Assembly (NCBI GenBank): GCA_024399655.1
Contig: JAKSNP010000001.1
Location: 170,247 to 234,246, forward strand
DNA: 64,000 nucleotides
Source: Paludibacteraceae bacterium
GTDB taxonomy: Bacteria > Bacteroidota > Bacteroidia > Bacteroidales > Paludibacteraceae
Direction of reading: 5' to 3'
The notes beneath the pieces are model-generated. The model searched no databases and was not told the origin of the DNA. It saw nothing but the letters and a program-made list of their open reading frames with translations. Of this stretch, positions 1-64,000 are shown piece after piece. Both the position numbers and the translations under genes were made by a program. Position 1 is the first letter of the stretch. Every line of letters begins with the position of its first letter.

Positions 1-546
1 GGCAGTATCGGCGACGCCAGTAAATACTTCAATTTCGGCAATACGGCCCCCGGTGGCGGTATCACGCAAGAATGGCGTATCAAATACAAGGTCTCCAGCA
101 AGTTGCCTCTTACCATTATGTGGTGTACCCGTACTTGGGGTCGCGACGGTTATATGATTGACGGAGACGGCAATAAGATCGATCCAAGCCTTTATAATGA
201 ATTGACTCCAGATCAGCAAGAATTGTGCAGTGTAAAACGTGCATATTCCAGCTATTTTGAGGTAAGTTACGATTTCCATCTGCCTTACGACGTCACCCTT
301 ACCACCAGTCTCGGTTTCACTCCGTGGAAGAGTATGTATACCGGTTTCCAGGGTGATTTCGCCGTCAACAACCTCAGCCTCAAAGCTGTCAAATCATGGG
401 ATCTCGGCGAACATGTTTACATGAACGCCTTTGCCAACTTGATGCTCAATCCTTATGACATGTCGAATATGGCAAACGGAGGGGGAGCAATCAACGGCGG
501 TCGTCAGTTCTTGTGGAACCTCGGTTGCGGATTCTACTTGAAATAA
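1..546 (+). CDS. Outer-membrane beta-barrel protein, 3' part only
   Basis: The reading frame is open from the first base, so this is the C-terminal ~181 residues of a gene that begins upstream; the first in-frame ATG (103) is internal. The protein alternates aromatic and polar residues as in outer-membrane strands. Its last ~80 residues resemble the end of the next gene: F(S/T)PW.S followed by FAV.NLSL and then LNP near the C-terminus in both. The two look like a tandem duplication of a small barrel of unknown substrate. The gap to the next gene is short with no clear terminator, so co-transcription is likely. Function is not known; the barrel call rests on composition and the paralogue. Confidence 0.7.
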   Translation, partial: GSIGDASKYFNFGNTAPGGGITQEWRIKYKVSSKLPLTIMWCTRTWGRDGYMIDGDGNKIDPSLYNELTPDQQELCSVKRAYSSYFEVSYDFHLPYDVTLTTSLGFTPWKSMYTGFQGDFAVNNLSLKAVKSWDLGEHVYMNAFANLMLNPYDMSNMANGGGAINGGRQFLWNLGCGFYLK

Positions 547-579
547 TTATTTACAATAAAAATCCACTTGATTGCAACA

Positions 580-1449
580 ATGAAAAAACTACTTGGTTTG
601 GTGGTGGCATTCGTATTGGCTATGAGCAACATTCTGCAAGCCAATGCGGAAGCTGAATTTTCCTACGAGGCAGGAGCCGAAGTTGTAAGCGCCTATTTGT
701 GGCGTGGTACATATTGCGGAGGATTGAGTTTTCAACCTAGCGTATCTATAGGATACGAAGGCGATAAGACGAGTTTTACATTTAATGTATGGGGAAGCGT
801 CGGAGCCAGCGATTGGCGTTTCAAAAAAGATTTGGAACTGACGGCTGAAGGCTATGATCCGAACACTTATTTTTCTCCCGAATTGGATATTGCGGCTCAA
901 TTCTCGTTATTCGGTTTTAATGTAGGATTTACCCACTATTATTACTTTGGAGGAAGCAATTTCTTCTCGTGGCAACCGATTCAAACGGTCTATGAAAACG
1001 AGAACACCTCCACCACCGAAGTTCAGGCCGGTTTTGATTTCGGATACTGGTTCGAAAACGTTCCAATATACATCAATTGGTACACCATGGTAGCAGGTTG
1101 CGACGGCTTTACCGATGAAACCACTGGAGAGGTACGTCAAAACTACACCAGTTATCTTGAACTCGGTTTTGCACAAGATTTCTCCCACGGTTGGAGTCTG
1201 GACGCCAACATCGGCTTCTCGCCCTGGACGAGTCAGGACATCTACGGCAATGAAGGTTTCGCCGTTCAGAATTTGTCATTACGGCTTGACAAGACATGGG
1301 AGTGGGACGCTTGTTCACTCAGCATCTTTGCTCAGGGCATGCTCAACCCCAGCGCCATCAACAAAGAAAATGTGTACATTCACGAAGGCGGTGAACTTAA
1401 AGCAGACCAAGCACTCAATGGATTGATCGGTTTGGGCATTTGGTTCTAA
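580..1449 (+). CDS. Small outer-membrane beta-barrel protein, paralogue of upstream gene
   Basis: A 289-residue secreted protein. The start is set at the ATG at 580 because it opens a typical signal peptide (MKKLLGLVVAFVLAMSN, cleavage after ANA near residue 24); the TTG twelve bases upstream is not needed. The mature part is rich in aromatic residues with repeated YLWRG, FGFNVGFTHYYYF and W.LDANIGFSPW strand-like stretches, and ends in aromatic Phe, the usual outer-membrane insertion signal. It is a paralogue of the upstream partial gene. apbE follows after 4 bp and bamD after that, so it may be transcribed with envelope-assembly genes. Substrate or role cannot be read from the sequence. Confidence 0.75.
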   Translation: MKKLLGLVVAFVLAMSNILQANAEAEFSYEAGAEVVSAYLWRGTYCGGLSFQPSVSIGYEGDKTSFTFNVWGSVGASDWRFKKDLELTAEGYDPNTYFSPELDIAAQFSLFGFNVGFTHYYYFGGSNFFSWQPIQTVYENENTSTTEVQAGFDFGYWFENVPIYINWYTMVAGCDGFTDETTGEVRQNYTSYLELGFAQDFSHGWSLDANIGFSPWTSQDIYGNEGFAVQNLSLRLDKTWEWDACSLSIFAQGMLNPSAINKENVYIHEGGELKADQALNGLIGLGIWF

Positions 1450-1453
1450 ACAA

Positions 1454-2467
1454 ATGGATAGAAGAAAGAAAATCATATTGGCGGGAATTCCCCTGTTGCT
1501 GGCTACTGTTTTGCTGCTATGTTGGCCCGAAGATGAAGCACGCGCTATGAAATATTATCACAATCGCGGATTCATTTTCGGCACCTACTATTCCATAAAA
1601 TACGAAGCTTCGCAAGATATGGAGAAGGAAATTCTATCGGCACTCGGTGAAGTGGATTCCACTTTCAGTATGTTCAATGCCAATTCTATCATTTCAGCAA
1701 TCAACGGCAATCAGGATGTCACCACCACCCCACTCTTCGAAGAAGTGTTTGCCACAGCGTTAGATGTGAGCGAAAGCAGTTTCGGAGCATTCGATATAAC
1801 CATTGCCCCTTTGGTCAACTATTGGGGGTTCGGTTTTGAAAATTCGGATACAGACTCCCACACATCAGCGGAAGTGGATAGTATCCTGCAATTCGTAGGA
1901 TATAGGAATGTGGACATCCTCAATCATACCGTCTACAAAGCAGATCCACGTACACAAATGGATCTGAGCGCTATTGCTAAAGGCTTGGGATGCGACCAGG
2001 CAGCAGCCGTTCTTCAATCTCATGGCTGTATCAATTATATGGTGGATATAGGCGGTGAAATAGTAGTACAAGGTGTCAATAAAAAAGGTAAGCCATGGTC
2101 TGTGGGCATCGTTAAACCACTTGACGACCCGGATGCTTATGAACAGGAACTGATGGATACTATATTTTCTTCGTCCTTATGTATGGCCACCAGCGGCAAC
2201 TACCGTAGGTTCTATTACGAAGGCACGGAAAAACGTAGTCACACCATCGATCCACGTACAGGTTATCCCGTACAGCACAACCTGCTATCCGCCACTATTG
2301 TGGCTTCCTCATGTATGCAAGCAGACGCGCTGGCCACAGCATGCATGGTTCTCGGCCCCAAAGATGCTCTTGAACTGATTGCCCGCATGCCAAACACCGC
2401 CTGCTACCTGATTGTCGGCGAAAAAGACGGAATGAAAATAGTGACCAGCCCAAATTGGAATTACTGA
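1454..2467 (+). CDS. apbE: FAD:protein FMN transferase (ApbE family)
   Basis: ApbE attaches FMN covalently to Thr in flavoproteins such as the NqrB/NqrC and RnfG/RnfD subunits, acting outside the cytoplasmic membrane. The 337-residue length is typical. Residues 1-30 form a signal or anchor segment (RRKKIILAGIPLLLATVLL) without a clear lipobox cysteine. Family motifs follow in order: FGTYYSIKY near the start of the domain, MDLSAIAKGLGCD in the middle, VDIGGEIVVQG, MATSGNYRRFY, and HTIDPRTGYPV near residue 260, the metal/FAD-binding core. The start lies 4 bp after the barrel gene and the stop overlaps the bamD start (TGATG). Lineage knowledge suggests NQR as the client; no Nqr gene is in the window. 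Confidence 0.92.
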   Translation: MDRRKKIILAGIPLLLATVLLLCWPEDEARAMKYYHNRGFIFGTYYSIKYEASQDMEKEILSALGEVDSTFSMFNANSIISAINGNQDVTTTPLFEEVFATALDVSESSFGAFDITIAPLVNYWGFGFENSDTDSHTSAEVDSILQFVGYRNVDILNHTVYKADPRTQMDLSAIAKGLGCDQAAAVLQSHGCINYMVDIGGEIVVQGVNKKGKPWSVGIVKPLDDPDAYEQELMDTIFSSSLCMATSGNYRRFYYEGTEKRSHTIDPRTGYPVQHNLLSATIVASSCMQADALATACMVLGPKDALELIARMPNTACYLIVGEKDGMKIVTSPNWNY

Positions 2468-3270
2468 TGAGTATCAAAAAAATCATAGTATTGTTCGCTT
2501 CCTCCCTTTTGCTGGGCAGTTGCGGTGAGTATCAGAAACTTCTCAAATCTTCTGATCCGGACTTGAAATACGAATCCGCATTGGCATTCTTCAATGACGG
2601 GAAGTACGCCAAGGCCCTCACGTTGTTTGAAGACGTATCTTCATACTACAAAGGAACCGAACGAGCACAGGAAGTAATCATATATCTGGCACGCAGTTAC
2701 ATGGGCATGCAACAATACCTGTCCTCAGCCGAATACTACGAGGTTTACCTTCGTAATTATCCCAAAGGACGCTATTCCACCGAAGCACGATTTCAAGTGG
2801 CGCATTGTTACTACCTCGACTCCCCGGACGCTCGACTCGACCAAACCGAAACAAAAAAGGCGATTGACTACTACCTTCAGTTTATAGAACTCTATCCGCA
2901 GAGCCCTTATGCTGAACAATCGTACCAAGAATTGGCCGAACTATATAATAAATTGGCACTCAAAGAACTCAAAAGCGCCCAACTGTATTATAATCTCGGC
3001 ACCTATTTGGGTGACAATTACCTTAGTTGCGAAATCGTAGCCAGGAATGCGCTGAAAGACTATCCGAGCAACGCCTATTGCGAAGAATTCTGCTGGCTCA
3101 TTCTCGCCAGCAAATACCAACGCATGGTATATTCCGTTGATGAAAAGAAAGGTGATCGGGCTCGAGAAGCCGATGACGAGTATTATAGTTTCATCACCGA
3201 ATACCCAGAAAGCAAACATATTAAGGAAGCCGAACGCTTCCACAAAGAAATAGCAAAAATACTGCAATAA
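2467..3270 (+). CDS. bamD: Outer-membrane assembly lipoprotein BamD
   Basis: A 267-residue lipoprotein with five tetratricopeptide-type helical repeats, the part of the BAM complex that binds BamA and helps insert barrels into the outer membrane. The signal peptide ends in a lipobox (LLLGSC, Cys at about residue 20). The TPR signature DGKYAKALTLFEDV is followed by repeated YP.(G/S).Y patterns, including NYPKGRYS and LYPQSPYAEQSY. The ATG used overlaps the apbE stop; a TTG upstream would only add four residues before a perfectly placed signal peptide. rpoZ follows after 4 bp and coaBC after that; a bamD-rpoZ-coaBC order is common in Bacteroidales. Confidence 0.92.
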   Translation: MSIKKIIVLFASSLLLGSCGEYQKLLKSSDPDLKYESALAFFNDGKYAKALTLFEDVSSYYKGTERAQEVIIYLARSYMGMQQYLSSAEYYEVYLRNYPKGRYSTEARFQVAHCYYLDSPDARLDQTETKKAIDYYLQFIELYPQSPYAEQSYQELAELYNKLALKELKSAQLYYNLGTYLGDNYLSCEIVARNALKDYPSNAYCEEFCWLILASKYQRMVYSVDEKKGDRAREADDEYYSFITEYPESKHIKEAERFHKEIAKILQ

Positions 3271-3274
3271 AATT

Positions 3275-3607
3275 ATGGACTACAAAAAAAGTAAAGCGCC
3301 TAAGAACACTCTTACGCGCGACATGAACCAACTGACAGAAAAAGTAGGTAATGTTTACGAGACCGTTGCTATTATCGGCAAACGCGCCAATCAGATTTCC
3401 AACGCTCTCAAAAAAGAACTGGACGCAAAACTTCAGGACTTCTCTCAACCTCAAGATGCCTTAGATGAAAGTTTTGAAAACAAGGAACAAATCGAAATCT
3501 CGCGCAGTTACGAGCGACTTCCCAAAGCTACGCTTATGGCTACGCAGGAATTCATTGACGATCAACTGATGTTCAAAACCGGCAGTCGCGACGAGCAACT
3601 GAAATAA
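3275..3607 (+). CDS. rpoZ: RNA polymerase omega-like subunit (Rpb6 family)
   Basis: A 110-residue protein of the Bacteroidota Rpb6/omega family, which stabilises assembly of the beta-prime subunit in RNA polymerase. The conserved stretch is VGNVYETVAIIGKRANQI around residues 23-40, the region corresponding to the omega fold; the remainder is acidic and ends EFIDDQLMFK. Divergent from proteobacterial omega but typical for this phylum. It sits between bamD (4 bp upstream) and coaBC (15 bp downstream) and is almost certainly co-transcribed with them. Confidence 0.85.
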   Translation: MDYKKSKAPKNTLTRDMNQLTEKVGNVYETVAIIGKRANQISNALKKELDAKLQDFSQPQDALDESFENKEQIEISRSYERLPKATLMATQEFIDDQLMFKTGSRDEQLK

Positions 3608-3622
3608 TTGTCCATTCAACTA

Positions 3623-4774
3623 ATGACATTACAAGGCAAACACATCCTCGTGGGAATCAGCGGCGGAATTGCAGCCTACAAAATTCCCGAATTGATTCGG
3701 CTCCTCCAAAAAGAAGGAGCGGAAGTGCGCGTTACCACTACGGAAAACGCTCTGCAGTTCGTCACCGAATTAACCCTGCGCACGCTGACGGGCGCTTTAG
3801 TGTATAGCGATGTTTTTGCCGCCGTCAATCAGCACGCCACAGAGCACATTTCACTCCCAGATTGGGCTGACCTCATGGTTATTGCTCCGGCTACAGCCAA
3901 TATTTTGGGAAAAATGGCTCATGGCATTGCCGATGACGCTCTTACCACCACCTTCGCCGCTATGCTAAAACCTGTAGTCATAGCGCCCGCGATGAACGAT
4001 AAGATGTACATCAATCCTGCAACACAAGACGCGATGCATCTGCTTTCTTCACAACAGCATATCACTATGCTGGATTGCGCTACCGGCTATCTGGCGTGCG
4101 GAAGCGAAGGGAAAGGACGCATGCAGGAAATAGATGTCATCGCCGAAGCTGTCATTTCCGCCTTAACGCCCAAAACTTTACTCGGGAAAAAAGTGATGAT
4201 TACATCCGGACCGACACAAGAAAAACTCGACCCGGTCCGTTTTATCAGCAATTTCTCAACAGGAAAACAAGGCAGAGCCCTTGCTAAGGAAGCAGCTCGC
4301 CGAGGAGCTGAAGTCACGCTCATTAGCGGTTCTATGTCCGCCCAGGAAATGTATGAGACTTGCATGCAAACTTTCCCCCAAATGGATATCGCCATCTTGG
4401 CTGCCGCTGTCGCAGATTTCACGCCAGAAGAAGTGGCTCCTGAAAAAATCAAAAAACAACCGGGACAAACAGAGATGATACTCCGTCTGCGCAAAACGCC
4501 TGATATAGCGGCCTCGTTGGGAAAAATCAAACGACAAGATCAGACACTCATCGGATTTGCACTTGAAACTGAAAACGAGGAATTCAACGCACTACGCAAA
4601 CTTGAGCAAAAAAACCTCGACATGATTGTGCTCAATTCACTTAAAGACAAAGGCGCCGGATTTGGCTACGACACCAACAAAGTCACTTTCCTCACTCGCG
4701 ACGGACATAAAAAAAGCCTCCCCCTTATGTCTAAGGAGGAGACCGCATCCGAAATTATCAATTGTCTTTCTTAA
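3623..4774 (+). CDS. coaBC: Bifunctional phosphopantothenoylcysteine synthetase/decarboxylase
   Basis: Two steps of coenzyme A synthesis in one 383-residue cytosolic protein. The N-terminal CoaC half (about 1-185) binds FMN: ISGGIAAYK, the catalytic His in TEHISLPDWADL, the PAMNDKMY substrate clamp, and the GYLACGSEGKGRM loop with its active Cys. The C-terminal CoaB half starts at GKKVMITSGPTQEKLDPVR, with the CTP/phosphopantothenate-binding ISNFSTGKQG and the KIKK lysines. The ATG at 3623 is preferred over an in-frame TTG at 3608 because MTLQGKHILVGISGG matches the usual family start. The 3' end overlaps the convergent DUF3276 gene by 17 bp. Confidence 0.95.
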   Translation: MTLQGKHILVGISGGIAAYKIPELIRLLQKEGAEVRVTTTENALQFVTELTLRTLTGALVYSDVFAAVNQHATEHISLPDWADLMVIAPATANILGKMAHGIADDALTTTFAAMLKPVVIAPAMNDKMYINPATQDAMHLLSSQQHITMLDCATGYLACGSEGKGRMQEIDVIAEAVISALTPKTLLGKKVMITSGPTQEKLDPVRFISNFSTGKQGRALAKEAARRGAEVTLISGSMSAQEMYETCMQTFPQMDIAILAAAVADFTPEEVAPEKIKKQPGQTEMILRLRKTPDIAASLGKIKRQDQTLIGFALETENEEFNALRKLEQKNLDMIVLNSLKDKGAGFGYDTNKVTFLTRDGHKKSLPLMSKEETASEIINCLS

Positions 4775-5144
4775 GGCGTCCGAACAATCCGCGACGATGC
4801 TTTTCTTCCACCGGAGTTTCCACAGCTTCCGGTTCTTCTTCACGCGGTGTCCATTCCGGACGTTCTTCTATATCGCCTACCTGATTCTTAACATATTCAA
4901 TCACATCATTCAAGCCTTCTGTAAAATGAGCGAAATCCTCTTTGTACAAGAACACTTTGTGTTTCTCGAATTGAGGCACTTCATCCTCCGCTCCACTCTT
5001 TTTCTTGCTCTCCGTAATACATAAATACAAATCTGCATTACGAGCTTTTTTGACATCCAGATAATAGATGCGCTTCCCTGCTTTCACTGAACGCGAGTAT
5101 ACTATCTCGGGTTCTTTTCTTTCTTCAAATCTGCGATTTTCCAT
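4758..5144 (-). CDS. PUR-family nucleic-acid-binding protein (DUF3276)
   Basis: A 128-residue Bacteroidota protein of the DUF3276/PUR family. The N-terminal ~90 residues form the PUR repeat: an EIVYSRSVKAGKRIYYLDVK strand-rich segment, then DLYLCITESKKK and HKVFLYKEDFAHFTEGL. The C-terminal tail (from about residue 95) is acidic/proline-rich and then basic (RRGLFGRLKKDN). PUR domains bind purine-rich single-stranded DNA or RNA; the cellular role in this phylum is not settled. It is transcribed away from nusB from a promoter that overlaps the nusB promoter, and converges on coaBC. Confidence 0.8.
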   Translation of the reverse strand: MENRRFEERKEPEIVYSRSVKAGKRIYYLDVKKARNADLYLCITESKKKSGAEDEVPQFEKHKVFLYKEDFAHFTEGLNDVIEYVKNQVGDIEERPEWTPREEEPEAVETPVEEKHRRGLFGRLKKDN

Positions 5145-5208
5145 CTGTTTTTTGTGCTTAATTCAACTTATGATTTAAGAAAAATCATTATTCTTCAAAA
5201 ATCGACCG

Positions 5209-5239
5209 CAAAATTACAACTTTTTTTGTATATCTCAAA
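5209..5239 (-). promoter_or_regulatory. Bacteroidota-type promoter for the DUF3276 gene
   Basis: On the minus strand TTTG (5236-5239) is followed after 19 bases by TAATTTTG (5209-5216). This fits the Bacteroidota sigma consensus. It lies 65 bp upstream of the DUF3276 start and interleaves with the opposing nusB promoter. Confidence 0.75.
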
Positions 5240-5256
5240 ATTTATTTGTAATTTTG
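5225..5256 (+). promoter_or_regulatory. Bacteroidota-type promoter for nusB-yajC-ybbR-like
   Basis: TTTG (5225-5228), 20 bases, then TAATTTTG (5249-5256). The start codon of nusB is 25 bp downstream. The upstream element falls inside the spacer of the opposing DUF3276 promoter, so polymerase could not occupy both at once. Confidence 0.75.
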
Positions 5257-5280
5257 CACGATATTTTGTATATTTAATCT

Positions 5281-6219
5281 ATGATTAATCGAACTATGGT
5301 GCGAACTAAGGTCCTTCAAGCCTTGTACGCATATTATCAAGACCAGGAAAAAACACCTCTTACTGCCCGCAAAGAGTTGCGTAATAGTTATGCGGACACC
5401 TATGCTTTGTACTGCATGTTGCTCGACTTTCCTAACGAGCTCGTCCGCCATGCTGCATCCCTTCAAGACGATGCTATTGCACGCGCACGCATCACGCATA
5501 CAACATATACGGCCAATCATCGTTTTATCGACAACCAACTAATCGACCAGCTTTTCACCAACCGCCGACTCCGTCACGAATTGGAAGAACAACATCTCGG
5601 ATGGGACACCGGACATAGTGCAGTCAGCGCCATCTACAAACAATTCTCCGAGAGCGATGTCTTCAAAGAATATATGGCTCTTGAACACACGACCTATGAA
5701 GACGACAAACGTATTATTCGGAAGCTCTACGCAGATTTTCTACCTTCCAACGAAGCACTCGAATCCGCATTGGAGGAAATGGAACTCACGCTTGACCGGC
5801 AGAATTGGGTAACCGACCTCAATGTGGTTCTCAGTTACGTAATCAAAACCATCAAACGTTTTAACGAAGAAACCACGCCAGACGAACCCTTGCTCGAGAT
5901 GTTTGACAACGAAGATGAACTCAATTTCGGGCAGGAATTGCTACGATATGCGATTGAACGCAAAGACGAATACGAGACACTCATCAACGCTCATCTCAAA
6001 AATTGGGATGCTGACCGTATCGCATTCATGGATCGGGTCATCCTGCTAACAGCTCTTGCTGAAATTCTCAACTTCCAATCCATCGCCATAGAAGTCAGCA
6101 TCAACGAATACCTCGAATTGGCAAAAGAATACTCCGGTGACAAGAGCCACCTCTTTATCAACGGCGTTCTTGACGAAATCGTTAAAGACCTCAAACGACA
6201 AAACAAACTTTTCAAATAA
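5281..6219 (+). CDS. nusB: Transcription antitermination factor NusB
   Basis: NusB binds boxA RNA with S10 in the antitermination complex for rRNA operons. At 312 residues this is the long form usual in Bacteroidota: about 150 extra N-terminal residues precede the helical NusB domain. The domain is recognised near the C-terminus by RDEYETLINAHLKNWDADR, DRVILLTALAEILNF and the family pattern ISINEYLELAKEYSGDKS(H)LFINGVLD (here with EVSINEYLELAKEYSG). The promoter lies immediately upstream. yajC follows after 24 bp and the YbbR-like gene after that, an order seen widely in Bacteroidales. Confidence 0.9.
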   Translation: MINRTMVRTKVLQALYAYYQDQEKTPLTARKELRNSYADTYALYCMLLDFPNELVRHAASLQDDAIARARITHTTYTANHRFIDNQLIDQLFTNRRLRHELEEQHLGWDTGHSAVSAIYKQFSESDVFKEYMALEHTTYEDDKRIIRKLYADFLPSNEALESALEEMELTLDRQNWVTDLNVVLSYVIKTIKRFNEETTPDEPLLEMFDNEDELNFGQELLRYAIERKDEYETLINAHLKNWDADRIAFMDRVILLTALAEILNFQSIAIEVSINEYLELAKEYSGDKSHLFINGVLDEIVKDLKRQNKLFK

Positions 6220-6243
6220 AAACAATTCAAAAAATTCAATACT

Positions 6244-6591
6244 ATGCTTAATCTCATTTTACTTCAAAATGCAGCAGCTGCCAATGGAGCTGCCCAAGGT
6301 AGCCAATGGTCATTCTGGATTATGATGATCCTTATTTTTGTGGTCTTCTATTTCTTTATGATCCGTCCACAAACAAAAAAACAGAAAGAACTGCAGAAAC
6401 AACGTGACGCCATGAAAAAAGGCGATAAAGTAGTTACTGCCGGCGGAATCTACGGTATCATCAAAGAATCACAAGAAACCACTTTCATCATCGAAATTGC
6501 TAAAGATATCACCATCAAAGTGGACAAAGGTAGTGTTTATATCGCTGCTGAAGACGCTCAAGCTGCTCCAAAAGAAGGTGAAAATCGCTAA
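6244..6591 (+). CDS. yajC: Preprotein translocase subunit YajC
   Basis: A 115-residue single-span inner-membrane protein of the SecDF-YajC holotranslocon. A transmembrane helix (about residues 26-41, WIMMILIFVVFYFFMI) is followed by the invariant RPQ motif (MIRPQTKKQKE), then the compact basic domain with GDKVVTAGGIYGII, the most conserved YajC stretch. The C-terminal tail is Ala/Glu-rich. The N-terminal MLNLILLQNAAAANGAAQG leads directly into the helix, so the ATG is well supported. Likely in one operon with nusB. Confidence 0.93.
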   Translation: MLNLILLQNAAAANGAAQGSQWSFWIMMILIFVVFYFFMIRPQTKKQKELQKQRDAMKKGDKVVTAGGIYGIIKESQETTFIIEIAKDITIKVDKGSVYIAAEDAQAAPKEGENR

Positions 6592-6640
6592 TCACCCTCT
6601 TTAATTCAAGCGCTTGTCTTAACGCATTTTTAGCTTTGAT

Positions 6641-6682
6641 TCCGTAACTCACCCGTAGCATACATCGCGCTACCGTTACGCA
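6641..6682. other. Imperfect inverted repeat between yajC and ybbR-like gene
   Basis: CGTAAC (6643-6648) and GTAGC (6655-6659) are mirrored by GCTAC (6669-6673) and GTTACG (6675-6680), giving an interrupted hairpin with a 9-base loop. There is no T-run, so it is not a standard terminator. The rest of the 120-bp gap shows no promoter. Confidence 0.35.
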
Positions 6683-6711
6683 TCCTTCATACCATCCTCA
6701 TTCAAACTATC

Positions 6712-7359
6712 ATGTACAAAAAAATCTTGATATATTTAGGTTTTACGGTGTTGGCTACAGCCCTTTGGTGGGTTCATGCTCTCACTTCCGTTCGTGACAA
6801 CACGATCAAACTGCCTATTGATTATATCGGCCTGAGCGAGAATGTAACGATGGACCACGAGCTACCGGCTACTTTGCGTATTGTAGTACGCGATAAAGGG
6901 CACAACCTTCTTGAATTCATCCACAGCCACCCGACTGTCAAAATTGACATAGACAGCCGGATGAAAACGGACGAAGGAAATGTGGACATCTCGAAAGACG
7001 AACTGGAATCGCAGGTTACTAAAATACTGCCTCCGACATCCGAGTTACTTCGAATTAAACCAGAAAGCATCAGTTTTACCTACTCCGAAAGGTATACGGA
7101 AAAAGTATTCACGCTTCCTATCGAAGTTCGGGGGGCAAATTCCGCCCAACAAGTTCGCCTATTTCCGGCTCAAGTCGAAGTTACGCTTCGTATCAGTATC
7201 GATCACTATCAAGATCTTAGCGAACAAGATGTCACTGCTTATATCGAAATGCCACGACAAGCCTCTGACCAACTGCCTATCAAAATCAAGTGCAAAAACA
7301 AACATGTAACACATTTCCGTTTCAAACCGGAAACTGTTGAATACTTGGTAGAACAATGA
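6712..7359 (+). CDS. YbbR-like (CdaR-type) domain protein
   Basis: A 215-residue protein with one N-terminal membrane anchor (about 5-25, ILIYLGFTVLATALWWVHAL) and an extracytoplasmic beta-rich part made of two YbbR-like units. The first has LPIDYIGLSENVTM with VRDKGHNLLEF, the second ESISFTYSERYTEKVF. In Firmicutes such domains regulate diadenylate cyclase; here no cyclase gene is adjacent and the role is unknown. The stop overlaps the next start (ATGA), so translation of the aminotransferase is probably coupled. In many relatives this position is followed by coaE, which is absent here. Confidence 0.75.
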   Translation: MYKKILIYLGFTVLATALWWVHALTSVRDNTIKLPIDYIGLSENVTMDHELPATLRIVVRDKGHNLLEFIHSHPTVKIDIDSRMKTDEGNVDISKDELESQVTKILPPTSELLRIKPESISFTYSERYTEKVFTLPIEVRGANSAQQVRLFPAQVEVTLRISIDHYQDLSEQDVTAYIEMPRQASDQLPIKIKCKNKHVTHFRFKPETVEYLVEQ

Positions 7360-8474
7360 AAAAAATTCAAATGGTAGATCTTCAGAGTCAATACCTCCGA
7401 CTTCAAGAGGATATTGACCGCAATATGCAACAAGTGATCGAGTCCGCTCAATTCATCAAAGGACCGGCCGTCACTCAATTTGCCGAACATCTTCAATCCT
7501 ATCTCAATGTTCGCCATGTCATTCCCGTCGGAAACGGAACCGATGCGCTTCAGATTGCTTTGATGGCACTTGGTCTACGCCCGGGCGACGAAGTGATAAC
7601 CCCCACTTTCACCTTTATTGCTACAGCAGAAGTGGTGGCTCTTCTCGGGCTAACTCCCGTTGTGGTGGATGTTGATTGGGATACGATGACTATGGATGTC
7701 AATGCCGTACGCAAAGCCATCACTCCCAAAACAAAAGCGATTGTTCCCGTTCACTTGTTTGGACAATGCGCCGATATGCAAAATCTCATGGCACTCGCCG
7801 AAGAATACGGACTATTCGTTGTAGAAGATGCATGTCAAGCCATCGGCGCTGAATACAAATTCACCGACGGAACTATCAAGAAAGCAGGAACAATCGGGCA
7901 TATCGGATGCACAAGTTTCTTCCCCAGCAAAAACCTCGGATGCTATGGTGACGGTGGAGCCATTTTCACCAACGACGACGCACTTGCCGAACAAATGCAA
8001 GCAATTGCCAACCACGGTTGCAAAATACGTTATCACCACGATTTCGTAGGAGTCAACTCACGCCTTGACAGTATTCAAGCTGCCGTATTGGATGCAAAAC
8101 TGCCGCACCTCGACGAATTCAATGCAGCACGCCGTCAGGCCGCTGATGTTTATGACCAAGCATTCTGCGGGAATCCGCATCTCCTTGTTCCCGCACGCAA
8201 TCCGCAATCGTCACATGTTTTCCATCAATATACTCTCCGCCTGATTGATATCGACCGCGATGCGCTCAAAAGCCGTCTGGCTGAAGCAGGAATACCGGTG
8301 ATGATATATTACCCCGTTCCTTTGCATCTCCAGAAAGCTTATCAAGATTCTCGATATAAGCAGGGAGATTTTCCCGTGGCTGAACGATTGGCTTCTTGCG
8401 TTCTCTCTTTGCCTATGCATACGGAATTAACGGATGAACAACTGAAATACATCATTCAACATGTCCTCGCTTAA
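7356..8474 (+). CDS. DegT/DnrJ/EryC1/StrS-family sugar aminotransferase
   Basis: A 372-residue PLP enzyme that transaminates keto-sugar nucleotides for O-antigen, capsule or glycoprotein sugars. Family marks: MVDLQSQYLRLQEDI at the start, GNGTDALQIALMALGL, PGDEVITPTFTFIATAE, the VPVHLFGQCADM segment, VEDACQAIGAEY, and the Schiff-base lysine in SFFPSKNLGCYGDGGA (about Lys192). The C-terminal YYPVPLHLQKAYQD motif is also typical. The nucleotide sugar used cannot be decided. It overlaps the YbbR-like gene by 4 bp and rpoN by 14 bp, suggesting one transcript despite unrelated functions. Confidence 0.9.
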   Translation: MKKIQMVDLQSQYLRLQEDIDRNMQQVIESAQFIKGPAVTQFAEHLQSYLNVRHVIPVGNGTDALQIALMALGLRPGDEVITPTFTFIATAEVVALLGLTPVVVDVDWDTMTMDVNAVRKAITPKTKAIVPVHLFGQCADMQNLMALAEEYGLFVVEDACQAIGAEYKFTDGTIKKAGTIGHIGCTSFFPSKNLGCYGDGGAIFTNDDALAEQMQAIANHGCKIRYHHDFVGVNSRLDSIQAAVLDAKLPHLDEFNAARRQAADVYDQAFCGNPHLLVPARNPQSSHVFHQYTLRLIDIDRDALKSRLAEAGIPVMIYYPVPLHLQKAYQDSRYKQGDFPVAERLASCVLSLPMHTELTDEQLKYIIQHVLA

Positions 8475-9930
8475 TCTAACCACCAAACAAACACAGTTAC
8501 AAAAACTGTCACCCACTCAAATCCAAGTGATCAAAATCTTGGAAATCCCTTCGTGCGACATGATTAAGCGCATCAACGAGGAACTTCAGGAAAATCCAGC
8601 CCTCGCCGAAGGACGGGATCCTGTTCAACAAGATTCAGGTGAGAACGACATGCCGGATGAAAACGGATATAACGATGAGACCAAGTCCATCGACGACTAC
8701 AATTATGATGATTATTCCTCCGATGATGATACTCCTGACTATAAACTCTATTCATCAAGAGGTGGCGATTCATCATCCACCAACGACATTCCCTTCTCTG
8801 TCGGAATGAGTTTCGGAGAATACCTTAAACGCCAGATTTATCTCACAAAAATGGACAAGCCGCAACGACATATTGCCAAATTCGTAGTCGGCAATATTGA
8901 CGAGGACGGCTACTTGAGGCGATCCATAGAAGAATTGGTCGACGATATCAATTTCAAAGAAGGGTTAAGCGTTTCTGACAGAGAAATGGAAGATATTGTA
9001 TCCGAAATCAAGCGTTTCGACCCCATAGGTGTAGGTGCTTTCGATCTCTGCGACTGCCTTCTCATTCAACTCCGTAACAAGAAACAGACTCCCTCCGTAA
9101 TCCTTGCTCAAAAAATTCTCAACCAATATTTTGATGAGTTTTCCATGCATCATTACGAAAAAATATGTCAAGCGCTCAATATTGACGATGTCACTATTCG
9201 AGAAGTCATATCCGAAATCAAAAAATTGAATCCTAAACCCGGTAGCGCATGGGCCGGAACTGTGTACGACCGACACCAGACTAATGTTATTCCGGATTTT
9301 ATTGTAGAAAACAACGACGGCCAGTGCAACATTCAACTTTACAACAACGACTTACCCGAACTGCACGTCAATCACGAATATACTGAACTTCTAGAAGATT
9401 ATGCACGCAATCCCAATCAATCGGCAAAAACCAAAGAAGCTGTACGATTTGCGAAAGCTAAAATCGATGCTGCAAAATGGTTCATCGATGCTATCAGACA
9501 GCGTAACGAAACGCTTATGAAAACGATGACAGCAATCGTGAAAGCACAGACCGAATTCTTCCAAGAAGGCGACGAAGCGAACCTTAAACCACTAAAGTTG
9601 CAAGATATTGCCGACGAAACCAAATATGATGTCAGCACTATTTCACGTGTCAGTAACTCCAAATATGTACAAACCGAATACGGCATATTTCCGCTCAAAT
9701 TCTTTTTCTCCGAAAAAATCACCAATAATAACGGAGATGAGATCAGCACACGTGAATTGAAAAAAGTGGTACGTGAAATCATCGACAAGGAAGATAAATT
9801 CAACCCCATCAACGATGATCAACTCGTAGCTATCATGAATCAAAAAGGATATAAAATTGCACGACGGACCGTGGCTAAATATCGTGAACAACTCGGCATT
9901 CCCGTTGCAAGAATGAGAAAAGAAGTATAA
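8461..9930 (+). CDS. rpoN: RNA polymerase sigma-54 factor
   Basis: A 489-residue sigma-54. Region I (residues 1-48) is Gln/Leu-rich and mediates activator response (LNLTTKQTQLQKLSPTQIQ); region II (about 50-105) is strongly acidic with Asp/Tyr runs; the core-binding and DNA-binding parts follow, with ADETKYDVSTISRVSNSKY as the helix-turn-helix and the near-C-terminal RpoN box as ARRTVAKYR (about 468-476) that reads the -24 element. No enhancer-binding activator gene lies nearby. The start overlaps the aminotransferase end by 14 bp. Confidence 0.95.
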   Translation: MSSLNLTTKQTQLQKLSPTQIQVIKILEIPSCDMIKRINEELQENPALAEGRDPVQQDSGENDMPDENGYNDETKSIDDYNYDDYSSDDDTPDYKLYSSRGGDSSSTNDIPFSVGMSFGEYLKRQIYLTKMDKPQRHIAKFVVGNIDEDGYLRRSIEELVDDINFKEGLSVSDREMEDIVSEIKRFDPIGVGAFDLCDCLLIQLRNKKQTPSVILAQKILNQYFDEFSMHHYEKICQALNIDDVTIREVISEIKKLNPKPGSAWAGTVYDRHQTNVIPDFIVENNDGQCNIQLYNNDLPELHVNHEYTELLEDYARNPNQSAKTKEAVRFAKAKIDAAKWFIDAIRQRNETLMKTMTAIVKAQTEFFQEGDEANLKPLKLQDIADETKYDVSTISRVSNSKYVQTEYGIFPLKFFFSEKITNNNGDEISTRELKKVVREIIDKEDKFNPINDDQLVAIMNQKGYKIARRTVAKYREQLGIPVARMRKEV

Positions 9931-9955
9931 GTACACCTTATATATATTATATAAT

Positions 9956-10936
9956 ATGCGAAAATTTCTGCTCGCCATATTGCTACTTCTTACGGCATCG
10001 CTCCATGCACAAAGTTTGAGCGACAAAGCCTACATCTCTATTCTCACCTGTGCTCCAGGTGACGAACTCTACGCACGATACGGACACACCGCTATCCGTC
10101 TTGTTGATCCTGTCAATCATCTTGATTTGGCATTCAACTACGGTGTATTCGATTTTTATACCGATAATTTCTATTGGAAATTCGTCAAAGGTGACACCTG
10201 GTACGAATTGGGGCTCGAGCCTACCGAATTCTTCTTCGATGACTATGACGAAACCCGCCCTATCTACGAACAGATTCTCAACCTTACTCCTGAGCAACTC
10301 AACAATTTTGTACTGGCTTTGCGCACCAACTACATGCCCGAAAACCGTTCATATCTCTATAATTTCGTTTTTGACAACTGCGCTACCCGCCCGCTCAATC
10401 TCATTCGCAATATCTACGGCGATTCGCTTTCGTCTTCCTATACAGGACATCAAGGTGAGACATATCGGCAATATATCCGCAGATACACAGGTAGAGGTTC
10501 ATGGGCCGACTTCGGAATCAACCTGATTTTCGGTCGACGCGCCATGCATCACATGCAAGGCGATGAAGCACTCTTCCTGCCCGAGGAGCTGATGAATTTC
10601 CTGCAATCTGCCACCACATCCGACGGACAACCCATAGTCAAACCCGGACAGAATATAGGCACATTCGCCCCAAGACATACTCCTTGGTATGCCACTTGGT
10701 ATTTCGGTATGGGAATAGCACTTCTGCTTGTCATCGCTATCAGTTGGTTAGGACAACATTTCAATCATCGCAACCGATGGTTGGATATCATTTTTGCATG
10801 CATTTATGGTATTTTGTTCTTAATTGTGGTATTTTTACGTTTTTTCTCCGTTCATCCTCTTGTCGGTTTCGGATGGAGATTATTCCTCATTCCAATCATT
10901 TATTTATGCATTCGATACATCTTCAGAGTAAAATAA
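9956..10936 (+). CDS. Lnb-like periplasmic domain membrane protein (DUF4105)
   Basis: A 326-residue secreted protein with a signal peptide (residues 1-18, ending LHA), a DUF4105 domain and three C-terminal membrane helices (from about residue 240). Two conserved blocks carry the likely catalytic pair of this papain-like fold: YARYGHTAIRLVD near residue 40 (His) and FDNCATRPLNLI near residue 140 (Cys). In gammaproteobacterial Lnb the related domain transfers acyl chains to lipoprotein N-termini; whether this protein does so is not known. The downstream phosphatase-like gene starts inside this gene's last 31 bases, indicating coupled translation. Confidence 0.75.
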   Translation: MRKFLLAILLLLTASLHAQSLSDKAYISILTCAPGDELYARYGHTAIRLVDPVNHLDLAFNYGVFDFYTDNFYWKFVKGDTWYELGLEPTEFFFDDYDETRPIYEQILNLTPEQLNNFVLALRTNYMPENRSYLYNFVFDNCATRPLNLIRNIYGDSLSSSYTGHQGETYRQYIRRYTGRGSWADFGINLIFGRRAMHHMQGDEALFLPEELMNFLQSATTSDGQPIVKPGQNIGTFAPRHTPWYATWYFGMGIALLLVIAISWLGQHFNHRNRWLDIIFACIYGILFLIVVFLRFFSVHPLVGFGWRLFLIPIIYLCIRYIFRVK

Positions 10937-12420
10937 TCATTCTTTTATTGGTTTGCGTCTGCACTCTACCGCTTCATCCCTCTCCACGTCTCACCGTGGT
11001 AGTGGCCGTTGATGGCATGAGTCAGTCAGATCTCAACATGCTCCGCACCTATTGGCAACAAGGCGGACTTCGCACGCTCAGCGAAGAAGCATATCAAACC
11101 CAAGTTACTTTTCCACATCAGGTGTACGGCGGTGATGAAACGCTGGCCACGATGCTTACCGGCGTCACACCCGACCAGCATAGTCTATGCATGGATTATT
11201 ACTACAATCGCCGCGACAGGAAGGTATATCCTACACTTAAAGATGATAATTATACCGGAATCGGAACATCCGTCCCCTATTCTCCTCAGGCAGTTCTTAC
11301 TCCAACTATGAGTGACCGACTTCGTATGGCGGAAGGTGATGATGCGGCCATATATGCCATCGGATTGCATCCGTCCACTACGATTGTACTCGCAGGACAT
11401 GCCGCCAATGCATGCTGCTGGCTCCAACAAAATGAAGAAGACGGACATTGGCAGTGGGCTTCTACCTCTTTCTACCACGACGGACTACCTGCTGCTGCTG
11501 ACGAAATGAATATGAACGGACATATCAACGAACTTGCCTCTCGCACATGGATGCCTCGCATGGATATTGCGATGTACAACCGTCCTTCTGCCGAAGAGCG
11601 CAAAGCAAAAGGTTTCTCCATATCACAACAGTCATGCCTCACTTCCACACCAGCAGGCAACACTTTGGTCATCGAATTGGCTTTGGCGCTCCAAGAAAAA
11701 AAGAATTTGGGCAAAAACGCAATCCCCGACATGTTGCTGCTTGAACTCACCGTTTCATCCCCACACGCCACAGCAGATCGTATTCAAACGGCTGAACAGG
11801 AAGATATGTATCTCTGGCTCAACCAGGATCTCGGATATCTTATGGAGCAGTTGGATCGTCGCATTGGCCATACCAACTACAATATACTAGTCGTCGGGCT
11901 TCCCCGTTTGGGGGCGGATGCAAGCAGATTAGCTGATATCAACATGCCCGTACGCAACTTCAATGTGGAGCAGGCGGCTGCACTCACCAATACCTATTTG
12001 ATGGCAATTTATGGACACGAAAGATGGGTGGACGGTGGATTCGGACAAAGTATCTACCTCAATCGTACACTCATTGAGCAGAAACACCAATCGCTTGCCA
12101 ACATACAACAACAGGTTGCCGACTTCTTGATGGAATTCACGGGCATTCACACCGCTTTCCCCGCATCTGCAGCCTATCTTAATCCATCCTTGGCCACTTC
12201 AATGCACAAACGTTATATCGGTGATGTGATTTTCCGACTTGAATCTGGATGCCAACTTACTCATACTTCCTATGTCAACGGACATGAACAGGATTCGCCT
12301 ATCGATAGGATACTTGACGAACAACCTTCCACTCCCGTTCTCTATTGGTCAGGCACTCATTTCACTTTCCCGCAAAGCGATATAAATGCTACTGATATTT
12401 TGCGTCTCGTTTTGCCATGA
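10906..12420 (+). CDS. Alkaline-phosphatase-superfamily protein, apparently degenerate
   Basis: A 504-residue protein starting at the ATG at 10906, which opens a membrane/signal segment (KIIILLLVCVCTLPLHP); the open frame extends further 5' inside the Lnb-like gene but has no signal peptide there. The fold is recognisable from VVVAVDGMSQSDL and TLATMLTGVTPDQHSLC, matching the PafA-type pattern (VDQM ... ASIYTG..P..HGI). Where active members have T-G-P-G-H with the nucleophilic Thr, this protein reads YGGDETL, and the C-terminal metal-binding DHG motif is replaced near VVGLPRLGADASRL. It therefore looks catalytically inactive or strongly altered. It pairs with the Lnb-like gene through a 31-bp overlap. 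Confidence 0.65.
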   Translation: MHSIHLQSKIIILLLVCVCTLPLHPSPRLTVVVAVDGMSQSDLNMLRTYWQQGGLRTLSEEAYQTQVTFPHQVYGGDETLATMLTGVTPDQHSLCMDYYYNRRDRKVYPTLKDDNYTGIGTSVPYSPQAVLTPTMSDRLRMAEGDDAAIYAIGLHPSTTIVLAGHAANACCWLQQNEEDGHWQWASTSFYHDGLPAAADEMNMNGHINELASRTWMPRMDIAMYNRPSAEERKAKGFSISQQSCLTSTPAGNTLVIELALALQEKKNLGKNAIPDMLLLELTVSSPHATADRIQTAEQEDMYLWLNQDLGYLMEQLDRRIGHTNYNILVVGLPRLGADASRLADINMPVRNFNVEQAAALTNTYLMAIYGHERWVDGGFGQSIYLNRTLIEQKHQSLANIQQQVADFLMEFTGIHTAFPASAAYLNPSLATSMHKRYIGDVIFRLESGCQLTHTSYVNGHEQDSPIDRILDEQPSTPVLYWSGTHFTFPQSDINATDILRLVLP

Positions 12421-12459
12421 CATAACCTAATATCGATAAATCTATTAATTTAATCATAT

Positions 12460-12876
12460 ATGTATTTTTACGAAATTAAAGTCAAATACACTAAACAAAC
12501 AGGAGAAGATAATCCCGTAGCCGTTCCTGAACTCTACTTGGTGGAAGGTATCAACTGCACCGATGTTGAAGGTCGTCTTATTGAAGCGATTACACCGTTC
12601 GTGGCAGGCGAACTCGAAGTGCTCAGTTGCAAAACCGTTCATTTCTTCGATATCATCACCTCGCCAGAAGGAAGTTATTGGTTCAAAGTTCGTGCCGAAC
12701 TGATTGATGTGGACGATTCCGGTAAAGAAAGACGGAAAGCTGTTTCCATCCTCGTACAAAGCACAGATATTGCGGCTGCTCTCAAAAGCGCCAAACAATA
12801 CCTGTCATCATACAACGGAGAGATTACAGCACTTACCATGACAAAAATCATGGATGTGCTCCGCGCTGTCAATTAA
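12460..12876 (+). CDS. DUF4494 family protein
   Basis: A 138-residue soluble protein of a Bacteroidota-specific family. Recognised by the start (MYFYEIKVKYTKQTGED), the central VEGINCTDVEGRLIEAI and a C-terminal half with WFKVRAELIDVDDSGKERR. No signal peptide, membrane segment or catalytic motif is seen, and no biochemical role is established for the family. It lies 40 bp after the phosphatase-like gene and 38 bp before yggS; no clear promoter or terminator was found in either gap. Confidence 0.8.
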   Translation: MYFYEIKVKYTKQTGEDNPVAVPELYLVEGINCTDVEGRLIEAITPFVAGELEVLSCKTVHFFDIITSPEGSYWFKVRAELIDVDDSGKERRKAVSILVQSTDIAAALKSAKQYLSSYNGEITALTMTKIMDVLRAVN

Positions 12877-12914
12877 TTGAATCGTTACTGTTAACCCCTC
12901 ATACTCACGTTTCA

Positions 12915-13565
12915 ATGACTCCAATTCAGCAACATATAGCCGAAATTCGCAAAACACTGCCCGAATCCGTACGATTGGTCTGTGTCAGCAAGTTTCACCC
13001 GGAAGAGGAACTAAGACAAGCCTACGATTGCGGTGAACGCGACTTCGGAGAAAGTCATGTACAGGAACTCTTACGCAAGCAAAACGCACTACCTGCTGAT
13101 ATCCGTTGGCACATGATCGGACATCTCCAAACCAACAAAGTCAAACAGATTGTCCCGTTTATCCATCTCATCCAGTCGGTCGATAGTATGCATCTGCTCG
13201 AAGTAATCAACCGGGAAGCGGCAAAAATCAACCGCGTGGTCAATGTACTTCTTGAAGTACACGTAGCGCGCGAAGAAAACAAAACAGGCTTCACTCCAGA
13301 TGAACTGGCCAAAGCGATTGCTATCCTTCCCTCTCTGCCCTTCGTACAGGTTCAAGGCATAATGGGTATGGCAACGCTCACCGATGACAAGGACGAAATC
13401 CGCCGATGCTTCAGTTTGATACGTCAATTGGCTGATTCTGCACCTTGTTTGGAAGTCATTTCAATGGGAATGAGCCACGACTATACATTGGCCTTGGAAG
13501 AAGGTAGCAATATGGTCCGTATCGGCACCACTATCTTCGGACAACGCAACTATTTAAGAAATTAA
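12915..13565 (+). CDS. yggS: PLP homeostasis protein, YggS family
   Basis: A 216-residue single-domain PLP-binding protein with the fold of alanine racemase domain I; it has no known enzymatic reaction and buffers cellular pyridoxal phosphate. The PLP lysine is in VCVSKFHP (Lys26), followed by DFGESHVQEL, WHMIGHLQTNKVK, SVDSMHLLE, and the phosphate-cradle motifs MGMATLTDD, ISMGMSHDY and VRIGTTIFG at the end. Length and every motif match the family. Confidence 0.93.
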   Translation: MTPIQQHIAEIRKTLPESVRLVCVSKFHPEEELRQAYDCGERDFGESHVQELLRKQNALPADIRWHMIGHLQTNKVKQIVPFIHLIQSVDSMHLLEVINREAAKINRVVNVLLEVHVAREENKTGFTPDELAKAIAILPSLPFVQVQGIMGMATLTDDKDEIRRCFSLIRQLADSAPCLEVISMGMSHDYTLALEEGSNMVRIGTTIFGQRNYLRN

Positions 13566-13581
13566 TAAAAGAAATAATATA

Positions 13582-14970
13582 ATGAGTGAAAACAGAAGTA
13601 CTTTCGGCAGCAGGTTCGGAGCAATAGCTGCCATTGCAGGCTCAGCTGTCGGACTGGGCAATATCTGGAAATTCCCTTATGTAGCAGGTGAGAACGGAGG
13701 TGCAGCGTTCCTTCTCATCTACATTGTGATCACGCTGCTCATTTCGCTTCCGGTCCTGCTCGCTGAATTCGCAATCGGCCGACACGGACGTGGCAACGCA
13801 TTCCGCTCGTTCGTTAACATCACGGGCAAGAAAGGTGCCGGCGCTATCGGTATTCTCGAATTGCTGGGCGCTATCTTCGTTCTCGCTTCCTACTGCGTTA
13901 TTGCAGGATGGTCTTTGGAATACATTTACCAAAGTGTTGCCGGAGGTTTCCATGGTATGACTCAAGCAGAAATGGATACTAAGTTCGACACATTTGTCGC
14001 TTCCGGCTGGCGTCCTATCATGTGGATGATTATCTTCCTGTTTTTCAACGCTTTTGTATTGGTCAAAGGTGTTTCTAAAGGTATTGAGCGCTGCTCCAAA
14101 TTCATGATTCCCGCGCTCTTCTGCATTCTCGTCCTGCTGGCAGGCGTCAATCTGCTCCAACCAGGTTTTCAAGCTGGTGCACACTTCATCTTATGGCCTA
14201 ATTGGTCTGTCGTTACCGGCAAAACCGTATTGGCTGCACTGGGACAGAGTTTCTTCTCGCTCAGTATCGGTATGGCCGCTATGATCACCTATGGTAGTTA
14301 CATCCAACGTCAGGAAAGTCTTACCAGCGTCGGTGTTATTGTTTCGTTGGCCACCGTTCTTATGGCAGTCCTCGCTGGTCTGGCTATCTTCCCCAGTGTA
14401 TTCAGCTATGGCATCGAACCCACTAAAGGCGCCGACCTCGTATTCAAGACACTCCCGCCGTTGTTTGCTGAACTTCCCGGCGGTTATGTAATCTCGATTC
14501 TCTTCTTCATTCTCCTCTTCTTCGCCGCTCTTACCACCTCTCTCAGCATTATGGAATCGCTGGTCGCATTCTTCTCTGAAGAATTGCATATCAAACGTAT
14601 CTGGGCATTGGCTATCGGATTCGCTATCATCATTGTTAGTTCCACTTTCTGCGCTTTGAGCCAGATGCCCGACAGTCAAATCCTGGTAGGAGGAGCCACT
14701 TTGTTTGATTGGACCGACAAATTCTGTAGCGCATATATCTTGCCTCTCGGCGGACTCGCCTGCGTCGTCCTCTTCGGATGGTTTGTTCCACATTATGTTA
14801 TCGAGCACGAATTGACTTCCTCCGGCAAAACGCCCCTTTGGATCTACAAATTCCTAGTCTTCATGATGAAATTTATCTGCCCTGTGGTGATTATCATTCT
14901 GTTGGTCAATTGCGTTTTGGACTATTTCGGAATCGATATGATTCAATCGTTTATGAATATGTTTGCTTGA
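13582..14970 (+). CDS. Na+-dependent amino-acid transporter, NSS family
   Basis: A 462-residue sodium:neurotransmitter-symporter-family protein of the LeuT fold. TM1 carries the unwound sodium-site motif GSAVGLGNIWKFPYV (residues 21-35), followed by ENGGAAFLLIY in TM2. About eleven helices can be counted, as in short bacterial NSS transporters, leaving the C-terminus outside. SFFSLSIGMAAMITYGSY is the TM6 substrate-binding region. Substrate is probably an amino acid or indole/aromatic amine; it cannot be fixed from sequence. The next gene starts with a close paralogue, so this is a tandem duplication. Confidence 0.9.
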   Translation: MSENRSTFGSRFGAIAAIAGSAVGLGNIWKFPYVAGENGGAAFLLIYIVITLLISLPVLLAEFAIGRHGRGNAFRSFVNITGKKGAGAIGILELLGAIFVLASYCVIAGWSLEYIYQSVAGGFHGMTQAEMDTKFDTFVASGWRPIMWMIIFLFFNAFVLVKGVSKGIERCSKFMIPALFCILVLLAGVNLLQPGFQAGAHFILWPNWSVVTGKTVLAALGQSFFSLSIGMAAMITYGSYIQRQESLTSVGVIVSLATVLMAVLAGLAIFPSVFSYGIEPTKGADLVFKTLPPLFAELPGGYVISILFFILLFFAALTTSLSIMESLVAFFSEELHIKRIWALAIGFAIIIVSSTFCALSQMPDSQILVGGATLFDWTDKFCSAYILPLGGLACVVLFGWFVPHYVIEHELTSSGKTPLWIYKFLVFMMKFICPVVIIILLVNCVLDYFGIDMIQSFMNMFA

Positions 14971-15024
14971 AAAGCATAAATATATTATATCAATAATCAA
15001 TATCACTAATCATTTAATTTAATT

Positions 15025-17658
15025 ATGGCACGAAACCAATTTGCCAGTAAATTTGGCACTATGGCCGCTATTGCCGGTTCGGCAGTCGGTCTGGGTAACA
15101 TTTGGAGGTTTCCGTATGTAGCCGGCAACAACGGCGGTGCGGCTTTCCTTATCATTTACATCGTGATCTGCCTGCTTATTTCTGTTCCGGTTATGCTCTC
15201 CGAGTTCGTAATCGGTCGTAAAGGACAAGGCAACACTTATCGCAGCTTCATCAACGCCAGCGGCAAAAAAGGCTGGGGCGCTGTCGGCGCAATCGAGATT
15301 TTTGCAGGTTTGGTCATTCTGGCCTTCTACTGCGTAGTAGCCGGATGGTCACTTGAGTACATCTTCCTCAGTTGCTCAGGTCAACTGCAGAGCATCCCCG
15401 GCATGGACATCTATCAGCAGATTGCACAAATGGGTGTACGTTTCGATCAGTTTGTTACACTCGGCGGTACTTACATTTGGGGTATTCCACGTCCTGTATT
15501 CTGGACAATCCTCTTCCTCGCGTTCAACTGCGTCGTTCTTGCCTTCGGTGTTTCCAAAGGTATCGAGCGCTGCTCCAAATTCATGATTCCTGCTCTCTTC
15601 TGCATCCTGTTGGTATTGGCTTGCTTCTCCATCCGTCTTGATGGTTTCAAAGCCGGTGCTGCTTTCCTGCTCAAACCCAATTGGAGCGCCGTTACGGGTC
15701 AAACAATTATGGATGCTCTCGGACAGAGTTTCTTCTCCCTATCGCTCGGTATGGCCGCTATGACCACCTATGGTAGTTATATTCAAAAAGAACAAAGTCT
15801 GGTTTCTGTTTCTTTGATCGTTACTTTGGCTACTGTTCTTATGGCCGTGCTCGCTGGTCTGGCTATCTTCCCCAGCACCTTTACCTATGGTGTTGAAGTC
15901 ACTTCAGGTCCCGGTCTGGTATTCAAAACTCTTCCCGCTCTCTTCGCTTCTATGCCCGGTGGCCCTTGGGTAGGACGTATATTCTCTATCCTCTTCTTTA
16001 TCCTTCTCTTCTTCGCAGCTATCACCTCTTCCTTCTCTCTCCTGGAAGCCGGTACTGCTTATATCACCGAAGAATGGCACAGCAAAGCTAAAGAGAATAT
16101 GAGCCGCCCCGTGGCACTCGTTATCCTCTTCGTCATCGTTGGTTCGCTTTCTATTCTCTGCGCACTCAGCCAAATGGATGGTTCTCACCTCTACATTATG
16201 GGTTATAGTCTGTTCGATTTCTCCGACAAACTTACTTCCAACATCATCCTGCCTCTCGGTGGTATTGCTGCTTGTATTCTCGTCGGACAATTGATGAAAC
16301 GCGATGTTGTTTACAACGAACTTACATCTGACGGTCAGTTCAATGCCACTATCGTCAAATTCTTCTGCTGGCTCGCTCGCTTCGTTTGCCCGATTGTGAT
16401 TTTCTATATGTTCATCGCCGGTCTCCGTCCTGCTCAAGCAGCAGCCCCCGCTGTTGAAAATCAGGCTACCGTAATCAACGCGCTGCCCACTGAAGCTATC
16501 GACCCCTGCTGCACCGCAGAATTCAATCGCGCCAATATCATCATCATGCACACTCCCGGCAACGAACTCTTCAACGGTGTCATCCACCCAGAAGCCGGTT
16601 TGTTCCAAGATTATTTTGATGTCAACCAAGCTACTGCTGAACATCAGGCATATATCGACCTGCTCCGTCATTGCAATTGCCAGGTTTACACCCTGCGTGA
16701 CATTCTGCTCAGCATGAATACCGATTCGCTCCGCGCTCTCACGATGCGCTCGCTCACCTATGTGCCAGAAGATGAATCTTACAAAAGAAGCGTGGTTAAA
16801 CAGATGAGTCCTGAAGATATGATTCGCTGCATTCTCATGCGTCCTACCGTCACACTCACTCCCACTGACAAGAATACTGGCGTTGAGGCTGTCTACACCA
16901 GCAACCCTCTCACCAACCTTTTCTTCCTGCACGACCAGAGTATCACTACTCCCCGTGGCGTCATTATGGGTAAAATGAACTCGCTGCAACGCGCCGACGA
17001 AGTCAACCTCGTCAGCCACTGCTATGAAAGCGTCGGTATCAAACCCGTTTATGCCATCCAAGGTGACAGCGCTTTCCTTGAAGGCGGTGACTATATCCCC
17101 TTCGGCAACATCAGCATCATCGGTTGCGGTATGCGTACCAACATGAACGCTATCAGTCAACTCTTCAACAACGACTGCTTCGGACATGATACGGTTGTGG
17201 TTGTTCGTGACCAAATGCTGCGTCAAGATCAGAAACACCTCGATTCATACTTCAATGTAATCGACCGTGACCTCGTTACTATGGTTCAGAACCGATATAT
17301 GGCAAAGGAAAACGAACGCGACTTCCTCACTTGCGACATCTATGTACGCAATCGCGGACAACATAACGACCTTACCGGTGAATATGTTCTCGCTCAAGAA
17401 GCCGTTAATTTCCGTACATGGCTCGAAAATCGTAACATCAACATCATCCCCGTATCCTACGAAGATGCACTCATGTATGGTAACTACTACCTTACTATCG
17501 CTCCTCGTCACATTTGCGCAGTCAAAGGCCTCAGCAGCAAATTCACCGAAGCTATGAACCAATACGGTGTGATGGTTGAGTGGATTAAATCCGAGAACAT
17601 CAGCAAAGCATACGGAGCTTCTCTTTCGATGGTTCAAGTACTCAATCGTGCTAACTAA
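15025..17658 (+). CDS. NSS transporter fused to arginine-deiminase-like domain
   Basis: An 877-residue fusion. Residues 1-466 are an NSS transporter closely similar to the preceding gene (GSAVGLGNIWRFPYV; SFFSLSLGMAAMTTYGSY in TM6), with about eleven helices. After an Ala-rich linker (470-485), residues 495-877 match arginine deiminase. LFFLHDQSI corresponds to the FTRDP loop with Asp637, LEGGDYI holds Glu686, and KHLDSYF holds His738/Asp740. The C-terminal catalytic-Cys block (normally GG.RCM) reads AYGASLSM, putting Ser866 at the nucleophile position. Reading is continuous with no frameshift. By positive-inside counting the extra domain would lie in the periplasm, unlike true deiminases. 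It might sense or bind a guanidino substrate of the transporter; this is inference. Confidence 0.82.
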   Translation: MARNQFASKFGTMAAIAGSAVGLGNIWRFPYVAGNNGGAAFLIIYIVICLLISVPVMLSEFVIGRKGQGNTYRSFINASGKKGWGAVGAIEIFAGLVILAFYCVVAGWSLEYIFLSCSGQLQSIPGMDIYQQIAQMGVRFDQFVTLGGTYIWGIPRPVFWTILFLAFNCVVLAFGVSKGIERCSKFMIPALFCILLVLACFSIRLDGFKAGAAFLLKPNWSAVTGQTIMDALGQSFFSLSLGMAAMTTYGSYIQKEQSLVSVSLIVTLATVLMAVLAGLAIFPSTFTYGVEVTSGPGLVFKTLPALFASMPGGPWVGRIFSILFFILLFFAAITSSFSLLEAGTAYITEEWHSKAKENMSRPVALVILFVIVGSLSILCALSQMDGSHLYIMGYSLFDFSDKLTSNIILPLGGIAACILVGQLMKRDVVYNELTSDGQFNATIVKFFCWLARFVCPIVIFYMFIAGLRPAQAAAPAVENQATVINALPTEAIDPCCTAEFNRANIIIMHTPGNELFNGVIHPEAGLFQDYFDVNQATAEHQAYIDLLRHCNCQVYTLRDILLSMNTDSLRALTMRSLTYVPEDESYKRSVVKQMSPEDMIRCILMRPTVTLTPTDKNTGVEAVYTSNPLTNLFFLHDQSITTPRGVIMGKMNSLQRADEVNLVSHCYESVGIKPVYAIQGDSAFLEGGDYIPFGNISIIGCGMRTNMNAISQLFNNDCFGHDTVVVVRDQMLRQDQKHLDSYFNVIDRDLVTMVQNRYMAKENERDFLTCDIYVRNRGQHNDLTGEYVLAQEAVNFRTWLENRNINIIPVSYEDALMYGNYYLTIAPRHICAVKGLSSKFTEAMNQYGVMVEWIKSENISKAYGASLSMVQVLNRAN

Positions 17659-17673
17659 TCGATACAAATTTGT

Positions 17674-17702
17674 AAAAAAATGCCCATCACGGGCATTTTT
17701 TT
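17674..17702 (+). terminator. Rho-independent terminator after the transporter-deiminase fusion
   Basis: ATGCCC and GGGCAT pair around a five-base loop, flanked by seven A and seven T residues. The symmetrical A/T flanks would allow it to work in both directions. Confidence 0.85.
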
Positions 17703-17711
17703 ACAAATTTA

Positions 17712-17743
17712 TTTGGCTAATCCAAAAAAAAGCAGTACCTTTG
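17712..17743 (+). promoter_or_regulatory. Promoter for tRNA-Leu and probably rpsU
   Basis: TTTG (17712-17715), 20-base spacer, TACCTTTG (17736-17743), about 45 bp upstream of tRNA-Leu. No second promoter is visible between the tRNA and rpsU. Confidence 0.8.
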
Positions 17744-17788
17744 CACGCTCTTTTCAAAAACGGCTATATTTTTTGGCCGATTTGATTG

Positions 17789-17870
17789 GCCCAGATGGCG
17801 GAATCGGTAGACGCGCTGGTCTCAAACACCAGTGGAGCAATCCGTGCCGGTTCGACCCCGGCTCTGGGTA
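17789..17870 (+). tRNA. tRNA-Leu (anticodon CAA)
   Basis: An 82-nt class II tRNA with a long variable arm. The acceptor stem GCCCAGA pairs with TCTGGGT (one G-U), and the anticodon stem CTGGT/ACCAG encloses the loop CTCAAAC, giving CAA. The T-arm is GCCGG-TTCGACC-CCGGC. The 3' CCA is not encoded. Confidence 0.95.
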
Positions 17871-17929
17871 CAGATATTAACTTTTTTGAGGTCAGGCAAC
17901 AGACTTAAACAGTTGCAATCTGCTCTTAA

Positions 17930-17965
17930 ATCCGTAAATCGGATGTTGAGTACAAGAGAAGGAGG
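17930..17965 (+). promoter_or_regulatory. rpsU leader: small hairpin and strong Shine-Dalgarno
   Basis: AGAAGGAGG ends 8 nt before the rpsU ATG, a full-strength Shine-Dalgarno, which is rare in this phylum and absent from the other genes here. Just upstream a perfect 5-bp hairpin (ATCCG-TAAAT-CGGAT, 17930-17944) is present. In Bacteroidota, protein S21 helps hide the anti-Shine-Dalgarno on the ribosome, so a strong site before its own gene fits autoregulation. Confidence 0.8.
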
Positions 17966-17973
17966 TGTATGCA

Positions 17974-18168
17974 ATGATCGTAGTACCCGTTAAAGAAGGC
18001 GAGAACATCGAACGCGCCATCAAAAAATTCAAACGCAAATTCGACAAAACCGGTGTCATCAAAGAACTCCGTCGCCGTCAGCAATTCGACAAACCCAGCG
18101 AGCTGAAACGAATCAAAATGCAACATGCAATTTACGTTCAACAAATGCACGCACACGACGATATGTAA
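17974..18168 (+). CDS. rpsU: 30S ribosomal protein bS21
   Basis: A 64-residue very basic protein: MIVVPVKEGENIERAIKK is the classic S21 start, followed by FKRKFDKTGVIKELRRRQ. The ATG at 17974 is chosen over an in-frame GTG at 17965 because the GTG lies within the Shine-Dalgarno. S21 sits near the 3' end of 16S rRNA on the small-subunit platform. It is likely co-transcribed with tRNA-Leu and ends at a strong terminator. Confidence 0.95.
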   Translation: MIVVPVKEGENIERAIKKFKRKFDKTGVIKELRRRQQFDKPSELKRIKMQHAIYVQQMHAHDDM

Positions 18169-18176
18169 GTCGAACT

Positions 18177-18207
18177 AAGAACCGCTTTTTGGCGGTTCTT
18201 CTTTTTT
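18177..18207 (+). terminator. Rho-independent terminator after rpsU
   Basis: A 9-bp stem AAGAACCGC/GCGGTTCTT with a short T-rich loop is followed by six T. The next ~200 bp up to the nuclease promoter show nothing recognisable. Confidence 0.9.
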
Positions 18208-18416
18208 CAAATTGTTTCTATTCTTTTACTTTTGCCTGCATTCTGCTTCTAAGACGTCAGGCTACTATCAGTATAGGGTCTCCGATACGTTAGAGAACCG
18301 TCGTATAACAACCTGAAACTGTCATTTTTTCGGTATTCTCCCTTTTTTACTTACATTTTGCAAATCCGTTTTACACTTCCGCAAAACGGGAAACTGTTAT
18401 TTTTATCTCAAATAAT

Positions 18417-18447
18417 TTTGACATTCAGAAAAAAAGTAGTACCTTTG
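18417..18447 (+). promoter_or_regulatory. Promoter for the secreted nuclease gene
   Basis: TTTG (18417-18420), 19 bases, TACCTTTG (18440-18447). The start codon is 20 bp downstream. Confidence 0.8.
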
Positions 18448-18466
18448 TAGGCTAATTTGATAAAAT

Positions 18467-20029
18467 ATGAAACGACCACTCATACTGCTCACCGCTCTAT
18501 TTGTTTTCTTTACCCTTGGGGCGGCCAATACGATTCATATCGACGATCCCGAACATTGGACGGCCAACGACCTGCTGCCCTATGTAGGTCAGACCGTCAC
18601 TTTCGATGCTGACTGGTATCTCACCGCCAACTACAACGGCAATTACAAAGTGTCGCCCAGACGCATCTATTCACCCACCAATCAGGAGATTCCACTCAGT
18701 ACCGAATACTATAGCCTTGTTTCACTCAACAACACCGGCACCGTCAATATCAACGGCATCAACGGATACCATCGCACCGGCGAACGCCTTCACAACCTCA
18801 CCGTCCGTGTCAATTCCACCTCCAGTCTCACCCTTCAGTCCTGCACCTGGGTTGGCAACAGCCGCAGCGACCTACGCAAAGGTATCAACATGGAAGATAT
18901 CGGTTTCAACGGTGAGCACACGATACTCGTTTGCGGCATGAATCTGCGCTACTATCTCGCAGAAAACTTCGGTACCGGCTACGGCCCAGACAACGCCAAA
19001 CAGCATCAGACGCAACGCACCAAAGTAAGCAAGGTGCTGAGCATGATCAATGCCGACATCTACGGACTCGTAGAAGTGGAACAGGGTCCTGCCGCCGTTC
19101 AGGAAATTGCAGACGACCTCACCCGGCTCACGGGACGTCCCTACACGTTTATCAACTTCGGAGAAGGCAGCAGCGGCAGTTACACCAAATCCTGCTATAT
19201 CTATTGTTCGGCCACCGTTACGCCGGTAGGTAACTTCAAATACACCAATTCCGGCGTCAAATACCGAAAATACATGCAGGCTTTCCGCGAAAACGCTTCG
19301 GGTGAAGTGTTCATTTATTCGATTAACCACTTCAAATCCAAATCAGGAGGAAACAACGCCAGCGGAGCTGATGCTGACCAAGGGGACGGACAAGGTGCAT
19401 ACAACGCCAGCCGTGTACAGGAAGCACAAGCCGTACTCAATCTCTACAAAACGATGATGCAGACCGTCAACGACAGCGACCTGCTCCTTATGGGCGACCT
19501 CAACGCCTATGGAAAAGAAGACCCCATACGTACGCTTACGGATGGCGGACTGACCGACCTGCACCGCTATTTCCACGCCGATTCTTCCTATAGTTACACC
19601 TATTGGAACGAGGCGGGCTATCTCGACCACGCAATCGCCAGCGGCAAAATGCTACGTCAGATTACCGGAATGACGGTATTTCATGTCAATTCCGACGAAT
19701 TGGAAGATTATGCCTATCAATACGGTGACACTTCTATGTTCAGATGTTCAGACCACGATCCCGTTATTGTCGGACTGAGGTTGGACAGCCACAGCACCAA
19801 CCTTACTGTGAACACGGCGGACGTACTCTGGTACGGCAGCGACCTTACCATACGCAACGCCGAAGGCGGACATCTACGTATTTACGACATCTGGGGACGG
19901 CTGATTTATGATCAACTCATACCCAACAGCAGTTTCTGCTTCAGTACCGCTCAACTGCCCCAAGGCTTATATATCTTGCACATCTTCTACAACGGAGGGC
20001 TGATTCAGGAAAAAATGCTTGTACCTTAA
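18467..20029 (+). CDS. Secreted endonuclease/exonuclease/phosphatase-family nuclease with type IX-like C-terminal domain
   Basis: A 520-residue secreted protein. Signal peptide 1-20 (ending LGAAN); residues 22-140 form an OB-like/strand-rich region (DADWYLTANYNGNYKV, NINGINGYHRTG) as in ExeM/NucH-type extracellular nucleases. The EEP catalytic domain follows: VCGMNLRYYL, ADIYGLVEVEQG (metal-binding Glu), NHFKSKSG, LLLMGDLNAYG (Asp-Asn) and the C-terminal SDHDPVIVGL (Asp-His). Residues ~450-520 match a type A sorting domain: LRIYDIWGRLIYD, LPQGLYILHIF and a final EKMLVP, the C-terminal signal that type IX secretion recognises. Probably digests extracellular DNA. It has its own promoter; ligA follows after 12 bp. 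Confidence 0.85.
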   Translation: MKRPLILLTALFVFFTLGAANTIHIDDPEHWTANDLLPYVGQTVTFDADWYLTANYNGNYKVSPRRIYSPTNQEIPLSTEYYSLVSLNNTGTVNINGINGYHRTGERLHNLTVRVNSTSSLTLQSCTWVGNSRSDLRKGINMEDIGFNGEHTILVCGMNLRYYLAENFGTGYGPDNAKQHQTQRTKVSKVLSMINADIYGLVEVEQGPAAVQEIADDLTRLTGRPYTFINFGEGSSGSYTKSCYIYCSATVTPVGNFKYTNSGVKYRKYMQAFRENASGEVFIYSINHFKSKSGGNNASGADADQGDGQGAYNASRVQEAQAVLNLYKTMMQTVNDSDLLLMGDLNAYGKEDPIRTLTDGGLTDLHRYFHADSSYSYTYWNEAGYLDHAIASGKMLRQITGMTVFHVNSDELEDYAYQYGDTSMFRCSDHDPVIVGLRLDSHSTNLTVNTADVLWYGSDLTIRNAEGGHLRIYDIWGRLIYDQLIPNSSFCFSTAQLPQGLYILHIFYNGGLIQEKMLVP

Positions 20030-22063
<2,034 letters not shown>

Positions 22064-22175
22064 TCCGTGTCCGACCATTTGAAATCGTATATTAATAACG
22101 GGGAAATGATAGAACACCCCTATTTTTAGAACAGGGGAATTATATTATAGTACCGTCCCTTAAACCATACATAGT

Positions 22176-22700
22176 ATGAACATCAAACTTTGGATATACA
22201 ACCGACGCAAAGAGCGTCTCCCCAAACGTCAGGTAATCTATCGGAATTGGAGCGATATCCGCACGATAGCGCTGCTCTATACAAGCGATCTCACGGAACG
22301 CAATCCCGATATCCGCCGTATGGCGGAATACATGCAGGAAAACAACAAGCATGTCACTCTGATCGGATACGCCGACAAGAAAGAAATCACTTCCCCTATC
22401 CTGCCGCAAAGTCGCATTGCCGGACAGAAAGACTTTTCATGGCTGGGATACCCCAATGAAATGCTGACTAGCGATCTGCAGAAACAGAGTTTCGACCTGC
22501 TCATCGACCTTACCCAACATCAGTCACTTCAGGAGCGTTATATGGCTCTTTACCTCCGTTCCGACCTCAAAGTGGGACGACGTACCGATGCGGGCGAACT
22601 GGATTTTATGATTGAAATGCCCAGCGAAGAGACTCGGGAACAGCTAATGGAAGAAATTGTAAAATACTTAACCCTTATACGCAGCAATGAAACCAATTAA
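22176..22700 (+). CDS. DUF6913-type hypothetical protein upstream of dapA
   Basis: A 174-residue soluble protein. It has a basic N-terminus (YNRRKERLPKRQVIYRNW), an alternating alpha/beta pattern (TIALLYTSD, KHVTLIGYADKK, FDLLIDLTQHQSLQERYMAL) and an acidic C-terminus. In Bacteroidales a protein of this kind is regularly found directly before dapA, as here, overlapping it by 14 bp; the pairing suggests a shared transcript but no function is established. The family number is recalled, not verified. No catalytic motif is seen. The 112-bp gap after ligA holds a weak hairpin (CCCCT/AGGGG near 22116-22136) and no clear promoter. Confidence 0.65.
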   Translation: MNIKLWIYNRRKERLPKRQVIYRNWSDIRTIALLYTSDLTERNPDIRRMAEYMQENNKHVTLIGYADKKEITSPILPQSRIAGQKDFSWLGYPNEMLTSDLQKQSFDLLIDLTQHQSLQERYMALYLRSDLKVGRRTDAGELDFMIEMPSEETREQLMEEIVKYLTLIRSNETN

Positions 22701-23568
22701 AGGTTTGGGCACCGCCCTTATCACACCGTTCACCGCGACGGGCGAAATCGATTGGCCCGCATTCGACCGACTCCTGAGATTGCAGATTGACGGAGGAGTG
22801 GATTTTCTGGTAGTGCTCGGCACCACGGCAGAAGCTGTCACCTTGACCGAAGATGAAAAACGTCAAGTAAGCCGATTCGTAGTGGAACGCACCAAAGGAA
22901 CGGAAACGGGTCTCGTGCTCGGCATAGGAGGCAACTGCACCGCAGCCGTAACGGAAACGCTCCGCCAATGGCACGACGAATTGCTTCACTACGACGCCAT
23001 TTTGAGTGTCTGTCCGTTCTACAACAAACCCTCGCAAGAAGGACTATATCGCCATTTCATAGCCGTAGCGGAAGCGTCGCCCGTTCCCGTTATCCTTTAT
23101 AATGTTCCGGGCCGTACGGGCGTCAACCTGTTGTCTGAAACCGTGATGCGTCTGCATCAAGCGTGCCCGCAACGCATCGTAGGCATCAAGGAAGCCAGCG
23201 GCAACATGACTCAGATCCTTCACCTGCTGGAAGAACGTGACCGCCAAGGATTCAGCGACACCCTTTCGATGTTGAGCGGCGACGACGGCTTGGCATGCAG
23301 CATCATGCAGGCAGGAGGCGACGGACTGATTTCCGTACTCAGCAACGCATGGCCCGAGATTACGGGCGAGATAGTACATGATTGCAACAGCGGACAGCAG
23401 GAGCGGATGCAAAAAATGATATCCCTTCTTTTTAAAGAAGGAAGCCCCGCCGGCATCAAGACCGTGCTGACGCAGATGCGACTAATTGACAATAACCTGC
23501 GCCTGCCGCTCGTACCCAATTCGGAAGCCGTACAAGAGGAGATTTGTGCCGAAATGGCAAGGCTGTAA
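22687..23568 (+). CDS. dapA: 4-hydroxy-tetrahydrodipicolinate synthase
   Basis: Condenses pyruvate with aspartate semialdehyde, the first committed step to diaminopimelate and lysine. The 293-residue TIM barrel shows GTALITPFT near the start, the LGTTAEAVTLT substrate loop (equivalent of GTTGE), the ILYNVPGRTGVNL block with the proton-relay Tyr, and the Schiff-base lysine in IVGIKEASGN (about residue 163). Start overlaps the preceding gene by 14 bp. Confidence 0.96.
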   Translation: MKPIKGLGTALITPFTATGEIDWPAFDRLLRLQIDGGVDFLVVLGTTAEAVTLTEDEKRQVSRFVVERTKGTETGLVLGIGGNCTAAVTETLRQWHDELLHYDAILSVCPFYNKPSQEGLYRHFIAVAEASPVPVILYNVPGRTGVNLLSETVMRLHQACPQRIVGIKEASGNMTQILHLLEERDRQGFSDTLSMLSGDDGLACSIMQAGGDGLISVLSNAWPEITGEIVHDCNSGQQERMQKMISLLFKEGSPAGIKTVLTQMRLIDNNLRLPLVPNSEAVQEEICAEMARL

Positions 23569-23629
23569 ATGGCGTTCTTACTCAAAATAGTAAAAAATAC
23601 GACAAAAACGACAAAAAGCACAAGAAAAA

Positions 23630-23661
23630 TTTGGTTAATTCGAAAAATTGTTGTAACTTTG
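23630..23661 (+). promoter_or_regulatory. Promoter of first surface-island gene
   Basis: TTTG (23630-23633), 20 bases, TAACTTTG (23654-23661). About 90 nt of leader follow, including TAAGTACACCTTAT (23682-23695), a 14-mer also found just before the Lnb-like gene (9928-9941). Confidence 0.8.
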
Positions 23662-23758
23662 CGACGGTTTTTGACGAAAGGTAAGTACACCTTATTATAT
23701 TTGCTAATCCAAAACACAAAAAATCAACCCTATTATTAACAATTAAACACAAAAGATT

Positions 23759-25888
23759 ATGAAGAAATTCATGACACTTATTTGCGCAATTGCAATCGCA
23801 TTCAGCGCAAGTGCAAAAGCTCCTGTTGCCACCAAACAGATTGCAGCACAGAAGCAGTCGATCGTTAAGTTGGTTCAACCCCAACAAACTCCCGTGGTTG
23901 CTCCCCGCAGCCAAATGAAGGCAGCCGTTCCCGCTCAGAAAATGGCTATGCCCGCCAACGCCACCATGCGTAGAGCTCAAATGGACAACATCAACTTTGT
24001 AGCTACTGAAGTACAGGTTGAATTTTATGATGAGGATAACGATGTATTCATCTATCTCGGAGCAGACAACGGAGACAATTTCCGTTTCGACATTGTTGTT
24101 CCCGCAGGTGAAACCGATATCGTTACCGGTCAAACCTACACTTTAACCGACATGCTTGCCGATTATTCATGGGGCCAAATGAACGGAGAATATGTGAACT
24201 ATACTGCAGCTACTATCGTTCGCTCGCTTGATGCAGACGGTAACTTCACCTACAATGCCACCGTTACCGGCGATGATGGCAACGACTACACCATCACTTA
24301 TGTAAAACGCGAAGCTCCTGCCACCTACGACACCGTTGAGGTTGTAATTCCCGCTACCAATGTAAGAATGACGGACGCCATCGCTGCCATGGGTGCCGTT
24401 CAATTCCAAGGTTACAACAACGACTATCTGATTTCTTTCGCTTATGAGACCGCTCAAATCACCGGTACCTACACCCAATGTATGGAGGAATATACCGGCG
24501 TATTTAACGCTGACGGAACTGCCCTAATTTCCAAAGTTGTAGAAGCTCACGCAACCGTTACCGCTGCCGGTTCTGACTACACCTGCGACGCTTACATCTA
24601 TTGCTACGACGGCAATTGCTACCACGCTTCGATGACCTTTGCCGCACCTCAGGCTCTCAACCAGGTTACCATCAATGCTGACAACCTCGTTATCGACGAC
24701 AGCATGTTCCAACTCTATTTGATGTTCATGGGTTACGGTTTGTTTGATGTAACCGCCAGCGACGCCAACTATTCCGTTGCTCTTTCTATCGAATCGATGG
24801 ATGCCGTTGACGGCACTTACAGCACCGGTGTTTCGGGCACAATCACCGCTCTTGCAGACAACACACAATATCAAATCTACTCTGTTACCACTCCTATCGT
24901 AGTGAACACCGCAACCAGAACGGTTACCGGTAGTGTTCTCTGCTTCGGTGACACCGAATTCACTTTCAACTTCTCGTACACGATTCCCGAACCTACCGAA
25001 ACCGCTACCTTCACCGGTGTTGACGGCGAATTCTATGATGGCGGCAACGTATTCCAATTCATGGCATACAATGCAGACGAAAGCCAATACTGCACCCTCG
25101 CCTTCATGGCCGGTTTGGCAGCAGGCAACTACACCACCGCTGACGCTTATGCAGACTACTGCTACATCGTTGACATCGAAGACGGTGAAGGCGTTGAAGA
25201 ATACGATCTGATTGACGTTGATGTAACTGTTAGCGTAAATGCTGACGGCACCTACAACTGCAACGGTACCATGCTGACTCAAGCTTACATGGATCCTAGC
25301 CGTATAGTTCTGTTCACCATCGTAATGAACAACATCGGCGAATACGAAGAACCCACCGAACTGGAATACGACGCTGAAGACGAAGACTATAGCGAAACCT
25401 TCACTCTCGACATGACCGAGATTACTGATTACGTTGCCGACTATAGCGTAATTGAAATCAACGCTGACAACGACAATATGGCACACGTAGCTCTCGAGTT
25501 CAACACCACCGAAGGTCTCCACGACGGTCAATTCGACATCAATGAATCCGGTGCAGAGAACACCTTCACCGCTGCTGTTGGCGTTCAAGACGGAAGCGTA
25601 TATCCCAGCTTCGCAGGTTATACTGATGAAGAAGGTTACATCACCACTCCTATCTGGTTCATGGTTGGCGGTTCTGTAACCGTTAAGATGAACGGTGACG
25701 AGTTGCAAAGCCTCGTTGTAAACGCAGTTAACTCTTACGGTCGTTACATCCACGTTGAGATCAACGCTACCGGTACCGCTCTTGGCGAGACCAAAGCTGA
25801 AGTAAACGCAGAGAAAGTGATCCGCAACGGTCAACTCGTTATCCGTCGCAACGGTCAAGAGTTCAACGCTCAAGGCGCAGCTCTCTAA
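23759..25888 (+). CDS. Modular secreted surface protein with C-terminal tag (family member 1)
   Basis: A 709-residue protein of unknown function, the first of eight paralogues. Signal peptide 1-21 (ending ASAKA), an Ala/Gln/Pro-rich linker to ~75, then about five modules of 105-130 residues. Modules follow a pattern of FQF.GY with a strand pair, (G)TYT..D with an aromatic patch, and a closing YCYDGNCYHASM hairpin (about residue 280). The last module has a distinct form (SFAGYTDEEGYI, W(F)MVGGSVTVKMNG, NAVNSYGRYIHVEI). It ends in a tag, EKVIRNGQLVIRRNGQEF, stopping four to seven residues after the invariant Gly. Very acidic and Asn/Thr/Tyr-rich, as expected of an extracellular beta-protein. 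The tag suggests export and anchoring by type IX secretion or a related route; this is inference. Confidence 0.75.
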   Translation: MKKFMTLICAIAIAFSASAKAPVATKQIAAQKQSIVKLVQPQQTPVVAPRSQMKAAVPAQKMAMPANATMRRAQMDNINFVATEVQVEFYDEDNDVFIYLGADNGDNFRFDIVVPAGETDIVTGQTYTLTDMLADYSWGQMNGEYVNYTAATIVRSLDADGNFTYNATVTGDDGNDYTITYVKREAPATYDTVEVVIPATNVRMTDAIAAMGAVQFQGYNNDYLISFAYETAQITGTYTQCMEEYTGVFNADGTALISKVVEAHATVTAAGSDYTCDAYIYCYDGNCYHASMTFAAPQALNQVTINADNLVIDDSMFQLYLMFMGYGLFDVTASDANYSVALSIESMDAVDGTYSTGVSGTITALADNTQYQIYSVTTPIVVNTATRTVTGSVLCFGDTEFTFNFSYTIPEPTETATFTGVDGEFYDGGNVFQFMAYNADESQYCTLAFMAGLAAGNYTTADAYADYCYIVDIEDGEGVEEYDLIDVDVTVSVNADGTYNCNGTMLTQAYMDPSRIVLFTIVMNNIGEYEEPTELEYDAEDEDYSETFTLDMTEITDYVADYSVIEINADNDNMAHVALEFNTTEGLHDGQFDINESGAENTFTAAVGVQDGSVYPSFAGYTDEEGYITTPIWFMVGGSVTVKMNGDELQSLVVNAVNSYGRYIHVEINATGTALGETKAEVNAEKVIRNGQLVIRRNGQEFNAQGAAL

Positions 25889-25950
25889 TCAAGCTATTGG
25901 ACAGAGCGACGGATTAAAATCCACGCTCAATAAATAATCCAAATTTACCC

Positions 25951-25985
25951 ATCGGGGCTCGTGAAATTCACGGGCCTCGATTTTT
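25951..25985 (+). terminator. Terminator after surface family member 1
   Basis: A 14-15-bp near-perfect stem (ATCGGGGCTCGTGAA with TTCACGGGCCTCGAT, a few wobble or mismatched pairs) is followed by five T. Confidence 0.85.
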
Positions 25986-26406
25986 GACATTAGGACCACA
26001 AAAAAAGAACACCTGCAAAGCCGATCGAGATATCGCATCCTTGAATTATCCGAATATCAACCGAGAGACATCATTATATCAACCTATTGCATCCCTTCGG
26101 TAACGTATCGGTTATCTTACGTTTAGGTCTCGAAATAAACAGGAAACGGGTATAGGGCAAAGAGGCATACGAGGGAAGTGGAATTTGAGGTTTAGGAAGA
26201 CAAAACGAGACGTAGAAACACAAAAGAACAGCAAGGGTGCAGTATTGACAAAAGGATAAAGGAACGACCTTCAAAAAAAACAGAGAGAGACATATCAAGA
26301 AACAGCAAGGAAGTACAAGTGACAGACGGTCAAAAAAAAACAGCGGCAAGCGAGAACGAAGAAAAAATCACAGCAAAAATAAAATTCATTCAATTCGTAC
26401 ATAAAA
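25986..26406. other. Intergenic spacer with no recognised gene
   Basis: About 420 bp between the terminator of member 1 and the promoter of member 2. It is A-rich on the plus strand, with several poly-A runs of seven to nine bases. The short open frames present are of low complexity (Phe/Leu/Cys runs on the minus strand) and have no promoter or homologue I recognise. I see no RNA gene, mobile element or regular repeat. Confidence 0.5.
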
Positions 26407-26438
26407 TTTGCATAATTCAAAAAAAAGCAGTAACTTTG
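26407..26438 (+). promoter_or_regulatory. Promoter of surface family member 2
   Basis: TTTG (26407-26410), 20 bases, TAACTTTG (26431-26438), then GCAGCGGATTTA, also found downstream of the pnp -7 box. The 160-nt leader includes two copies of GGATTGCAAAC (near 26521 and 26542). Confidence 0.8.
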
Positions 26439-26601
26439 CAGCGGATTTAGTTTTGTTTGGAAAACAAGCCGAACGAAAGACTGATGTCCCTGCAAGACTC
26501 GAATTACCAACGGCAAACTTGGATTGCAAACAGCAAATTCGGATTGCAAACGGACAAAGAAGAAAAATAAATTGATGTAAAACAAATAACCTTCCATCAA
26601 C

Positions 26602-28170
26602 ATGAAACACCTCATCTCCCTTGCATGCGCATTGATGCTTTGTTTGAGCACTTATGCGATTCCTTCCCACAGTATTCAGCAGATGCCAAAAGGCAATGTG
26701 TATGATTACGACATCATTGACTTCAACACCCGCTTTTATGCAGAAGAGGGTAATTTTCTGCAGGTCAATATGACGGATGAGGACTACACCTACACGTTCC
26801 ACTTCGTATTCGAGAACATGACCGAGTTGCAGCCGGGGACCTATACGTTGGACGATATGGGCGGCGATCCCAAAAGCGACTACAATTACGGCAAATACCT
26901 GAACGGACCTATCTATGTGGAATACGCGGAAGCCACCCTCACCTATTCGGTAGACTCCACGGGACGCCGTTTCGCTTCTGCAATCATCGTTTCCGATGAA
27001 GGCGACACCTACAATCTTCATTATTCCGACCGCGTGATACCGGATGTTTATAATGACGTGGATATTACGATGACTTATGTGAAACTGATAGATTACACGA
27101 AGAACGAATCGCTCTTCCAATTCCAGGCAGCCAACGACACGGCCGACTGTTTTCTGGCTCTTCAATCGCGCACTATCCCCGGCGAGTATGACATCAACGA
27201 CCTCTATTTCGGTTACGGACTATACAACTACCTGTATGTAAACGACGTGCTGATTGAGATATGCGACTTCAGCGCCACAATAACCGCCGGCTCCAAAGCG
27301 GGCGAATACAACTGTCTGGCCCACTTCTACTGCTACGACGGCAACTGCTACAACGTAACGATGAACTACGAAGTACCCGAGATTGTTGATACCACCACGA
27401 TCGTATGCACCAATATGGACTTCCGCCCGTATATGTACGCAGGCAGCGTTTTCGGTTTTGAGTTGAACGCATCCAACAACGACTACTCCATTTATATCAT
27501 GATGTATGTATCCGCCGGAACGGTTGACGGCATCACTCTGAAGGACTCGGAAGGACGAGTGATAGACCTGCACAGCGACGAACTGACCGTACGCAGCCCG
27601 ATTAAAGCCTCGGGTTGGGCTCTCACCTACGACGGACATTATTATATACTGGACCTCTCGCTCTCTTTGCCCGAACCGACCCGAACTCTTGAACTGGATA
27701 TCGACGCCCAGTATTTCGACGCCATCGATACCGACAATTTCTTCCAACTGGTAGGCAACGACCCGACCGGCACGTATTATGTTTCAATCGAGTGCTACTC
27801 GTATAATATAACGGGGCATTTCAACGAGGACTATATGGAACCGGCCTTCTCGTATATCGGCATATTGGACGAGACGGGCGAATACCTGTACGGCAAATTC
27901 CGTATTCTGAGTTTGAGTCTGGACATGGTTGACAATCACGACGGCACCTACTCCGCAACGGCCGACATACTGTCGCAACGGGAAGAAGACCCGACCGACT
28001 ATCCGCGTTTCATACTGAACATGCCCAACATGACCGACTACAACGGGACGGCTCTTGACCAATTGTCGGGCGACTCACAAGCAGATGTAAGCAAACAGAT
28101 CAAGGACGGCCGACTGCTGATTATCCGCAACGGACGGACATATGACGCTTTGGGTCAACTGATCCATTGA
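26602..28170 (+). CDS. Modular secreted surface protein with C-terminal tag (family member 2)
   Basis: A 522-residue paralogue with signal peptide 1-19 (LMLCLSTYA). Four modules can be traced: the first with FHFVFENMTELQPGTYTLDD, the second closing with FYCYDGNCYNVTMNYE (about residues 240-255), the third with IVCTNMDFRPYMYAG, the fourth with NFFQLVGNDPTGTYY. The C-terminal special module seen in other members (SFAG...GY) is missing, and the protein goes straight from a degenerate module to the tag KDGRLLIIRNGRTYDALG. No enzyme motif. The next gene starts 56 bp downstream without its own clear promoter, so members 2 and 3 are probably co-transcribed. Confidence 0.72.
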   Translation: MKHLISLACALMLCLSTYAIPSHSIQQMPKGNVYDYDIIDFNTRFYAEEGNFLQVNMTDEDYTYTFHFVFENMTELQPGTYTLDDMGGDPKSDYNYGKYLNGPIYVEYAEATLTYSVDSTGRRFASAIIVSDEGDTYNLHYSDRVIPDVYNDVDITMTYVKLIDYTKNESLFQFQAANDTADCFLALQSRTIPGEYDINDLYFGYGLYNYLYVNDVLIEICDFSATITAGSKAGEYNCLAHFYCYDGNCYNVTMNYEVPEIVDTTTIVCTNMDFRPYMYAGSVFGFELNASNNDYSIYIMMYVSAGTVDGITLKDSEGRVIDLHSDELTVRSPIKASGWALTYDGHYYILDLSLSLPEPTRTLELDIDAQYFDAIDTDNFFQLVGNDPTGTYYVSIECYSYNITGHFNEDYMEPAFSYIGILDETGEYLYGKFRILSLSLDMVDNHDGTYSATADILSQREEDPTDYPRFILNMPNMTDYNGTALDQLSGDSQADVSKQIKDGRLLIIRNGRTYDALGQLIH

Positions 28171-28226
28171 TTCACTTGCAGCAAATAACAAAAAACAAGG
28201 AAACAACCTATAAACAAATAAACATT

Positions 28227-29204
28227 ATGAAAAAAATCTTCACCACTTTCGCCATCCTTTGCGCAGCCCTTTCAATCAACGCAGCCGCTTTGGACACCGT
28301 AGAAGTAATATGCAACAACGTATTCCATTTTCACAACGAGAATGACAATCCTTATGCCGACCCCAACGATCCCAACGACTGCTGGTTTGAGATTATCGCC
28401 CAAAGCAGCGACATGTATTATTCCGTCAATATTACGATCAATTCAAAGACGATTGTGGGTACTTACGGACCAGAGGATTTCGACTATACTTACAGCAATA
28501 TTCAACGTAACGGCAGCCAACAAGAGATAAAAAGCGCCCACGGAAGTGTAACCGAAAACAACGGCAACTATTTCTTTGATATGTTTTTGGATTGCGCGGA
28601 CAGCATTTACCACGTATTTATCAGCCACGGCAGTCAACTTTACTACACCGGCGATGTGCCCAATGCCGACTACGGAGCCACTTTCCAATGGGATGACGTA
28701 GAGATGGACGATCAATATTTTGCCGAATATCAGATTATCGAGTTGAACGCCATCAACGAATACGACCAAACCGTAGGTCTTGAATTCCGCGTGACCGAAC
28801 TGATGGATGACGACTACATGATTCCCGCCGCTACTTATACCATCGGGCGCACCGGTATCGCTCCCGAAGTAACCGCTTCTCAAGGTTTGATCGGTGAAGG
28901 CGTAACCCGCTCGTTTGCCGGCTACCGCACCAGCGACGGTTATCTGGATATGCCTACATGGTATTTGATAGAAGGAACGGTGAAAGTGACCCGCAGCGGT
29001 GAGAACATTGACATCGAAGTGAACGCCACCAACTCGGCCAACCGCACGATTCATGTGATTGTATCCAACCACGGAACCGGTTTGACGGACATCCGCGCCG
29101 CCAAAGAGCCGTCCGAGAAATTCATCCGCAACGGGCAACTGATTATCCGCCGCAACGGGCAGGAATACAACGCCCAAGGAGCCGTGCAGCAGAGCTGCAA
29201 TTGA
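28227..29204 (+). CDS. Modular secreted surface protein with C-terminal tag (family member 3)
   Basis: A 325-residue paralogue. The ATG at 28227 opens the signal peptide (MKKIFTTFAILCAALSINA); earlier in-frame codons lie in the intergenic gap. It carries one ordinary module (VEVICNNVFHF onward), then the special C-terminal module: FQWDDVEMDDQYFAEYQIIEL, IPAATYTIGRTG, SFAGYRTSDGYL, WYLIEGTVKVTRSG, NATNSANRTIHVIV. The tag IRNGQLIIRRNGQEYNAQG is followed by AVQQSCN instead of stopping. Those last residues come from a DNA cassette shared with members 4, 6 and 7. Confidence 0.75.
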   Translation: MKKIFTTFAILCAALSINAAALDTVEVICNNVFHFHNENDNPYADPNDPNDCWFEIIAQSSDMYYSVNITINSKTIVGTYGPEDFDYTYSNIQRNGSQQEIKSAHGSVTENNGNYFFDMFLDCADSIYHVFISHGSQLYYTGDVPNADYGATFQWDDVEMDDQYFAEYQIIELNAINEYDQTVGLEFRVTELMDDDYMIPAATYTIGRTGIAPEVTASQGLIGEGVTRSFAGYRTSDGYLDMPTWYLIEGTVKVTRSGENIDIEVNATNSANRTIHVIVSNHGTGLTDIRAAKEPSEKFIRNGQLIIRRNGQEYNAQGAVQQSCN

Positions 29205-29265
29205 TTGACTGATTGAATTATTGAATTATTGACTGATTGATTTTTCATAAAGGGAACGTCATCTT
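29124..29265 (+). repeat. Tag-cassette DNA repeat, copy 1 (without terminator hairpin)
   Basis: Covers the C-terminal tag codons of member 3, its stop, TTGACTGATTGA-type runs and TTTTTCATAAAGGGAACGTC. It matches the copies at 34208 and 36427 closely but lacks their UUCG hairpin; the following ~30 bp diverge. Confidence 0.8.
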
Positions 29266-29328
29266 CTCCCGTTGCGATGAGGGGCATGAAAAATGCGTAC
29301 TTTTGCAACCGAAAAGGAAATTGAATCT

Positions 29329-30189
29329 ATGAAGAAAATATTTATTATTTGCATTCTGGTGATTTCATCACTCGTTGCAGCCGCAGAAGACATCAATGTG
29401 GTATGCGATAAATACGTGGTTCAACAATTCCAAACGGAAACCACAGATACGCTCAACTACTATGTCACCCTCTCCAACGAGCACTATACGTTCGCCCTTG
29501 ATTTGTATTTGACGGATTCGTTGGCGGAAGATGTAGTATATACGCTGGAAGATTGCAGCGAAGAATACTCGAAAGGAGGCGATTATTACACGATGAATTA
29601 TATCTTTTATGACAGCCTCTCGTTCTCGTTCACGTTGGATGCCAACCAGCGCAAGCACGTGGCAGCCACCATTTACAGCAGCAACCTGAATGTATATCAC
29701 CTCACCTACGACCAGGATCCTCTGCCCGTGGCAACGGATACGGTGGAAGTGATGATTCCCAACGCCCAATTGACCGATTATACGGCCAGCGGTGTCTTCC
29801 AAATATACGGATATTCGGCAGACAAGGATTACTATATCACGCTCGCGTTCTATTCCTACGAACTGACAGGGCACTACTCGATGGATGATCTCTATATCGA
29901 TTATTCGCGTATTGGATATAACATGAACAGCACCAAAGACGAAGCGAATATCCTCGATATTCAAGCCGACGTGACGACCGAAGGCGGAGATACCCGCTTG
30001 ACAGGCTACGTATTGGGGGATAACAGCATTTGCTATCATGTAGTGTTCACCACCTCAGCCACTGCACTCCCGTTGACGGAAAGTGAAAAAGCGTACGCCG
30101 TGAAACGGATAGAAAACGGACGACTGGTGATCAGTCGCAACGGACGGGAGTATAGCGCAGACGGAGCCGTGCAGCATAGCTGCAACTGA
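29329..30189 (+). CDS. Modular secreted surface protein with C-terminal tag (family member 4)
   Basis: A 286-residue paralogue. ATG 29329 opens the signal peptide (KKIFIICILVISSLVAAA); an upstream in-frame ATG sits on a possible -7 box (TACTTTTG, 29298-29305) and is not the start. Two ordinary modules: the first (INVVCDKYVVQQFQ, VVYTLEDC) and the second (VEVMIPNAQLTDYTASGVFQIYG, ELTGHYSMDDLYIDYSRI, DNSICYHVVF). No special C-terminal module. The tag IENGRLVISRNGREYSADG is followed by AVQHSCN. The -7 element has no good TTTG partner, so the promoter is uncertain. Confidence 0.72.
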   Translation: MKKIFIICILVISSLVAAAEDINVVCDKYVVQQFQTETTDTLNYYVTLSNEHYTFALDLYLTDSLAEDVVYTLEDCSEEYSKGGDYYTMNYIFYDSLSFSFTLDANQRKHVAATIYSSNLNVYHLTYDQDPLPVATDTVEVMIPNAQLTDYTASGVFQIYGYSADKDYYITLAFYSYELTGHYSMDDLYIDYSRIGYNMNSTKDEANILDIQADVTTEGGDTRLTGYVLGDNSICYHVVFTTSATALPLTESEKAYAVKRIENGRLVISRNGREYSADGAVQHSCN

Positions 30190-30290
30190 TTGATTTATTG
30201 ACTGATTGACTTATTACATAGACAATTATTGGAAATAAGGTAAAAACCTTTTTATAAACAAACTAATTATTAACAAAAAACACAAACAAC

Positions 30291-31418
30291 ATGAAAAAAC
30301 TGTTTAGTTTTGCATGCATGGCCATGGCAATCGCAGCCGTAATGAGCTCATGCCAACCTGAAGTGAAAGTCAATTCGTTGACTATTGCCGAAAAACTGAA
30401 TGTAGAAGTAGGCAAAACCGCCACTATCAAGGCAACCGTAGATCCCGCAGATGCCGTTATCACCTGGAAAAGCAGCGACGAAAGTATCGTTACCGTAGCT
30501 GACGGCGTAGTTACCGGCGTAGCTGTAGGTACCGCCAATGTTACCGCTTCCGCAGGCGACCTGCAGAAAGTATGCAAAGTGACCGTAGAAGAAGCCGGTG
30601 TCATTGTAGTAGAAGCTCCTGTAACTGCATTAGACGATTTCACCGAGGACGAAGGTTGGTGGCAGGCCACTATTGAAACCGAGGATTATGTATTCAATCT
30701 GTGCTTCAATTCCGATCATCTGGCAGGCACCTACACCACAGCCGAGATGGATGGTCAATACACTTGGGGTATGGATTCAGAAAGCAGTTTCAACTTCACC
30801 AGTTGCGAAGGTACCGTAACCGTAAACGGTGAAATTGTAAATCTCGATTTCCGTGCCGTTGCTGACAACGACCTCAAGTTCCACCTCATTCTCTCATACG
30901 ACCCCAACGGACCTCTTCAATACGATGTAACTGACGCTGATTTCAACGCCAATTTCACTTGGGGCGACATGCAACTCGACACTCAATACCTGACCGACTA
31001 CGGTGTATTGAACCTTGTAGCCACCAACGCCAATAACGAAACCGTTGTTCTCCAATTCTTTGTAGCCAACACCGTTGACGACGCTCTCATGATTCCTGAC
31101 GGCACCTATCCTATCAACCGTAGCGGCGCAGCTCCTTCCGTAACCGCTTCTGAAGGCGTCAGCGGCTCCAGCGTAAGCGCATCGTTTGCCGGCACCCGTG
31201 ATGCTGAAGGTTATATCGATGAAGTATGGTTTATGGTTGAAGGCAATGTAACCGTAGCTCGTAGCGGCAGCAACGCCACTCTTACCGTAAATGCCACCAA
31301 CTCGGCAGACCGCACTATCAACGCCACTATCAGTGGTGCTACCCGTCCCAGTGCTCCCGCACGTGCCAATGCCAACCAATTCCGCAGCGCAAAACGCATG
31401 AACGTTCGCGTACGTTAA
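30291..31418 (+). CDS. Surface lipoprotein with Ig-like (Big_2) domain and family C-terminal module (member 5)
   Basis: A 375-residue protein that differs from its paralogues: it is a lipoprotein (signal ending AAVMSSC, Cys at 21) and has no C-terminal tag, ending in a basic stretch (FRSAKRMNVRVR). Residues 28-98 form a bacterial Ig-like group 2 domain (VNSLTIAEKLNVEVGKTA, ITWKSSDESIVTVADGVVTG, GTANVTAS). An ordinary module follows (YVFNLCFNSDHLAGTYTTAEM), then the special module with FTWGDMQLDTQYLTDYGVLNL, IPDGTYPINRSG, ASFAGTRDAEGYI and NATNSADRTINATI. The C-x-P-E-V context after the lipid cysteine could act as a lipoprotein export signal to the cell surface. No promoter of the standard type was found in the 100 bp upstream. 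Confidence 0.78.
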   Translation: MKKLFSFACMAMAIAAVMSSCQPEVKVNSLTIAEKLNVEVGKTATIKATVDPADAVITWKSSDESIVTVADGVVTGVAVGTANVTASAGDLQKVCKVTVEEAGVIVVEAPVTALDDFTEDEGWWQATIETEDYVFNLCFNSDHLAGTYTTAEMDGQYTWGMDSESSFNFTSCEGTVTVNGEIVNLDFRAVADNDLKFHLILSYDPNGPLQYDVTDADFNANFTWGDMQLDTQYLTDYGVLNLVATNANNETVVLQFFVANTVDDALMIPDGTYPINRSGAAPSVTASEGVSGSSVSASFAGTRDAEGYIDEVWFMVEGNVTVARSGSNATLTVNATNSADRTINATISGATRPSAPARANANQFRSAKRMNVRVR

Positions 31419-31487
31419 GCCGTAAAGGAAAAGACAAGGACAAGGCACCTTTTTGTGCTGTAGCCCGATGTCAATCTGATCAATAGG

Positions 31488-31514
31488 AAGTCCGCCCCGA
31501 AAGGCGGGCTTCTT
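31488..31514 (+). terminator. Terminator after member 5
   Basis: AAGTCCGCC pairs with GGCGGGCTT around CCGAAA, followed by TCTTGTTT. The following ~110 bp up to the next promoter show nothing recognisable. Confidence 0.75.
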
Positions 31515-31626
31515 GTTTGCAGTCAAGAGATAGGGGGAAAAGCGTCTCCAGCCGAGGCATACGCACTACTTAGATGTGGCACAAGCATGCAGAATAGGAA
31601 TGATTAGGCACTTTATGCTTTTAAAA

Positions 31627-31658
31627 TTTGCTCAGTTCATTTTTTTATTGTACCTTTG
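31627..31658 (+). promoter_or_regulatory. Promoter of surface family member 6
   Basis: TTTG (31627-31630), 20 bases, TACCTTTG (31651-31658). A leader of about 100 nt, rich in A and T, precedes the start. Confidence 0.8.
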
Positions 31659-31765
31659 CAGTCGGATTATGCCATGCATTGGCATTATATCCTTTTATCC
31701 GTACAAAACGGCAAAACAACAAAAATAATTAAAACAAATATTCACAATTAATCATTTCAGGCTAA

Positions 31766-34288
31766 ATGAAAAAGATTTTCTCATTGATGGTTGCCATGCT
31801 CCTCATCGGTTCGATGCAGGCAGTCAACCTCACTTCTGTCGGCAATAAGGCAGGAATGTTGCGCAACGAGCGCGCAGCGCAAATCGTAGAGCGTCAGGCC
31901 GCCAAGAAAGCAGTTATGACCCGAATCGCCCCCAAACACAGGGCAATCGCTGACGTACAGACTTATAATGTAGTAGTAGATCGGATTTATGTCGACAACT
32001 ACAGTTGGGATGACTCCTACAACTACCTCATCACCCTGAGCGGTGTTGACAGCAACACGGGCGACTCAATCTGGATGGCTCTTGACTGCTATCCCACTAC
32101 CAAACCATGGGCAGCAACCTACACAACCGACGACGGCTCACTGAGCACATGGAGCGGACTGAACAACTCCACCTCCGGTACATCAGAATGGCTTCTCGAC
32201 GATGGAGAGACCATCAGTCAGTTCAGTTTCACTCTTGACAGCCCCGAATATTACAGCGTTAGCGGAACGCTCTACGGCGATGAAGGCGGTATCTACAACC
32301 TCAGCGGCTCCAATATTTTCTATCCGGACCCACAAAGCTACGAATTGACGGGTATCAAATGGCAAGAAGACTCGATGTCAGGCGAAGAAGGCGAACAGAT
32401 TTTCGCCCGCCTCACCACTATTGACAATACCTACTTCCAATTTGTCATCAACCTGGGTATCGGGCAATCGGCAATGGCTCTCGGAGAGGAATATACCATC
32501 GACGACTGCGATTTGGAATACACCGCAGGGTATCGCAATCATAGTTTGATTTATCCCGCCGAAATCAGTTTGACCAAATATCAAACCACAACCGGCAAGG
32601 ACAGCATTATCCTTCACTTCGTTGCTGACAACGACGACACGTATGACGTAACCTACGTCACTCCCACGTTGCCCGAAACGTTCACCGAAGTGGATATGAT
32701 CGCCAACACAGCCAAACTATATGATTACACCGCAACAGACGGCGTCTTCCAATTCCTCGGTGTAAGCGAAGATGGCGAGTGGAACCTCTCAGTGGCTGTA
32801 TACAGCAACCATTTGGCAGGTACTTATACTGCCAGCGAAGTATGCGAGCCCTTCACCTATATCGGCATGTCGGACCTGACCGTGGACCTCACGCTCGACT
32901 ACGGACGAATCGAGAATATCCAAGTAACGGCCGGTACTGAAGCAGGCGACTATATCTGCCGCGCCGACCTATATTGCTACAACGGTAACCTTTATCATGT
33001 AACCATCAATCACGTCCGTCCTGCCGTGCAGGAAACCGTGAATTTCAATGCCAACAACCTCAAGATTTATCCCGACAGCGAATTCGGCAATGTAGCTTAT
33101 GCCCACAATGACACGTATGATTTCGGTATGGCATTGCCTGAAATCAAGAGTGCATATGCAGCAGGCGAGTTGAACGCAAACGCCCAGATCCGTGCCACCG
33201 GAGAAGATCTGGAGGTATACGAAACCAACGCTTTCCAACTCAGTTACGACCAGAATCAGGTGCCCACGCTGACGGGTAGTTTCCTAACCACCGACGGCAC
33301 CCTCTATAACTGCAATTTCACCTATGTAAAACCGACAGCTACCCGTCAGGAGACCTTGACCGTAGCCACCGCTAACGGCGAATTGCGCGAAATGGGTGAC
33401 GGCTTCCTGGCACAAGGTTACAACGCCGACAGCACCAAGTTCATCGCCGTATACGTCACCAGCGAGCAAGTGCCCGGCACCTACGCCATCAACGACCTCT
33501 CCGTATTCGACACTTATCTGCAGGAAGATGCCGACAGCTATTGGAACAGCGTATATTTCGACCCCGAAGACGCCCAACTTTCCGTAACCGTTGAGCAGAA
33601 CGGCGAATGGGATATCGCTCATATCACCGGTACGATGCTCTTCCTCAGCCAGCAGGACGAAACGGATATTCCCATGTATACCCTCGATATGACGGTGCGC
33701 ATCAAACGCGGACTTTATATGGACGAAGAGGACAACGATTTCGTAGAGGTTTACACCACCGACGAAATCACAATGGTGGACCATTCGGCAACCGAAGGTT
33801 GGATACTTGTACAAGGCAAGAACGCTGATGACAAGTCGTTCGCTATAGTCTTCTTCACCGAAGAAGCCGATTCTCAAATCACGCTGCCCGAAGGTGTTTA
33901 CACCTTTGCCGACACCCAAGCCAACGGCACCGTCTTCCAATCACCCGGGATGGATGCCAGCGGAATGAGCGCACAGGCTTCGTTTGCCGCCACCACCAAT
34001 GTGCTCGGTTTCATCATCGGCAACCCTTGGTTCATGGAAAGAGGTCAAGTGACCGTCAGCAACGTAGAAGGCGTGCTCACCATCGCCATCCAAGCCAAAA
34101 ACTCGTACAACCGCAATATTTTGATCGGTGTCAACTGCGATGCCCCCGAGGCATTGCCCGACGGACTCAACACGATTAGCAGCGAGTGTCAAACAGCCGA
34201 GAAGGTCATCCGCAACGGTCAACTGATTATCCGCCGCAACGGACGTGAATACAACGCTCAAGGCGCCATGCAGCATAGCTGCAATTGA
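31766..34288 (+). CDS. Largest modular secreted surface protein with C-terminal tag (family member 6)
   Basis: An 840-residue paralogue with signal peptide 1-19 (MLLIGSMQA) and a basic linker to ~70 (ERAAQIVERQAAKKAVMTR). Six modules follow. Module 3 is the clearest ordinary one (VDMIANTAKLYDYTATDGVFQF, HLAGTYTASEV, DLYCYNGNLYHVTINH); the fifth has GDGFLAQGYNADSTKF with VPGTYAINDLSV. The last is the special module (VEVYTTDEITMVDHSATEGW, LPEGVYTFADTQANG, ASFAATTNVLGFI, NSYNRNILIGV). It ends EKVIRNGQLIIRRNGREYN followed by AQGAMQHSCN. No enzyme signature; likely an extracellular beta-sandwich array for adhesion or binding, which is inference. Confidence 0.75.
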   Translation: MKKIFSLMVAMLLIGSMQAVNLTSVGNKAGMLRNERAAQIVERQAAKKAVMTRIAPKHRAIADVQTYNVVVDRIYVDNYSWDDSYNYLITLSGVDSNTGDSIWMALDCYPTTKPWAATYTTDDGSLSTWSGLNNSTSGTSEWLLDDGETISQFSFTLDSPEYYSVSGTLYGDEGGIYNLSGSNIFYPDPQSYELTGIKWQEDSMSGEEGEQIFARLTTIDNTYFQFVINLGIGQSAMALGEEYTIDDCDLEYTAGYRNHSLIYPAEISLTKYQTTTGKDSIILHFVADNDDTYDVTYVTPTLPETFTEVDMIANTAKLYDYTATDGVFQFLGVSEDGEWNLSVAVYSNHLAGTYTASEVCEPFTYIGMSDLTVDLTLDYGRIENIQVTAGTEAGDYICRADLYCYNGNLYHVTINHVRPAVQETVNFNANNLKIYPDSEFGNVAYAHNDTYDFGMALPEIKSAYAAGELNANAQIRATGEDLEVYETNAFQLSYDQNQVPTLTGSFLTTDGTLYNCNFTYVKPTATRQETLTVATANGELREMGDGFLAQGYNADSTKFIAVYVTSEQVPGTYAINDLSVFDTYLQEDADSYWNSVYFDPEDAQLSVTVEQNGEWDIAHITGTMLFLSQQDETDIPMYTLDMTVRIKRGLYMDEEDNDFVEVYTTDEITMVDHSATEGWILVQGKNADDKSFAIVFFTEEADSQITLPEGVYTFADTQANGTVFQSPGMDASGMSAQASFAATTNVLGFIIGNPWFMERGQVTVSNVEGVLTIAIQAKNSYNRNILIGVNCDAPEALPDGLNTISSECQTAEKVIRNGQLIIRRNGREYNAQGAMQHSCN

Positions 34289-34370
34289 TTGACTGATTGA
34301 TTGTTCATAAAGGGAACATCATCTTGCATCACCAACAACGGGTCGGCTTCGGCTGACCCGTTTTGTTTGC
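34208..34370 (+). repeat. Tag-cassette DNA repeat, copy 2
   Basis: Runs from the tag codons of member 6 through the stop codon, TTGACTGATTGATTG and TTCATAAAGGGAAC to a UUCG-loop terminator. Nearly identical in order and sequence to copy 3 (36427-36601), including the codons for QHSCN. Confidence 0.85.
34337..34366 (+). terminator. UUCG-tetraloop terminator after member 6
   Basis: AACGGGTC-GGC-TTCG-GCT-GACCCGTT is an 11-bp stem capped by a C(UUCG)G tetraloop, followed by TTTTG. Confidence 0.9.
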
Positions 34371-34420
34371 GTGAAAAGGAAAGGATAAGAAGAAATTTGC
34401 TGTCAAGCGGCATTATTTTA

Positions 34421-34452
34421 TTTGCATATATCAAAAAAAAGAAGTAACTTTG
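34421..34452 (+). promoter_or_regulatory. Promoter of surface family member 7
   Basis: TTTG (34421-34424), 20 bases, TAACTTTG (34445-34452). The start codon used for member 7 is 25 bp downstream. Confidence 0.85.
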
Positions 34453-34476
34453 CGCCAAAATTTAACATTTACGCTT

Positions 34477-36507
34477 ATGAAACGCATTCTGTCGGCCATT
34501 TTCGCCCTGGTATTGCTGCTATCGTCGGGTCAAGCTGCCCTTGTCAACTCAATTTCTTCGCTGCATCAAGCGCGCCCTGCCATGGTGCCATCAGCCGCTC
34601 ATCAGGGAAATCCTCAAGCCGCCCGTTATACGGCGGACACCTACGAATTCAGTATCCCCGACTATCAAGCCATCTATTGGCCCGACTACGACATGCTGCA
34701 AGTGACCATGCAGGAGACCGGAGGCAAGTGGACTTTCTATTTCGCGTTTGATGGTATGCACAAACTACATCCCGGGCTCTATACTCTGCCCGACATGAAT
34801 CCGAACTATTCGTTCGCACAAGACACCGAAGGCAACTGGTTTCGCTATACCACGGCCTCCTTTACCTACACCGTTGACGAGGAAGGTGTGCGCCGACTGG
34901 ATATCACAGTAAGCGACCATACGGGACACACGTATCATATCACGTTCTCCGATCCCGTTCGCCCCACTTCATTCAAGGATGTCTATCTTACGATGAACGA
35001 CGTCACCCTCACCGACCGTGCTGCCGACATGCAAGCCGTTCAGTTGCAGGGTTCGACCGACAAATACGAAGCCGGGTTCGCACTCACAACTGGCAACAGC
35101 GACATCTGCGGCTCCTACGAAGTGAGCGATCTCTACTACAAATGGGACTACACCTACCTCAACTATCGTGGCGAGCGGCTCATGCTTTGCGACTTCAACG
35201 CGCAAGTGACGGCAGGCGCTGAGCCCGGTGAATTCAACTGCCTGCTCACCTACTATGCCTATGACGGCAATTGCTACCACGTGACAATGAACTACGACAT
35301 CCCCACCGTAACCGACACTATAGATATCGTATGCACCAACCTCCAGTTCCAGCCCATGTATATGTACGGTTCGCTGGTCGGCTACGTATTGGAAGCGTCG
35401 AACCGCAGTTATACACTTCAACTACAAGTGTCGTATTTCCAAGGCATCTACCAGGGGGCACTGCTTGAAAAAGGGAGAGAGGGAGCCGTGGAACTCTTCA
35501 CCGACCGCTTCACGTTGACCAACCGTACATCCGCTTCAGGTTACGCCATCGGGACTGACGGAACATATTATCGTTTCGCCCTTTCGTGCGCGATGATAGA
35601 GCCCACGCGTAGGGATACGCTCACAATGGCAGCACAGTCGTATGACGGCACCGACGAGCATTTCTTCGAGTTGTTCGGGCCCGACACCACCGGCAACTAT
35701 TACGCCACGTTAGATATCCGTTCCGACAGGCTCACGGGTACATTCAGCGAAAACGACATCAACTACGAATACACCTATATCGCTCTTGTTGATTCAGAGG
35801 GAATGATGATTGATCAATTAGAGATTTGGTCGATGTGTCTTCAGACAGAAGAAGTCCCCGACGGACATCTCACGGGAACGGCCACTTTAATCACTCAAAG
35901 CCTGTCCAATCCGGATGAAGTGACGCAGCTCACCCTGCTATTCCCGAGCACAACGCCTTTCATTCCCGACCCTCATCTAGAGTATGACACCGACCGCGAT
36001 TACGACGAAACCATGCAGGAGGCCTATATCGACCTGCAGTACGTCACCTCCTACGGCATCATATACGTGGACGGCTACGGTGCCAACGGCGCCACCTGTA
36101 CGTTGGGCTTTGCCGCCACCCATCTGACGGAAGGAGAGTTCACCTATAGTGCGGACGGCTCCACGGTGGGCATTGCCAGTCCGGGCTATCAGTTGGGCAA
36201 TGTATATCCCTCGTATGCCGGTTATTTCGGTGAGGACAACAAGCTGCGTGAAGAGCTATGGTTTATTGAGGAAGGAACGGTTACGATTGAGAAGAATGAC
36301 GGTCAAATCAACCGCATCGAAGTGGAGGCGCTCAATTCCTATGGCAGACGGGTTCATATATTGTTGACGGATATCATCACTTCCTTGGATTCAGTCATAT
36401 CCGAAGGGCCAGAGGCGGAGAAACTTATCCGCAACGGTCAACTGATTATCCGCCGCAACGGACGTGAATACAACGCAGAAGGCGCCGTGCAGCATAGCTG
36501 CAATTGA
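34477..36507 (+). CDS. Modular secreted surface protein with C-terminal tag (family member 7)
   Basis: A 676-residue paralogue of member 2 with an added special module. The start is the ATG at 34477, opening the signal peptide (MKRILSAIFALVLLLSSGQA); an in-frame ATG-like codon at 34450 lies inside the -7 promoter box and cannot be used. Modules: DMLQVTMQETGGKWTFYFAF; VYLTMNDVTLTDRAADMQ to YYAYDGNCYHVTMNYD; IVCTNLQFQPMYMYG; FFELFGPDTTGNYY; then the special one (YIDLQYVTSYGIIYVDG, SYAGYFGEDN, LWFIEEGTVTIEK, NSYGRRVHILL). The tag EKLIRNGQLIIRRNGREYN is followed by AEGAVQHSCN. The order and wording of modules 1-4 match member 2 throughout, so one arose from the other. Confidence 0.75.
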   Translation: MKRILSAIFALVLLLSSGQAALVNSISSLHQARPAMVPSAAHQGNPQAARYTADTYEFSIPDYQAIYWPDYDMLQVTMQETGGKWTFYFAFDGMHKLHPGLYTLPDMNPNYSFAQDTEGNWFRYTTASFTYTVDEEGVRRLDITVSDHTGHTYHITFSDPVRPTSFKDVYLTMNDVTLTDRAADMQAVQLQGSTDKYEAGFALTTGNSDICGSYEVSDLYYKWDYTYLNYRGERLMLCDFNAQVTAGAEPGEFNCLLTYYAYDGNCYHVTMNYDIPTVTDTIDIVCTNLQFQPMYMYGSLVGYVLEASNRSYTLQLQVSYFQGIYQGALLEKGREGAVELFTDRFTLTNRTSASGYAIGTDGTYYRFALSCAMIEPTRRDTLTMAAQSYDGTDEHFFELFGPDTTGNYYATLDIRSDRLTGTFSENDINYEYTYIALVDSEGMMIDQLEIWSMCLQTEEVPDGHLTGTATLITQSLSNPDEVTQLTLLFPSTTPFIPDPHLEYDTDRDYDETMQEAYIDLQYVTSYGIIYVDGYGANGATCTLGFAATHLTEGEFTYSADGSTVGIASPGYQLGNVYPSYAGYFGEDNKLREELWFIEEGTVTIEKNDGQINRIEVEALNSYGRRVHILLTDIITSLDSVISEGPEAEKLIRNGQLIIRRNGREYNAEGAVQHSCN

Positions 36508-36601
36508 TTGACTGATTGAATTATTGACTGATTGATTTTTCATAAAGGGAACGTCATCTTGCATTACCAACAACGGGTCGGCTTCGGCAGACCCGTTTTG
36601 T
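36427..36601 (+). repeat. Tag-cassette DNA repeat, copy 3
   Basis: Same unit as at 34208-34370: tag codons, AVQHSCN, stop, ACTGATTGA runs, TTTTTCATAAAGGGAACGTC, CATCTTGCATTACC and the UUCG hairpin. It carries an extra ~12 bp of GAATTATTGACT-type repeat compared with copy 2. Confidence 0.85.
36572..36601 (+). terminator. UUCG-tetraloop terminator after member 7
   Basis: AACGGGTC-GGC-TTCG-GCA-GACCCGTT followed by TTTTG. It differs from the terminator after member 6 in one stem base near the loop. Between here and the pnp promoter, ~100 bp show no gene. Confidence 0.9.
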
Positions 36602-36706
36602 TATCGTAAAAGGTTGAAAGTTTGCGTGTACTTCTACGTAAAACAGAAGGTCAAAGATAAAAATTGCCACTTTGCGGTATTGTTTTGGTAAAAAAAGTGG
36701 ATTTCT

Positions 36707-36738
36707 CTTGCAGCAACGGTTTTTTTTTTGTACCTTTG
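36707..36738 (+). promoter_or_regulatory. Promoter of pnp
   Basis: CTTG (36707-36710, one mismatch to TTTG), 20 bases, TACCTTTG (36731-36738). The sequence continues GCAGCGGATTTTA, as after the member 2 promoter. Confidence 0.75.
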
Positions 36739-36815
36739 CAGCGGATTTTAGGGTCTAAGAATTAACCGGGCAAAAATGGATGCCCAAATACAAACCAACA
36801 AACTAAAAAACGACC

Positions 36816-39098
36816 ATGAATATTGTTCGTAAAGAGATTAAAATGGCGGACGGCCGCGTTATCACGCTGGAAACGGGCAAGCTCGCCAAACAGGCTGACG
36901 GCGCCGTAATGGCGACGCTCGGCAACACGATGATTTTGGCCACTGTATGTAGTGCCAAAGATGCCGTTCCCGGAACCGATTTTATGCCGCTTACCGTGGA
37001 ATACAAAGAGAAATTTGCCTCCGCAGGCCGTTTCCCCGGCGGTTTCACCCGTCGTGAAGGCAAAGCCAGCGACTATGAAATTTTGATTGCCCGTCTTATC
37101 GACCGTGCACTCCGTCCCCTTTTCCCCGCCAATTACCATGCAGAGACGTTCGTTAACGTAACGATGTACTCGGCAGACGGAATCGATATGCCCGAAAGCA
37201 TCGCCGGCTTGGCAGCATCAGCCGCCTTGGCCTGCTCGGATATCCCCTTTGAGGGACCTATCTCCGAAGTACGTGTAGCCCGCGTTGACGGTGAGTTCGT
37301 AATCAACCCCACTTTTGAGCAATGTGAGAAAGCCGACCTTGAGTTGATGGTAGCAGCAACTTTGGATAACATCATGATGGTGGAAGGCGAGATGAAGGAA
37401 GTGCCCGAAAGCGTTATGTTGGATGCCATCCGCGCCGCTCATGAGGCCATCAAGCCTCAGTGCCAGGCTCAGTTGGAGATGATGCACGAATACGGTAAGG
37501 ACGTGAAACGCGAATATTGCCACGAGGTGAACGATGACGAGTTGCGTCAAGCAGTTCATGATTTCTCGTATGCCCGTGCATATGCCCAAGCCACCAGCGC
37601 CGATACCGACAAGCACCACCGTGAGGCCATGTTCTCGCAGATTTGCGAAGATTTCAAGACCGAACGTCTGGAATATATGCAACAGCGTGCCGAAGTTCTC
37701 GGCGTAGAAGTGGACGATGTAGCCGCGATGGTAGACCGTTACTACCACGATGTAGAGAAAGAGGCCATGCGTCGTGCCGTATTGGACGAAGGCAAGCGTC
37801 TAGACGGGCGCACCACGACCGACATCCGTCCTATCTGGTGTGAAGTAAGTCCTCTGCCCGGCCCTCACGGCAGCAGTATCTTCACGCGTGGTGAAACCCA
37901 ATCCCTCTCCACCGTGACCCTCGGAACCGCCCGTGACGAGAAGATTGTGGACGAAGCGCTTATCCAAGGCAGTGAGAAATTCCTGCTCCACTATAATTTC
38001 CCGCCCTTTGCAACGGGAGAAGCAAAGGCTCAACGCGGTGTAGGGCGTCGTGAAATCGGTCACGGCAACTTGGCATGCCGCGCATTGAAGAACATGATTC
38101 CCGAAGATTATCCATACAGTGTCCGCGTGGTGAGCGATATTTTGGAGTCCAACGGCTCGAGTTCGATGGCTACGGTATGCGCAGGCTGCCTTGCCCTGAT
38201 GGACGCCGGTGTACCTATCAAGAAACCCGTGAGCGGTATCGCGATGGGTTTGATCAGCGAATGCAAAGGAACCAAATACGCTATTTTGAGCGATATTCTG
38301 GGTGATGAAGACCACCTGGGCGATATGGATTTCAAGACCACCGGTACTCGAGACGGTTTGACCGCCTGCCAGATGGATATCAAGGTTGACGGTTTGAGCT
38401 ACGAGATCCTGGAGAACGCCCTTGCCCAGGCTCACCAAGCCCGTATGTATATTCTCGACAAGATACTGGAGACCATGCCGGCTCCCCGTCCCGAGCTGAA
38501 GCCTCATGCCCCCCGCATCACCACTTTCTATATTCCGAAAGAGATGATCGGTGCAGTGATTGGCCCCGGCGGTAAGATTATCCAAGGCATCCAGGCCGAA
38601 ACAGGCGCGGTGGTATCCATCGACGAGGACGAGAAAGGCGGCAAAGTGGAAATCGCCAGCAACAATGGTGAATCGATGGCAGCCGCAATCGCCAAGATCC
38701 GTGCTATCGTTGCATTGCCCGAAGTGGGTGAGACGTATGAGGCAACCGTCCGCAGCATCATGCCTTACGGCTGCTTTGTAGAGTTCATGCCCGGGAAGGA
38801 AGGTCTGCTTCATATCTCCGAGATTGATTGGAAGCGTTATGAAACGATGGAAGAAACCGGTTTGAAAGAAGGCGACAAGGTGACGATCAAGTTGCTTGAG
38901 ATAGACGAGAAGACGGGTAAGTTCCGCCTGAGCGCTCGTGCTCTGAAGGAGAAGCCGGAAGGCTATGTAGAGCCAGAGCGTCCAGCCCGCCAGGACCGTG
39001 GTCCGCGCCCGGAACGTCGTGGTCCGCGCCCCGAACATAAGGATCGTGGTAACCGTGATTTTGAAGGTGACAGTGCCCGTTTGGACCATCGTCATTAA
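36816..39098 (+). CDS. pnp: Polyribonucleotide nucleotidyltransferase (PNPase)
   Basis: A 760-residue 3'-5' phosphorolytic exoribonuclease, a homotrimer in RNA decay. Two RNase PH-like cores are present: the first from residue ~10 ([43 protein letters not shown]), the second from ~330 ([53 protein letters not shown]), with the catalytic [12 protein letters not shown] Asp residues. A KH domain ([15 protein letters not shown]) and an S1 domain ([21 protein letters not shown]) follow. The Arg/Pro-rich tail after ~715 ([15 protein letters not shown]) is an extension common in this phylum. It has its own promoter and terminator inside the surface island. Confidence 0.97.
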
Positions 39099-39112
39099 TT
39101 CCGCATAAACCC

Positions 39113-39143
39113 AAAAAAGGAAAGGTCATCCTTTCCTTTTTTT
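39113..39143 (+). terminator. Terminator after pnp
   Basis: AAGGAAAGG-TCAT-CCTTTCCTT with A and T runs on either side. Confidence 0.9.
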
Positions 39144-39221
39144 GCATAATCAGTCAATTGTCGCCTCATGGCTATCTGCGTAATATAGTCAAGGTAAACG
39201 TAAATATCAAATATTAATTAT

Positions 39222-40169
39222 ATGAAACACATTTCCCTTCTCTTTCTTCTTTTATGCTCCACATTATTGGTGAGAGCCGAAGTCATCAATATCACCATCG
39301 ATACGGAGGTGGATTATGCCGACCGCACATACGACATGAACGCGTATATGTTTGCGGGCTACAACAGTGAATTCACGTATGCAGCAGGTGTGTATATGCA
39401 GGCCAACAGCATGTTAGGCACGAGCACGAAGATGTCAGAGCGTTCGATGAACTATGTAGGCACGGTGGACGGTTATGTATATTTCACCTCGGTGAGTTGC
39501 ACGGTAACAGCCACGGAAGTGGGTTATACAGCAGTGGCGGATTGTGAGGATGCAGACGGAAACGAATATCATATCACATTTATCTACGATGAGACGAAGG
39601 GAATGGCATTTGATACGCCCGATCGTCCTTTCGCCTCGGAGTATCAGTTGGAAGACTGCATTATCTCCAACAATTTCGAGTATATGGGCTATGTAGGAAT
39701 ATATGCAGACAATGTGGAGACGGCATTAAACCTGGTGGTATATGTAGCCGACACAACGGCCTCTTTCCCTCATATTCCTCAGGGTCGTTACGAGGTGAAC
39801 GAGTCGATGGAATCCGGATCGGTATTGGCCTCGTCGGGAGTGACAGAGAATGCGGTATATCCTTCGTATGCATGCACACAGATAGTGGAAGACGGTCACA
39901 CCTATTCATTTGAGAACTGGTATATCCGTTCCGGTTATCTGTTGGTTACGTCGCATCGTTATATATTGCATGCGTATAATTCATACGGTCAGAAGATTAC
40001 AGCTCGGATATATTTGGATAACGAGCCAGATCCGGACGACATAGAGGAGCCCGACGGATTGAATACCCTCACGTCCTCGTCCGATTCAGCCACCAAGCAG
40101 CTTCAAGACGGTAGAATTGTGATTACGGTTGACGGCCGCTCCTACGACATTCTCGGCAGAAAATTGTAA
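39222..40169 (+). CDS. Modular secreted surface protein with C-terminal tag (family member 8)
   Basis: A 315-residue paralogue separated from the others by pnp. Signal peptide 1-19 (LLFLLLCSTLLVRAE). One ordinary module (DRTYDMNAYMFAGYNSEF, AGVYMQANSML) leads to the special module (EYQLEDCIISNNFEYMGY, IPQGRYEVNESMESG, YPSYACTQIVEDG, SGYLLVTSHRY, NSYGQKITARI). The tag is more diverged (KQLQDGRIVITVDGRSYD then ILGRKL) and stops in the ancestral position without the QHSCN extension. Codon usage looks less polished than in members 1-7 (more rare-looking TCG and GAG choices), which may mean a different history. No clear promoter was found in the 80 bp upstream. Confidence 0.68.
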   Translation: MKHISLLFLLLCSTLLVRAEVINITIDTEVDYADRTYDMNAYMFAGYNSEFTYAAGVYMQANSMLGTSTKMSERSMNYVGTVDGYVYFTSVSCTVTATEVGYTAVADCEDADGNEYHITFIYDETKGMAFDTPDRPFASEYQLEDCIISNNFEYMGYVGIYADNVETALNLVVYVADTTASFPHIPQGRYEVNESMESGSVLASSGVTENAVYPSYACTQIVEDGHTYSFENWYIRSGYLLVTSHRYILHAYNSYGQKITARIYLDNEPDPDDIEEPDGLNTLTSSSDSATKQLQDGRIVITVDGRSYDILGRKL

Positions 40170-40190
40170 GAAGCGAGAAGTATGATAAAA

Positions 40191-40233
40191 GAAGGCAGTC
40201 TTAATTTTCGATAAGACTGCTTTCTTCTTTTTT
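40191..40233. terminator. Bidirectional terminator between convergent genes
   Basis: GCAGTCTTA (40195-40203) pairs with TAAGACTGC (40212-40220). GAA and TTC extend the stem, with T-rich sequence on the right and A-rich on the left, so it can stop transcripts from both sides. Confidence 0.85.
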
Positions 40234-40243
40234 ATATGCATAC

Positions 40244-40666
40244 TTAAATCACTCCTTCTCCCCTTCTCTTTATTTGATGACTACGGAGGTGCTTGACCAA
40301 AACATATAAGGCTGACAAAAACAACATAAATAGAACCGGTACATCACCTACGGGAGCAGATTGTGCTCCAGGCTCCAAAGGCCCGTCATTTCCGGTAGTT
40401 TGATCGCCGAACGGATTGGAAGTCGACTGACGGGACAGCTGTCCTGTTAGTGTATATAATTCTTGCGGCTCATCTCCATAAGGTTTATCCTGACTTGGTT
40501 GATTCACTTCCAGAATATTAGATCGGGTCTGAAAAACAGAATCCACCGACCAAGTTTCAGTCGCTTGCAAGAATTGTCCGAAAAAGCAACAGCAAAGTAG
40601 CGCCATAGTAGCGCCACCTTTCGCTAATGTCATCATGTTCTTTACTAACTTTATCCGCATTTTCAT
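40244..40666 (-). CDS. Small secreted protein with C-terminal membrane segment
   Basis: 140 residues with two hydrophobic stretches: a signal peptide near 15-35 (GGATMALLCCCFFGQFLQA) and a C-terminal membrane segment (APVGDVPVLFMLFLSALYVLVK) followed by a basic end. The middle is polar and Gly/Pro-rich (DQTTGNDGPLEPGAQSAP). A PVGD motif just before a terminal helix and basic tail resembles small membrane-anchored proteins seen next to Bacteroidales surface proteins; I cannot name a family. It overlaps the stop of the large surface gene (ATGA), so the two are translated together. It may help anchor or export that protein; inference only. Confidence 0.6.
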   Translation of the reverse strand: MKMRIKLVKNMMTLAKGGATMALLCCCFFGQFLQATETWSVDSVFQTRSNILEVNQPSQDKPYGDEPQELYTLTGQLSRQSTSNPFGDQTTGNDGPLEPGAQSAPVGDVPVLFMLFLSALYVLVKHLRSHQIKRRGEGVI

Positions 40667-43236
40667 TTCATCACTGAATTGCCCAAAACATCAAAACACC
40701 TGTCTCCACGCCGGATATACAGGTTATTGAGATAAATAAATTTATAAGGAACTGCACTATCCTCGCAATAAGCATTCAAATCCGTCGGTTGCGCCGGTGC
40801 AAAAGAGAGTGATAATGAGAAACGTGAATCGTCCTGCAACGGATTGGATGTAAACGAATAACTATCTTCCAGCAGATTGGTGGTTGTGCCGGTTTGCGAA
40901 TCTATCAAATCGGCACGTTGAAGCGACGGGGACGAAGACCTCAGAAGCGAAATGCTATAGGAGGCAGTATCCGGAAGCCTGATTCCCAAGGGGATCAATA
41001 ATGCCTCTGAATAGGGCAATGCATTGAAGGCCAGCCTTTGATCGTCCGCCAATGAATACATCGAAAGTGAGCATCCAGATCCGAACATTTTTTCAAGGTC
41101 GGCTCCTATCTCGTAGTCAATGGAAAACAAATCGGATAACAACACCGTCGTTCGGTCCGTCCGATCGTTGGCGTCGTTCGCAAGAGCTATAGTGAACCAG
41201 GTGGTATCGCTACAAACGGAGTCCATTATGTCCGAACGCAACAAAGACGGTTGCTCGTCACACAATGAAATAAAATCGATCTCTGCATCTTCGCACATCT
41301 GAACAAAAAACGACGTAAAAGGCTCCAGCGGCGTTTCAGAGGCTAAAGTCTGAACATAGGCGCTGAAATCATATAGCGGAATCGTAACATAGGGTACGGA
41401 AGCCTCGATTGTGGACGAACCGAAAAACGGTGACCCTATCATGTTCCAGCCTTTGTGACGCGATTCGATATTCAAATCTTGCCCATATGCATAAACGGAT
41501 GCGGTACCTTTGTTTGAGCCCGATATTGTGGTTTGCTCTCCATTGGTGGTCCAGGCATTGTCAAACGTCATCTCAAACCTAATTACCGCCACTTCCCCTA
41601 CGGGAACGGCTTTTATCACATACCCTTTTGTAGGCAACAACGTGTCGTCGGACGCCACGCCCGACCAGTTGCCCGTATCCGCAGCTCGGCTGGCACGGCT
41701 TGCCCCATCGTATTCCATAATGATGATCTGCCCCGTGCCGTCTTCGCGATACGTGGCATACTCGTTAAGCCAGTCTTCCGCATAACGTACATGATATCCC
41801 TCCGTATTGGCCGTACCGCCCGTACCGCCGTCTATCGCCACGGCAAACGGAAGCGACAACGGATAATACGCATCGGCGTCTATCGCATAATCGAAATAGA
41901 CGGCATCTTCTTCTTTCTCCAACGAACCCGTACCGGCTATGTCAAGATGAGGCAACTGAAACTTGCTCTTGTCCTCGTTCCAACCGCCTTGCAGACTTAT
42001 CGATTGGCAATGCAACGTTGCCCCCTCCTCGATTTTCAGCCTGCCGCCGCCTGAGATGCTGATTCGGCGGACACTCGCCGTTTCCGTCACTGTCAGTTCT
42101 CCACCTTCTGCTATTATGAAATCCGTGCCGCTCAAATCATCCGAACCGAAATCCGCCAGGCTACGGCTGTCGCTGATCACGATCGGTTCCGACTCCCATA
42201 CGGCAACCGCTTCCACGTCATGTGCCAATATATACGCATCGCCCGGCATATAACGGCTACCCTGGATGTCCCAATACAGGAACTCCCTTTCTTCATCCGT
42301 CGCCGAGGGCAATACCACGCTCTCGCCCACTTTCGAGGCGCTTATGCCAATCATATCTCCCGCATTGCTGAACGATAACGTGGCTGATGGAGCTAACGAA
42401 AAGTCGGTCGAGTAATCTGAATACCACACCTCACGAGGCTGCACGCCCACTACGATGTCATCCACATACACACGATATGCGGTCTCGAATGATGAACTCC
42501 AAGCTGATATACGTATATAGACGTCCTGCACCTCCGGCAATGGGTACGAATACTGATATTTGTCGCGAAATCCCGTTATGTTGGTATAATCCAACAACGT
42601 TGTCCAATTCACGCTGTCGTTAGAATACTCGATCGCGTACGTTACCGCATCGTTCGTGTTGGCTATATATACCGACAGGCTGTCCACGTCCCTTATCTGT
42701 TGACTGGTGAGAAACGCCCGGCCTTGATAGGTCTGCTTGTTGTAAGGTTGCAGCACCAATGCTTTTGATCCCATCCTGTATACCACATCCGTTATGTCGG
42801 TAACAGCACCGTAATTCACCGTCCATTGAGTCCAGTCGTTGTGGAGATATCGGACGGCTTTCTGATAATTGGTATTTACTGCATAACCCGCAAAGTCCTC
42901 TGCATATTCTGTATCGTCACCTTCTATGACCTTCCCGCCGTTTATGCTAGCATACACCGCATACAGGGTTGTATCTTCCGTAAAGCGAACCGATTGAAGG
43001 TCTTTTATCAATCCCGCGGGCTCAGACTGAACGGCATTCGGGTTGGGATCATAACTCCAGCCTACGAATCGTCGCCCTTTCTTCGGAGCTTTGGCGTAAT
43101 AATCCAAGTTCCCCAAACTGTCGGTACTGACCACCGTCAACACATTGTTTTGATTCAGTGTCACCTGAGCCGCATTACCTATAAACGCATAAAATGGCAG
43201 CAAAATCAATATCGCTATTTTCTTAACTTTTCCCAT
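40663..43236 (-). CDS. Large secreted surface protein with InlB-like repeats and C-terminal tag
   Basis: 857 residues. Signal peptide 1-22 (MGKVKKIAILILLPFYAFIGNA). An InlB B-repeat-like unit (RRFVGWSYDPNPN ... DTTLYAVYA, ~55-95) is followed by a jelly-roll/adhesin-type domain (EDFAGYAVNTNYQKAVRYL to VYVDDIVVGVQ, ~113-265), then a second InlB-like unit (EFLYWDIQGSRYMPGDAY). Then come a strand-rich region (SISGGGRLKIEEGATLHC) and a long C-terminal part. It ends LYIRRGDRCFDVLGNSVMK, a diverged form of the tag on the surface family proteins although the rest is unrelated. It starts 13 bp after azgA, in the same operon. Likely an adhesin; the substrate is unknown. Confidence 0.75.
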   Translation of the reverse strand: MGKVKKIAILILLPFYAFIGNAAQVTLNQNNVLTVVSTDSLGNLDYYAKAPKKGRRFVGWSYDPNPNAVQSEPAGLIKDLQSVRFTEDTTLYAVYASINGGKVIEGDDTEYAEDFAGYAVNTNYQKAVRYLHNDWTQWTVNYGAVTDITDVVYRMGSKALVLQPYNKQTYQGRAFLTSQQIRDVDSLSVYIANTNDAVTYAIEYSNDSVNWTTLLDYTNITGFRDKYQYSYPLPEVQDVYIRISAWSSSFETAYRVYVDDIVVGVQPREVWYSDYSTDFSLAPSATLSFSNAGDMIGISASKVGESVVLPSATDEEREFLYWDIQGSRYMPGDAYILAHDVEAVAVWESEPIVISDSRSLADFGSDDLSGTDFIIAEGGELTVTETASVRRISISGGGRLKIEEGATLHCQSISLQGGWNEDKSKFQLPHLDIAGTGSLEKEEDAVYFDYAIDADAYYPLSLPFAVAIDGGTGGTANTEGYHVRYAEDWLNEYATYREDGTGQIIIMEYDGASRASRAADTGNWSGVASDDTLLPTKGYVIKAVPVGEVAVIRFEMTFDNAWTTNGEQTTISGSNKGTASVYAYGQDLNIESRHKGWNMIGSPFFGSSTIEASVPYVTIPLYDFSAYVQTLASETPLEPFTSFFVQMCEDAEIDFISLCDEQPSLLRSDIMDSVCSDTTWFTIALANDANDRTDRTTVLLSDLFSIDYEIGADLEKMFGSGCSLSMYSLADDQRLAFNALPYSEALLIPLGIRLPDTASYSISLLRSSSPSLQRADLIDSQTGTTTNLLEDSYSFTSNPLQDDSRFSLSLSFAPAQPTDLNAYCEDSAVPYKFIYLNNLYIRRGDRCFDVLGNSVMK

Positions 43237-43249
43237 TTTTCTTTTTTTA

Positions 43250-44566
43250 TTAGAGGATGAATTTGAGGGAGAGGATGGCTGTGAGGATGAGCATCGGCCA
43301 CGAGAGCTTGCGCATGCCCGAGGTGAAAAGATTGGTAAGGCAATAACAGATCATACCCAAAACAATGCCGTTGGCAATGCTGAAAGTGAACGGAATAACC
43401 AACATAGTAACCAATGCCGGCAAGGTCTCCGAGAAATCACTGCTGCTCATCAAATCCTTGGTACAACTCAACATACCAACTCCCACCAATACCAATGCCG
43501 GACCTACCGCAACCCCCGGAACCGCCAAAAACAACGGCGCCATGAACAAGGACAAGACAAAGAAAAATGCCGTGAAGACCGACGTCAACCCCGTGCGTCC
43601 CCCCATACGGATACCCGCCGACGACTCCACGTAAGTGCCCACCGTAGAAGTGCCCAACACCGCTCCGGTGACCGTAGCCACCGCATCACTCAACAAAGCA
43701 CGGTTCATCACCCCTTGATTCAACTCCCCCGTACTGCGCCCCAACGCCATCAAGGTACCCAAAGTATCGAACATGTCCATAGAGAGCAAGGTGAGCACCA
43801 ACAAGAGCATATCCATCGAGAAAATCTTATCCCACTGAAAAGCACAGAAGACCGGACTCAACGAAGGAGGCAGGGAAAAAACAGGCGCCGACAGATGAGT
43901 GACCCCTAAGGGAATACCCGCCAACGTGACCACCACAATACCGATAAGCAACGAGCCCGGCACACGACGTGACATCAACACCGACATCAACACGATGCCT
44001 CCCAAAGCCAAGAGGACGGAAGGCGAATGCAGGTCACCCAACGTGACCAAGGTGGAGGGATGCGCCACCACCAGTCCCGAATTGGTGAATCCCAACAAGG
44101 CGATGAGCAACCCGATACCCGCACCCAACGCCAACTGGATAGAGGGCGGGATAAGGCGCACAATCCACTCACGGACATGAGTGACGCTCAGAATGACGAA
44201 AAGGACACCCTCGAGCAAAACGCCCGTCAACGCCATCTGCCACGTATAGCCCATGGTGAGGCAGATAGTGTAAACGAAAAATGCGTTGGCACCCATTGCG
44301 GGCGCCTGAGAAAAAGGCATCCTGACATAAAAGGCACAAAGCAAAGTGCCCACCGCCGCCGCCAATGCCGTAGCGACAAACGCGGCTCCGTGATCCATAC
44401 CGGATTCGGCCAACATAGCCGGATTAACCGCCAGGATATATGCCATGGCTATAAACGTGGTGACCCCTGCACCCAATTCGGTCAACACCCGATGCTTGCC
44501 GGGCACAAACCCGACCAAACTCCCCGCCTTCAGACGAAGGGAATCGATATTTTTGGCTTCTTTCAT
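43250..44566 (-). CDS. azgA: NCS2-family purine permease (AzgA type)
   Basis: A 438-residue inner-membrane transporter with about 12-14 helices, of the AzgA branch that takes up adenine, guanine and hypoxanthine by proton symport. Branch-specific motifs: ELGAGVTTFIAMAYILAVNPAM (residues 30-51), PFSQAPAMGANAFFVY, IPPSIQLALGAGIGLLIAL, DMFDTLGTLMALG and TVGTYVESSAGIRMGGRTGL. The promoter -7 box ends only four bases before the ATG, so the message is expected to be nearly leaderless; there is no later Met that fits the family. It is followed in the same direction by the large surface protein and the small membrane protein. Confidence 0.9.
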   Translation of the reverse strand: MKEAKNIDSLRLKAGSLVGFVPGKHRVLTELGAGVTTFIAMAYILAVNPAMLAESGMDHGAAFVATALAAAVGTLLCAFYVRMPFSQAPAMGANAFFVYTICLTMGYTWQMALTGVLLEGVLFVILSVTHVREWIVRLIPPSIQLALGAGIGLLIALLGFTNSGLVVAHPSTLVTLGDLHSPSVLLALGGIVLMSVLMSRRVPGSLLIGIVVVTLAGIPLGVTHLSAPVFSLPPSLSPVFCAFQWDKIFSMDMLLLVLTLLSMDMFDTLGTLMALGRSTGELNQGVMNRALLSDAVATVTGAVLGTSTVGTYVESSAGIRMGGRTGLTSVFTAFFFVLSLFMAPLFLAVPGVAVGPALVLVGVGMLSCTKDLMSSSDFSETLPALVTMLVIPFTFSIANGIVLGMICYCLTNLFTSGMRKLSWPMLILTAILSLKFIL

Positions 44567-44570
44567 GCTG

Positions 44571-44602
44571 CAAAGTTACACTTTTTTCGGGATTTGACCA
44601 AA
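44571..44602 (-). promoter_or_regulatory. Promoter of azgA, predicted leaderless transcript
   Basis: On the minus strand TTTG (44599-44602), 20 bases, TAACTTTG (44571-44578). Transcription should begin at or within a base or two of the azgA ATG (44566). Confidence 0.8.
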
Positions 44603-44606
44603 AAAA

Positions 44607-44638
44607 TTTGTGTAATCCAAATAAATTTTGTAATTTTG
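44607..44638 (+). promoter_or_regulatory. Promoter of pssA
   Basis: TTTG (44607-44610), 20 bases, TAATTTTG (44631-44638), back to back with the azgA promoter. The leader to pssA is about 160 nt and is largely made of a duplication. Confidence 0.8.
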
Positions 44639-44660
44639 GCGACGAAATATGCGCAGCTCA

Positions 44661-44768
44661 ATGCATCGGAGCAGCAAATGACTGATTGACTGATTGATTT
44701 AACGTAGACGCAAACGTAGACGCAAACCATGCATCGGAGCAGCAAATGACTGATTGATTGATTTAACG
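44661..44768 (+). repeat. Duplicated ~40-nt unit in the pssA leader
   Basis: ATGCATCGGAGCAGCAAATG plus a GACTGATTGATTTAACG tail occurs at 44661-44704 and again at 44729-44768. The second copy lacks one 4-bp GACT unit. Between them GTAGACGCAAAC is repeated twice in tandem (44704-44727). Confidence 0.85.
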
Positions 44769-44803
44769 AACTCAATAAAAACATAACACCTAATATATAA
44801 TAC

Positions 44804-45538
44804 ATGTTGAATTTCAATCCCAAACGCATCCTGCCGGATGCCATCACCTGCGGAAACCTGCTATCAGGAACAATGGCCGTTTTCATGGCTACGCAAAACC
44901 ATTTCACACTCGCCTTCGGATTCATACTTCTAGGCGTCTTCTTCGACTTCTTTGACGGCATGTCCGCTCGCGCTTTGGGCGTAGTGAACCCCACCGGAGT
45001 GGAACTGGATTCGCTGGCCGACGTAATCACCTCCGGACTGGCTCCCGCCATGATGCTATGCTGCTACCTCAGACCCGTGATCGGTTGGTGGAGCCTCATC
45101 GCCCTCACTATGGCATCAGCCGCCGCATTGAGACTAGCCAAATTCAACGTGGACGACCGACAGAAATCATCCTTTATCGGACTCGCCACACCCGCCAACG
45201 CGCTCTTCTGGGGCGGAATATGCAGCATGCCGATGGCCATACTCAACTGGAACGCCATGCCCTGGATTCTGCTGGCCTTCACCTTGGTGAGCGACCTGCT
45301 GATGGTGGGGGAAATTCCGTTCTTCAGTCTCAAATTCCACAACCTGTCGTGGAAGGAGAACGCCGTCGCCTACCTCTTCCTCATCGGATGCCTCATACTG
45401 ATAGCCGTGTGCGTGATTGAAGCCGTAAGATACGAGATGATCGGATTCGCCTGCTTCGCCGGTACGGGATGCATCATCTGGTACGTTGTATTCAACCTCA
45501 TCAACCTCGCACTCAATCCGAAAGAGACACAAGCGTGA
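44804..45538 (+). CDS. pssA: CDP-diacylglycerol-serine O-phosphatidyltransferase
   Basis: Makes phosphatidylserine, the precursor of phosphatidylethanolamine, at the inner membrane. A 244-residue protein with 6-8 helices. The CDP-alcohol phosphotransferase signature is complete: DG..AR (DGMSARALG), then G...D...D (GVELDSLAD), around residues 49-70. A basic N-terminus (FNPKRILPDAITCGN) precedes the first helix. The stop overlaps the GTG start of the endonuclease gene (GTGA). Confidence 0.93.
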   Translation: MLNFNPKRILPDAITCGNLLSGTMAVFMATQNHFTLAFGFILLGVFFDFFDGMSARALGVVNPTGVELDSLADVITSGLAPAMMLCCYLRPVIGWWSLIALTMASAAALRLAKFNVDDRQKSSFIGLATPANALFWGGICSMPMAILNWNAMPWILLAFTLVSDLLMVGEIPFFSLKFHNLSWKENAVAYLFLIGCLILIAVCVIEAVRYEMIGFACFAGTGCIIWYVVFNLINLALNPKETQA

Positions 45539-46995
45539 AGAAATACGTAGCCTGCATAGCGTGCATCATCTGCCTATTCGGGCGGACAATCGTCTGCGCC
45601 GAAGCCATCAGCGACGGGTATTATCTGCCTGCCGAAGGCCAGACCGACTCGCTCCTGAAAACCTCCCTCAGCCAGCTGGCACAAGGAGGACAACGCTACA
45701 GCTACGGCACCGCAGGATACACCTGGCAGGATCATATCTACTATCAGGCCACTTGGAGTTTTTTCCCCTATAGCGACATAAGAGACGACGGAACGGTGTG
45801 GGACATGTACAGCCGTTCAGTAAGATACTATCCCGCCGAAAACGGGGAATCGGGCTGCTCGCTCAACATCGAACACTGCTTTCCCAAATCATGGTGGGGC
45901 GGGCAGGACGGCGACGCCTATCGCGACCTCTACCACCTCAACCCCGCCGACGCACGGGCCAATCAAACCGGCAAAAACGCCTACCCCCCCGGAAGAGTGG
46001 ACAGCATCGTCAAATTCGACAACGGCTCGTTCAAACAGGGCTATATGCACGGACACCCCAACTTCCGCGTGTTCGAACCCGAAGACCAATACAAAGGCGA
46101 CTTCGCACGCGCTTTCTTCTACATAGCCACCGCCTATCAAGACTATACCTGGGCACCCGAAGCCTCACCCTATATGGACAACGGCAGTTACCTCGAATTC
46201 AGGCCCTGGCTCATCCAACTCCTGCTGGAATGGCATCGACAGGACCCCGTCAGCCAAAAGGAAATCAACAGGCAACAGGTGATCTCATCCGCGCAGCATA
46301 ACCGAAACCCCTATATCGACTATCCAGAACTGGTGGAACATATATGGGGCGATCGGCAAGGGCAACCCGCCATCTTCAGCCTAATGGAATGCACCGCCGA
46401 CACCGGCTACATTCCACCCATTCCGCCACGCGACACCCTTTCATGCTTCGACACGATCATCAGCCTGCCCGCCCTGTCAAAAAATATCGTGAATGCCGTC
46501 AGCGGCGGATATGCCTCCGATAAAGTGCAACCCAACGGCTCCGCCGCCATCACTCTCGGCACCGGGAACACCGACGGATGGATAGCCTTCAGCCGATTGG
46601 GACTGACCGACACCACCGTGCTGCAATGCCGCGCCTCCATCTACAATTCTGCCGACCGGATGCAACTGGATATCTATGCCGACCGGCAACTGATAGCCTC
46701 GTTGCGCGACACCGCACGCATGGAAACCCGCAACGAACACATTTATTCAATCACCGTACCCGCATACACCGACTCCCTCACCCTCGTATCAGTGGGCGGC
46801 TCCACCTCCTGCCGTGCCTGCCTGCAGAACTTCTACCTCCTCAGTCCCTGCACAGCGCCCGAGCCGCCGATCACCCCACTGCAGGAGACTCCATTCGAAA
46901 CAGAACAACCTACCGTGAAATTCTACCGAAACGGACGTATATACATCCTCCGCAACGGCATCACTTACGACATATATGGCCAACCCGTCCGCTAA
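45535..46995 (+). CDS. Secreted endonuclease I family nuclease with C-terminal tag
   Basis: A 486-residue secreted nuclease. The GTG at 45535 is chosen because it overlaps the pssA stop and opens the signal peptide (KKYVACIACIICLFGRTIVCA); an upstream ATG in pssA has no signal sequence. The EndA/NucM-type domain (about 20-270) has the catalytic block NIEHCFPKSWWGGQ with its His, then DLYHLNPADARANQTGKNAY carrying metal-binding Asn. A beta-rich module (270-455) follows. It ends VKFYRNGRIYILRNGITYD plus IYGQPVR, the same tag as the surface family. Likely digests extracellular DNA or RNA for nutrients. Confidence 0.88.
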   Translation: MKKYVACIACIICLFGRTIVCAEAISDGYYLPAEGQTDSLLKTSLSQLAQGGQRYSYGTAGYTWQDHIYYQATWSFFPYSDIRDDGTVWDMYSRSVRYYPAENGESGCSLNIEHCFPKSWWGGQDGDAYRDLYHLNPADARANQTGKNAYPPGRVDSIVKFDNGSFKQGYMHGHPNFRVFEPEDQYKGDFARAFFYIATAYQDYTWAPEASPYMDNGSYLEFRPWLIQLLLEWHRQDPVSQKEINRQQVISSAQHNRNPYIDYPELVEHIWGDRQGQPAIFSLMECTADTGYIPPIPPRDTLSCFDTIISLPALSKNIVNAVSGGYASDKVQPNGSAAITLGTGNTDGWIAFSRLGLTDTTVLQCRASIYNSADRMQLDIYADRQLIASLRDTARMETRNEHIYSITVPAYTDSLTLVSVGGSTSCRACLQNFYLLSPCTAPEPPITPLQETPFETEQPTVKFYRNGRIYILRNGITYDIYGQPVR

Positions 46996-47710
46996 TCCCC
47001 GCCGCACCGCTGTATCGCTTCGGCTTCCCAATCTTTTCCTCGGTATGAGCATCGGCTTCCTCATCGCTTTGGGCATCGCCCTGCTGCTCACCGACAAGAT
47101 GCAAACCCATCTCTGGCTGAACGCGCATCATACGCCCGTAGCCGACCGCCTGCTGCTTGCCTACACCCATGTAGGCGAATGGGTACCCTACGTCATCGCG
47201 CTGCTTCTGCTCTTTTATAAAGCCGGATGGAGTGCTTTCCTCACCGCCGATCTCGCCCTGAGCGGACTGCTTGCTCAGGCTCTCAAATACCTTTTCGCCA
47301 CCGACCGACCCGTCCGCTTTTTCGCTCTGCACATGCCCGAGGTACAACTGCCTGCTGTGGAGGGACTGCGATTGAGCGAGTTTTATTCATTCCCGTCGGG
47401 GCATTCCGTATCGTTCTTTGTCCTCTTCCTGACACTCAGCTGGATATTCACACACGACCGTCTGCGCGGGCGCGGCATACTGCAGGTGCTTTTCTTCTGC
47501 ATGGCACTGACGGGATGCTACAGCCGGATATATCTCAGCATGCACTTTGCCGAAGATATCTGGGGCGGTGCCCTGTTCGGCCTGCTCTTCTCGCTTATGT
47601 TTGCTTTGTGTGTACCCAAAATAGAAGAAAGCGCTTTTTGGAACTGGAACCTGCTTGCGCTGCGTGGACGTCGCCAGGATCAGAATCATGAAGGGCTTGC
47701 TGCTCGCTGA
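46976..47710 (+). CDS. PAP2-family phosphatase
   Basis: A 244-residue membrane phosphatase with about five to six helices. The three PAP2 motifs are visible: K..(F)...DRP (LKYLFATDRPVRFF), PSGHS (SFPSGHSVSFFV) and SR.YL.MHF..D (YSRIYLSMHFAEDIWGG). Substrate could be phosphatidylglycerol phosphate, undecaprenyl pyrophosphate or lipid A; it cannot be told. The ATG at 46976 overlaps the endonuclease end by 20 bp; a later ATG at 47045 just before the first helix is an alternative start. Confidence 0.85.
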   Translation: MANPSANPRRTAVSLRLPNLFLGMSIGFLIALGIALLLTDKMQTHLWLNAHHTPVADRLLLAYTHVGEWVPYVIALLLLFYKAGWSAFLTADLALSGLLAQALKYLFATDRPVRFFALHMPEVQLPAVEGLRLSEFYSFPSGHSVSFFVLFLTLSWIFTHDRLRGRGILQVLFFCMALTGCYSRIYLSMHFAEDIWGGALFGLLFSLMFALCVPKIEESAFWNWNLLALRGRRQDQNHEGLAAR

Positions 47711-47817
47711 AATTCCGCTGAAAAAGGTGATTTCTCCTTTCAAAACGGAAAATTGAGGGTAAATTTCGGCAAATTTATATAAAAAACACGAAAAATACAT
47801 TTTTTTTGAAAAAATAT

Positions 47818-47848
47818 TTGGTCATGTCAAAAAAAAGCAGTACCTTTG
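47818..47848 (+). promoter_or_regulatory. Promoter of tRNA-Val
   Basis: TTTG (about 47818-47821), 19 bases, TACCTTTG (47841-47848), ~30 bp upstream of the tRNA. Confidence 0.75.
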
Positions 47849-47876
47849 CACTCGCTTTCGGAAAGATAGACCGAAA

Positions 47877-47951
47877 GGGCGTTTAGCTCAGCTGGTTTAG
47901 AGCATCTGCCCTACAAGCAGAGGGTCGGCGGTTCGAATCCGTCAACGCCCA
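47877..47951 (+). tRNA. tRNA-Val (anticodon UAC)
   Basis: 75 nt. The acceptor GGGCGTT pairs with AACGCCC, the anticodon stem TCTGC/GCAGA encloses CCTACAA (anticodon TAC), and the T-arm is GGCGG-TTCGAAT-CCGTC. CCA is not encoded. The integrase gene follows directly, so this tRNA is the likely insertion site of the downstream element. Confidence 0.95.
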
Positions 47952-47952
47952 C

Positions 47953-47990
47953 AAAGACTGATAATCAACAAGTTATCAGTCTTTCCTTTT
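47953..47990 (+). terminator. Terminator after tRNA-Val
   Basis: AAAGACTGATAA pairs perfectly with TTATCAGTCTTT (12 bp), followed by CCTTTT. Confidence 0.9.
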
Positions 47991-47999
47991 ATAAAACAC

Positions 48000-48042
48000 A
48001 AAATTGTGTCAAAATTGTGTCAAATGTTGGTTCGATGCCAAC
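48000..48042 (+). repeat. Tandem 11-mer and T-arm-like hairpin upstream of the integrase
   Basis: AAAATTGTGTC occurs twice in tandem (48000-48010, 48011-48021), a possible integrase arm-binding repeat. Next GTTGG-TTCGATG-CCAAC (48026-48042) has the exact geometry of a tRNA T-arm, perhaps a relic of an earlier insertion. Confidence 0.45.
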
Positions 48043-48098
48043 GGCACAAATGGTTAGCTTTACTTCTGTTGTGTTCAGCATAACGGAAGTAAAAAAAA

Positions 48099-49433
48099 AT
48101 GCCAAATTGTCTAAATTTTACGGGAACCCCTACCCAGTATGTTCCTGCTGACCTCCGCCACGACACCAACGGGTGGTACATTGTTTACTACGAATTTAAT
48201 CCTATTCTTGATGGTTTAGAGCGCAAACGCGTCCGCCTAAACATGCTGCGTAAAAGGTGCAAAAATGCACTTGAATTTAGAGTGCAGACAGCTGACCTTA
48301 TACGCACCATCAATGCCCAAATCCTTTCAAGTTTGCGCGTAATGCAGCAATTAGGACAGCAACCTGTTATATTGACTGCTACCGCCGACGAGCCAGTTGA
48401 GGTTCCACACATAGCCCCGCTTACTGTGGAACCAGTTGCACCTCAAATTGAGAGCGACACCGAAACTGACGACAATTTGCGCTATTATACTCCTATCGGA
48501 GAAATGATAGACAAATACCTTGAGGAGAAGAAAAAGGAAACACGCGAAGCCACTTTCCGTAGTTATAAGAGCGCAAACCTTGCTTTCAAGAAATGGCTGG
48601 GCGAGTATTACCCCAAATGCAAGTGCGTAAAATTCAGTAAAGCAATGGCGGTGGAATACCTCGACTTTCTCAATGAGCGTGACGATATAGGCGCGCGCAC
48701 CTACAACAATAATCTGAAGATGATCTGCGCCACATTTGCTTGGGCGGTCAAAAAATGCTATGTTAAGGAAAATCCCTTTATGGGACACGACTTGAAGCGT
48801 GCCGAAAAGAAACAGCGCACTATCATTCCTCCAAAACATCAGGCAATGATTGACCAATGGTTTGCGGATAATGATAAACCTGCCATGCGTATTGTCATGC
48901 GGATGGTGTTCACCTCCCTGCTGCGCCCTGTTGAGGCAAGCCGTGTGCAGGTTAAGGACTTGGACTTTAAGGGTCATTGTATACACATGCCCGGAAATAA
49001 GACCAAGAACTGGTCGCCTCGTGACGCGCGTATGGATAGTGAATTAGAGGACATGCTGCGTGAACATATCAAAGACGCGTTCCCAACTGATTACCTGTTT
49101 GGCTATGGGACTTGGAGATGCGGTCAGGAGCCAATCAACTCTAACCACTTTACCAAAGAATGGGAGCGTATGCGTGCCCACCTTTTGGACGAGAACGGAG
49201 AGCGTCTTATCCCCAACGAATTCCAACTCTATTCCCTGCGAGACACCTCTATTAACGGCATGATAAAGGGCGGCATTGATGACCTTTCCGTAATGCAGGC
49301 AGCAGGACACAATAGTTTGGAAATGACCAAGATTTATGCCGACCACGAAGATCCCAATCTAATTAGGGAACTTAACGCACGCGCTCCTAAATTAGGCGAG
49401 GCACGGCATACAGGCACAAGCCCCCAAGTTTAG
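48099..49433 (+). CDS. int: Tyrosine-family site-specific integrase
   Basis: 444 residues. An N-terminal Bacteroidota-type arm-binding region (WYIVYYEFNPILDGLERKR), a Thr/Glu-rich linker (~110-150), a SAM-like core-binding domain (YLEEKKKETREATFRSYK, ~158-240) and the catalytic domain from ~265. Catalytic positions: Arg in SLLRPVEASRV, the C-terminal Arg in LYSLRDTSI, His in AAGHNSLEMT and the nucleophile Tyr in KIYAD. The box II His usual at HxLR is Tyr-Ser here. It is likely to integrate and excise the element at tRNA-Val. The 3' end converges with the tail-associated gene; CCCCA...TGGGG pairing spans the stop region. Confidence 0.92.
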   Translation: MPNCLNFTGTPTQYVPADLRHDTNGWYIVYYEFNPILDGLERKRVRLNMLRKRCKNALEFRVQTADLIRTINAQILSSLRVMQQLGQQPVILTATADEPVEVPHIAPLTVEPVAPQIESDTETDDNLRYYTPIGEMIDKYLEEKKKETREATFRSYKSANLAFKKWLGEYYPKCKCVKFSKAMAVEYLDFLNERDDIGARTYNNNLKMICATFAWAVKKCYVKENPFMGHDLKRAEKKQRTIIPPKHQAMIDQWFADNDKPAMRIVMRMVFTSLLRPVEASRVQVKDLDFKGHCIHMPGNKTKNWSPRDARMDSELEDMLREHIKDAFPTDYLFGYGTWRCGQEPINSNHFTKEWERMRAHLLDENGERLIPNEFQLYSLRDTSINGMIKGGIDDLSVMQAAGHNSLEMTKIYADHEDPNLIRELNARAPKLGEARHTGTSPQV

Positions 49434-49456
49434 TCAAACTAACCTGGGGCGCTTGG

Positions 49457-51271
49457 CTAATCTTGCAATTTCCAAAAAGTCCCTTTCAATAGGCGGGACA
49501 TACCTTTATTGGTAAATGTGGCAGTGATTTTCTCACAGAGGTATTTCTTACCATGGATATAGAATACCGAGCGCACATTTGGTATGTCGTCAGCCAAGAA
49601 TTTGAAAGTATATTTCTGCGTGGGGTCAATAGTGCCCGGAGTGATATACTGATTAAAGGTGTCCGAATTAAGAGCCAACGACCATCCAAGGTAATTCGGC
49701 CACCAAGAATTATTGAAATCTACGATGTCAATATAAGGATGTACATAAGTATCAAACAACCCTCCACCGGGGTAAAAAGCCACATAGATTTTATCCAAAT
49801 ACTCCTCATCCTCCTTTATGTAATCCTCTTGCAATTCCTTGATAAAATAATCGGGTTCGGGCGCAATATGAGCCATCGCCTCGTCCCAGTTGTCAAAGCC
49901 ATTATGAGGGCCCGCACCTTTGGCATTCTCATAGTCGGGCAACTGCAAGAAAATACATTGCCCTTTTTCCACGGTGGTATCGTCTATCCAAGCAGGAACT
50001 ATTTTAAGTTCCTTTGTCTCGGCTTCCGGATTAACAATGCGTGGAGCAAAAGTATTGACAAACTGCCCTATGGTATAATAATACCCATAAGGACAAGCTT
50101 CCCCATTTATTTGACTGGTGCCGAGTTTCTCAAATTGTATGGCACGGACGATTAAGTACCTATTTTCTTCCCTACAATAGAACAGCCGACTAATCGCACC
50201 CGTAACAGGATTTCCTATGCACCCCCAACCATTACTCCGTGCCAATTCAGCCACAACCTCCACATTATCGACTTCCCGATACAAAGTGCCATGATTCAAA
50301 TACTTATCCAACCAAAAGGCGATAAAGGTGGGGTTTACATAGTATTTCCACATACGATGGTCGCAGTCGGCGTATTTGAGATTACAAGCACCTCGATACT
50401 TACAATCTCCCACATCGACTTTCTCCATTTGGTAGTCGTCCAAGACCTCCTTTAATTCTACATCTTCGCAACTCTCCACAAGTGTACGCGTGAAACTCAT
50501 ACGCAGGTGTTTAGTGGTATGGTCTATTTCAAATTCACAATTCATCAGATACTCCAACTGCTCCAGCAGTTCCGTAATCGTCCAATGCGGCAATGCCTTG
50601 GCAAAATTATGGATTTCCCAAGCAGCAGGTAATGCGTTGCAAATAAGCAGATATTTGTAGTTGCTGCCCTCCCAAGCGGAAAAGTCATAGGAGTACCCTA
50701 ATTGGGTGCATATCTGCTTTACGATATACAGCATATACGGCTGAAAGGACAAAGTGGTGGCTTTCCAAGTAGCCCCTGAAATTGAGAGGTTCATATCATT
50801 TTGAACATTGCCGGTATTGTTATTCACCCAAGGCAAAGCCACATAGTTTGTACCATAATTATCCACCCAGTTGTTCCTTGCCATAGGGAAAGACGATGCA
50901 GCCGTATCAGGATAGCCCAAGTCAAGCTCGTTGATATAGACATCATCAAAAGTATTGACATAGTTATTGACAGAACGCCCCTCTAAAAATTGCGTCTTAA
51001 CCTCAATATCGTTTATCTCAACAATAGTGATACTCCCCTTTTTGTAAAACTTGCCGTCCCTTATCTCACAAGGTAGCAGAAGCTGCGACTTCTCTACATC
51101 CTTACGGCGTATATGCCCAAAGATAGCCGTATTTTGCGCGCAATCTTTCAAAGGGAAAGTGATGGCTAATGTATAACTATCTGCGCCCGAAAAATACCTA
51201 TTTTCGGACACAAATTCAAAATTGCTGCCCTGTTTGAGTATGGCAGGTTTGTTGTCAATAGTGATGGTCAT
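49457..51271 (-). CDS. Phage tail-associated protein, function unknown
   Basis: A 604-residue soluble protein lying directly after the tape-measure gene (TAATG overlap). It starts MTITIDNKPAILKQGSNFEF with SFEITFP-like wording (SYTLAITFPLKDCAQN), and carries aromatic-rich middle regions (WTITELLEQLEYLMNCEFEID; MWKYYVNPTFIAFWLDKYL). Its position suggests a distal tail or hub component. A protein of this size in this position is usual in Bacteroides-type siphoprophages, but no family name can be given. It is the last gene of the minus-strand tail unit and meets the integrase gene head-on. Confidence 0.6.
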   Translation of the reverse strand: MTITIDNKPAILKQGSNFEFVSENRYFSGADSYTLAITFPLKDCAQNTAIFGHIRRKDVEKSQLLLPCEIRDGKFYKKGSITIVEINDIEVKTQFLEGRSVNNYVNTFDDVYINELDLGYPDTAASSFPMARNNWVDNYGTNYVALPWVNNNTGNVQNDMNLSISGATWKATTLSFQPYMLYIVKQICTQLGYSYDFSAWEGSNYKYLLICNALPAAWEIHNFAKALPHWTITELLEQLEYLMNCEFEIDHTTKHLRMSFTRTLVESCEDVELKEVLDDYQMEKVDVGDCKYRGACNLKYADCDHRMWKYYVNPTFIAFWLDKYLNHGTLYREVDNVEVVAELARSNGWGCIGNPVTGAISRLFYCREENRYLIVRAIQFEKLGTSQINGEACPYGYYYTIGQFVNTFAPRIVNPEAETKELKIVPAWIDDTTVEKGQCIFLQLPDYENAKGAGPHNGFDNWDEAMAHIAPEPDYFIKELQEDYIKEDEEYLDKIYVAFYPGGGLFDTYVHPYIDIVDFNNSWWPNYLGWSLALNSDTFNQYITPGTIDPTQKYTFKFLADDIPNVRSVFYIHGKKYLCEKITATFTNKGMSRLLKGTFWKLQD

Positions 51272-54200
51272 TATCTACGAGATTTAGGGGTTTTGTTCTT
51301 AATGAGTTGGTTGTATTCGTCTTGGGCTTTCTTGATACCATTATCACCCTCTATGGTGTTCACGGTTACAAAAGGTTCGTGCAGGCGGTCGGTTAAACTG
51401 CGCATAGTCCGGGAATAATCGGCAAGGGTGGCAGCAGTAGCTGTCAGAACCTTATCTAAATGCCCATCGGCGGCAGACTGTGAAAGCACCTGCGGAGCAG
51501 TCAGGGAGTGCGAAACATCTGACGCTTTAAGGTTGCCTATCGTGTTAGTGCGTTGGGCATAATCAAGGGTATTTATCATAGCCCTTGCCGTTGGGTTTGC
51601 AAGCAGTTCCTGTGAGGCAACCCATTCCCCAGCGTGAACGACACCGACTTCCTTATACTTATCCCCAGCAGGCGTAAAACCACCCCCGGCATAGCCCTGT
51701 GATTCGGACGCTTGTTGCTGTTTTTTGATGGACGCAATTTGTAGGGCACCAGCAGCAATAGCCATAGCAGCAGCAATAGGTGCCATAACAAACCCGACAA
51801 CAGGAATAGCGGCAGCCGAGGAGTAAGCGGAAATGGCAGACATAGCCGTCTGTGCGACTGCTTGGATAACCTGCATCGCAAACATCTTCTTGTTTGCTTC
51901 AGACTTTGCCTTGGCAATCTCTTTCTGCTTTTGGTTTTCAAGTTGGACTTCTTTATACTTGTTACCTTCAGCAGCCGATATTTGCGCGTCATACGAGGTG
52001 GTAATCTTGGCGGTCTCAATATCCAACTCCGCTTGGATCATATCACTAATGCCGGAGAAAATCTCGGACATGCCACTCAACACGGTCTGCAAGGTACCAG
52101 TGAGGGCTTCTCCACCATCAGAACCGAGCCAGTCGGCGATATCATCCACAGCAGAACGATAGGACTTTTTCAGTTCCTTGGCGTTCTTGATGTTGTATTT
52201 ACGCCCTAATTGGTACTTTGCTTCTTGGAAAGCGCGTTCAATTTTGAGTTTGTCCTTGCTGTTGTCGCCGCACGCTTTGAGCATTTGGGTATGGACCAAC
52301 TCAAGATTTTTGAGGTCGCGGGAGTAACTTTCATTGTCGGGGGTCTGATATGCTTTGGTGAAATACTCCTGACGGAATTTCTCCTGCATCCTCTTGCTCT
52401 CCTCAAGGTGCTTTTGCTGATGCTTTAAGGAAGTGCTATGGTACTTCTCCTCTGCCTTAATTCTCTCCCTGCTGCCCTCCTCGTAGAGGTTGGCAACCTT
52501 GCGTAGGTGTTCCAATTCTGCCAACTCGATGGCACTTTGGTACTGACGCGCGGACATCTCCCCATCCATATAGCGTTGCTGGAGGACGGCCAATATATCT
52601 TTATATGCCTGTTCTTCCTGCTCAATGGTACCTGCCACTGCGTTGTCCTTTTGCTTTTTGAGGGCTTCATAATACGCGGCTTGGATGGTCACTTCCTCAT
52701 TACCCTCCAAATCGGTGTGGTCTAACTTTTTCTTGTTATAATCCACCTGTATTTGCAGCATACGCTGGGTGTATGCTTCATAGTCCTTTTCGCCACGAGC
52801 ATATGCAATACGATTGAGGGCTTCCTCTCTCTGCTTCCAATCATCTTCAAATTGGAATTTATTTTTAGACGGCTTGGAATCGTCTGTAGGTGCCGGTGTT
52901 GGCGTTGGTTCGTCCGTGGTAGGAGTGACGACAGTTCCACCCGAATTGGCAGCCACCCCATCTATGACTGCTTGCAGTTCCTGCCATTGCCTTTTGAGCG
53001 ATTTAATGTGTTGGTTATTGCGTGCGATATTTGCGACAATGGCGTGAACATTCTCATTTAACCTGTCTCTCTCTGCCCCCTGCGCTGCGTCCTTGGCACG
53101 AATAGCATCCTGCTTGACTTGCTCAAAAGCAGCATTCTCCTTTTCAAGCCGTTTCAGTTCGTCCTCAATGGGTATCTGCTGGGTAACGGTTTCCTCTATC
53201 TTCTCTTGGTTCATTCGTGCGCGGATGGACGATTTCAAAGATTCAAGGTACTGGTCGAGGGCTTCCTTATTGTTGTTTATGAGTGTGCCCTCCTTGGTTA
53301 GGTCTGCGTGGTAGTCAGGAACTATCTCCTTTAGGCGTTTCAAAGCTGCCTCACGCTGCTTTAAGGAAAGCGCGTTGTTCTCCACAACGCGAGATAGTTT
53401 GACCACCTCTGCGGCTTGCTTGGCATACTCATCTTCCGTGCGCTTGTTTACATCGGCGATGGCTTCCCTGACTTTCAACTCACGCTGTTCCGCTTCGGTA
53501 AGGCGTTTTTCACTGGCGGCTGCGTCCTTTTGGTGTTTGATGAAAAGAGCCAAAGCAGTACCAGCAGCAACGAGAGCAGCAGCAAGTAAGCCCCAAGGGT
53601 TGGCTGCCATGGTAGCATTTAGCATCTTCATAGCTGCGTTTGCGCGTACCGTGTTGCCTGTAAGTTTGGCATAAGCGGCTGAAGCAAGCAGGACTGCGAC
53701 TTTATGCACATGCAATAAAGCAGTCTTGGTTGCGATAAGTACATTATGCAGGGATTCCTTGATGACCGCCCAATTAACGGCAACCGAATAAGCCACAATA
53801 CCTGCCGTCAGCGACAGGATGGCTGTTTTATGCTCTTTAACAAACTGGATTGTTTTGAGCATAACGCGCATAGTGGCTGATGTACTGCTTATAATATGTT
53901 TGAGTGCCGGCTGTAGTTCCTTGCCAAGGGTAATAGCCATTTCCTTAAAGCCCTTTTTGGCTTTCTCCAGTCCTGCCTGAACCGTAGTGTTTTGCACATT
54001 ATACTCGGTAGTGACGGAAGTTGCCTGCTCAAATGCCGTCTGTGCTTCGCCCAATTCCCAACGGAGCATATCGGTATTGTTGGCAAGGGTGGAAAGGACT
54101 TGCGACAAACGGACGCTATCCATTCCAAGATCCTTGAACAGAGGAGCCAACTTCAGCAGCCCCTCATCACTACCCATTGCGTGGATATGGTCAAGGAACA

Positions 54201-55326
54201 TCAGCACCCCCTCATTGGTGGAGCGTTTGAGTGCAGCCGTGAACTTATCTACATCCATACCCACTTGTGCGGCTATCTTTCCGGGGTCTTTATAGAGCAT
54301 CATAATGAGTTTGCCGAGGTTGCTTGCCGACATCTCGCACGCCTGACCGTTTGCGTCTAAAACGGCGGCAAACGACATAATTTGAGGGATAGACATTTCG
54401 GCAGTATTGGCTACACCGGCAATGCGTTGGGCAAAGTTTGCAAGGTAAGGAGCAGAAGCCGTGCAGTTCTGCGATAACTCGTTTATCACAGATCCGACCG
54501 CAAGCAGGGATTTTTCCGTGCCAAGTCGCTCCTCATCGCCAAAGATGGAAGTCAGCTTTGAAAGTGTCAAAGTTGCCCCATCGCCCAAGTCGTCCAAGGC
54601 GACATTTATTTGGTTGGCAGCGCGAACGAAGCCCAACACATCTTCTTCAGATGACTTGCCCAAGCGTCCTGCCTCCTGTGCTAACTTATTCAAATCCTCA
54701 CGAGAAGTCCGGGTGTCTAATTTCTTAAACGCCTCATTCATATGCTCGACTTCTTCAGCAGTCATTCCTGTATATTTCCGGACAGAAGCCATCTCTTGGT
54801 CCATCTCGGCATAAGTCTGAACAGCAGCCTTGCCTGCCATCACTATACCTGTGGCAGCACCAACGGCACCAACGGCGACGGTCTGCCACTCTTGCCACTT
54901 ATTATTTACCCTTTCCAAAAAGGTTTGAGACTTGGCGAGTTCCTTATTTACCTTGTCGATTTCGTCCTTAACGGCTTTAATCTTCCTAACCTGTGCGTCC
55001 CAAGCACTTGAACCGCGCTCCATATTCTCTAACTGCTTATTGAGGGTACGGAGCGTTTTCTGTAACTCGGTCGGGGTGGCTTTATCAAGTCTGCGGAGGA
55101 CATTATCCACCTGCATAGCAGAGGATTCTATTTGCTTTATGTGCTTGGTCGTCTCTTTCAATTCCCTTTGTAGCTTTTTAAGCGTCACCTTGTCGCCTGC
55201 GGCAGCCGCTTTCGCTATCTGCTCCGTAAGGTCAAGAGCGTGCTTTTTAAGATTAACAAGCGTCTCCTCTGCCTGTCTTCCGTTCACTTGTAGCGTAACG
55301 GTCGCGTTGGTATTACTGTCTGACAT
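51271..55326 (-). CDS. Phage tail tape measure protein
   Basis: 1351 residues. Coiled-coil at 25-130 (KKLQRELKETTKHIKQIE), then the TP901-type tape-measure core (YAEMDQEMASVRKYTGM ... AQEAGRLGKSSEEDVLGFV ... LSKLTSIFG, ~165-430). Hydrophobic segments lie near 500-610 (LTAGIVAYSVAVNWAVI, WGLLAAALVAAGTALALFI). Long charged coils follow (~615-1130) with a Thr/Pro spacer (TPTTDEPTPTPAPTDDS), then another hydrophobic block (PVVGFVMAPIAAAMAIAAG) near 1210. The length sets a siphovirus-like tail of roughly 200 nm if the usual ~1.5 angstrom per residue holds. A weak promoter-like pair (TTACTTTG at 55344-55351, partner TTTG at 55370-55373) precedes it. Confidence 0.88.
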   Translation of the reverse strand: MSDSNTNATVTLQVNGRQAEETLVNLKKHALDLTEQIAKAAAAGDKVTLKKLQRELKETTKHIKQIESSAMQVDNVLRRLDKATPTELQKTLRTLNKQLENMERGSSAWDAQVRKIKAVKDEIDKVNKELAKSQTFLERVNNKWQEWQTVAVGAVGAATGIVMAGKAAVQTYAEMDQEMASVRKYTGMTAEEVEHMNEAFKKLDTRTSREDLNKLAQEAGRLGKSSEEDVLGFVRAANQINVALDDLGDGATLTLSKLTSIFGDEERLGTEKSLLAVGSVINELSQNCTASAPYLANFAQRIAGVANTAEMSIPQIMSFAAVLDANGQACEMSASNLGKLIMMLYKDPGKIAAQVGMDVDKFTAALKRSTNEGVLMFLDHIHAMGSDEGLLKLAPLFKDLGMDSVRLSQVLSTLANNTDMLRWELGEAQTAFEQATSVTTEYNVQNTTVQAGLEKAKKGFKEMAITLGKELQPALKHIISSTSATMRVMLKTIQFVKEHKTAILSLTAGIVAYSVAVNWAVIKESLHNVLIATKTALLHVHKVAVLLASAAYAKLTGNTVRANAAMKMLNATMAANPWGLLAAALVAAGTALALFIKHQKDAAASEKRLTEAEQRELKVREAIADVNKRTEDEYAKQAAEVVKLSRVVENNALSLKQREAALKRLKEIVPDYHADLTKEGTLINNNKEALDQYLESLKSSIRARMNQEKIEETVTQQIPIEDELKRLEKENAAFEQVKQDAIRAKDAAQGAERDRLNENVHAIVANIARNNQHIKSLKRQWQELQAVIDGVAANSGGTVVTPTTDEPTPTPAPTDDSKPSKNKFQFEDDWKQREEALNRIAYARGEKDYEAYTQRMLQIQVDYNKKKLDHTDLEGNEEVTIQAAYYEALKKQKDNAVAGTIEQEEQAYKDILAVLQQRYMDGEMSARQYQSAIELAELEHLRKVANLYEEGSRERIKAEEKYHSTSLKHQQKHLEESKRMQEKFRQEYFTKAYQTPDNESYSRDLKNLELVHTQMLKACGDNSKDKLKIERAFQEAKYQLGRKYNIKNAKELKKSYRSAVDDIADWLGSDGGEALTGTLQTVLSGMSEIFSGISDMIQAELDIETAKITTSYDAQISAAEGNKYKEVQLENQKQKEIAKAKSEANKKMFAMQVIQAVAQTAMSAISAYSSAAAIPVVGFVMAPIAAAMAIAAGALQIASIKKQQQASESQGYAGGGFTPAGDKYKEVGVVHAGEWVASQELLANPTARAMINTLDYAQRTNTIGNLKASDVSHSLTAPQVLSQSAADGHLDKVLTATAATLADYSRTMRSLTDRLHEPFVTVNTIEGDNGIKKAQDEYNQLIKNKTPKSRR

Positions 55327-55498
55327 ATGCTAAAATTTTTGCGCAAAGTAACGAAAAAAAATCTGCTCCCAAAAAGACAGCCCAAATGCTCGTAAATTCC
55401 CGAACTGGGGGCAAATTTTACCCTCTAAAAATTTGAAATGCCTTGCATTTGTCCACAGATAAATAAAAAATAGTGGTGTAAATCAATGAGTTAGGTTT

Positions 55499-55522
55499 CC
55501 AAAGGGCAAAAAAGCCCTTTGG
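55499..55522. other. Perfect inverted repeat upstream of the tape-measure gene
   Basis: CCAAAGGGC, six A, GCCCTTTGG. A 9-bp hairpin with an A6 loop (T6 on the minus strand). It lacks a T-tract after the stem, so it may be a regulatory rather than terminating structure. Confidence 0.6.
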
Positions 55523-55659
55523 TCTCTGCGAAGTCAGCCCCCCACCGCCCTGCCGTTCCCGATTTCAAAAAATCGGAGGTCTTTTAGCGGAATATGCGTC
55601 TAACTGCTTGATAATGCCGAAAGTTACGAAAAACAAAGGTCACCCCACGACACACGCGC

Positions 55660-56275
55660 CCCAAGTCTGCCCCTATAAGGTCGCGCCTTTGATAGTCTGC
55701 CTATACGCACACCCCCGAAAGTCTCTGCCCCGATAGTCTATGCCGTTGCAGTCTCGCCATACCGACACGCGCCCCGATGGTCTCACTATGAGCAAAGGGG
55801 GCAAAAGTCAAGACGCGATAGTCTATGCCCTTGCAGTCAAGACAATGCCCATACGCGCCCAAAGTCTCACCCCGATAGTCTATGCCGTTGCAGTCAGCCA
55901 CTACCCACACGCGTCCAAAGTCATACCCCAATAGTCAGCGCGTTGATGGTCTCACTATGAGCAGAGGGGAGAAAGTCAAGGCGCGATAGTCTATGCCTTG
56001 CGGTCAAGACAATGCCCATACCCCCGAAAGTCTCGCCCCGATAGTCAATGCCTTGTAGTCAGCCACTACCGACACGCGCCCCGATGGTCTCACTATGAGC
56101 AGAGGGGAAAAGTCAAGGCGCGATAGTCTATGCCTTGCGGTCAAGACAATGCCCATACCCCCGAAAGTCTCGCCCCGATAGTCAATGCCTTGTAGTCAGC
56201 CACTACCGACACGCGCCAAAGGTCTCGCCCCGATAGTCAGCGCGCTGATGGTCTCGCCCCTATACGATGACCGCC
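55660..56275. repeat. Irregular tandem-repeat field in non-coding prophage DNA
   Basis: About 600 bp composed of variants of three words: CGATAGTC(T/A)ATGCC with TTGC(A/G)GTC, AAAGTCTCGCCCCGATAGTC and GATGGTCTCACTATGAGCA. The last word starts at 55776, 55945 and 56083, with a shortened form at 56247, giving periods of 169, 138 and 164 bp. GTC recurs every ~15-25 bp. Units vary in length and order; no unit is exact enough for a CRISPR array and no long open frame is conserved. It lies between the lysis cassette and the tape-measure gene. Confidence 0.8.
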
Positions 56276-56537
56276 CCACCGCGCCAAAAGGGAAAAGGTC
56301 AAGAGGTTGCAAGGTCTCGCCCTTGCGCCTACGGCTCACACCTTGCGGCAGCGCGGTATCGGGCTTTGCGTGCGCGCGTAGCGTGTATAAATAAGGAGCA
56401 AATGGGCGGTAGCGCAGGTTGCTCCCGATTAGCAAATGGGCGTTAGCGCAGTTGCCATTTACAATTATTATTCGCAAAATGGGCGTTAGCGCAGGTTTGC
56501 ACAAAAAGAACGAACCGAAGTCTTGCGAGGTTCGCAT
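56276..56537. other. Non-coding GC-rich stretch with a triple AAATGGGCG(T/G)TAGCGCAG repeat
   Basis: The word AAATGGGCG(G/T)TAGCGCAG occurs three times, at about 56400, 56434 and 56477. The preceding ~120 bp are rich in GCGC and CTTGCG words, with no gene. It could be the 3' part of an RNA or a continuation of the repeat field. Confidence 0.5.
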
Positions 56538-56569
56538 AAAAAAGGGGAACAAGTCTTGCGCCGTTCCCC
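56538..56569 (-). terminator. Terminator at the end of the lysis operon
   Basis: On the minus strand GGGGAAC and GTTCCCC form a 7-bp stem with a 12-base loop, followed by TTTTTT. It lies 12 bp after the last lysis gene. Confidence 0.8.
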
Positions 56570-56580
56570 ATCTTTGAGCA

Positions 56581-57054
56581 TTAGATTATATGTTTCTTGT
56601 GCAGCCACAAGAGCAGCACCACGGCGGCAATAAGCAAGACCGCCAACACAATGAACAGCCAAGTTAGGTTTGGAGGTTCAGCAATAGCAACGACCTCATT
56701 TGTGTCATTGATATTTGTGTTCGTGCTGGTATGGCTTGCTGCCGTGTCAGAGCGTTGAACGGAGCAATCCACAGCCGATGTCTGACGCGCTTCCGAATTA
56801 ACGCGGGGATTATGCGCGGTAATTCGTATTGTGGGCGTTACTGTATCGCCGTCTTGCGGTGATACACAGACGACCACACTATCCGCCGTAAAAGATAGTT
56901 TGGAAAGCAAGCTATCTACCGAAACTGCGTGCAGTTCCGTGTTCGAGCGTTCGACCACATCGGCTTTGGTGTCAGAGGTCTGCACCAAATGCCGATTGGT
57001 ATGGCACGAGGTCAGACCGAGTGCCAACACGAGAAAGGCGATTAGTTTTTTCAT
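56581..57054 (-). CDS. Spanin-like lipoprotein with C-terminal membrane helix
   Basis: 157 residues. Start at ATG 57054, overlapping the amidase stop (ATGA) and opening a lipoprotein signal (KKLIAFLVLALGLTSC, Cys at 16). The central part is Ser/Thr/Asn-rich (HTNRHLVQTSDTKADV, TNTNINDTNEVV), and a C-terminal helix (LTWLFIVLAVLLIAAVVLLLWL) ends KKHII. A lipoprotein with a second membrane anchor in a lysis cassette suggests a unimolecular spanin-type role linking the two membranes; inference from position and topology. Confidence 0.6.
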   Translation of the reverse strand: MKKLIAFLVLALGLTSCHTNRHLVQTSDTKADVVERSNTELHAVSVDSLLSKLSFTADSVVVCVSPQDGDTVTPTIRITAHNPRVNSEARQTSAVDCSVQRSDTAASHTSTNTNINDTNEVVAIAEPPNLTWLFIVLAVLLIAAVVLLLWLHKKHII

Positions 57055-57464
57055 AGCCCCACCTCCTGCAACCATTGTTGCACATTAAAACAAGGGCACG
57101 CTTTGGCGGCAAATTCATTATGCCCGTGGATAGTGGCTTGGGGGTACTGCTGCAGAAGTTGTTTCAGCAGCTGCACCATCGAGGCACGCTGTTCATTGTT
57201 CCGGGTGTCGGCAGGTTTGCCGTCAGCGGCAAGCCCCCCGACATAGCACACACCAATGGAATTGGTGTTGTGTCCCTTGCAATGGGCACCCACCTCCTCT
57301 ATGGGGCGACCGTTTTGGATCGTACCATCGAGGCAAATTACATAATGATAGCCACAAGTTGCCCAACCTTTTTCACGATGCCAGCGCGTGATATCAGCAA
57401 CAGTCACCTGTTGTTCGGGGAAAGTAGCCGTGCAATGCACGATAATTTCATTGATTTTTCGCAT
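57051..57464 (-). CDS. N-acetylmuramoyl-L-alanine amidase (phage endolysin)
   Basis: A 137-residue Amidase_2 domain, no signal peptide. The zinc-binding first His is in IIVHCTATF (residue ~10), YHYVICLDGTIQNGRP marks the core, and the second zinc region is ATIHGHNEFAAKACPCFN, with the third ligand Cys/Asp in ACPCF. AHCKGHNTNSIGVCYVGG completes the family pattern. It cuts the amide between N-acetylmuramic acid and L-alanine at host lysis. It is flanked by a holin-like and a spanin-like gene. Confidence 0.92.
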   Translation of the reverse strand: MRKINEIIVHCTATFPEQQVTVADITRWHREKGWATCGYHYVICLDGTIQNGRPIEEVGAHCKGHNTNSIGVCYVGGLAADGKPADTRNNEQRASMVQLLKQLLQQYPQATIHGHNEFAAKACPCFNVQQWLQEVGL

Positions 57465-57485
57465 AACTCAAAAAGTTTACAGGTT

Positions 57486-57707
57486 CTACATTCGTTTTTC
57501 ACAGTCCGTGCGAAAACAGACTTGTTTCTCCAATTTGGTAATTCGCTCATCAAGGAAATTTATCCGATTGATGAGAACTTTGTCCATCTCTGCCGTTGCA
57601 TCGGCTTGGGCTTTTTTCTTCAGCGAACGAACGGTAATGAGTTGGATGATGTTGGCACTGCCTAAAACAGTGCTTAAAAAAGTGAGGATAATTTCAAGTG
57701 TACTCAT
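57486..57707 (-). CDS. Small holin-like membrane protein
   Basis: 73 residues: one N-terminal membrane segment (TLEIILTFLSTVLGSANIIQLI) and a charged coiled-coil (MDKVLINRINFLDERITKLEKQ). It precedes the amidase by 21 bp in the transcript, where holins usually lie. The single-helix design fits small holins or antiholins; assigned by position and topology only. Confidence 0.55.
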   Translation of the reverse strand: MSTLEIILTFLSTVLGSANIIQLITVRSLKKKAQADATAEMDKVLINRINFLDERITKLEKQVCFRTDCEKRM

Positions 57708-57711
57708 ATCT

Positions 57712-58299
57712 TTAATAATTTAGGGGGTAAACATGGATATTGATGTGCGAATTAGCAGAAATTCTCGTGCCATGGTTTGAGGAGCAATACGAAATTAGGT
57801 GGATTGTTTGGTCGGGCGACAAAATGGTTGAGTAATTGATGGGGACATTGAAGATTTGCGTTGCGCCTGTAAAGTGGGTGGTCATGATACAATCGGCATA
57901 GCGTTCTCCCTCATCATCCAATTTGAAAAATCGGATTACGCGGTCAGCCGCGTAACTGTCTATGGGCTGTAGCGTGATGTGCCCGGTAATTTGTACCAAA
58001 CAATCACGCTTGGCAGTAAGCAATGGCGATTGTGCATTTGCTCCCAGCGTGGCATATTCCAAAAGAGAGTTCACAGCAATGGAATCTTGATCGACAGGGA
58101 TTTCCGTTTCTACTGCTCCTTCGGCTGTCATACCTGTAAGGTTGGCAAATACAAATTCTCCCTCCAGCGTGGAGGTGGCGGCTTGCCGTATCTCTGCCAT
58201 CATTTGGGAAAGAACATCAGCAAGAGAAGCAGGGGTAATAGACCCTACTTCGGATTGTGCGCGTAAGTTAGCGATTAGTGATTGGGCTGTTTGAGACAT
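57712..58299 (-). CDS. Phage structural-type protein, unknown
   Basis: 195 residues. The N-terminal helical part (AQSLIANLRAQSEVGSITPASLADVLSQMM) resembles the trimerising or attachment segment of Bacteroidales prophage fibre-type proteins. The remainder is beta-rich (GEFVFANLTGMTAEG; VQITGHITLQPIDSY; FNVPINYSTILSPDQ). No catalytic motif. It lies in the operon between a morphogenesis-type gene and the holin-like gene; a tail-fibre or head-decoration role is possible but not shown. Confidence 0.5.
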   Translation of the reverse strand: MSQTAQSLIANLRAQSEVGSITPASLADVLSQMMAEIRQAATSTLEGEFVFANLTGMTAEGAVETEIPVDQDSIAVNSLLEYATLGANAQSPLLTAKRDCLVQITGHITLQPIDSYAADRVIRFFKLDDEGERYADCIMTTHFTGATQIFNVPINYSTILSPDQTIHLISYCSSNHGTRISANSHINIHVYPLNY

Positions 58300-58319
58300 A
58301 ATATAACGATTTTATGGGT

Positions 58320-58766
58320 TTAGCGATAGCGTTGTTGTATGGTATCGGCAAGGACACCTTGGAATTGACGGCCAAGATTGTCTGCAAAGAAATCTTTGAT
58401 GTTCATTACCGAAGCGTAATACTTTACGCTGAACCAACGGCGTTTTTGGCGGACTTTAGTCCGTCCAAGATCGCCCGAATTACCTCGTGGCGTTTCACGC
58501 CCTGTTCCATAGTCTTGCCAAATACCATACTCCAAGAATTGTTGGGAGAGCGACACCTCAAAAAATCGTCCGTCAGCGCGGACGGGCAGCGATACAAGTG
58601 TATCAAGCAAATGCGGTTGCCCCTCCCTGCTTTTACGGCGTGGCTGCTCAATAACATCCAGTAGCGTGATTTTCTCGCGCCATATATTGAGCATAGTTTG
58701 GTTGAAAGCGAGGACATATTTCTCGCGTTCCTCGATGGCTTGGCTTTCTGTAAGTTGTTGGGTCAT
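58320..58766 (-). CDS. Phage morphogenesis-type protein, unknown
   Basis: 148 residues, basic. It contains FLEYGIWQDYGTGRETPRG and KRRWFSVKYYASVMNIKDFF, a Tyr/Gly/Arg-rich pattern shared by small head-tail connector-like proteins of Bacteroidota prophages (the D-Y-G-T-G block resembles HK97 gp10-type proteins). It overlaps the upstream gene by 4 bp (ATGA). Assigned from wording and context only. Confidence 0.5.
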   Translation of the reverse strand: MTQQLTESQAIEEREKYVLAFNQTMLNIWREKITLLDVIEQPRRKSREGQPHLLDTLVSLPVRADGRFFEVSLSQQFLEYGIWQDYGTGRETPRGNSGDLGRTKVRQKRRWFSVKYYASVMNIKDFFADNLGRQFQGVLADTIQQRYR

Positions 58767-59875
58767 GCGAATTGTGAGCTAAATTGTTCAGAGAATATGC
58801 CGTTTGAACCTGACTGGATAGCGCGGAGTGTGTCGCGGCAGTTGGCAAATTGCCATTCAAATTTGACGGCATTAACAGTACCAGGTTCATCCGAAATTTC
58901 GTAATCATAATCCGTGATTAGGATTTGAGGCATTTGCTCCACATCGGAAGAAAGCCCATCCCAATAGCGGATGTCGCGTGAGGTAAGGAATTGCGTAAGC
59001 CAGTCGGCTTGCGTAAGGAGTAACGCGGAGGTTTCCATTTCATAGCTGCGCGTGTGTTCTATATCGTACTGGGTGGAAACATCGCCACAAACTGCCGAGG
59101 ACGATTTTGTTTCCAATTTATTGGCTGTCGATACAGGCAAAATCGCTAACTCAAGGGCATTAAAGCAGTTTCGGAAATAGAACATACGCTGCGTTTCGCG
59201 TTGGGTAAGGTAAAAGGTGCAGGACCGATTTACAAAAGTGACGGTGTAGGAAAGTATCTTGTCGTCAGCCGACAAGACAGAGGAAAATTGATTCTTTATG
59301 AATTGATAAGTAACCTCTAACTTTCCTACGCCATGCACGCCTTGCATTAACAATGTTTTTTGTTCCGTCACAAGCGTTCCATTGCGCAAGAACACAATGC
59401 GATAGTTTATAGGCAAAACAGGATAAGCAGGGGCTGATGGAGTGGGACAAAAATAGGGTAAGTATTCGCGTGCGGACTTTGTTGTCACGCGAGATTGTGC
59501 GGTGGTAAGGAAATGCGACTGTAGAAAATCGGCTGCGCTATCGGTACGATTGCTGTGGCAATGAAGAACGGTCATATCTTGGGTTAGTTCTTCAGCATTG
59601 GAAACGAGCTTCAGCCGTAAGTCAATGACTGCCCAGCCGTTTTTCACAAGTTCTTCCTCTATTATCTCGCGCAGGTCATAAACTGTCGCCCTATTATTGA
59701 TGGGGTAATAAGTGGAGGAAAAGAAAGCAGTTCCTGAAGCGTAATTTGAGCCGGTACCAGCTTTGCCATAGAGAGTAAGGGCAAGCGGTGCGCCATTGGT
59801 AACGGACACAACGAGGTCGGGGACTTGCGAAGAGAAATAATAATCTTCTAAACTATTAACAATAGAAAGAGCCAT
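58763..59875 (-). CDS. Phage-associated protein of unknown function
   Basis: 370 residues, no signal peptide or membrane helix. Beta-rich, with LVVSVTNGAPLALTLYGKAG, VYDLREIIEEELVKNG, YPVLPINYRIVFLRNG and YFRNCFNALELAIL. It is first in the operon behind its own promoter, followed by the morphogenesis-type gene with a 4-bp overlap. I recognise no family; the position suggests a virion component. Confidence 0.5.
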   Translation of the reverse strand: MALSIVNSLEDYYFSSQVPDLVVSVTNGAPLALTLYGKAGTGSNYASGTAFFSSTYYPINNRATVYDLREIIEEELVKNGWAVIDLRLKLVSNAEELTQDMTVLHCHSNRTDSAADFLQSHFLTTAQSRVTTKSAREYLPYFCPTPSAPAYPVLPINYRIVFLRNGTLVTEQKTLLMQGVHGVGKLEVTYQFIKNQFSSVLSADDKILSYTVTFVNRSCTFYLTQRETQRMFYFRNCFNALELAILPVSTANKLETKSSSAVCGDVSTQYDIEHTRSYEMETSALLLTQADWLTQFLTSRDIRYWDGLSSDVEQMPQILITDYDYEISDEPGTVNAVKFEWQFANCRDTLRAIQSGSNGIFSEQFSSQFA

Positions 59876-59894
59876 ACCTTTGCATTATTTTCTG

Positions 59895-59926
59895 CAAAGA
59901 TACGGCTAAAAGTGCGGTGGCGAAAA
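59895..59926 (-). promoter_or_regulatory. Promoter of the prophage lysis/structural operon
   Basis: On the minus strand TATCTTTG (59895-59902) lies 20 bp before the 370-residue gene. The expected partner ~20 bases upstream is TTTC (near 59922-59926), a weaker match. Confidence 0.65.
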
Positions 59927-59966
59927 GACACAAAAAAAAGAGGGCAGAGAAAATATATCTATCTGT

Positions 59967-61562
59967 CTAACATTTGGCTGACAGGTACTGCGCAATTTGT
60001 ATGGATTCAAGATTACGCATGTAAGATTCCATAAATTGCCAATCGGGATCGCCTTCTTGAGTGGCTGGGAGAAGTAGCGTCTGACGCTTCATGCGTTGTG
60101 CGTTAAACTTATAGCCATACGCATATTTAGATTTCTGTTGTAATAGCGTCTGTTTGAGGAAAAGATAGATATATTTCCCGGAGTTATTAGATGTATTGAT
60201 TTGTTTACAATGTAGTCGTTTGACATCATCCGAAAAAATGCACTCGTATGGATGGTAAAACGCTTCGCCGACACTACCGTTATAATTGACACCCAAAACA
60301 TCCTGGTCTAAACTTGCATTGGTATTGCTGACCCATGCGGTAATACCATTATTACTATCAGAAGCACCAATAAACGGCATATCACCTGCAAACATATCTG
60401 CTACCGTAAGGCGTACCCCTGAAGATATAGTAAAGACATCATCAAGAGCATACTCTTTCCATTGTAACTCATTGATTTTCACCCCCCCCATAGATTTTGC
60501 AGTGTCTAATCTACGCTGCAAAATAGGCATGGTAGTACGCAATATATCCTGCTCTACTTGGTGCATGAAAGAGGACATAAAAGCGAAGTCGGGTTGTCCG
60601 TCTTTCGTGGCAGGGAGAATTAACTTCTCACGCTTAATGCGTTCATCATTTATTTCACGATTGAAACCATATTTTTCTGATAATCTACTGATGAGTGGTG
60701 TCATAAAGAGATAGGCATAACGATCAAGTCCATCTCTTTTCAGTTGTGTAACATGGTCGCTTGCTACAAATCTATAGCAATGAAAAAAAGTACTACCTAC
60801 ACTTCCACTATTAGCGATTGTTAGGCAATCGTCAAATACCCTTATGCCGCTTTCGTTACCAATAAATCCATCCACACCATTTCCCTGTGCAGTCGAGGAG
60901 ATGTAGGGCATTTTGCCATCTTCATGGTCTGCCTTTTTAAGGCGTTTACCGCGTTGAACTTCGGTAAACACATCCGTAAAGTAAAATTCTTTCCAATAAA
61001 GATTAGAGAGGCACGAATTACCCCCCCCCATTATCTCGTTGATAATCAGCCGTTTGCATAATTTATCTAATGTTGGTTTCAGTATTTGTTGTTCGGTTTG
61101 TCGCATATAATCTTCCATAAACTGCCAGTCGGGAGTGCCGTCGGCAGTGGCAGGGAGAAGAATTTTTTGGCGTTTAATTCGCTGTTGAGCAAATTTATAT
61201 CCATATCCATATTTATTGTCTATGGCTTTTTCGATTGCCTTTTTAACAAAAAGCCCTGCCCAATATGAAAGTTTAGATCCATCTTTGAGCACAAGTTTTT
61301 CCACATGGTCGGTTGCTATAAAATCGTATGGATGGAATGCCACGAAACCAATAGTGGCACTATCAATGGTAATAACACCACCATCCTCTGTAGGTTCATT
61401 TTTGTAAAAATCATCCAAAGCATTATTGGTTGCAGCACATGTAACCCGTGGTGTTTTACCATCTCCGATAAGGTCTGACGGTTTAGTGGTGATTGTTCCT
61501 TTCACATCAAACCATTTGTTAATCGGAAACTCTTTCCAATCTCTATCGCTCAACTCTATCAT
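59967..61562 (-). CDS. Specificity subunit of a BcgI-like restriction-modification system, three recognition units
   Basis: 531 residues built of three homologous target-recognition units at ~1-180, ~188-360 and ~368-531. Each starts with a WKE(F/Y) block and ends with R(I/M)KR..(I/L)LLPAT..G.PD(W/F).FM..(Y/F)M, the helical spacer that binds the methylase subunit. Ordinary S subunits have two units; the BcgI B subunit is ~340 residues. At the unit 1/2 junction the codons IMGGGN contain nine G in a row (61021-61029), and at 2/3 SMGGV contains eight (60482-60489). Adding one G at the first tract places TAA directly after MGGG; losing one at the second places TGA after MGG. Slippage would thus cut the protein cleanly at unit borders. 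The start overlaps the methylase stop. Confidence 0.88.
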   Translation of the reverse strand: MIELSDRDWKEFPINKWFDVKGTITTKPSDLIGDGKTPRVTCAATNNALDDFYKNEPTEDGGVITIDSATIGFVAFHPYDFIATDHVEKLVLKDGSKLSYWAGLFVKKAIEKAIDNKYGYGYKFAQQRIKRQKILLPATADGTPDWQFMEDYMRQTEQQILKPTLDKLCKRLIINEIMGGGNSCLSNLYWKEFYFTDVFTEVQRGKRLKKADHEDGKMPYISSTAQGNGVDGFIGNESGIRVFDDCLTIANSGSVGSTFFHCYRFVASDHVTQLKRDGLDRYAYLFMTPLISRLSEKYGFNREINDERIKREKLILPATKDGQPDFAFMSSFMHQVEQDILRTTMPILQRRLDTAKSMGGVKINELQWKEYALDDVFTISSGVRLTVADMFAGDMPFIGASDSNNGITAWVSNTNASLDQDVLGVNYNGSVGEAFYHPYECIFSDDVKRLHCKQINTSNNSGKYIYLFLKQTLLQQKSKYAYGYKFNAQRMKRQTLLLPATQEGDPDWQFMESYMRNLESIQIAQYLSAKC

Positions 61563-63466
61563 TTGTCGTCTCCTTTCTCAAATAGGTATCCTCTGCCGTG
61601 TGTAATCATATTAAACTCAAAAGTGAGGTAGTCAGCCATAGTTTTTTGGAAGTCGGCTTCAGATGGTATTTCATCGTTGAAATAATAGAACGAGTGTAAC
61701 CATTCGTCTTCGGGTTCGATGGTAGTTTCAACGCAAAACTTTGTATCGGTAGTGGTGCGCCCAAACCAAACATCAAGCAAATGTTGTCGCTTGTCTTTAG
61801 CGGTGGGGGTTTCAACTAAACCGATATGTTTCTGCACCTCAAATCCGTCATTTTGGAAATTGATAAACTTGCACTTGTGGTTTTTGGGGTGAGGAATACC
61901 GGCAGTAAAGACGGCAATACAAGGATTGGTGCCCACCCCATAGAAAGTGTCCTTATTAAGAGTGATAACACCCTCCAAAGTATGGTGTTTGAGTATGTTG
62001 TCTTTAATGGTCTGTTCCTCTTTGCTCTTGCCTGTAACGGAAGACTGCGGAACGATGACGACACATTTAGAATCGGGAGTAAGAGAATCTAGCAGATGCT
62101 CGGTAAAACTGATTTCGTACTGCGAGGGGTCTTGCTTGCTACCTTGCGAGTATGGTGGATTCATCATACCGACATTGCAGCCCCATTGCTGTAATTCAGC
62201 AGGATTGGTGGCAAGAAAATCCTTGTTGTGCAAATTGCTTTTTCCATCGCCCCGCAAAATCATATTCGTGGTGGCAATGGTAAACATGTAGGGTTGCAGT
62301 TCCAAGCCAAAGAGTTGGTCGCGGCGGATATGTCTCTGTTTCTCCTCGTCGGGCTCTTGCAAAAGCATTTTGTGCATAGCAGCAATGAGGAAGCCAGCCG
62401 TTCCACAGCAAGGGTCAAGAACTTTGTCTGTTGGTTTGAGTTCGGCAAGTTCGCAGAAAAGGTCTGTAATATGCTTGGGTGTCAGCACGATGCCAAGCGT
62501 TTGTCCGTCACCACCCGAATAGGACATAAATTCACCATAAAACCGTCCGATATAGTCCTCTGATGAAGAATGACGGAACGAACGAAAGATGGAGTTATAA
62601 AGAAACTCGGTATAGTGACGCAAAGGTGTTTTGCCCAATTTGGGTTCAATAAGATTGATTTTTGCGGTGTCTTTGATAACGGCAAACTGACTGAGCAATT
62701 TATCACGCTTGGTTTCGGGTGTTACATTGGCGCGGTTAAGATTTGCTTGTATGGCATCGTAAATCTTCTGACCGTCTGTGTGGACTTCATCACCAACAAG
62801 GGAATCAATGGAGAATGTTTTGTGTTCAATCTCCCTTAAAGCAAGCATAATACCCGAAACGAGCAAGGGCTTGTCGGTATCTTTGATAGCACCATAAGTA
62901 CGCAGTGCCTCGTGCAATTCGGCTGCCTGTTTGAGAATTTCGGAGGTCTCTTTCTCTACATCGGTATTCTCTTTCAGTATTTCATGCAAATAGAAGTCGT
63001 GGATATTGTCGGCATTGAAAGAGATAAAAGTTTCGACATCATCAAGGACTTCGTAATCGCCACGCTCATTTACGAAAATAGGCGTGATGCGGTGGTGCTT
63101 TGGGTCGCCCGAAACACCAAAAGCAAAAATCTTGTGAAAATTAGTGTGCGTGGCAATATGTTTGGCGTAAAAGAGCGCACCATTAACTGCATAATCCCTG
63201 ACGGGCTTTATCTCCTGCGAAATGAGTTGGTTTGTGTCAAGGAAGATATGCTTGTCAAGTGCTGCTTTATCCTCAATAACAAGCAGAAACTCTCCTACTG
63301 CGCCACAATATTCGGGATAGCCGCTATTGCCTGTCTGCGATTTAGAAGCAGTGGAGAGTGCTTGGTTTACTTCGAGAATATCGGAACCCTGTGCGGTAAG
63401 TTGGATATTTGCATCTTTGAGCAAGTCATATACCCAAAGATCGGTCTTTACTTCTTTCTTTGCCAT
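61559..63466 (-). CDS. BcgI-like fused nuclease-methyltransferase subunit
   Basis: 635 residues, close to the BcgI A subunit length. The N-terminal region carries a PD-(D/E)XK-type endonuclease signature: Pro51-Glu52, twelve residues, then Glu65-Asp-Lys67 (LLVIEDKA). A helical type I-like linker follows (~150-300). The N6-adenine methylase domain has motif I DPCCGTAGF at ~351-359 and the catalytic NPPY at ~436-439. Such proteins modify and cut with a separate specificity subunit, here the next gene (ATGA overlap), so no HsdR is needed. A plain type I HsdM is the alternative reading. The start lies 15 bp after tRNA-Ala. Confidence 0.85.
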   Translation of the reverse strand: MAKKEVKTDLWVYDLLKDANIQLTAQGSDILEVNQALSTASKSQTGNSGYPEYCGAVGEFLLVIEDKAALDKHIFLDTNQLISQEIKPVRDYAVNGALFYAKHIATHTNFHKIFAFGVSGDPKHHRITPIFVNERGDYEVLDDVETFISFNADNIHDFYLHEILKENTDVEKETSEILKQAAELHEALRTYGAIKDTDKPLLVSGIMLALREIEHKTFSIDSLVGDEVHTDGQKIYDAIQANLNRANVTPETKRDKLLSQFAVIKDTAKINLIEPKLGKTPLRHYTEFLYNSIFRSFRHSSSEDYIGRFYGEFMSYSGGDGQTLGIVLTPKHITDLFCELAELKPTDKVLDPCCGTAGFLIAAMHKMLLQEPDEEKQRHIRRDQLFGLELQPYMFTIATTNMILRGDGKSNLHNKDFLATNPAELQQWGCNVGMMNPPYSQGSKQDPSQYEISFTEHLLDSLTPDSKCVVIVPQSSVTGKSKEEQTIKDNILKHHTLEGVITLNKDTFYGVGTNPCIAVFTAGIPHPKNHKCKFINFQNDGFEVQKHIGLVETPTAKDKRQHLLDVWFGRTTTDTKFCVETTIEPEDEWLHSFYYFNDEIPSEADFQKTMADYLTFEFNMITHGRGYLFEKGDDK

Positions 63467-63481
63467 AGTAATGTCTTTTTG

Positions 63482-63555
63482 TGGAGTATAGCGGACTCGA
63501 ACCGCTCACCTCGACACTGCCAGTGTCGCGCTCTAGCCAGATGAGCTAATACCCC
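63482..63555 (-). tRNA. tRNA-Ala (anticodon GGC)
   Basis: 74 nt on the minus strand. The acceptor GGGGTAT pairs with ATACTCC and contains G3-U70, the alanine identity pair. The anticodon loop CTGGCAG gives GGC, the T-arm is AGCGG-TTCGAGT-CCGCT, and the discriminator is A. CCA is not encoded. It lies immediately upstream of the restriction-modification pair and may be transcribed with it. Confidence 0.93.
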
Positions 63556-63568
63556 TCCATTTTATTCT

Positions 63569-63784
63569 TTATCCACAACTTCCCAATGCCCACCTTTCGT
63601 TTATGGTGACTTCTTGGGACATTTCTTGGGACATTTCTTGGGCAATCTTTTGGGAAGTTATGGTGAAATCTGCTTGTATCATTTTTAATATAACTTTCTG
63701 CCTTTCAGTCAGGTGTATACCGTAATTATTACCGCATCCACTCCCGCAATTTCTGTCTTCTGCGGACGGCATTGGGAAAACCAA
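63569..63784 (-). pseudogene. Short winged-helix-type fragment
   Basis: A 71-codon open frame. HLTERQKVILKMIQADFTIT followed by SQKIAQEMSQEMSQEV resembles the C-terminal winged-helix end of AlbA_2/AAA_4-type ATP-binding regulators, with a 12-bp repeat encoding SQEM. The usual N-terminal ATP-binding domain is missing and no good start context is seen, so it is probably a remnant. Confidence 0.4.
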
Positions 63785-63800
63785 AACAATCGTTCCATGT

Positions 63801-64000
63801 TCATTTTTTAACTACATAAGTACGATTTTTATTCCCTCCTTCAGCGACAAGTAGGTCTATTTCAACAAGGGCTTGCACATAGTTTTTAGTTCTTGAGGCA
63901 CTTTGTTGTGTTATTTCCATTAACATTCCCGTCGTAGAATGAGGGTGCTCCTCTAAAAATAACATAATCGCCACCATCTTGTCTATTGCTCCGCTACTTA
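63801..64000 (-). CDS. Winged-helix-type protein, C-terminal part only
   Basis: The minus-strand frame is open from the window edge to TGA at 63801. Its ~65 residues include KMVAIMLFLEEHPHSTTGM, QQSASRTKNYVQALVEIDLL and EGGNKNRTYVVKK, which fits a MarR-like winged helix with its basic wing. It ends 16 bp before the neighbouring fragment. The N-terminal part lies outside the window; it could be a regulator of the element or the end of an ATP-binding protein. Confidence 0.5.
   Translation of the reverse strand, partial: SSGAIDKMVAIMLFLEEHPHSTTGMLMEITQQSASRTKNYVQALVEIDLLVAEGGNKNRTYVVKK

What the first reader, a model, noticed from the sequence alone, without database searches (positions are those of the whole stretch)
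60482..61029. Three-unit specificity subunit with G-tracts at both unit junctions: a likely phase-variable switch
Seen: three homologous recognition units in one S subunit, with runs of 9 G (61021-61029) and 8 G (60482-60489), counted on the coding strand, exactly between units 1/2 and 2/3. Worked out by hand: 10 G at the first tract gives ATG GGG GGG GGG TAA; 7 G at the second gives ATG GGG GGG TGA, and 9 G gives a stop four codons further on. So one-base slippage yields a one-unit, two-unit or three-unit subunit. The two-unit form (~359 residues) is close to the BcgI B subunit size. Known: homopolymer slippage switches R-M specificity genes in other bacteria. New here: a third unit plus tracts placed so that every slip ends at a unit border.
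Basis: partly seen in the sequence, partly recalled or inferred. Interest (0 to 1): 0.88.

Follow-up and report, generated by a model that had tools for sequence, protein, structure and literature searches.

The report
Serial frameshift switch in restriction enzyme
A gut bacterium's DNA-cutting and DNA-marking enzyme carries three target-reading modules joined by two slippery runs of G, so one-letter copying errors can add or drop modules and probably change which DNA the enzyme recognises; related bacteria use the same layout with other repeats.

Summary
Gene 61562-59967 (-) encodes a 531-residue specificity (S) subunit with three Methylase_S units; G9 (61021-61029) and G8 (60482-60489) lie at the two unit borders, and are two of only four G/C runs of 8 or more in the held genome. 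Its partner (63466-61559, -) is a BcgI-like nuclease-methylase.

Relatives support a slippage switch. In the best 80 of 277, 56 repeats lie at unit borders and 3 in unit bodies. All 31 three-unit S genes have a border-2 repeat: poly-G, poly-C, (TA)n or a pentamer. Repeat borders are in frame in 18 of 56, repeat-free borders in 46 of 47. In one near-identical pair the only indel in 8,290 bp is one G in a border tract.

A one-to-two-unit G-tract switch is already proven in a BcgI-like system (HpyUM032XIII) and in NgoAV. Not found in print: two such switches in series in a three-unit gene. The three-unit rule has no held-out test; specificity change is inferred. New variant of a known kind.

The parts
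61559..63466 (-). RM (A) subunit, 635 aa: N-terminal nuclease region (my reading) plus N6-adenine methyltransferase; its stop overlaps the S start (ATGA)
   Evidence: Pfam N6_Mtase 2e-32; PADLOC REase_MTase_IIG PDLC03602, residues 2-631 on profile positions 2-632 of 637, 5.5e-175
59967..61562 (-). S subunit gene, 531 aa as sequenced, three TRD units
   Evidence: Pfam Methylase_S, 3 stretches, 3.7e-54; PADLOC Specificity_II PDLC03591 (341 positions), 3 stretches, 1.5e-110
61086..61547 (-). TRD unit 1 (profile match)
   Evidence: unit profile match 2454-2915 in the reverse complement of window 56001-64000, converted
61021..61029 (-). G9 tract at border 1/2; followed directly by TAA, out of frame as sequenced
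60546..61004 (-). TRD unit 2 (profile match); its type recurs in relatives
   Evidence: 2997-3455, converted
60482..60489 (-). G8 tract at border 2/3; followed directly by TGA, out of frame as sequenced
60000..60470 (-). TRD unit 3 (profile match); its frame has a GTG codon at the end of the tract
   Evidence: 3531-4001, converted

Best explanation
[quoted passage not shown] Each unit is one target recognition domain plus its helix. The first tract decides whether unit 2 is joined to unit 1, the second whether unit 3 is added. Replication slippage of one G gives one-unit (181 aa, or 239 aa with a foreign tail), two-unit (360/364 aa) or three-unit (531 aa) subunits. By the HpyUM032XIII and BsaXI precedents the one-unit form would pair with itself and give a symmetric site, and the two-unit form a mixed 1+2 site; the three-unit form could add 1+3 or 2+3 pairings, as the three-domain JHP1422 does. 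Shown here: anatomy, frames, concentration of repeats at the borders, length differences between near-identical copies of relatives, purifying selection on units that are out of frame. Inferred: slippage as the cause, activity of each form, the change of specificity, benefit to the cell (varied defence or methylation among sister cells).
For: (1) Two of the held genome's four G/C runs of 8 or more lie at the two borders. (2) Of the best 80 of 277 relatives of A, 78 have S units; 56 repeats lie in borders, 3 in unit bodies (all A9/T9), 1 in the 1,900 nt upstream. (3) 31 of 31 three-unit loci have a border-2 repeat; 14 of 31 also have a border-1 G tract, and these 14 have titles naming Bacteroidales or groups within it. 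(4) Repeat chemistry differs (G, C, TA, AGCCG) while position is kept. (5) Repeat borders open in 18 of 56, repeat-free in 46 of 47 (p 2.8e-13). (6) Near-identical copies: L027/L028 8,290 bp, 2 mismatches, sole indel one G at border 2; L027/L026 3,168 bp, 1 mismatch, sole indel one G at border 1; L110/L121, sole gap in a 4,630-bp block with 23 mismatches is 8 nt, matching 16 against 12 TA copies. (7) A stop triplet directly follows 28 of 37 border G tracts (0 of 7 C tracts) versus 44 of 602 G3-5 runs in bodies. (8) dN/dS below 0.1 in most close pairs shown, also for units out of frame in both rows: unit 2 L047/L050 0.022, unit 3 L043/L047 0.071. (9) Tested by others: HpyUM032XIII (PMC4450513), NgoAV (PMC9577141), BsaXI TRD1-CR1 (PMC9159934), JHP1422 (PMC3936762); passages read.
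Against: No reads, so no tract variation shown within a population or in the window's own species. The window's own tracts are in frame and could be fixed. The single-G differences between L026, L027 and L028 could be sequencing errors (the TA and pentamer differences hardly). Loci are related, so p-values are inflated. One slip phase adds 59 foreign residues. 30 of 41 two-unit loci have no border repeat by my definition, so the switch is not universal; L041 has an interrupted G6 tract and L071 is out of frame without a repeat. In ten further two-unit loci, repeat borders were open in 3 of 4 and repeat-free borders in 5 of 6 (L148 out), a weaker contrast. Some close pairs have higher dN/dS (unit 3: L029/L031 0.22, L059/L068 0.24 on two changes, L066/L073 0.14). 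Selection on an out-of-frame unit would also be seen if it were translated on its own. No activity of any form was tested; TRD1 of JHP1422 alone did not methylate its expected site.
Confidence: 0.8

Rival explanations
1. Slippage happens in transcription or translation rather than in DNA: RNA polymerase or ribosomes slip on the G run, so every cell makes a mixture of one-, two- and three-unit subunits from one allele.
For: G8-G9 runs can be slippery for polymerase or ribosome (recalled; a review, PMC5009743, was only seen in the listing). Stop triplets next to tracts suit either.
Against: DNA lengths differ between near-identical copies and 38 of 56 repeat borders are out of frame. (TA)n and a pentamer at the same border suit DNA slippage better.
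Confidence: 0.1
2. The tracts are only flexible linkers (poly-Gly) between units with no switching role.
For: In the sequenced frame they encode MGGG and MGG between units.
Against: 38 of 56 repeat borders are out of frame and 47 borders have no repeat, many of them of similar length; C tracts encode proline in one frame; a linker needs no homopolymer at DNA level.
Confidence: 0.03
3. On/off rather than retargeting: only one form (for example two-unit) is active and the other forms are inactive states.
For: TRD1 alone of JHP1422 did not methylate (PMC3936762); H. pylori HP1471/HP1472 gave no activity after frame correction.
Against: One-unit S of HpyUM032XIII is active with a palindromic site; fixed one-unit S genes exist in this family (L040, L130); two tracts in series would be redundant for plain on/off.
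Confidence: 0.25
4. Unit gain and loss mostly comes from recombination between the homologous units, and tracts are by-products of the joins.
For: Domain movement between S units is documented in H. pylori (PMC3077401); plasmid loci L129 and L130 differ by one unit.
Against: Tracts keep the same place in many lineages and vary alone in near-identical copies.
Confidence: 0.05

Closest known systems
HpyUM032XIII (H. pylori UM032, BcgI-like; PMC4450513)
   Same: BcgI-like RM plus S split by a border G tract (G12); S1 alone gives CYAN7TRG, fused S1-S2 gives CYAN7TTC (passages read)
   Different: Two units and one tract; here three units and two tracts in series
NgoAV (N. gonorrhoeae Type I; PMC9577141, PMC6789123)
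   Same: Poly-G in the S gene; one G less fuses two half genes and changes specificity (passages read)
   Different: Type I with HsdR; two half genes, one tract
JHP1422 (H. pylori J99 Type I; PMC3936762)
   Same: S subunit with three recognition domains; its system methylates two different sites (passages read)
   Different: No border repeats described in the passages seen; domains 2 and 3 identical
Hpy99XIV / JHP1272 (Type IIG; PMC3936762)
   Same: Two homopolymer switches in one gene, one on/off, one specificity (passages read)
   Different: Single-chain enzyme; the second tract adds a small extra domain, not a full unit
BcgI and BsaXI (Type IIB; PMC9159934, PMC11997821)
   Same: RM + S architecture; truncated BsaXI S (TRD1-CR1) gives a new symmetric site (passages read)
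   Different: Two-unit S; no switch described in the passages seen

Membership tests
BcgI-like Type IIB/IIG R-M (RM + S) | Fused nuclease-methyltransferase of about 637 aa | tested here: met
   PADLOC PDLC03602, profile positions 2-632 of 637, 5.5e-175; 45.1% identity over 96% to the Staphylococcus phage protein annotated bcgIA. Nuclease activity not tested.
BcgI-like Type IIB/IIG R-M (RM + S) | Separate adjacent S gene built of TRD units | tested here: met
   PDLC03591, three stretches; the genes overlap by 4 nt
BcgI-like Type IIB/IIG R-M (RM + S) | Exactly two TRDs in S (as in BcgI itself) | tested here: not met
   Three units; but 31 of 78 relatives also have three, so I do not treat this as defining the wider group
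BcgI-like Type IIB/IIG R-M (RM + S) | Cuts on both sides of a bipartite site | not testable with these tools
   Needs an enzyme assay
Type I R-M (NgoAV kind) | Separate HsdR translocase | tested here: inconclusive
   None among the neighbouring ORFs inspected; no dedicated HsdR search was made; the contig ends 534 nt upstream of A
SSR phase-variable gene | Repeat whose length sets the frame | tested here: met
SSR phase-variable gene | Repeat length varies among close copies | tested here: met
   In relatives, not in the window's own species:
SSR phase-variable gene | Variation within one population changes phenotype | not testable with these tools
   No reads or assays

The most novel reading that the evidence does not exclude
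A general serial domain-number switch: across several phyla, BcgI-like S genes carry a third recognition domain only through a hypermutable repeat, and in Bacteroidales both borders are switchable, so one gene yields three or more DNA specificities by independent one-base steps; the three-domain form itself works as an enzyme with more than one site.
Probability: 0.45. Interest if true: 0.72.

Novelty: new variant of a known kind. Interest (0 to 1): 0.55.

Why it matters
If true, one locus without any recombinase can generate a small repertoire of restriction and methylation specificities among sister cells, in gut Bacteroidales, where I know phase variation chiefly from DNA inversion (recalled). 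It also offers a natural series to settle what a three-domain S subunit recognises, and a rule (third domain only via a slippery repeat) that can be checked in any genome collection. Annotation may split such genes into several S genes or pseudogenes; the paired bcgIB entries of H. parasuis (PMC6211672, passages) could be such a case, which I did not check.

Tried and rejected
Structure prediction of the S protein with alignment A2 was asked for 13 times and never started: the queue was full. The PDB sequence search with S gave 0 hits, with A 11 sequences, all methyltransferase subunits or site-specific methyltransferases. The viral scan with S found 2 loci at 27 and 30% identity. The plasmid search gave 6 records; 4 were inspected, 3 with two units and 1 with one. 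A held-out test of the three-unit rule failed for lack of material: further genomes gave 10 two-unit loci and no three-unit gene; 4 of these 10 have a G/C run of 6 or more at the border (3 open), 6 have none (5 open). Of the other places from those searches, L143 ran into a contig end without a unit, and G130 is split over two contigs with one unit on each (L154, L155). A search for a second copy of the tRNA-Ala 3' end in the window found only the tRNA itself. Poly-Gly linker and assembly artefact were considered and disfavoured for the reasons given. My first junction counts cut tracts that run into the next unit and so missed several border-2 G tracts; the later count extends the border by 9 nt. 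Paper searches behind the statement that the serial three-unit switch was not found in print; the Atack 2020 survey of Type I repeats is not held and REBASE was not available.

Full report
What is there. The minus-strand gene 61562-59967 encodes 531 aa and matches Methylase_S three times. The gene before it, 63466-61559, 635 aa, matches N6_Mtase and, over nearly its whole length, PADLOC's 637-position REase_MTase_IIG model; the S protein matches a 341-position Specificity_II model in three stretches. The two genes overlap by four bases (ATGA). That BcgI subunits have about these sizes is recalled; a phage hit annotated bcgIA with bcgIB beside it supports the label. The sequence shows PEYCGAVGEFLLVIEDK in the N-terminus, which fits a PD-(D/E)xK nuclease (my reading), and DPCCGTAGFL and NPPY, methylase motifs (recalled).

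The tracts. G9 at 61021-61029 and G8 at 60482-60489 are confirmed. The count of G7 matches in the window is not unusual (25 of 100 shuffles as high), but the whole held genome (1,408,189 bases, about 75% complete) has four runs of G/C of 8 or more, two of them here (P 7.4e-8 for two of four in the junctions by random placement).

Products. Computed: first tract 10 G gives 181 aa (unit 1); 9 G with second tract 7, 8 or 9 G gives 360, 531 or 364 aa; first tract 8 G gives 239 aa, unit 1 followed by 59 out-of-frame codons. With 7 G at the second tract the stop TGA overlaps a GTG in unit 3's frame, so separate translation of unit 3 is conceivable (inference).

Relatives. The A alignment A1 (4 rows) found 277 relatives in GTDB species genomes; the best 80 were kept. 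A unit profile built from 12 hand-cut units and then with 178 more matches found units in 78 of 80: 31 with three, 41 with two, 6 with one. The two without run into contig ends (L042, L058). Of the six one-unit loci, three are cut by contig ends (L036, L055, L063); at least three two-unit loci are cut as well (L026, L030, L085). Two units that were split inside were merged before counting (L086, frame change inside unit 1; L097, break inside unit 2). Some loci come from one assembly (L043 and L050; L055 and L067).

Repeats. G/C of 7 or more, A/T of 9 or more, dinucleotides of 6 or more copies, trinucleotides of 5, longer units of 4 were counted in borders (domain end to 9 nt into the next domain), bodies and the 1,900 nt upstream of S. 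In the 80 loci: 56 in borders, 3 in bodies (A9 or T9), 1 upstream (G10 in L086). With 16 further rows (12 viral contigs, 2 phage records, the window, G092; 94 rows with units in all): 64 in 10,627 nt of border, 4 in 99,518 nt of body, 2 in 178,203 nt upstream. One of those four body hits, (AG)8 in the four-unit viral locus L114, lies 2 nt inside the end of unit 3, so practically at a border; L114's other borders have no repeat.

Rule. 31 of 31 three-unit loci carry a border-2 repeat: G (8) or C (6) in Bacteroidales, G in Avibacterium (L056), (TA)n in 14 loci of Streptococcus, other Firmicutes and an Acholeplasmataceae MAG, AGCCG in 2 Moraxella loci. The three three-unit viral loci L108, L110, L121 (TA) and the window (G) agree. 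In 14 of 31, border 1 has a G tract as well, the window's layout. Of 41 two-unit loci, 11 have a border-1 G tract; the viral two-unit locus L112 has (GA)10. The sample was chosen by closeness to the window's A, and loci are related; a held-out set of ten loci contained no three-unit gene, so the rule is untested outside the sample from which I drew it. On the A tree (82 rows, quick method; L050 dropped for a wrong start) border-1 state changes at least 8 times, border-2 state 14 times, and repeat type among three-unit loci 4 times, where 3 is the least possible with four types.

Phase. Repeat borders are open in 18 of 56 and repeat-free borders in 46 of 47; 18 of 56 is what random phase would give (p 1.0). 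In the ten held-out two-unit loci the contrast is weaker: 3 of 4 with a G/C run of 6 or more are open, 5 of 6 without. L035 (contig of the same length as, and taken to be, the same-genus locus L017/G024) has three units with G8 and C7, both out of frame; L025 (likewise L007/G140) has two units and G11 in frame; G092 (L005) has C9, out of frame.

Length change. L027 (Bacteroides mediterraneensis) and L028 (Mediterranea massiliensis) share 8,290 bp with 2 mismatches and one indel, a G in the border-2 tract; L027 and L026 share 3,168 bp with 1 mismatch and one indel, a G in the border-1 tract (gap places worked out from the alignment string). Sequencing error or a mixed sample cannot be excluded for these single bases: L027 and L028 carry adjacent strain numbers. 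L110 and L121 differ by 8 nt as the only gap in a 4,630-bp block with 23 mismatches, matching 16 against 12 TA copies; outside that block they differ more. L075 and L080 have 4 and 16 copies of AGCCG.

Design features. 28 of 37 border G tracts are followed at once by a stop triplet, against 44 of 602 short G runs in bodies; 0 of 7 C tracts are. Units mostly stay under purifying selection even where out of frame in both rows compared, with the exceptions listed under evidence against; the output was cut and dS is saturated in many pairs, so only close pairs are quoted.

Single-unit S genes exist: a free one in L040 and on a Lactiplantibacillus plasmid (L130), and units fused to A in L054 and L079. 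This supports that one unit can serve.

Literature (passages only). HpyUM032XIII shows the mechanism in a BcgI-like enzyme: S1 alone CYAN7TRG, fused S1-S2 CYAN7TTC, tract G12/G11 (PMC4450513). NgoAV shows it in Type I (PMC9577141, PMC6789123). BsaXI TRD1-CR1 alone makes AC N5 GT (PMC9159934). JHP1422 has three domains and its system two sites, and Hpy99XIV two homopolymer switches (PMC3936762). Domain movement and three-domain S genes by recombination are in PMC3077401. None of these passages describes two border repeats in series in a three-unit S gene.

Context. A phage integrase gene (48099-49433) beside tRNA-Val (47877-47952), a tape-measure gene (51271-55326) and an amidase (57051-57464) lie on the far side of S, so the R-M cassette probably sits in a prophage; the contig ends 534 nt upstream of A, so the other end is unseen. 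The system is patchy at E 1e-100: 8 of 358 genomes of the family, 4 of 393 drawn from the order, 6 of 395 drawn from the phylum, the window's own genome counted each time.

Conclusion. A phase-variable, BcgI-like S gene with two switches in series is the best reading (0.80; lowered by 0.02 on checking, because the held-out loci show a weaker frame contrast). The change of specificity is inferred from tested systems of the same kind.

Noticed in passing
window 47877-63555: Probable prophage: integrase next to tRNA-Val, tape measure, amidase, a weak Rz-like match; the R-M cassette lies at its seen end, about 15 nt after a tRNA-Ala (63481-63555).
   Followed up: partly
L105 608-615 (G000 contig C9): Another G8 run, 37 nt upstream of a 134-aa acidic ORF and near a Dam-like methylase gene (my reading of the sequence); a possible promoter-type slippage site.
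   Followed up: no
L104 about 3052-3059 (G000 contig C8): Fourth G8 run of the genome, inside a 420-aa amidohydrolase-like ORF (my reading); perhaps chance.
   Followed up: no
L068 7958-8983 and L073 5251-6276: In these two Streptococcus loci a RhuM-like gene (name recalled) sits between A and S.
   Followed up: no
L027 5568, L026 2450, L028 5568: Three genomes share a sharp left end 433 nt before A, with different DNA beyond: the cassette or its element has probably moved between genera.
   Followed up: partly
L019 2052-2059 (reverse strand): G8 at the unit border of a different M/S system in the same genus.
   Followed up: no
L114 5976-8097: Viral contig with four units after A in what look like several ORFs.
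   Followed up: no
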